Source of the DNA: a bacterium
Lineage (GTDB): Bacteria > B130-G9
Direction: 5' to 3'
Assembly (NCBI GenBank): GCA_021160245.1
Contig: JAGHCW010000097.1
Location: 1-25,516 of the forward strand
DNA length: 25,516 nucleotides
Part shown: in pieces, positions 1-25,516 of the stretch
How positions within the stretch are numbered: the first letter of the stretch is position 1
Layout of the letters: each line of letters starts with the position of its first letter
The notes under the pieces: generated by a model
What the model saw: the letters and a program-made list of their open reading frames with translations, nothing else
Told to the model about the DNA's origin: nothing
The model's database searches: none
Program-made: the position numbers and the translations under genes

Positions 1-104
1 AGTTTACTATCCTGCTCTAGGAGTCTCAGGTGCAAATCCACGCGTCAGACTGTGGCGCCCGCCTTAGGATATAGCGCAGAATTGCTGGAGCGCGACATGC
101 GGGT

Positions 105-133
105 TTGACATTAGGCAAAGTGGTTGTTAGTAT
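105..133 (+). promoter_or_regulatory. Sigma70-like promoter upstream of hflK
   Basis: A perfect -35 box TTGACA (105-110) is followed by a 17-nt spacer and a -10-like TAGTAT (128-133). The -10 lies inside a 17-bp tandem duplication, so a second TAGTAT sits at 145-150. This is the only strong promoter-like match in the 197 nt before hflK. Nothing else recognisable was found in 1-104. Confidence 0.55.
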
Positions 134-156
134 CCCATTGTTGTTAGTATCCCATT
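123..156. repeat. Perfect 17-bp tandem duplication in the hflK leader
   Basis: Bases 123-139 and 140-156 are identical (GTTGTTAGTATCCCATT twice). Each copy carries the candidate -10 hexamer TAGTAT. A second, 10-nt near-perfect direct repeat (ACATTTAAGG at 178-187 and ACATTTAAGA at 188-197) lies immediately before the hflK start. Its first copy supplies a weak TAAGGA ribosome-binding site. Confidence 0.9.
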
Positions 157-197
157 AATACTTTGGATGTGACCTCAACATTTAAGGACATTTAAGA

Positions 198-1226
198 ATG
201 CCACCACAGGATTTTGAGTTCAAGCGTGGAACCGGCAAGGGCCGGACTGGCTCGGATTTTCAGATAAGTCTGGAGAACTTCAAGCTGCCTAAGGTTCGTA
301 TCGGTTGGATTCTTATCGCTCTTTTTGCGGTATGGCTCCTAACGGGTTTCTTCATGGTTAGTCCGGGCGAGCAGGGCGTCGTGCGGCGCTTTGGGGCCTA
401 CGTTCGGAGCGCAGACCCCGGGCTTCGGTATCACTTGCCCTATCCTGTGGAGACCGTTGACAAGGTTAGTCTGTCGGAGATTCGCAGACTTGAGGTCGGG
501 TACAGGACGTTCAAAGACGGCTCGACTCGCGGTGTTCCTCAGGAATCACTAATGTTGACCGGGGACGAGAACATCGTCGATGTCACGATAATCATCCAAT
601 ATCGGGTCCGTGATGCGATGCATTATCTTTTTAACGTTAGGGACCAGATTGAGACGATTCGGGACGCGACGGAATCGGCGCTTCGGCAAGTGATTGGCCG
701 TCACTCGATAGATGATGTCCTGACGACTGGAAAGCAGCAGGTGCAGCAGGAGACGCGTGATGAGCTTCAGGGGTTGCTGGATTCTTACGGCATCGGCATC
801 AATGTAACGGCCGTCCAGCTTCAGGATGTTCATCCGCCGAGGCAGGTCGTTCATGCGTTCAAGGATGTGGCGAGCGCGAAAGAGGACAAAAACAAGCTGG
901 TCAATCAGGCAGAGGCCTATCGCAATGACGTTCTCCCGAAGGCGCGAGGCGAGGCCGCGCAGGTCGTCCAGCGGGCAGAGGGCTACAAGCAGGAGCGGAT
1001 CAAGCGGGCAGAGGGTGATGTTCAGAAGTTCGTCAAGACACTTGATAAATACCGAATGGCAAAAGATATAACGCGGAAGCGGCTGTATATAGAGACGATG
1101 CAGCAGGCCTTGCCAAGGGCCAAGAAGCTGATCCTGACCGATGGGGGTCAGGTTAGCCTCCTGAACCTTCTGTCCAACGACCTTCAGATGCCTGCTGTAA
1201 GGGGCACGACAAGGAGTCGCAAATGA
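198..1226 (+). CDS. hflK: HflK, SPFH-domain membrane protein of the HflKC complex
   Basis: 342 residues. A charged N-terminus is followed by one membrane segment (about residues 36-53), an SPFH/band-7 domain (about 55-240) and an Ala/Glu/Lys-rich coiled-coil tail (repeats of RAEG near 255-275). In the characterised family HflK and HflC form a large membrane-anchored cage that surrounds and modulates the FtsH protease. The start ATG has TAAGGA about 9 nt upstream. The stop overlaps the hflC start as ATGA, indicating translational coupling and a matched partner. The order hflK-hflC and the presence of both proteins separate it from a stand-alone stomatin or prohibitin. The Gly/Pro-rich N-terminal extension of the enterobacterial protein is short here. 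No ftsH or hflX lies nearby. Confidence 0.93.
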   Translation: MPPQDFEFKRGTGKGRTGSDFQISLENFKLPKVRIGWILIALFAVWLLTGFFMVSPGEQGVVRRFGAYVRSADPGLRYHLPYPVETVDKVSLSEIRRLEVGYRTFKDGSTRGVPQESLMLTGDENIVDVTIIIQYRVRDAMHYLFNVRDQIETIRDATESALRQVIGRHSIDDVLTTGKQQVQQETRDELQGLLDSYGIGINVTAVQLQDVHPPRQVVHAFKDVASAKEDKNKLVNQAEAYRNDVLPKARGEAAQVVQRAEGYKQERIKRAEGDVQKFVKTLDKYRMAKDITRKRLYIETMQQALPRAKKLILTDGGQVSLLNLLSNDLQMPAVRGTTRSRK

Positions 1227-2098
1227 AGAACTCGCCTCCAGTGCCAAAAAGCCTCTATATCCTAGGCGCGCTCATTCTAGCAGCGATTGTCCTGAATATG
1301 GTCTTCTTTACTGTGGATATGACTGAACAGGCGGTGATTCTCCAGTTTGGGAAGTTCGTCCGGACGGTCAAGGAGCCGGGGCTTCACGCGAAGGTGCCCT
1401 ATCCAATTCAGACGGTGAGGTTTCTCGACAACCGGGTCTTGGAATATGACACGGAGCCTCGGGAGATCGTAACTGGCGACAAGAAAACGCTCGTAATCGA
1501 TAACTACGCACGATGGCGGATATCTGATCCACTTCTATTCATAACGAGGGTCGTGAACGAGGCGGGCGCTCAGGCTCGGCTTGACGACATAGTCTATTCG
1601 ATCTTGCGCGTGGACCTCGGTAAGCACACTCTCGAGGAGATCGTCTCCAAGCGGCGTGACGACATTATGGACACGGTATCGCGGCAATGCTCCGAGGCGA
1701 TGAAGGATAACGGCATCGAGGTCGTTAATGTCCGCATCAAGCGTGCTGACCTGCCGGAGGAAAATGAGAAGGCGGTCTTTGAACGAATGGAAGCAGAACG
1801 TTCCCGTAAGGCCATGAAGTATCGCTCTGAGGGCGAGGAAAAAGCTATGGGCATCCGGGCAAATACGGACAGGGAACGCATCGTCATAGTGGCCGAGGCG
1901 AACAAGCTGGCCAAGACAGCCGAGGGCGAGGGTGATGCGGCCGCCTTGGAGATATACGCAAACGCTTTCTCGCAAGACCCGGACTTTTACGAGTTCTGGC
2001 GAACGCTTGAGGCCTACAAGGATACGATTGACGAGAAAACCACAATCGTCATATCCCCCGATTCAGCCTTCTATAAGTTCCTGAACGGCCCGGAGTAG
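1223..2098 (+). CDS. hflC: HflC, partner SPFH protein of the HflKC complex
   Basis: 291 residues. One N-terminal membrane helix (about 11-30) precedes a band-7/SPFH domain beginning DMTEQAVILQFGK, and a long charged coiled coil (about 170-240) rich in EAERSRKA and EGE segments. In the known family it co-assembles with HflK around FtsH. The start ATG (1223) overlaps the hflK stop by 4 nt and is preceded by AAGGAG at 1211-1216, 6 nt away, so the start is secure. The length is slightly below the 334 residues of the E. coli protein. The radical SAM gene begins 14 nt after the stop and may be co-transcribed. Confidence 0.93.
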   Translation: MKNSPPVPKSLYILGALILAAIVLNMVFFTVDMTEQAVILQFGKFVRTVKEPGLHAKVPYPIQTVRFLDNRVLEYDTEPREIVTGDKKTLVIDNYARWRISDPLLFITRVVNEAGAQARLDDIVYSILRVDLGKHTLEEIVSKRRDDIMDTVSRQCSEAMKDNGIEVVNVRIKRADLPEENEKAVFERMEAERSRKAMKYRSEGEEKAMGIRANTDRERIVIVAEANKLAKTAEGEGDAAALEIYANAFSQDPDFYEFWRTLEAYKDTIDEKTTIVISPDSAFYKFLNGPE

Positions 2099-2112
2099 GG
2101 GCCTCGTAGTAC

Positions 2113-3453
2113 GTGGAGCTCCTGCTCATCAACCCCCCGCGAACAACGAAGTACTTCGCCCAATTGCCCCCCGCGGGCCTTGCGTATATCGCCTCGCATG
2201 TCAGAGCGAATCGAGTCGATGTTGACATAATTGACGCGGCCAATCTGCACATCGATCATGCCGAAACACTCAGAAGGGCCACGGACGCAAGGCCTGATTT
2301 GATAGGGATCACGGTCGTGTCGGGGACCCATGAATCGGCCTCGAAGCTCGGCGAGGCGCTCAAGTCCCGGATGCCAGACACGAAGATCGTTCTTGGTGGG
2401 CCGCACGTTCACTTCCTCTATCAAGAGATGATGAACGCGAACGACTGGATCGACTTCTGCGTGCGGGGCGAGGGCGAGCACACCATGTTGGAGCTGTTGC
2501 AGGCGCTGAAGCACGGCTCGGACCTGAGTCAAATACAGGGGCTGGTATTCAGGCGGGGCAATGAGCTCGTCGTCAATCCGGACCGACCCTTCATCAAGGA
2601 CCTCGACTCACTGCCATTTCCAGCCCGCGACTTGCTGCCAATGCGAAATTACCGATGGAACCTATTTGGCCTGACGCGCGCTGATGACATTCCTGTCACA
2701 ATCACTGCCACTCGTGGCTGCCCATTTCACTGCCATTTCTGCGCCTCGTCATACCTCTGGAACGTCCAGCGCCTTAGGTCGGTTCAGAATGTGCTTGATG
2801 AGATTGAGGAGTGTCTCAGTCAATACGATGTGAACGTGATTCTGTTTCCCGACGACCTCCTGTTGCTGAGAGAGGAATGGGCAATAGAACTCTGCAAGGG
2901 GATGATCGAACGTGGCTTTGACCAATATATATGGGCTTGCACCGGCAGACCTGGCGCCATCTCTCCCAAGACGCTCGATTGGCTCCAAAAGGCAAAATGC
3001 CGACTAATTATGTACGGGATAGAGTTTGGCGATCAACGCCTGCTCGACTTCTCTGGCAAGAAGATAAGTATCGCAGAGATCGAGAAGGCGATCGCTGAGA
3101 CTCGCAAGCGCGGAATTCTTACCAAGGGCTTTTTCATGCTCGGATACCCGACCGAAACGAGTGAGACCATTGAGGCGACGATACGCCTCGCCAAACGGCT
3201 GAAGCTCGACTTCGTGGATTTCAATTTACCGAAGGCTCTTCCGGGATCGCCCCTTTACGATTACTGTCTTCAGCGGGACATAATTATTGACATGAGTGAT
3301 GAGAATTACAACGATGTCACAATGCAGATGATCGAATTGGAGAATATCAACCCGAATGAGCTCTCTCGCCTTTACACAAGGGCCTTGAAGAGCACCCGGT
3401 ATTCGTTGTCCAACAGGTTGAGGAAGTTCAAGCGGCGGCTTCTGATGCACTGA
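2113..3453 (+). CDS. B12-binding-domain radical SAM protein, substrate unknown
   Basis: 446 residues with a GTG start at 2113. An AGGGG element (2097-2101) overlapping the hflC stop serves as a plausible ribosome-binding site. The N-terminal 130 residues have the layout of a B12-binding Rossmann domain (LLINPP, then LIGITVVSGTH, then IVLGGPHVHF), but I see no canonical DxHxxG, so cobalamin may bind without the His ligand or not at all. The radical SAM cluster motif is Cys203-X3-Cys207-X2-Cys210 in RGCPFHCHFC. A TIM-barrel-like region with FMLGYPTET and a C-terminal helical extension follow. This architecture matches the BchE/P-methylase-type superfamily, whose members do methylations, cyclisations or other rearrangements. 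The reaction cannot be assigned. Tight spacing after hflC suggests a shared transcript. Confidence 0.85.
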   Translation: MELLLINPPRTTKYFAQLPPAGLAYIASHVRANRVDVDIIDAANLHIDHAETLRRATDARPDLIGITVVSGTHESASKLGEALKSRMPDTKIVLGGPHVHFLYQEMMNANDWIDFCVRGEGEHTMLELLQALKHGSDLSQIQGLVFRRGNELVVNPDRPFIKDLDSLPFPARDLLPMRNYRWNLFGLTRADDIPVTITATRGCPFHCHFCASSYLWNVQRLRSVQNVLDEIEECLSQYDVNVILFPDDLLLLREEWAIELCKGMIERGFDQYIWACTGRPGAISPKTLDWLQKAKCRLIMYGIEFGDQRLLDFSGKKISIAEIEKAIAETRKRGILTKGFFMLGYPTETSETIEATIRLAKRLKLDFVDFNLPKALPGSPLYDYCLQRDIIIDMSDENYNDVTMQMIELENINPNELSRLYTRALKSTRYSLSNRLRKFKRRLLMH

Positions 3454-3503
3454 GCGGCGTTCGGGCGGCATGACAGGCTGGGCCCAGCGATTGAGGAAGA
3501 TAT

Positions 3504-5180
3504 ATGGCAGGTGAGACGATGAAGGACGCGCTTCAAACTATTCTCAGACAGGCGATTGACTGCGTTGCTGAGGAATTTTATCAGAAAATCCCGCAGGACA
3601 TCGGCATACCCCTGAGCGTGCCCCCTTCCGATGATCTGGGCGACTATAGCTCAAACGTCGCGATGCTTCTCGCCAAGCTCTTCCGGACCAGTCCGATGCG
3701 GCTCGCCGAGGCCATCATCCGGAATGTGAAGGGCGAGGCGGGTCCGATTGCGTGGCTCGAGGTCAAACCGCCGGGCTTCATCAACATCTTCCTCAGCAGC
3801 AACTGGTGGCGGCAAAGAATCATAGATGTCCTTTCGATGGGTGGCGACTACGGCATCGCTCAGACGAGGGAACCTCAAAAGGTCCAGATTGAATTCGTGT
3901 CCGCCAACCCCGTCGGACCGCTGAATGTTGTCAGCGCAAGGGCGGCGGCACTCGGCGATTCGCTTGCTAACTTACTCTCGGCAGTTGGGCATGAGGTTCA
4001 GCGGGAATACCTGATCAACGATGCGGGCAATCAGGTGACCTTGTTTGGCGAGTCGGTCTTGAGCAGATACTTCGCCCTTATCGGACATGATTACCCCTTC
4101 CCCGAGAACGGTTACCTAGGCGATTATATTACCGATGTTGCCGAATGGGTCTTCAACGAACACGGCGCCGAGTTCGAGGCGATAGAGGACGAAGGGGTCC
4201 GCCGGCGATTCGTGGACATCTCGCTTGGTCGGATGATAGAGAATCAGAGGCAAACGCTGCTTGATTACGGCGTGGTGTTTGACGTCTGGTTCAGCGAGCG
4301 GGCGCTTCGCGCAAAGGGCGGCCCGGATGACGTGAAGGCCATTCTAAAGGAGAGGGGCAGCTTGTTCAGAGAGGACGGCGCTCTCTGGTTTGAAGCGACG
4401 AAGTTTGGCGATAAGCGCGACCGCGTCCTGGTCAAAAGAGACGGAGAGGCGACCTATCTTCTGGGCGATCTGGCGTATCATCGGGACAAATACCAGCGCG
4501 GCTTTGATCTTATAATAGACATCTTAGGCCCCGACCACCAAGGGCAAGTGGCTGGCATTCTGGGCGGCATCGAGGCGCTGGGCCTCGAGCGGCGCAAGAC
4601 GAGGGTGATGATCTCCGGCCACGTGCGGCTTCTGCGGGACGGCAAGACGCTTGCGATGTCCAAGCGCGCGGGGGACTTTATCTCCATGAACGACCTCTTG
4701 CAGGACGTAGGAAAAGACGCCGCCCGGTTCTTCTTCCTGCTTAGAACCGCCTCAGCTCACCTTGATTTCGACCTTGACCTTGCAAAGAAGCAGACGCCAG
4801 AGAATCCCGTCTATTACGTCCAGTACGCCCACGCTCGCGTGCGGAGCATTTTCAGGAAGGCCGCCGAGCTGGGTATGGATCCCGGCGACCTCATCGAGGC
4901 AGACCTCTCCCTGCTGTCCGATGACGAGGCGCACATTGCGAAGCGATTATGCCGTTTTCCGGAGATGATTGAACGGGCCGCGTCGAAGCATGAACCCCAC
5001 CTCGTATGCTACTACCTGATGGAGCTCGCGGGGGACTTCCACCGCTACTACAACAAGACGAAGGTCCTCACCAATGACCCGGAGGTAACATCAGCCAGGC
5101 TTGCTCTCTCCGAGGCGGTCAGGAGGGTCATCGAGGCTGGCCTCAAGATAATCGGAGTCTCAGCCCCGGACGCGATGTAG
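3504..5180 (+). CDS. argS: Arginyl-tRNA synthetase
   Basis: 558 residues, the normal length for bacterial ArgRS. The layout is complete: an N-terminal additional domain, a class I catalytic core, and a C-terminal anticodon-binding domain ending in SAPDAM, the usual C-terminal signature. It charges tRNA-Arg with arginine in the cytoplasm. The core has FVSANPVGPL followed by NVVS (residues 141-144) where most enzymes have HIGH or HVGH, and AMSKRAG (384-390) where KMSKS-type motifs sit. Other conserved stretches (YLINDAGNQ, DLAYHRDKYQRG, LGPDHQGQ, SGHVRLLRDGKTL) are intact, so this is a natural variant rather than a decayed gene. The start has GAGGA at 3493-3497, 6 nt upstream. The gene lies 50 nt after the radical SAM gene on the same strand. 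Confidence 0.95.
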   Translation: MAGETMKDALQTILRQAIDCVAEEFYQKIPQDIGIPLSVPPSDDLGDYSSNVAMLLAKLFRTSPMRLAEAIIRNVKGEAGPIAWLEVKPPGFINIFLSSNWWRQRIIDVLSMGGDYGIAQTREPQKVQIEFVSANPVGPLNVVSARAAALGDSLANLLSAVGHEVQREYLINDAGNQVTLFGESVLSRYFALIGHDYPFPENGYLGDYITDVAEWVFNEHGAEFEAIEDEGVRRRFVDISLGRMIENQRQTLLDYGVVFDVWFSERALRAKGGPDDVKAILKERGSLFREDGALWFEATKFGDKRDRVLVKRDGEATYLLGDLAYHRDKYQRGFDLIIDILGPDHQGQVAGILGGIEALGLERRKTRVMISGHVRLLRDGKTLAMSKRAGDFISMNDLLQDVGKDAARFFFLLRTASAHLDFDLDLAKKQTPENPVYYVQYAHARVRSIFRKAAELGMDPGDLIEADLSLLSDDEAHIAKRLCRFPEMIERAASKHEPHLVCYYLMELAGDFHRYYNKTKVLTNDPEVTSARLALSEAVRRVIEAGLKIIGVSAPDAM

Positions 5181-5203
5181 CGAGCTGCGTCGTGCACTGA
5201 GGA

Positions 5204-5267
5204 GCCGTGTTTCAACATGGCGCGATGGATGGCTCTCATCGTCCTAACACCCGAATTCATTCGGGTG
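5204..5267. repeat. Pair of hairpins with TTCA loops after argS
   Basis: Hairpin one pairs 5204-5210 (GCCGTGT) with 5215-5221 (ACATGGC) around the loop TTCA, with one G-U type wobble. Hairpin two pairs 5248-5255 (CACCCGAA) perfectly with 5260-5267 (TTCGGGTG), also around TTCA. They may stabilise or attenuate the argS transcript end, or be part of a dispersed palindromic element together with the pair at 5352-5417. Confidence 0.6.
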
Positions 5268-5351
5268 GCCCTCGGAACCCGACACCGTCCTTACATCCTC
5301 CTCAGATGTGGATTCCAGGGAGGGGGGAGGGTGCGCCTCGCGCCCTCAAGT

Positions 5352-5417
5352 CGCCCGACTAGAAGTCGGGCGTTAATGTAATGAGAGCCATCTATATGAC
5401 CGCGTTGAAACGCGGTC
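5352..5417. repeat. Pair of perfect hairpins (AGA and TGAA loops)
   Basis: The first pairs 5352-5360 (CGCCCGACT) perfectly with 5364-5372 (AGTCGGGCG) around AGA. The second pairs 5398-5405 (GACCGCGT) perfectly with 5410-5417 (ACGCGGTC) around TGAA. The core GTTGAAAC of the last hairpin is the reverse complement of GTTTCAAC in the hairpin at 5204-5221, so the set is bounded by related hairpins in opposite orientation. This resembles REP-type extragenic palindromes. Confidence 0.65.
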
Positions 5418-5494
5418 GAGCTGCCAGCGAATCAGCTACCTACAATCCAGGTTCACACTACTTGGCACTGGATTCCTACCTCGCATTTTTAGAG

Positions 5495-5524
5495 TTGACA
5501 GCTCATATATTAGTGCATTAGTAT
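5495..5524 (+). promoter_or_regulatory. Promoter of the arsR operon, possibly leaderless
   Basis: A perfect -35 TTGACA (5495-5500), an 18-nt spacer and a -10-like TAGTAT (5519-5524) are seen. Initiation about 7 nt further on would fall at the annotated arsR ATG (5531), giving a leaderless message. Alternatively the real start is the ATG at 5546. The -10 lies wholly inside the palindrome at 5516-5533, so repressor binding would block RNA polymerase. Confidence 0.55.
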
Positions 5525-5533
5525 ATACTAATG
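5516..5533. promoter_or_regulatory. 18-bp perfect palindromic operator at the arsR start
   Basis: CATTAGTATATACTAATG is a perfect inverted repeat that includes the candidate -10 and the arsR start codon. The half-site ATTAGT occurs at 5509-5514 and 5517-5522 in direct orientation, and as its complement ACTAAT at 5527-5532. This matches the usual pattern of an ArsR-family autoregulatory operator, an imperfect 12-2-12-like dyad overlapping the core promoter. Confidence 0.7.
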
Positions 5534-5917
5534 ACTGAGATGATAATGGACGCAAAAAAACTCGCTAGAATGTTCAAGGCGCTTTCTGTAGAGACCCGCG
5601 TCCACATTGTGCAGTTGCTGAAGCAAGGCCCCCTCTGTGTCGGCGCGCTATCGGCTCAGCTCGGCATCACTCAAGGCGCCGTGTCACAACACCTTCGCGT
5701 GCTGCGCGGCGCGGACCTCGTGCTGGACGACAAGAGAGGGTGCTTTGTTCACTACAGCATCAACGATGAGACGCTGGCCCAATGGAAGGGCGCACTCGAT
5801 AGTTTTATGGAAGCAGATAATCCGAAATGCGAATGCAGCAACCAGAACAAAGGAGAGATGCAATGTCGCAAGACTGTAATGGATGTGGATGCGGATGCCA
5901 GAAGCCAGAAAAACTGA
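5531..5917 (+). CDS. ArsR/SmtB-family winged-helix repressor
   Basis: Up to 128 residues. The winged-helix DNA-binding domain is complete: LARMFKALSVETRVHIVQLL, then the recognition helix region ITQGAVSQHLRVLRGADLV, then the wing DDKRGCFVHYSIN. Family members are dimers that leave the operator when a metal(loid) or other ligand binds. The classical ELCVCDL metal site is only partly kept (PLCVGAL, single Cys36). Further cysteines are at 71, 100, 102 and 112, so a C-terminal thiolate site (Cys100, Cys102) is possible. The start is uncertain: ATG 5531 is inside the operator, and ATG 5546 gives the family-typical N-terminus MDAKKLARMF. The 3' end overlaps the next small gene by 55 nt in another frame. 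The ligand is not predictable. Confidence 0.88.
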   Translation: MTEMIMDAKKLARMFKALSVETRVHIVQLLKQGPLCVGALSAQLGITQGAVSQHLRVLRGADLVLDDKRGCFVHYSINDETLAQWKGALDSFMEADNPKCECSNQNKGEMQCRKTVMDVDADARSQKN

Positions 5918-6012
5918 AAACGAAGCCCGAGGATTGCACGCCTGAGCAGATCAAGGAGTGCCACGGTGATGTAGAGGAACACCCATGTGCAGAGGGCGAG
6001 GAAAATAATTAA
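5863..6012 (+). CDS. Small cysteine-rich protein, putative metal-binding
   Basis: 49 residues, starting at ATG 5863 with AGGAGA at 5851-5856, 6 nt upstream. That is far better supported than the earlier in-frame ATG at 5827. Seven cysteines stand at 5, 8, 10, 12, 25, 33 and 42. The N-terminal cluster reads CNGCGCGC and the C-terminal part reads CTPEQIKECHGDVEEHPC. There is no signal peptide or membrane segment, and the rest is strongly acidic and Lys-rich. It lies between an ArsR repressor and an ABC transporter, 5 nt before the ATPase gene, which fits an intracellular metal or thiol-reactive ligand chaperone. Function is inferred from composition and context only. I know of no characterised homolog. 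Confidence 0.7.
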   Translation: MSQDCNGCGCGCQKPEKLKTKPEDCTPEQIKECHGDVEEHPCAEGEENN

Positions 6013-6017
6013 GCGGC

Positions 6018-6983
6018 ATGAAAACGGAGCATAATCTCGCCGCGATTTCCGTCCGGGGACTTCGCAAGAACTACAAGGGTGTGCCGGCTCTTGACGGGGT
6101 CACCTTTGATGTTAAGCGAGGCGAGCTGCTCGCGTACTTGGGCCCCAACGGCGCGGGCAAGACAACGACGATCAATATCCTATCTGGCCTGCTGCCGCGA
6201 GATTCTGGGGACCTCGCCGTTTGCGGAGTTGACGTTGCTAAAGCCCCCGTCCGGGTCAAACAGCTCATCGGCGTCGTGCCTGAGGAATCGAACCTCTACC
6301 CCGAGCTGACGTCTCGCGGCAATCTTCTCTATGTGGGCGAGCTCTATGGCCTGCCTCGTGCGAAACGAGCTTTGATAGCGGATCAGATTCTGGATCAGTT
6401 TTGCCTAAGTGATAAGTCGAATATGCCTTTCAGGACGCTTTCCCGCGGGATGAAGCGGCGACTCACCATAGCCGCAGCGCTTGTCCACTCGCCTGAGGTG
6501 CTTTTCCTCGATGAGCCGACGGCCGGACTCGATGTGCAGAGCGCCCGCCAGCTGCGCGCTCATGTTCGCAACATCAATCAGCGCGGCACGACAGTTCTGC
6601 TAACAACGCACAATCTTCTTGAGGCAAGCGAGCTCTGCACACGGATCCTGATACTCATCAAAGGCCGCATCGTCGCCGAGGGTAGCGCCTCAGAGATTGC
6701 CGAACGCCTAGACAAAGCAAAGAGACTCGCGGTCAAACTCTCCGGCGACGTTGACGAGGCGCAGTTGCGGGAGCATTGCCCATCGGTCATGGGGGCCAGA
6801 TTGGAAGGCGATACGTTCATCCTCGACGTGATTGACACTCATTCCGCGATCGCAGAAGTTGTGTCGTTTTCCGAGAAGCGAAGTCTGCAAATTGTCCATA
6901 TAAGGAGCGCGACGCCGAGTCTCGAGGATACGTTCGTCAAGATTCTTGAGGAACATGACGCGGGTGACGGAGGGCCTCGATGA
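6018..6983 (+). CDS. ABC transporter ATP-binding protein (ABC-2/NatA/DrrA type)
   Basis: 321 residues. Walker A is GPNGAGKTT (42-50), the signature motif LSRGMKRRL (141-149), Walker B VLFLDEP (161-167), the D-loop AGLD and the switch histidine H198. The Q-loop position reads VVPEES, with Glu where Gln is usual. An about 100-residue C-terminal domain follows, as in NatA/DrrA/CcmA-type exporters. It would energise the permease encoded next, with which it overlaps by 4 nt (ATGA at 6980-6983). It is preceded by the cysteine-rich gene at 5 nt, placing it in the ArsR-controlled operon. The substrate is unknown: such systems export sodium, drugs, lipids or metal conjugates. Confidence 0.92.
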   Translation: MKTEHNLAAISVRGLRKNYKGVPALDGVTFDVKRGELLAYLGPNGAGKTTTINILSGLLPRDSGDLAVCGVDVAKAPVRVKQLIGVVPEESNLYPELTSRGNLLYVGELYGLPRAKRALIADQILDQFCLSDKSNMPFRTLSRGMKRRLTIAAALVHSPEVLFLDEPTAGLDVQSARQLRAHVRNINQRGTTVLLTTHNLLEASELCTRILILIKGRIVAEGSASEIAERLDKAKRLAVKLSGDVDEAQLREHCPSVMGARLEGDTFILDVIDTHSAIAEVVSFSEKRSLQIVHIRSATPSLEDTFVKILEEHDAGDGGPR

Positions 6984-7711
6984 GTCAACTGCACCGTGCG
7001 CTCTTCATCAGCCGCAAGGACATAAGGAGCTATTACGGCAAGCCGCCGCTCATCACTTGGGCGCTTTTATTCCCGGCGGTCTTGATGCTCGCCATTTACG
7101 TTCGGAATCCCGAGAATTACCTGAATTCTGCGCCCGGTATCATTGCGATGACGCTTCTTTTTGGAAATACATCGATGGCCGCCATCGTCTTGACGTTTGA
7201 GAAAAGGACGGGCACGTTGCAGCGACTACTGCTCGCGCCGGTCAGCAGCGGAACGATCATTTTGGGCAAAAGTCTCAGCGCGATGCTCTATGGAATCGCC
7301 ACGTCGCTTGTCCTGACGCTCGGGCTTATGCTATTGCTCGGAATGCGCTTGGCCTCTCCTGCGCCATTCATTCTGGGTTTGCTGTTGGGCGGCGGCATCT
7401 TCTCGCTCCTAGGGCTGACCGCCGCGGCACTTGTCCGGGAGGTGTTTGAGGCGATGACGCTAATGAACTTCATCAGGTTCCCGATCCTTTTCATAAGCGG
7501 CGTCTTTGTCCCAATCGAGAGCCTCCCCGCATGGCTTAAACCCATAGCGTTCATCTCGCCGATGACATACGTAGTCGAGCTCTTGAGGCTTGGCGCCTCA
7601 GGCAACTCCTACTTCGCCTCGCCGCTGATACCAGCACTAATCAGCCTCGCATTCCTTGCCGCCGCATGGAAACTGACTGTCTTCGCCTTCCGCCGCCAGG
7701 CCGGCCAGTAG
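6980..7711 (+). CDS. ABC-2 type transporter permease
   Basis: 243 residues with about six hydrophobic segments, and the ABC-2 pattern of EKRTGTLQRLLLAPVSSGTIILGKSLSAMLYG followed by a long hydrophobic region and FISGVFVPIESLPAWLKPIAFISPMTYVVELLR near the C-terminus. That last motif is typical of DrrB/NatB/YadH-type permeases. It forms the membrane half of an exporter with the preceding ATPase. The start ATG 6980 overlaps the ATPase stop, and GGAGGG (6969-6974) is 5 nt upstream. A short terminator follows 6 nt after the stop. Confidence 0.92.
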   Translation: MSQLHRALFISRKDIRSYYGKPPLITWALLFPAVLMLAIYVRNPENYLNSAPGIIAMTLLFGNTSMAAIVLTFEKRTGTLQRLLLAPVSSGTIILGKSLSAMLYGIATSLVLTLGLMLLLGMRLASPAPFILGLLLGGGIFSLLGLTAAALVREVFEAMTLMNFIRFPILFISGVFVPIESLPAWLKPIAFISPMTYVVELLRLGASGNSYFASPLIPALISLAFLAAAWKLTVFAFRRQAGQ

Positions 7712-7717
7712 CCTCGG

Positions 7718-7736
7718 CCGTCTTGGGACGGTTTTT
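7718..7736 (+). terminator. Short intrinsic terminator after the ABC operon
   Basis: CCGTC (7718-7722) pairs with GACGG (7727-7731) around the loop TTGG and is followed directly by TTTTT (7732-7736). The stem is only 5 bp, extendable by wobbles. Its placement 6 nt after the permease stop supports the call. Confidence 0.6.
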
Positions 7737-9186
7737 CGCGGTTGAATCGATTTGCGGAACGGAATGTGAAGTCGTATTCTCGTGCCTTGAGCCGGCCACG
7801 ATTTACATCGCCGCCGGAACCTACAGCGCCTTAACCAACGGGGAGGCTTTCCCGCTTCAGATGCGGTCCAACGTGTCGCTCACCGCCGCGGGCGCCGACA
7901 CGACGATACTGGACTGGATGCGGAGACTCTTGCCTACCACGTCATCTATTGCAGCGACCTGGCCAATCTCACAACTGAGGGTCTCACGATAACCGGGTGC
8001 GTTGCCAACGGAAGTCATATCTACTACTCAAGCGATTGGAAGGGCGGGGGCATCTGTTTAATCAATTCAGAGGTGACGATCCGCGAGTGTAAAATAGTTG
8101 GGAATATGGCGAGCTACGAAGCGGGTATCTGGTGCATAGACTCATCCGGAAGTATATCTGGCTGCGCAATATCGAGGAATAGTGATCGCCCTGGATCGAC
8201 TTCCAGGAGTCGGGGCGGCGAGATCTGTTGCGGCCATTCGGCCATGACGGTTGATGGGTGTCAGGTCTCGCGGAATACGGCAGCCAAGGGTGCAGGTATT
8301 TGTTTATAGGTGGGATCTGGCTCGATTCTAAACTGTGCGATATTGCATAACGAGGCGCCACCCAGCTCGGACGCTGGAGGTGCTGGCGGCGGCATCCATT
8401 GCCGAGGGTCTTCTCCTGAGATCGAAAACTGCACTGTGTATGCCAACAGAACCGAGCTCGGCGGCGGAGTTTACTGCCCTTCGGAGGCGTGGCCGACGAT
8501 CATAAATAGCATTCTCTGGGCTAACGGGGACGAGGTCCGTTTGAGCTAGCAGACAGGGATAACAATCCAATACTCCTGCATAAGGGGCGGATATTCTGGC
8601 GTCGGTAACATCTCGGCCGATCCGCTATTCGTGAGTGGGCCGCCGGGTGACTACTATCTCTCCTGTGAGACGGCTGGGCAGGCCGAGGACAGCCCTTGCA
8701 TCGACGCGGGGAGTGACACGGCTGAAGCTCTTGGCCTCGATGAACTCACGACCAGGACGGATTGCGTGCCCGACTCCGGCGTTGTCGATATGGGTTATCA
8801 TTATCCGCTGGGCTCCGATGAGTGTCCATCGATCGACTGCTTGCTGAATGATGAGTTGTTCTTCCCTGGCGACGAGCTCGTCAGCTCCGTCGGTATCAGC
8901 AACCCGGGGCCAGATGTGACGGTCGATCTCTATGTCGCATTCGTCATGCCGGACGGGGCGATCCTGTGCGTGTCTCCGACGGATTAGTTTTGGGATATTC
9001 CCGTATCAAACCGACATATTCCTGCCAAATGGCCTCTCGATAGGGCCCGTGACTCTTGTCAATATGACCGTTCCAGACGGCCTAAACGGCGACTTCCTAT
9101 TTGCCGCCGTGCTATCTACACCGGGTCAATTCGAGATAATCGGCGAGAACTCGCTCTTCCCGTTTGCTATCTGCGCTATGCCTTGA
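7737..9186 (+). pseudogene. Decayed right-handed beta-helix (DUF1565-like) surface protein
   Basis: Three segments read as one protein of a known type. Frame one to about 7914 gives ATIYIAAGTYSALTNGE and VSLTAAGADTTILD, a DUF1565-like opening. After a 1-nt frameshift, the next frame (about 7917-8984) gives beta-helix repeats such as GGGIHCRGSSPEIENCTVYANR, then ISADPLFVSGPPGDYYLS and DSGVVDMGYHYP. It is interrupted by TAG at 8307-8309 and 8547-8549. After another shift near 8985, the last frame runs to the TGA at 9184-9186 (IFLPNGLSIGPVTLVNMTVPDGL). No signal peptide or proper N-terminus precedes it, because the reading frame enters from inside the permease gene. Intact relatives are usually secreted or cell-surface proteins. 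The 3' end overlaps the convergent OsmC gene by 11 nt. Confidence 0.8.
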
Positions 9187-9622
9187 CGATGTTTGCGTTG
9201 ATCTCTATCTCTGTCTTCATTGAGGCGGAGATGAGGCAACGTGTTTTGGAGTCGGCAAGGGCCTTTCTGACCTTCTCTGGGTCCTGATCTTCAGGCACCT
9301 CGATGTCAACGTTGACCGTGATCTTAGAGAACATGAACTCCTTGCCCACGAACTCCAGCTTGCCGTCCGCCTCGCTCTTGAAAGAGGTGAACGTCACCTT
9401 ATGACGCTTCGCTTGGGAGATGAACGACAGCAGTATGCAAACCTCCAGCGATGAGACGAATAGCTCCTCAGGTGTCCACATATCGCTCGGACTGCCTTTG
9501 CAGAAGACTGGAGGGCAGGCGATAGGGATGCTGGGCTTGTCAGGGGCGTGGGCAAGGCCCTGGTGCTCTATCGTCCATTCAAGCGATGTTGGGAAATGAA
9601 AAATCTTCGCGTTACCTGCCAT
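9176..9622 (-). CDS. OsmC/Ohr-family protein
   Basis: 148 residues, a normal OsmC-family length. The two redox cysteines are in family positions: Cys62 in SSLEVCILLSF and Cys129 in KTRCLISASM. PEEL, which supplies the family glutamate, is at 51-54. Characterised members are thiol-dependent peroxidases that reduce organic hydroperoxides, but many OsmC-like proteins are untested. The ATG at 9622 has AGGAG 5 nt upstream. It is transcribed in the same direction as the polysaccharide locus, 115 nt beyond its last gene, and may have its own promoter. Confidence 0.88.
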   Translation of the reverse strand: MAGNAKIFHFPTSLEWTIEHQGLAHAPDKPSIPIACPPVFCKGSPSDMWTPEELFVSSLEVCILLSFISQAKRHKVTFTSFKSEADGKLEFVGKEFMFSKITVNVDIEVPEDQDPEKVRKALADSKTRCLISASMKTEIEINANIVKA

Positions 9623-9737
9623 TCCTACTCCTAGTTATTCAATGCCTATGATGGCGTTTATGGTCAATCGCAATGCGTCGAAAATAGTGGAATTGAAAGC
9701 CGAAAGCAACTAAAGATTCTGAGAAGATCAAAACCTC

Positions 9738-10949
9738 TCAGGCCGGACGCGCCCTCCGCATGACCCATTCTACGGTCTGCCGCGCAGTTCCATCCGAGAC
9801 CTTCTGATGTGTGGGCAGATTGATGACCTCTTTTGCTGCCTTTTCCGCCTTGGGGCACATCCCCTCCGCGTAGCCAAAAAGCCTCGGATTCGCCTCTCTG
9901 GGGTGTATCGGGCAGTCGAACCAGTCCCCGAGCTCGATGAGGCGCGATGGAGCTTTCTTGAGGACTTCGTCCTTATTCTGCACCCGCACGGGGTAGCGAA
10001 CGAAAGCGACCTCAGCGTCATGCGGCAATGTGGGGACACTCCAGCCATTCTGCAGCAGAGCGTCGCGATATAGCTCCGAGATGTGCTTGCGATGGGCAGC
10101 ATTGTCGTTTAGCGACTCAACCTCGTGAAGCCCAAGCCTCGCCTGACCGGGCGACATCAGCTTGAAATATCCGTCCGGCATCTGAGGTGTCAGGTCGAGT
10201 GGGCAGGATGAGCCGATGAGAATCTTGCTCGAAAGAGCGCGATATAGCGACGTAACCAGACCCGAGGTTCGTGGAAAGTAGAACCAATGGTGGATGAGAC
10301 ATTGCAGCATCAGCAGGCGTTCCTCGCGGCGCGAGGGCTTGATACACTCCTGCTCCTGATATGCTCTGATTTCCTCGGCAAGTGAGGCGCCATCTGTGGC
10401 GACTATTCCGCCGAGGCCGGTCGTATAGGGTTTGTTCCACTGACTGCTAAAGAACGAGGCGATGCCGAACGTGCCGAGCTTTTGGCCATGAATTGAGCTG
10501 CCGAGCGCGTGACAGCAGTCCTCGATAATCGGCAGACCGTGTCTATTCGCCCAATCTAAGAGCTCATCAACGTCGGCGGGTATGCCATAAGTGTGCTGGA
10601 TGACGAGGGCCTTGGTGGTCTTTTGAAGCGCCGCATCTAACTTGCTGGGATCGATGTTGTATGTGTCGGGAATGATGTCAACGTAGTTGCTTGATGCGCC
10701 GAGATAAGCGATGGCCGCGGGAACTACGACGCATGTGTAGCCCGGAAGTATGATCGAATCCCCTTCACCGACGCCAAGCGCCTTTAGAATCGAGTAAAGC
10801 CCCACTCTGCCCTTCCAGAAACTGAAAGCGTGGCGCGTTCCGAGCCAGCTTGCGAAAGCATCCTCGTATTCTCGAATGGCGTGAGCCCGCGCCTCGTCAT
10901 CCAATCCGAGAATCTGGGACAGCAGCAGGCGGCTTTTTGCGAGGCTCAT
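9738..10949 (-). CDS. DegT/DnrJ/EryC1/StrS-family PLP-dependent sugar aminotransferase
   Basis: 403 residues from ATG 10949, which overlaps the upstream GT2 stop as ATGA and has a GGGGAG-type site close by. An upstream in-frame ATG at 10994 would overlap the neighbour by 49 nt and adds an unrelated N-terminus. The fold-type I hallmarks are present: IIEDCCHALGS with Asp144 (pyridine nitrogen contact), SSQWNKPYTTGLGG with Lys173 as the likely PLP Schiff-base lysine, and HTYGIPADVDELLDWA. The family aminates nucleotide-linked keto-sugars, giving amino sugars for surface glycans. The position at the end of the polysaccharide locus fits. A 6-bp stem at 9719-9724/9736-9741 begins in the stop codon but lacks a U-run, so termination is unclear. 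The exact sugar is unknown. Confidence 0.88.
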   Translation of the reverse strand: MSLAKSRLLLSQILGLDDEARAHAIREYEDAFASWLGTRHAFSFWKGRVGLYSILKALGVGEGDSIILPGYTCVVVPAAIAYLGASSNYVDIIPDTYNIDPSKLDAALQKTTKALVIQHTYGIPADVDELLDWANRHGLPIIEDCCHALGSSIHGQKLGTFGIASFFSSQWNKPYTTGLGGIVATDGASLAEEIRAYQEQECIKPSRREERLLMLQCLIHHWFYFPRTSGLVTSLYRALSSKILIGSSCPLDLTPQMPDGYFKLMSPGQARLGLHEVESLNDNAAHRKHISELYRDALLQNGWSVPTLPHDAEVAFVRYPVRVQNKDEVLKKAPSRLIELGDWFDCPIHPREANPRLFGYAEGMCPKAEKAAKEVINLPTHQKVSDGTARQTVEWVMRRARPA

Positions 10950-12085
10950 TCCGCTCCCCGCACGGGTTGCCATCGCCCCGATTTCTTGCCACAAAGAAAT
11001 TTGAGAACACCTATCAATGCAGCGGCGTTGACGGCGCAGAATGAGAGTGGTATCGCCGTGAGTCTTGAGCTCTGACCCTTCTTCTCAAGAAGCAGACCGA
11101 CAGCGGCGAGCATATAGAAGGCCAGTTGGGCCACGAAGGCCGCCTGAAAGATAAGACTGTCGAGAAGAAAGCAGTTGGCGACTAACATCCCTATCAGGAA
11201 GAACGGAACGAGCCAACGCAGCAGCTTATGCGAGATCAGACCCCACGAGTGAAGCGGGTATTTTATGGGATTCAGGATAGCCCTGTTGAGCCAAAGCCCC
11301 CGCAGGTCTTTCGAGACGATTCTCGCCTTGACTTTCATCCCGCCTCTGACGTCAGTTGGGAGCAGTTGGCCAGTAACAACCGCATCCGCCTCGGCAACGC
11401 ATTTCAGACCCTTTATGCAGACCATGAGTGGAATCGCGAAGTCGTCCCCTATGTCCGCGTTCAGAGGCGAAAGGACCTCGCGCCTCGCACCAATCAACCA
11501 GCCTGATGCCATGGCGAGGCAGCCGGCATCGCTCTCCCACCGTCTGAGCGCCCGCTCATATCTCCAATAGGCACCCTCGCCGGTGGAGCGATCTCCGCTG
11601 CCGGCGGGCGTCGGTTGACATGTCACAAAGCCCACTCTCGGGTCTGCAAAAGACCGCACAAACAGAAGCAAGGCGTCATGCCTCAACATCACATCTGCAT
11701 CCGAGAGGATGACAATCTCGCCCGACGCCTCGGCCATTCCTGCATTCTGCGCCTCGCTCTTGCCCGTATTCGATAGCAGAGCGAGAACCTTGATGCCTCT
11801 GTCCTGATAAGTTAGGGCGATGTCCTCGGTCCGGTCAGTTGAGCCGTCTGAGACGACGATGATCTCCAGCTTCTCGCGCGGGTAGTCAAGCGCAAGCGTG
11901 TTTTCAATCTTCTGCGCAATCGATGCCTCCTCATTGAACGCCGCGATAATCACTGAGACATAAGGCTCAATAGCCTGCTTTGAAACGTAAAATGGACTCA
12001 GCCTGGATAGCGAGAAGACGCAGAGCGGGTAGCAGAAGTACACGTAAATCACTACGCCAAGTAGGATAAGGAATAGTGTGGTCAA
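10946..12085 (-). CDS. Membrane-associated family 2 glycosyltransferase
   Basis: 379 residues. An N-terminal membrane helix (about 3-28) is followed by a GT-A domain: VSVIIAAFNEE (43-53), VVSDGSTD with Asp80, and the metal-binding DAD at 129-131 in ILSDADVML. A later GDDF and RIVSKDLRGLW occupy the acceptor/QxxRW-like region. Two to four C-terminal hydrophobic segments follow (about 290-355). The architecture resembles processive or membrane-embedded GT2 enzymes that use nucleotide sugars on the cytoplasmic face. The stop overlaps the aminotransferase start by 4 nt. The upstream CapK-like gene is 93 nt away. Donor and acceptor are unknown. Confidence 0.9.
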   Translation of the reverse strand: MTTLFLILLGVVIYVYFCYPLCVFSLSRLSPFYVSKQAIEPYVSVIIAAFNEEASIAQKIENTLALDYPREKLEIIVVSDGSTDRTEDIALTYQDRGIKVLALLSNTGKSEAQNAGMAEASGEIVILSDADVMLRHDALLLFVRSFADPRVGFVTCQPTPAGSGDRSTGEGAYWRYERALRRWESDAGCLAMASGWLIGARREVLSPLNADIGDDFAIPLMVCIKGLKCVAEADAVVTGQLLPTDVRGGMKVKARIVSKDLRGLWLNRAILNPIKYPLHSWGLISHKLLRWLVPFFLIGMLVANCFLLDSLIFQAAFVAQLAFYMLAAVGLLLEKKGQSSRLTAIPLSFCAVNAAALIGVLKFLCGKKSGRWQPVRGAE

Positions 12086-12178
12086 AGTCTCTTGTTCCCC
12101 AACTATGGCTAGTTAATGAGCTTCAGTCTTGCGGCCAACTCGCAGTATGGCCTTCCGGATACTTACCAATCGGACTCA

Positions 12179-13576
12179 TCATGCCCGAACACAGCCGTCT
12201 TGGTTGATCTGCGAGATGACGGCTCGGAACTTGCCTGAGGAGGTCCGTTCGATATGATCGACCAGAATAGTATCTATACGCATCTTTTCACCTACGCGGC
12301 TCCTGAGGTCTCTTATCGCGGCTTTTGACGCATCATCGAAACGGTCCCTTGATATAGGAACAATCCTGACGACTAGCCGCTCGGGCTCAACCTGCACGAC
12401 TTGGACCTCCTTGACGAATGCTGTGCTATGGAAGGCCGGACTAAGCCTGCCAATGTGGCGACCATCAGGTGTTACGATAACATCATCCTCTCTTCCCAAG
12501 ATGTGATCAAGAACCTGACCTACACGTCCACATCGACAGCGATTCACCTTTGAGACAACCAAGTCCGACATTTTGACACAGATCATCGGCATCGTGTAAT
12601 TGACAAGACTTGTGCATATTGGGTTGAACTGTCCTTTTTCCCCGTCATTGGCTGGTCCAAAATCAACGGCAGAATACTCGGGGTTAATGTGATACGTTCC
12701 CTCCTCGCATTGCGTGACTAGAATCGTTTGCTCGTTTGCGCCATACTCGTCGAATATCTTGCAGCCGAGTTGCTGCTCGATTGTCTGCCTCTGATGCTCA
12801 AGAAGTGTCTCGGAAGATGTGATTATCGCCTTTGGCCTGACATTTGAGATGCCCTTGTCTCTCATGTATGCCGCGATGGCATATATTGAAGAGGGGTATC
12901 CAAATATCTCAATCGGGGCGATCCGCGCCAAATGCTCGCAATAGGCTCCGAGATTATCATCAGAAAGGTGATATGATGAATAATGCCATTTGTCATTCAC
13001 TATATCATATCGCCAGAAGGGAGGATGCTGCCGCTCAATCGGAGTGATTTGCCTCCCTCCGAAGCTGGCCGTCCTATGCCTCTCTATCGGTAGTCCAGCC
13101 CAACCTCTTGACCTGTCGCGAAACGCATAATTCCTCCGCAGATCTTCCGCAGAGACAAAGGTAGCTGTGGGTGTTCCCGTGGTTCCGCTTGAGTGCGTAA
13201 TATAAATCTTGTCCTGAACGCCTTCTGCAACAAGCGCTCTCCCGAGGCGCTTAAGATCTTGGCTCGTCATCACCTCAAGCCCTCTCAAATCCTCAACTCC
13301 TTCAACACGATTCGGGTCTATCCCCGCTTCCTCAAATCGTCTCCTTTGAAACGGAACCCTCTCGCAAGCCCATCGGACGAGTTTTCGCAGTCTCGTCCTT
13401 TGAAGCTCCGCCATTTCACTCTCCTCGAACCACTGGCTCTCCATCAGCTCATTGTAATAGCGCGTGAACTCGCCACCGCGGCGGCGACGCCGAATCATCA
13501 TTCCATAGGCCGAAACTGCGAGGTTTTGGCCCAAGACTGGCAGCCTGTCGTATATCCGCTGGCTTAGGCTAGTCAT
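12179..13576 (-). CDS. CapK/PaaK-like adenylate-forming enzyme
   Basis: 465 residues. It belongs to the phenylacetate-CoA ligase/CapK superfamily. The ATP-phosphate-binding loop is SSGTTGTPT (129-137), EYGANEQ supplies the adenine-site motif, and the C-terminal RTSSGKFRAVISQI carries the catalytic lysine. A CRCGR Cys pair near residue 350 resembles the structural cysteines in this family. Family members activate a carboxylic acid as the acyl-adenylate and often transfer it to CoA. The CapK branch is repeatedly found in capsule and O-antigen loci without proven chemistry. It overlaps the upstream GT4 gene by 8 nt, so it belongs to the same transcript. It may supply an activated acyl group for amino-sugar decoration (inference). 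Confidence 0.85.
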   Translation of the reverse strand: MTSLSQRIYDRLPVLGQNLAVSAYGMMIRRRRRGGEFTRYYNELMESQWFEESEMAELQRTRLRKLVRWACERVPFQRRRFEEAGIDPNRVEGVEDLRGLEVMTSQDLKRLGRALVAEGVQDKIYITHSSGTTGTPTATFVSAEDLRRNYAFRDRSRGWAGLPIERHRTASFGGRQITPIERQHPPFWRYDIVNDKWHYSSYHLSDDNLGAYCEHLARIAPIEIFGYPSSIYAIAAYMRDKGISNVRPKAIITSSETLLEHQRQTIEQQLGCKIFDEYGANEQTILVTQCEEGTYHINPEYSAVDFGPANDGEKGQFNPICTSLVNYTMPMICVKMSDLVVSKVNRCRCGRVGQVLDHILGREDDVIVTPDGRHIGRLSPAFHSTAFVKEVQVVQVEPERLVVRIVPISRDRFDDASKAAIRDLRSRVGEKMRIDTILVDHIERTSSGKFRAVISQINQDGCVRA

Positions 13577-14705
13577 TTACTTCCCCGGGAGCTTTAGAGC
13601 GCGACGAATCGCTCAACACGCTCTCATAAAGGATCACTGTCTTGGCGAAATAATCGGGATGCTCAATCGTGCTAAGCTCCGCGATGATCTCATCAACATG
13701 TTCCAGGGCATACTCGACCTTCTCCGCAAGTTCGCTGGCATCCCCTATCTTGAATAGTATAACACCCTCCGGTCGAAAATCAGTATCGCTCGCGACGACT
13801 GGTTTGCATAATGCAACTCCCTCGCGCACGAATGACGAGTCGCCATCAACCATCGTGGGTCTGATCATTACATCGGCAAGTTCCTTGCAGATGGTTAGCG
13901 CAATTGGGTGAGGGAGGTCACCTGGCATGAGAACGCTCCCAGATAGCGACTTCTTCTCCACTATCTCTGCACATATTGTTTTGTCAGGTCCTTTTCCCAT
14001 TATGATCAGGCCTGCGTTTTGGTAAAGAGATCTTAGCTCAGCAAATGCCGCAAGTAGAGTCTCCCACCCATAAATGCGTTCGAAGACTATCCCTGAAACA
14101 AGGACCGGATTGTGCGAGGCGCAAAAATCGATGATCTCGTGAGGCAGCTCTTTCTTGGCTATTGTGTCGGATAAATAGTGCCGACAGAATGCCGGAATCA
14201 AGCTCACCTTCTCTTGGGTTGCGCCCAGCGAGAGCACAGCCGCCCTAATTCTCTCGTTCACGCAGATGATCGCGTCTGGGAAGGACAGACCTAATCTCGC
14301 GGCCCATCTTCTACTGATGCCGAAACCGCGCACCCTCTTGGGGAAAGAGCCGCCGTGAACCGTCAGCACCATCCTTCGACCGGCGATCTTAATGAAAGCT
14401 CCCATCAATAGGCTGGCCCAGAAGTTGCCATAGCTCGAACAGTTTATATGAACGATATTCGACGGGGTCCGACAAAGCAACCATATTGCTGAGAAGTACT
14501 TGAGCAGACGCCCTCCTCGAGGCGCAAGGACGAGCTCGGCCTTGCCTTTTCTCTTATCTCTGCCGATGTCGATCACTTTGCAGTCGAAGCCGTTTCCCAT
14601 GAGGTATGCCGAAAGGCGCTCAGCGTATATCGACATTCCCGCGTAAGGTGGCGGATAGCTGCAGACAAGAACTATCTTCGCAATGCGACGCTCAGCCAAG
14701 CTCAT
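13569..14705 (-). CDS. Family 4 glycosyltransferase (GT-B fold)
   Basis: 378 residues. The N-terminal Rossmann half begins AKIVLVCSYPPPYAGMSIYAERLSAYL, whose glycine-rich loop is typical of GT4. The C-terminal half has PVLVSGIVFERIYGWETLLAAFAEL, LIIMGKGPD and the donor-site region FVREGVALCKPVVASDTDF, matching the EX7E neighbourhood in shape though not exactly. It would add a sugar to the growing glycan at the cytoplasmic membrane face. The 3' end overlaps the CapK-like gene by 8 nt. The broken acetyltransferase ends 54 nt upstream of its start. The sugar is unknown. Confidence 0.88.
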   Translation of the reverse strand: MSLAERRIAKIVLVCSYPPPYAGMSIYAERLSAYLMGNGFDCKVIDIGRDKRKGKAELVLAPRGGRLLKYFSAIWLLCRTPSNIVHINCSSYGNFWASLLMGAFIKIAGRRMVLTVHGGSFPKRVRGFGISRRWAARLGLSFPDAIICVNERIRAAVLSLGATQEKVSLIPAFCRHYLSDTIAKKELPHEIIDFCASHNPVLVSGIVFERIYGWETLLAAFAELRSLYQNAGLIIMGKGPDKTICAEIVEKKSLSGSVLMPGDLPHPIALTICKELADVMIRPTMVDGDSSFVREGVALCKPVVASDTDFRPEGVILFKIGDASELAEKVEYALEHVDEIIAELSTIEHPDYFAKTVILYESVLSDSSRSKAPGEVND

Positions 14706-14759
14706 ACCTCAGAAGAAAGATGCGCGGAGTTTGATCCCTGTCGTAACCCTCTGGTTCTA

Positions 14760-15343
14760 TCATTTCCTTTCTTCTTCTCTGAAATCGCGTGGCGGTACTA
14801 TGACCCTTGCGGGTACACCACCGGCAATCGCATCGGCTGGGACGTCCTTCGTTACTACAGCGCCGGCTGCTACTGTGGCGGCCTCTCCAATCGTAACACC
14901 TCCAAGTACTAGCCAAGATAGGCCCCTCGCATGATGATGATCGGCCTGTTTGCCCATCCGGTCCGCGTCCGTCCGTGCATGGCGAAGACAATCGAATAGG
15001 ACAGCACGCAGTTGTCCTGTATCTGCAGCAGCTCCGGATGCGTATCATCGAGATAGCACCGCATCCCAATAAAAACGTTCTTGCCAACGGGATACCCAAC
15101 GATTCGATAAATGGCAATACGAATACAGTTGAACGGAATGAAGGGGGCGATGACGACGTTAAGAAACTTGCGGATGTACTTCCAAATCAAGAATGGAACC
15201 GAATGCTTCTCAGCCCAATAGTGCATCCTCCTTCTCAGGACTTTCTCGAAGAATAACTTTATGAACCACCCGCCTACCTTATCGTCCTCTTGAGATGGCA
15301 GGTTCTTACCGAACCACCATCCGAAGACATGTCGCATTTGCAT
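14760..15343 (-). pseudogene. Frameshifted hexapeptide-repeat (WcaF/LbetaH-type) acetyltransferase
   Basis: The first frame (15343 down to a TAG at 14909-14911) encodes 144 residues: a helical N-terminus with [28 protein letters not shown] and [12 protein letters not shown], typical of left-handed beta-helix O-acetyltransferases. The natural continuation, [37 protein letters not shown], is encoded in another frame ending at 14760-14762. A deletion of a few bases near 14905-14915, not a multiple of three, explains the break. No homopolymer is present to suggest programmed slippage. The start ATG 15343 has AAGGAG 6 nt upstream. Such enzymes acetylate sugar hydroxyls or amines in capsule and O-antigen synthesis. 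The gene is probably inactive, or the sequence contains an error. Confidence 0.82.
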
Positions 15344-15362
15344 AGAGCGCTCCTTTCATGTT

Positions 15363-15376
15363 TGCCAGTACTGGCA
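15363..15376. repeat. 14-bp perfect palindrome before the acetyltransferase
   Basis: TGCCAGTACTGGCA is a perfect inverted repeat located 20 nt upstream of the acetyltransferase start (minus strand), in a 156-nt gap. A second dyad, CAATACG (15393-15399) with CGTATTG (15410-15416), lies beside it. It could be a regulator site or a transcript hairpin, but no strong -10/-35 pair accompanies it. Confidence 0.5.
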
Positions 15377-15499
15377 TGTCTCTAGCAGATGGCAATACGT
15401 ATCCTCTAGCGTATTGGCCATTCGCTCAACTCATGACCCGGATAGGTCTATCTCAAGCATGGAAACGGCATACCTTCGCGTATTGTGCGACCATTCATT

Positions 15500-16642
15500 T
15501 CATTGAATTAGCCCCTTCTCCCTCAGACAGATTTCATAAACCCGCTGGAGACCACGCACCATGGAATCCATGCTGAATTCTGAACTCACTTTCCGAAGTC
15601 CTGCCTGGCCCATTTCACGGCGAAGTTCAGGCGAGTCCAGAAGCTGCAAGACGCGACTCGTCATCGCTGCCACGTCATCACACGGAACCACGAAGCCCGT
15701 CTTGCCATCCTCAACTATCTCCTCTGTCCCGCCGGCGGCAGTCGAAACCACGGGGCAAGCAACAGCTCCCGCCTCAAGAAGCACGTTGGGCAGACCCTCT
15801 GATCGAGAAGTTAAACAGACAACGTCCATTCCCGCAAGCAGCCTATTTGCCCCACGCACGATGCCGGGAATTACTACTGAGGCGCCAATCCCCCTCTTTG
15901 AAACCTCGTCCTTCAACATTGGCATCAGCACGCCATCTCCTATTAGCAGCAGTTTGGCCATGGGGTGTACCTTGAGGACTTCGCAGAAAACGTCCAGGAG
16001 CATAATATGGTTCTTGTTCTCATCCATTCTCCCAACCGTCCCGATGACCTTAAACCCGTTCTCGATTCCCCAAGACCTGAGCTTATCACGCGCAAACTCC
16101 CTGGACTCAGGCAATGAAGGGATGTGGACACCGTTTCTCACTACGTGCACCGGTCCTTTTCGGATGGAGCGGCTGGCAAGCTCATTTGCCGCCGCCTGGG
16201 AGTTTGCAATCAAATGGTCAACGGCAGTGTATGAGAGGCGGCTGAGGACTCGGTTTATACGTCCTCTCGCTTTTAGAGGGTCACTTCTCAGGTTGCCTAT
16301 ACATGCTTCGGCCCGGCCGAGACGGGAAGTGAGAGCGGCATACAAATTGTTGGAGAACATCCAGGAGTGGACAATGCTTGGCCGGTAGGATCGCACGATC
16401 CTCACCAGCCGCATCAAACGTGCCACCCTCCCGCTCAATTCCTCTGGAAACACCTCAATACTCACGCCTGTCGCTCTAACATCTTCAAGCCAGTGGTTTA
16501 TCGGGTTGACGATGACGAGCTTGTATTCAAACCTTTCTCGACCGACACCTTGCATGAAACGGCACAGCTGGCGCTCTGCGCCGCCCGCCCCCAGCATGCT
16601 GACTATGATGAGAATCCTATCAAGTGCCCTATCAGAGCCCAC
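15500..16642 (-). CDS. Family 4 glycosyltransferase
   Basis: 380 residues. The N-terminal GT-B half opens DRILIIVSMLGAGGAERQLCRFMQG, with the AGGAER loop found in many GT4 enzymes of polysaccharide loci. The second half has VIGTVGRMDENKNHIMLLDVF, LLLIGDG, and the donor-binding EX7E stretch RSEGLPNVLLEAGAVACPVVST. It then has the usual GGTEEIVEDGKTGFVV. It would transfer a hexose-type residue from a nucleotide sugar, linkage unknown. It overlaps the upstream polymerase/ligase gene by 11 nt, indicating one transcript. Confidence 0.93.
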   Translation of the reverse strand: MGSDRALDRILIIVSMLGAGGAERQLCRFMQGVGRERFEYKLVIVNPINHWLEDVRATGVSIEVFPEELSGRVARLMRLVRIVRSYRPSIVHSWMFSNNLYAALTSRLGRAEACIGNLRSDPLKARGRINRVLSRLSYTAVDHLIANSQAAANELASRSIRKGPVHVVRNGVHIPSLPESREFARDKLRSWGIENGFKVIGTVGRMDENKNHIMLLDVFCEVLKVHPMAKLLLIGDGVLMPMLKDEVSKRGIGASVVIPGIVRGANRLLAGMDVVCLTSRSEGLPNVLLEAGAVACPVVSTAAGGTEEIVEDGKTGFVVPCDDVAAMTSRVLQLLDSPELRREMGQAGLRKVSSEFSMDSMVRGLQRVYEICLREKGLIQ

Positions 16643-18128
16643 GAGAAGACCCTGTCAGCCGATTGCGCGGCGCTGAATTGCTCCTAGACTCAACTGTCCC
16701 CTTATCCGGTCTCCCAGCCGTAACTCGATACCAGCCTTCCAAAGCAACTCCAAAAAGGAAATATACAAACATCGAACGGTAGGATATTGTGAAGCCACTT
16801 AGCACAACGTAAACAAAGAACGGAAGCCTGGCGTTGACTTGGAACTGGTCTGGCCGCGACCTAATTGTCCTAAGGAATAAGGTAAGATGCCATCCGATGA
16901 AGAGCAACAATCCTATTGATCCTGTCTCAACCGCGACTCGCACGGTCTCGTTATGGGCCTTTGTGCCCTTCTTGCGCCCTTCAATTGCTCGCAGGCGGGG
17001 ATTCCAGTACTCGAACTGTGTCCAAAACGAGCCGATTCCTGTCCCCATAATAGGATTCTCCTTGAAAATGTGTGCAGCAAGCCCCCAAATGTCCTCGCGG
17101 CTAGCCAAGTTCTTCTGCTTGAATCCCTTCTCGAAACGACTCGTAATATACCCATCAGTCATGAAATCCGCGCCCAGAAAACACAGATACGCACTGACCG
17201 CAATAACCGCCCCCAGTAACATCTTGCGGCCCGAGGCTCTTGCGAACGAGAGCACCATTATTGCCCCCCCAATCGCAACGGCAACTCCTGCCCCACGCGT
17301 CATGCTCAACAGAACGCCGAACGCTGAAGTGGCAATACAGAAAGCAAAGACAAGTCGTCTTCTGGGCGCCTTGGTTGAGAGGAATAAATGGAGGGCCACC
17401 ATCAACCCGGCGCCCATTATCATCGATGCTTGGTTAGCTCCCATGCCTGGAAGAGTGAACCGGGTTTTGCCGCTAATCCCAAGCATGTTCCGAAGAAATA
17501 GCGATGTTACAACGTAACTCTGTTGCCCTATCAGGAAGCAATACAATATCTGAGTAGTCTGCTCCCTGTTCGGTCTGAGCGCGCCAAAGAGAGCTAGAAG
17601 CGAAAAACCTGCAATTACATGTAGCCACCACACCGTCGCTCGCAAAACATCACTGACGAGAATAAGCGTCAATCCCGACCACAGAGCGTAAAGAAAAAAG
17701 ACCTTTTGTGTAATTCCGGTGCCCCTGGGCCAAAGCCGCTTCATTGCGAGAGTCCGACTGATCAACGCAAGCCCACAAGCTATGCTGTAGTAAATTACGA
17801 AAAGCCATCTATTGTGAGGCAAGTAGTAGAGATAGAGGAAGTCGGCGCCAGCAAAAATCGCCAGGATCGCGAGACTAGTGAAGTAGTCACCTTTGATGCT
17901 CTGTATGACACCGTATATCATGGCTAGAAAGAGCGCCGCTGTCCCAACGAGATAGACCGGAGAACCCCAAGGAAATGCGTGGACTGCTGCTACCCAGGAT
18001 AGGCATGACGAAGCCAACACAATGGCAAACCTTCGGAAGGCTCGCCCGTCGGATATTCCGTCAGCCGCGGCTCGCCTCGCCAGATGCCTTCTGTGAGATT
18101 GTGAGCTTGGTGACTGAACAAAGGACAA
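16632..18128 (-). CDS. O-antigen ligase/polymerase-like membrane protein
   Basis: 498 residues with about eleven hydrophobic segments between residues 35 and 470. The large periplasmic-loop signatures of the Wzy/WaaL/Wzx-independent O-antigen ligase superfamily are present: SMTRGAG (275-281), SREDIWG with ENPIMGTGIGSF (343-368) and KAHNETVRVAVETG (390-403). The AHN histidine belongs to the known motif essential in WaaL-type enzymes. Members polymerise repeat units or ligate glycans to lipid A core or other acceptors at the periplasmic face. Sequence alone does not say which. The first 30 residues are charged and poorly conserved, so the start could be later. It overlaps the downstream GT4 by 11 nt. 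Confidence 0.87.
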   Translation of the reverse strand: MSFVQSPSSQSHRRHLARRAAADGISDGRAFRRFAIVLASSCLSWVAAVHAFPWGSPVYLVGTAALFLAMIYGVIQSIKGDYFTSLAILAIFAGADFLYLYYLPHNRWLFVIYYSIACGLALISRTLAMKRLWPRGTGITQKVFFLYALWSGLTLILVSDVLRATVWWLHVIAGFSLLALFGALRPNREQTTQILYCFLIGQQSYVVTSLFLRNMLGISGKTRFTLPGMGANQASMIMGAGLMVALHLFLSTKAPRRRLVFAFCIATSAFGVLLSMTRGAGVAVAIGGAIMVLSFARASGRKMLLGAVIAVSAYLCFLGADFMTDGYITSRFEKGFKQKNLASREDIWGLAAHIFKENPIMGTGIGSFWTQFEYWNPRLRAIEGRKKGTKAHNETVRVAVETGSIGLLLFIGWHLTLFLRTIRSRPDQFQVNARLPFFVYVVLSGFTISYRSMFVYFLFGVALEGWYRVTAGRPDKGTVESRSNSAPRNRLTGSSRGL

Positions 18129-18134
18129 TCTAAG

Positions 18135-19334
18135 TCACCTGATCCCTTCTATGAACGCGCCGGATTGCGTTTGTGAATGACTCTTCAGTGGCATCTGCCA
18201 CCAATCCTCGAGCAACTCACGCACCGAGAGGAACAACGCCTCAAGAGTCTGAGCCTCCGCCCATTTGCGACTCTCCAAGGAGATGGCTCGATAAAGATCG
18301 GGGTCCCCAATCAGCCGCCGAACCGCCTCGGCGATATCTCGGGGCCTCCTCGGCTCAATCAGAATACCTCTCTTCCCCTCACCAAGGATTTGGGGAACAA
18401 CGCTCACGTTTGATGCTATGCACGGGAGACCGTAGAGCATCGCCTCGGTTAGCACCTTGGGCCATCCCTCTGAACTCGATGCCAGAACCAAAATGTCAGC
18501 CGCCGCATAGTGCTTTCCTAACTCACTTGGCGGTGTCATTCCGTGGAACTTGATGCAGTCGGAGAGCTCCATCTTCCTCACCAGAGCCTCAAGTTCGCTC
18601 CGCTCTTTCCCATCTCCCACAATATCTAGCGTAACCTGTAAACTGAAATCCCTTCTGAGGATGGCCACGGCGGAGATGATGTCATCAACACACTTGACCG
18701 CGCCCAGCCGCCCGACGAAGAGCAGCTTTGGATTCTCAGGAGCTGTTCGCCGGTGTGCCTCCTCGCGAGTCTCATCCACTTGGTTCTGTGTCAACGTAGT
18801 GTTGAAAACAGGCACAAGATGAGAGCTCTCGAGGCTGTCCCGCATGCTGTTTATTAGAACAGGCCCGCCAAAGCTTTTCCTAGCCATTAGGAATCTCTGG
18901 GCCCAGCAGGTCCATCGCCCCACCCCAACGGAGGCGCCCCACTCCCCAGCGAACTTGCCTACCCGTGGTTTTCGCGAGAACCGCATGGCTATCAATCCTA
19001 GCAGGCCCAAATTCCCCGGACATCTGACCTGAATCGCATCACAGGTTCTTATGGTCTGATGGATCTTGGACAACATTTTAGGTATAGAGAGCATCAGTCC
19101 GAGCTTCTTGCCCAATGTTAGGCCGCCGGCCACAGGGCATGGCCTCAGGCTTATATTGTTCATCTCATAGGCGTACGCGCCTTCAGGAGGCGCCCCATTG
19201 ACCAAGGGAACGCAGATCTCCACCTCGTCAAAGAGCTTCGCCCAGTAATCGATCTCCCGCACAAACCCGCCCAGAGCAACGAGGCGGCTTCCCATCCTCC
19301 AATGCCCAACGTGGGTTATGATACCGAGCTTCAT
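18135..19334 (-). CDS. Family 4 glycosyltransferase
   Basis: 399 residues from ATG 19334, chosen because AGGAGG lies 9 nt upstream and the protein then begins MKLGIITHVGHW, a normal GT4 opening. An in-frame extension to 19508 would run into the upstream gene and is composed of unlikely charged sequence. The C-terminal half has KLLFVGRLGAVKCVDDIISAVAIL, LDIVGDGKERSELEALV and the EX7E region SSEGWPKVLTEAMLYGLPCIAS. It lies 32 nt after the preceding GT4 and 6 nt before the polymerase gene. Donor and linkage are unknown. Confidence 0.92.
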   Translation of the reverse strand: MKLGIITHVGHWRMGSRLVALGGFVREIDYWAKLFDEVEICVPLVNGAPPEGAYAYEMNNISLRPCPVAGGLTLGKKLGLMLSIPKMLSKIHQTIRTCDAIQVRCPGNLGLLGLIAMRFSRKPRVGKFAGEWGASVGVGRWTCWAQRFLMARKSFGGPVLINSMRDSLESSHLVPVFNTTLTQNQVDETREEAHRRTAPENPKLLFVGRLGAVKCVDDIISAVAILRRDFSLQVTLDIVGDGKERSELEALVRKMELSDCIKFHGMTPPSELGKHYAAADILVLASSSEGWPKVLTEAMLYGLPCIASNVSVVPQILGEGKRGILIEPRRPRDIAEAVRRLIGDPDLYRAISLESRKWAEAQTLEALFLSVRELLEDWWQMPLKSHSQTQSGAFIEGIR

Positions 19335-19366
19335 TGTCTTTTTCCTCCTGACGGTCTTACTTGGCC

Positions 19367-20518
19367 TTATGTGGAACTCGAACTCAGGCATTGCTCGTAG
19401 AAAGCGATGTTCTTTCTCACCACCACGTCGGCCGAAAACTTCTGCAGCACCCTCTCCCTCGCGTTTCTGCCCAGCCTCTGGCCGAGAGCCGGATCGTCCA
19501 GAATACACAATATCTTCTCTGCGATGTCACTCGGGCTATACGTATCGCACAAGAGGCCGCTAACACCATCCTCGATTATCTCCGGACCAGGCCCAGTCTT
19601 CATAAAGACAACAGGACGACCGCAAGCCATCGCCTCAATAGCTACAATCCCGAACGACTCCTTCAGAGAGGGAAAGACGCAGACCGCGGCCCCCGAATAC
19701 AACTTGGCGAGTTCCTCGTGCGGAACCGGCCCCTGGAATCGGACTTTGGGCGCAAGATCGCTGGACATCTGTGACTTGAGATCCTCAGTTACAGAACCAA
19801 GACCTCCCTCAACTCGGCCATCCTTACCAGCCATGATCAACCTGGCCTCCGGCCTCTTCGACAGGATGATTCGCATCGCCTCAATGAGCTGATATACGCC
19901 CTTGAACCTATAAAGTGTGCCAGCAAACACGATTAGGTCTTTCTCAGATGTGACCTCGTCGCTCGAAGAAAAGAGATCAGTATCGACGATACTCGGAATA
20001 ACGACAGAGACTTGCGGATGCAGATCATGAATGCGAAGGGTCTGATCCGTTACGAATTGGCTGACGCCAACAATGATCTTGGCTCTCTTAAGGGATCTAT
20101 GCTGGAAAGCATCCGTTAAGAAGCGCGGACGTTCTCCTACACAAGACTTTATGAAACGATGGCTTCCCTGCAACCTCACTACAGTCGGAACTTTGAGATC
20201 GGCCGGGACAGAGGGAAGGCTGGATTCTGTTGCCTCAATCAAATCTATCTCGCCGCGCGAGCATAAATGGCGTAGATATCGGCGCATCGTCAAGAGATTG
20301 ATGAACACTCCCAGCTTTCTGACTCGAGAACGCCTCAAATAACGGACTTGTACTCCGCAATCATCGATCTCTTGTGCCTGCTCTCCAAAACCCAGCACTA
20401 GTACACTATTTCCTTCCGAGACGAGCTTTTGTGCCAGAACCTGAACAAGAGTCCCAATACCTCCATGCTTACCAACGGTAAGTGAGGGATATTCCGAGCA
20501 TAGGTAACAAATTCTCAT
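19367..20518 (-). CDS. Family 4 glycosyltransferase
   Basis: 383 residues. It begins MRICYLCSEYPSLTVGKHGGIGTLVQVLAQKLV, the typical GT4 N-terminus with its glycine-rich acceptor loop. The C-terminal half has LIVFAGTLYRFKGVYQLIEAM, RLIMAGKDG, and ESFGIVAIEAMACGRPVVFMKTGPGPEIIEDGVSGLL, the donor-site EX7E region. It follows a 117-nt gap containing a good sigma70-like promoter, so this gene may head a secondary transcript running toward 9738. Confidence 0.93.
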   Translation of the reverse strand: MRICYLCSEYPSLTVGKHGGIGTLVQVLAQKLVSEGNSVLVLGFGEQAQEIDDCGVQVRYLRRSRVRKLGVFINLLTMRRYLRHLCSRGEIDLIEATESSLPSVPADLKVPTVVRLQGSHRFIKSCVGERPRFLTDAFQHRSLKRAKIIVGVSQFVTDQTLRIHDLHPQVSVVIPSIVDTDLFSSSDEVTSEKDLIVFAGTLYRFKGVYQLIEAMRIILSKRPEARLIMAGKDGRVEGGLGSVTEDLKSQMSSDLAPKVRFQGPVPHEELAKLYSGAAVCVFPSLKESFGIVAIEAMACGRPVVFMKTGPGPEIIEDGVSGLLCDTYSPSDIAEKILCILDDPALGQRLGRNARERVLQKFSADVVVRKNIAFYEQCLSSSST

Positions 20519-20606
20519 TCCTTACTCCCTGCAGAAGTTCTCAGTGCTCTTGACCTGTAAGCGAGATGATCGTGAATGCGGCTTATAAGCAATTTTCTCA
20601 ACATAT

Positions 20607-20635
20607 ATGATACATAATAATCGCTCAGATATCAA
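20607..20635 (-). promoter_or_regulatory. Internal sigma70-like promoter in the polysaccharide locus
   Basis: On the minus strand TTGATA (20635-20630) and TATCAT (20612-20607) are each 5 of 6 matches to consensus and are separated by exactly 17 nt. The site lies directly after the stop of the upstream gene and would give a leader of about 80 nt before the GT4 start at 20518. Confidence 0.6.
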
Positions 20636-22033
20636 TCACGTTATCGATAGCACTTCCTCAATTATCCGCTCCGAGCTATTGCCCATTTGACCACCCAGTT
20701 GGCCTTGAATCAATTCTTTCCGCCTCTTGCTGAGCTTCCGAGGCTCATTCAGAGTCTCGTTCACAAGGGAAGTCAAACGCCCCTGAGATGTGGCCAGTTC
20801 GATTGCCCCGCACTCCGCTATCGGCCGATAAAGGTCTTGTTGCCAGAGCTTTTCAAGCGAAATGGCTGGTGCCTCGATATCAGGAGGGTCAAACGCCACG
20901 TTTATCACAGGCTTGTCCATGGCTGCGAAGTCCAGTGTAACCGTGGATGGCACGCTTATGTTGAGAACCGAATGGAAGATAAGGTTCGCCCACGTTTTAA
21001 CATCATCATAACTGCTGCATATCCATGCCACGCTCTTGTTATACTCCCATTTCGGGTCGCAAAGATGGCAGTTGGGGAATTCCTCGGCCAAGTCCAGGAA
21101 CTCAGGGTCAGAGCCTATAGGATTGAGCCTCACCACAACCTGCGGGTCAGAAATAACCCGCCCATAACGAATGTCCTCAAGCAGCGCTCGGAGTATCCGC
21201 GCCTCGTGCGCAACTGTCCGAGGCGCCGCGGCAGAATAGCATATTATGGGGCGTTCCGTGTCGAGGCCAAGTATCTTAGCGAATTCTGCCCTCGGCAGAA
21301 TAAGTGAAGCATCAAAATGAAAATCAAATTGGGGCGAGCCGACTGCGACAACGCTATCAGGTCTAAGCCTGGGGTTCCGTTCCAAGATGAATCGCCTCAT
21401 GTCCTCGCTAAAAACGAGCTGCCGCTCCGCATCCCAGAAAATTCGGGCGCATTTATGGATGTTGTTCCAGTTCTTCGGAAGGCCAACCGTCTTCACTCCG
21501 ATGTCTTTCCCCGCGAGGCAGAAGATAATGCTCGACACGCTAAGATAATCAGCCGCTAGGATAACGGATGGATCGAGCTCTTGCAGCAATCTCTGAATAG
21601 CGGGAACACCCCTGGACGCTTTTTTGCCGATGTGACGTTGAATGGAATCGATTACATTGAGGCTGGTCCTGTTGGCAAGGATGGGTGCAATGGCGGCTTT
21701 AACCCTGGCCAAGTAGCTCTTCGGCTTGGGCTTGAACGAGTAGTACTCAGTCGAGACGAACTCCCCTTGAGATTCTCTCCACACACTATGTGCGTTGTTA
21801 CCCAAGGCCTGAATCCGTGCAAACAGCGGCGGCACTGTGAAATCCGGAAGCTGCACGACACCGACACCGTCGGGCAGGTGGTTCACGAAGTCGCTGTCCA
21901 CAATCCTGGAAACCACCGTCACCGGCATATACCTCGCGAGTTTCTCAATGAACCCGCTATATATGTATGTCCTCACCTCGCTGCCCCAATGGACAAGCAA
22001 GATGGCGCCGCCGTTCCGGGCAGTTGACGTCAT
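20636..22033 (-). CDS. Unassigned surface-polysaccharide protein, probably GT-B-like
   Basis: 465 residues. I do not recognise a specific family. It opens with a Rossmann-like GGAILLVHWGSEVRTYIYSGFIEKLARYMPVTVVS. A middle section (PSVILAADYLSVSSIIFCLAGKDIGVKTVGLPKNWNN) is followed by VGSPQFDFHFDAS and RPIICYSAAAPRTVAHEARILRALLEDI. It ends with a donor-site-like ISVPSTVTLDFAAMDKPVINVAFDPPD. The order resembles GT-B proteins such as CDP-glycerol glycerophosphotransferases or LpxB-like enzymes, where a conserved Ser-Thr and a GKPVI-like turn line the donor pocket. The EX7E motif of GT4 is absent. There is no membrane segment. It lies between GT4 genes in the same orientation, 61 nt from the upstream one. 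Confidence 0.6.
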   Translation of the reverse strand: MTSTARNGGAILLVHWGSEVRTYIYSGFIEKLARYMPVTVVSRIVDSDFVNHLPDGVGVVQLPDFTVPPLFARIQALGNNAHSVWRESQGEFVSTEYYSFKPKPKSYLARVKAAIAPILANRTSLNVIDSIQRHIGKKASRGVPAIQRLLQELDPSVILAADYLSVSSIIFCLAGKDIGVKTVGLPKNWNNIHKCARIFWDAERQLVFSEDMRRFILERNPRLRPDSVVAVGSPQFDFHFDASLILPRAEFAKILGLDTERPIICYSAAAPRTVAHEARILRALLEDIRYGRVISDPQVVVRLNPIGSDPEFLDLAEEFPNCHLCDPKWEYNKSVAWICSSYDDVKTWANLIFHSVLNISVPSTVTLDFAAMDKPVINVAFDPPDIEAPAISLEKLWQQDLYRPIAECGAIELATSQGRLTSLVNETLNEPRKLSKRRKELIQGQLGGQMGNSSERIIEEVLSIT

Positions 22034-22094
22034 TTTTCTGCTCCGATATTTGATCTTAAAGTACCTCGTAGATTATGACGCCAGTTCGCAAGGT

Positions 22095-23279
22095 TCACAG
22101 AAACTTCTCGATGTAGCTCCGAAAATCTCTAGCCATTTGGTCTATCGTGAATCTCTCTAAAACGGTTTGCCGAGCGTTGTGGCCGAGCCTTGTTCGAAGT
22201 TCCTCGTCGTCAAGCAAGCGAACGATTTGCTTCGCCCACTCCTCAGGATCAAGGTAGTTGTCAATCAAGATGCCGTCCTTCTCGTGAGTTATGATCTCAG
22301 GTATCCCTCCTCGCCTCGAACAGATCATTGGCAGTCCACCCGCCATCCCCTCTATTACCGTCATTCCAAATGGCTCTTCCCATAACGATGGTACCACTCC
22401 AATCGAGGCATTCGCCATCCTCTGAACGATTTGGTTCGGGGGAAGGTTGCCGGCGAGCAGGACACTTCCCGGGCCAAGGCCGTGGGCCAACTTTTGAAGC
22501 GCTGCCTCGTATCTACTGTTGGTGAGTTGCCCCGTCTGAGCGTCGTGGCTAGTCGCACCTATTATCACCAGCTGAGCTTTGCCATAGCGGTGGCGAACAT
22601 ACTTCATGGCGCGAAGGACAATATGCGCCCCCTTTGTCTCGTGGAGTCGTCCCACGAACGTGATCCTCTGCGATCTGTCGCTGAGAAACTTGTCCTTGGT
22701 CTCACGGACCCAAAAACCAGCGTCGAGCCCATTGTGAATGACCGCGCCGTCGATCTTGGTGTTCCGAAGGGCGGACCGAATCGAGAGGAGCACATGCTTG
22801 GAGACCGCAATCACACCATCCAAAGATGGGCAATGACTGCGCAAATAGCTCGCAGGCTGGACGTTACGGAGATATCCCAAGATAGGCCGATTGACTCCAG
22901 CCTTTCTAAGAGCAGTTGCGTAATGGGGGCGATTATTTAGGACAATCACCCGCGGTTTCAGACGGGCAATGGTCTTCGCGGCGTATACTAGATACCTCCT
23001 CTCTTGGTAAATATCGAAAAAACGGTAATAGAAATGACCAAATCGGCTGTTGGACTCGCGAATAGATCGGGGATGAACTAGTTGATGGAAATAGCTGAGA
23101 GACGGGGATTCCATTGCCGGAGGCTCTCCCAACTTTCTAAGCCATGGTGAGATAACTCCGATTTCCAGACCATCTAAGCGATGCATCAATGTATGCAAGT
23201 TTGTCTGAGGCGCTCCCCCAGAAACGGGAGGGATAGGGAGAATCGGCTTGCTGAGCTGCGTAATAAAAAGTATATCCAT
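22095..23279 (-). CDS. Family 4 glycosyltransferase
   Basis: 394 residues from ATG 23279, giving MDILFITQLSKPILPIPPVSGGAPQTNLHTL, a typical GT4 opening. A 12-codon upstream extension to 23315 lacks family character. The C-terminal half has RITFVGRLHETKGAHIVLRAMKYV, QLVIIGA, and EEPFGMTVIEGMAGGLPMICSRRGGIPEIITHEKDGILID, the EX7E donor site. The gap before it (23280-23422) holds only a 5-bp dyad and no clear promoter. It follows the asparagine-synthase-like gene in the same direction. Confidence 0.93.
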   Translation of the reverse strand: MDILFITQLSKPILPIPPVSGGAPQTNLHTLMHRLDGLEIGVISPWLRKLGEPPAMESPSLSYFHQLVHPRSIRESNSRFGHFYYRFFDIYQERRYLVYAAKTIARLKPRVIVLNNRPHYATALRKAGVNRPILGYLRNVQPASYLRSHCPSLDGVIAVSKHVLLSIRSALRNTKIDGAVIHNGLDAGFWVRETKDKFLSDRSQRITFVGRLHETKGAHIVLRAMKYVRHRYGKAQLVIIGATSHDAQTGQLTNSRYEAALQKLAHGLGPGSVLLAGNLPPNQIVQRMANASIGVVPSLWEEPFGMTVIEGMAGGLPMICSRRGGIPEIITHEKDGILIDNYLDPEEWAKQIVRLLDDEELRTRLGHNARQTVLERFTIDQMARDFRSYIEKFL

Positions 23280-23422
23280 AGTTTTCTCAGGCAAACCGTC
23301 GCACCATGCAGCCAAGATTTATCATTGCTGCTGCGCCTCCGTTGAGAAGATGTCCCATGATTGTCACCAAGCCCTATCCGACAACATCGGACAGATCATT
23401 GAGCTTCCTCTGTGCCTCCTAA

Positions 23423-25297
23423 TCATAGCTGACTATTTTCTAGCCATAGCTCAAAAAGGACAAGAGCGCCGACTTTTCGCTGTGCCGTGCGGCTCACGCC
23501 ATTCGACCGCTTGTATTCGCTCACCGCCTCTAGCACGGTTTGGTACCGAAAAAGCCCTTCAGCTTCAATCTTCTTGCGATCAAGGTGCTGTTTGATGAGC
23601 TCGCCCTGATTGTGGTCTAGAAGCATTGACTGCGGGTAAACGAAAGCCGCGGGAGCCCTTCCTGCGAACTCGGCAGGCAAGTATCTTGTCAAGAGGCTTG
23701 TTATCAGGAGCTTCTCCTGATTCTCATCGAACAAGTGCTTCGCAGGTATCTCGCGCAAGCGTTTCGCTAGACGGCGATCCATAAAAGGAATCCGAGCAAT
23801 ATGCGTGGTATGCGAGGCTGGATCAACAACCCGCCGCAAGAACTTCGACGGGACAATATATCGGCAACTGATCTCAGTTCGTGCCTCCCTAGCCTGCCCA
23901 CGCTGGAATGTGGAGAACAGCTTGAAGGGTCCCGTCTCTGACAAGTCGCAATTGAAGCCCAAAAGCGATTCAAGATCATCTTGGTTCCAATGTCCGCTCT
24001 GTAGGAACAAGTCCTCGATTGCATCGAAGTTAAACAGCCCACGATACCGTCTGACTTTCCGGATGGGGGCGAATCTAAAGAAAGCGGCCAGCGTCGCACG
24101 CATAACCCGTGGGACGTGCCGCGTATAGTCGAAAGATAGCTGTTTAATCTTTGAGGGCGTAAGCGCAAACATGCCACCCGCGCCCGTTCCATCCATAATT
24201 GATACTACGTCTGAGGGGATTCTCTCACATGCAAGGAGTGTCGGGATGGCAGCCCAATCCCCAAAAGGCTGATCAAAACATTTAGGCATCTTCCTCAGCC
24301 CAGCAACGCACTCGGCGGATGTAAACTTGAAACTGGTGTGTTTGATTCCCAATAGCCGCGCGATTTCGCTAGCAACAGATGCTTCTTCATCCCACTGTGC
24401 ACCCATGAAACCAATCGTGAATGCCTCGGTCCGATCCCTATCTATGTCTGCCGCAAACGCAGCAATCAGGGAAGAGTCAACGCCCCCACTCAGGAAAACA
24501 CCCGTTCGGCCTGACTTTGACATCCTGTCAGCAACAAGTTGCCTGAAAACTGATTCGAAACCGTCCAACGCCTCGTCAGTTTCTAGATGCCCATTCCTCT
24601 CAGCAACATCGGAAAGCGCAGGACAGATGAATTCCTCAAATGTCTCCACCGAAAGTTGCCCTGCCTTGAGGATCAGAGCGCTCCCTGGAGGCAGTGCACA
24701 CAGATTCTGGTAAATGGTCCTCGGATGGGGGATGTAAAGACATGACAAAAACTCGCAGAGGGCCTTCTTATCAAGGCGTTTTGATACTTCGCTATGGGCG
24801 AGTATTCCCTTGATCTCTGATGCAAAGACTAGAAGACCTCCTCGAGAGTAATAGAAGACCGGCTTGATTCCGTAAACGTCTCTCGCGAGCACAAAGAACT
24901 TGTCTCTGGGGTCAAAGATGGCGATCGAGAAGGGCCCCGCGAACTTGCTGAAGCACGAGATGCCCCACCTAAGATAGGCTAATCCGATCATCTCGAAAGT
25001 GGATAAAGCTCTTTCTTGGGGTACATCTAGGAGCTCGCCGATGTCGCCCCTATTGTAGATCTCTCCGTCACTCAGGACTCTAAGGCCGTTATCGAGCTGG
25101 GATATGGACCGCATCTGAGCGTATTCTTCTCGAGAGAACTCATCATTGTGAAGCTGCATTCCAAACCCAGCGCTACCAGAAACATAGCTCAAATGCTTGC
25201 CGGTTCCGCGATGTCGTATCTGATGAAGCATCCGATTGAGCTTATCATCAGAGGCCGGCCTCTCGTCAAAGTTCACAAACCCACATATCCCACTCAC
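23423..25297 (-). CDS. Asparagine-synthase-like amidotransferase with degenerate glutaminase site
   Basis: 624 residues from GTG 25297. That start has AAGGAG 8 nt upstream and overlaps the preceding stop as GTGA; the GTG at 25306 sits against the same site and is unlikely. The layout is AsnB-type: an N-terminal class II glutaminase-like domain (1-160) and a C-terminal ATP-pyrophosphatase domain with SGGVDSS (270-276), AFTIGF and PFGDWAAIPT. Family members make acyl-adenylates and amidate them. The glutaminase active site is altered: Ser2 replaces the nucleophilic Cys2 (MSGICGF), Asp77 stands in DGEIYN where Asn is normal, HRGTG replaces HRGPD, and Thr100 stands where Asp98 of the E. coli enzyme falls. 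The ATP domain looks intact, so ammonia-dependent or other-nucleophile chemistry is likely. Its place in a glycan locus suggests sugar-acid amidation rather than bulk asparagine synthesis. Confidence 0.85.
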   Translation of the reverse strand: MSGICGFVNFDERPASDDKLNRMLHQIRHRGTGKHLSYVSGSAGFGMQLHNDEFSREEYAQMRSISQLDNGLRVLSDGEIYNRGDIGELLDVPQERALSTFEMIGLAYLRWGISCFSKFAGPFSIAIFDPRDKFFVLARDVYGIKPVFYYSRGGLLVFASEIKGILAHSEVSKRLDKKALCEFLSCLYIPHPRTIYQNLCALPPGSALILKAGQLSVETFEEFICPALSDVAERNGHLETDEALDGFESVFRQLVADRMSKSGRTGVFLSGGVDSSLIAAFAADIDRDRTEAFTIGFMGAQWDEEASVASEIARLLGIKHTSFKFTSAECVAGLRKMPKCFDQPFGDWAAIPTLLACERIPSDVVSIMDGTGAGGMFALTPSKIKQLSFDYTRHVPRVMRATLAAFFRFAPIRKVRRYRGLFNFDAIEDLFLQSGHWNQDDLESLLGFNCDLSETGPFKLFSTFQRGQAREARTEISCRYIVPSKFLRRVVDPASHTTHIARIPFMDRRLAKRLREIPAKHLFDENQEKLLITSLLTRYLPAEFAGRAPAAFVYPQSMLLDHNQGELIKQHLDRKKIEAEGLFRYQTVLEAVSEYKRSNGVSRTAQRKVGALVLFELWLENSQL

Positions 25298-25516
25298 TCT
25301 GAGCACTCCTTTGACTGAGAGCCTGACTCAGGCTGGGCACGCCTTACCCTATCGGTAGTTCTCCTTAAGACCTCATAGTAGAAATCTTCCAGCTCCCTTG
25401 TCTGCTGCTCAAGGTCGAAGTTCTCCGCAATCCACTTCACAGCATTTCGCCCCATCTTGCGCCGCAATTCTCGATCATCAATTAGAAGCCCTAACTTCTC
25501 CGCGGTAGCCACAGGG
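25294..25516 (-). CDS. Glycosyltransferase C-terminus, truncated by the window edge
   Basis: About 73 residues are visible, open at the right edge. The sequence PVATAEKLGLLIDDRELRRKMGRNAVKWIAENFDLEQQTRELEDFYYEVL is the characteristic last helix region of GT4 enzymes, lying after the donor-binding site. The GTG at 25512 is not a real start, because the frame continues beyond 25516. The TGA stop overlaps the next gene's GTG by 4 nt, so translation is coupled. Confidence 0.8.
   Translation of the reverse strand, partial: PVATAEKLGLLIDDRELRRKMGRNAVKWIAENFDLEQQTRELEDFYYEVLRRTTDRVRRAQPESGSQSKECSE

Follow-up and report, generated by a model that had tools for sequence, protein, structure and literature searches.

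An AsnB-like protein with two degenerate active sites, a probable retained pseudoenzyme of a bacterial glycan locus

Relatives of the asparagine synthetase AsnB that have lost only the glutaminase are known, and these still produce amides or lactams. Beta-lactam synthetase, carbapenam synthetase and the lasso peptide cyclases share the AsnB fold, have no working glutaminase and use amines. The AsnB-like protein described here lies in a 25,516-nucleotide window, the whole stretch of DNA that was analysed. It has the domain order, the length of ~625 amino acids and the place among glycosyltransferase genes of WbpS, WbqG and the XrtA-type eps_aminotran_1 enzymes (TIGR03108), but differs from them in that both of its active sites are degenerate. 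With E. coli AsnB (1ct9) and human ASNS it has in common a full-length fold (Z ~30), the pyrophosphate loop and Lys429, whereas Cys1, Arg49, Asn74, Asp98, Asp351, Glu352, Tyr357, Glu398 and Lys449 of E. coli AsnB are absent. Beta-lactam synthetase, carbapenam synthetase and the lasso cyclases are also structural matches, with the AsnB fold in common, but they are active adenylating enzymes, and from the AsnB-like protein the Asp and Lys of the synthetase site are missing. The best match in the PDB, in sequence and in fold, is the hydroxyamidotransferase TsnB9 (7ylz), whose chain carries the catalytic Cys where alignment places Ser2 in the AsnB-like protein.

The gene (23423..25297; minus strand, as are all features below unless stated) encodes 624 amino acids from a GTG start, with GATase_7 and Asn_synthase domains. 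An AAAGGAG ribosome-binding site (25306..25312) stands 8 bases 5' of the start codon. The GTG at 25297 overlaps the upstream gene by four bases, start and stop codons sharing GTGA (25294..25297) in an arrangement typical of translational coupling. The ribosome site and the overlap show the start at 25297 to be sound, and therefore the N terminus MSGICGF is well supported and Ser2 is no artefact of start-codon choice. An alternative GTG at 25306 was rejected, as it would fall on the ribosome site itself. Across the 624 codons there is neither a stop nor a frameshift, and the composition by codon position resembles that of neighbouring genes. The upstream gene is truncated by the end of the contig, 219 bases before the AsnB-like start codon, and only its C-terminal end is present (25294..25516); its peptide, read by eye, is glycosyltransferase-like.

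The initial annotation had described the loss of four glutamine-site residues, and alignment with E. coli AsnB and homologs agrees. Ser2 (codon AGT, 25292..25294) replaces the nucleophile and aligns with Cys1 of E. coli AsnB; HRGTG (residues 29–33, 25199..25213) aligns with HRGPD, Thr-Gly taking the place of Pro32-Asp33; Asp77 (25067..25069) stands where the oxyanion-hole Asn74 is expected; and Thr100 (24998..25000) where the glutamine-binding Asp98 is expected. There is also a fifth loss. Arg49 aligns with Gln48 or, in alternative alignments, with Glu, and never with Arg. Glu76 (Glu79 in the AsnB-like protein) and Glu100 are retained. For AsnH, glutaminase activity is listed as requiring Cys2, Arg48, Asn73, Glu75 and Asp97, and the C2S mutant is inactive (PMC3885529). 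Four of these five are changed in the AsnB-like protein, the Glu alone being kept, so that the predicted loss of glutamine hydrolysis, which the initial annotation had also drawn, is well supported. Cys5 was considered as a substitute nucleophile and rejected, because Cys5 also occurs in most homologs whose Cys2 is intact (MCGICG).

The synthetase domain is degraded as well. Its pyrophosphate loop, SGGVDSS, is intact in the alignment (24470..24490). The segment DGTGAGGMFALT (24158..24193) stands against the canonical SG(E/D)G(S/G)DELFGGY, with the loss of Asp351, Glu352, Gly356 and Tyr357, and VDPASHTTHIARIPFMD (23777..23827) against DRxSMAxSLExRxPFLD, with Asp389, Met393 and Glu398 lost and Arg400 and Asp405 kept. 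At 23642..23659, RAPAAF aligns with RxKxGF, removing the essential Lys449. Gly451 is replaced too. Individual replacements include Asp351 by Gly374, Glu352 by Gly, Tyr357 by Thr, Glu398 by Ile500 and Lys449 by Pro549. Among ~140 homologs, Asp351 is conserved in 139 of 140, Glu352 in 138 of 140 and Lys449 in 133 of 136. The residue set for carboxylate adenylation (SGGxDSS with Asp351 and Lys449; Asp359 and Lys545 in AsnH) is accordingly incomplete, with only the loop kept. Hence the earlier statement that this domain keeps SGGVDSS and other conserved motifs holds for the loop and for some single residues (Arg400, Asp405 and Lys429), while the remaining conserved motifs are replaced.

Losses extend beyond the listed catalytic residues. 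At columns conserved to at least 97% the AsnB-like protein differs at 18 of 51, where the median homolog among those compared differs at 0 and the most divergent, E. coli AsnB, at 7; at columns conserved to at least 95% it differs at 23 of 64. Judged from the alignment, this pattern of departure is beyond chance. Both AsnB-superfamily domains nevertheless score above their gathering cut-offs (PF13537, 65.5 against 25; PF00733, 159.2 against 21). The glutamine-hydrolysing asparagine synthase model TIGR01536 gives 219.7 bits, under its curated cut-off of 267.1, and five canonical glycan-locus relatives reach 505–543 bits with it. The XrtA/PEP-CTERM amidotransferase model TIGR03108 (213.6 bits) and the lasso peptide cyclase model NF033535 (164.7 bits) also fall under their curated cut-offs, 816.9 and 525, respectively. 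A QueC match in PADLOC was discarded, as it reflects only the shared pyrophosphate-loop domain. An AF2 model has a pLDDT of 87.8 and a pTM of 0.90, with a weak stretch from ~380 to 440, and leans on an input alignment of canonical enzymes. It matches 7ylz over its full length (Z 33.3) and 1ct9 as a full-length AsnB fold (Z 30.8, 471 residues, 3.1 Å).

The nearest relatives found (loci L157 and L158; ~30% identity, 245 and 241 bits) have their catalytic residues in place at both sites, and they adjoin GT4 genes in a glycan locus. Descent of the AsnB-like protein from a canonical enzyme of this kind, a GT4-adjoining amidotransferase of the sugar-acid-amidating type, therefore appears most likely. 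A relative in genome G057 is a canonical AsnB followed by a UDP-sugar dehydrogenase gene, with a CapK-like gene on the same contig. This arrangement fits the role of WbpS in making uronamides, PGN_1234 (WbpS) being required for uronamide formation (PMC7468200). In the tree, the terminal branch of the AsnB-like protein is the longest, at 4.84 where the median is 0.7, and the protein belongs to no supported group.

The initial annotation had proposed that a conserved clade with the same losses would support a distinct function; none was found among the sampled relatives. A single-protein search of genome and viral contig collections gave no close relative. Nothing above ~34% identity was found in the protein's own phylum (only 4 genomes, all relatives at ~34% or less), in the phyla of G047, G059, G057, G050 and G028, or in 386 spread genomes and plasmids, where those searches run with a strict E-value limit show only that they detected nothing closer. 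No locus in a pattern scan of 80 had the combined losses, and in the literature we found no AsnB pseudoenzyme. The doubly degenerate form is so far a single sequence from one genome. The fetched chromosomal and other relatives that were read residue by residue have canonical or almost canonical key positions, with the exception of two that lack the catalytic Cys, and these were rejected as members of the same clade since neither shares the Asp351 loss. One (L026, G001:C54:2836) is a lasso-cyclase-like AsnB homolog with Ser2 and Asp351 from G001, a genome of the same family. The other (L075:12646-14487, Ectothiorhodospira shaposhnikovii) has an intact synthetase motif and adjoins a nucleotide-sugar dehydrogenase gene; its locus, an exosortase glycan locus, encodes a canonical AsnB as well.

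Directly downstream of the AsnB-like gene is a GT4 glycosyltransferase gene (22095..23315), followed by the rest of the glycan cluster (12179..22033), which contains an unassigned glycosyltransferase-like gene, GT4 genes, a Wzy_C polymerase/ligase, a broken acetyltransferase and a CapK/PaaK-like ligase. A GT2 glycosyltransferase and a DegT-type sugar aminotransferase lie beyond (9738..12085). One cluster protein of 465 amino acids (20636-22033) has no Pfam match and a weak match to BFO_1060-type glycosyltransferases. The acetyltransferase (14692-15343), of left-handed beta-helix type, has a frameshift near 14905 and its tail in another frame. On the plus strand, at ~7670-9180, frame changes and in-frame stops break up a gene for a repeat-rich, beta-helix-like surface protein. 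Gene order is conserved in G001 (L064) for the CapK-like gene and two of the GT4 genes (12179-16642; 55, 66 and 36% identity), with no AsnB near them in that locus. Unlike in G057, no UDP-sugar dehydrogenase was seen in the visible cluster; nucleotide-sugar dehydrogenase genes are on other contigs of the same genome. Near the AsnB-like gene we recognized no peptide or beta-lactam genes. The host genome is a draft of 244 contigs, 94.8% complete, in which this protein is the sole recognizable AsnB, the two other PF00733 matches being weak and short. Nor did the genome yield a second AsnB that might act as its partner. GatB-family genes are present, and asparagine may therefore be made on tRNA in this host.

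Taken together, these data suggest that the protein is probably a retained, catalytically dead member of the AsnB family, derived from a canonical amidotransferase of a glycan locus. Both sites have lost residues whose necessity is shown by published mutants, while the gene retains an intact reading frame and start signal and its product an intact predicted fold. The initial annotation had instead pictured a synthetase that uses free ammonia or another amine. Continued carboxylate adenylation by the synthetase domain, with free ammonia, an amino sugar or an amino acid serving as the nucleophile, could be argued from the retained SGGVDSS, Arg400, Asp405 and Lys429, from the existence of amine-using AsnB-fold enzymes such as beta-lactam synthetase, carbapenam synthetase and the lasso cyclases, and from the Cys-less Ectothiorhodospira protein. 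It is nonetheless improbable, because the adenylating site has lost Asp351, Lys449 and the Glu352–Tyr357 pair, at positions where the ~140 homologs are nearly all canonical. Human ASNS D367A, altered at what is by motif the Asp351 equivalent, is inactive with ammonium chloride, E364A and E364Q are inactive with ammonia, and the equivalent of Lys-466, which corresponds to Lys449, is reported to be essential in AS-B (PMC6748925). By its five-residue spacing the Glu352–Tyr357 pair appears to match the Glu363–Tyr368 dyad of PesC, in which Y368F is inactive (PMC13060819).

The main alternative to a retained pseudoenzyme is a gene in the early stages of decay. If selective constraint was lost recently, the gene would be on its way to becoming a pseudogene and its protein would now be functionless. 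The many altered invariant residues and the very long branch are in keeping with this, as are the frameshifted acetyltransferase and the broken beta-helix gene, which count against the pseudoenzyme reading as signs of decay (or assembly error) within the contig. We consider decay the less likely account, since the frame is fully open, the ribosome site and coupled start are intact and confidence in the predicted fold is high. In addition, when neutral drift was simulated until invariant residues were lost to the extent observed, with ~35% of residues altered, ~10 stops arose and not one of 300 runs stayed stop-free. This argument rules out long neutral drift and not a recent relaxation. The same two broken genes, together with the fragmented draft assembly and the proximity of the gene to a contig end, could point to an assembly or binning artefact in which the AsnB-like gene is chimeric or foreign. 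This is very improbable, given its translational coupling to the upstream gene, a composition like that of its neighbours and a frame free of stops and frameshifts despite dozens of changes at conserved positions.

As a retained pseudoenzyme, the AsnB-like protein would, on the evidence of its residues, neither hydrolyse glutamine nor adenylate a carboxylate, and its intact SGGVDSS loop could still bind ATP or pyrophosphate. Its role would most likely be non-catalytic, and we propose, as one example, that it might partner the co-translated glycosyltransferases or provide them with a scaffold. That a doubly dead AsnB has been kept in a structural or regulatory capacity, as a non-catalytic and perhaps nucleotide-binding partner within a glycosyltransferase operon, is put forward tentatively, and resting on a single sequence limits its weight. 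A doubly dead AsnB with an open, translationally coupled frame would show that a glycan-locus amidotransferase can be kept for a use other than amidation. The case also carries a caution for the family, in that the glutaminase site considered alone misleads annotation towards an asparagine synthase or an ammonia-dependent synthetase.
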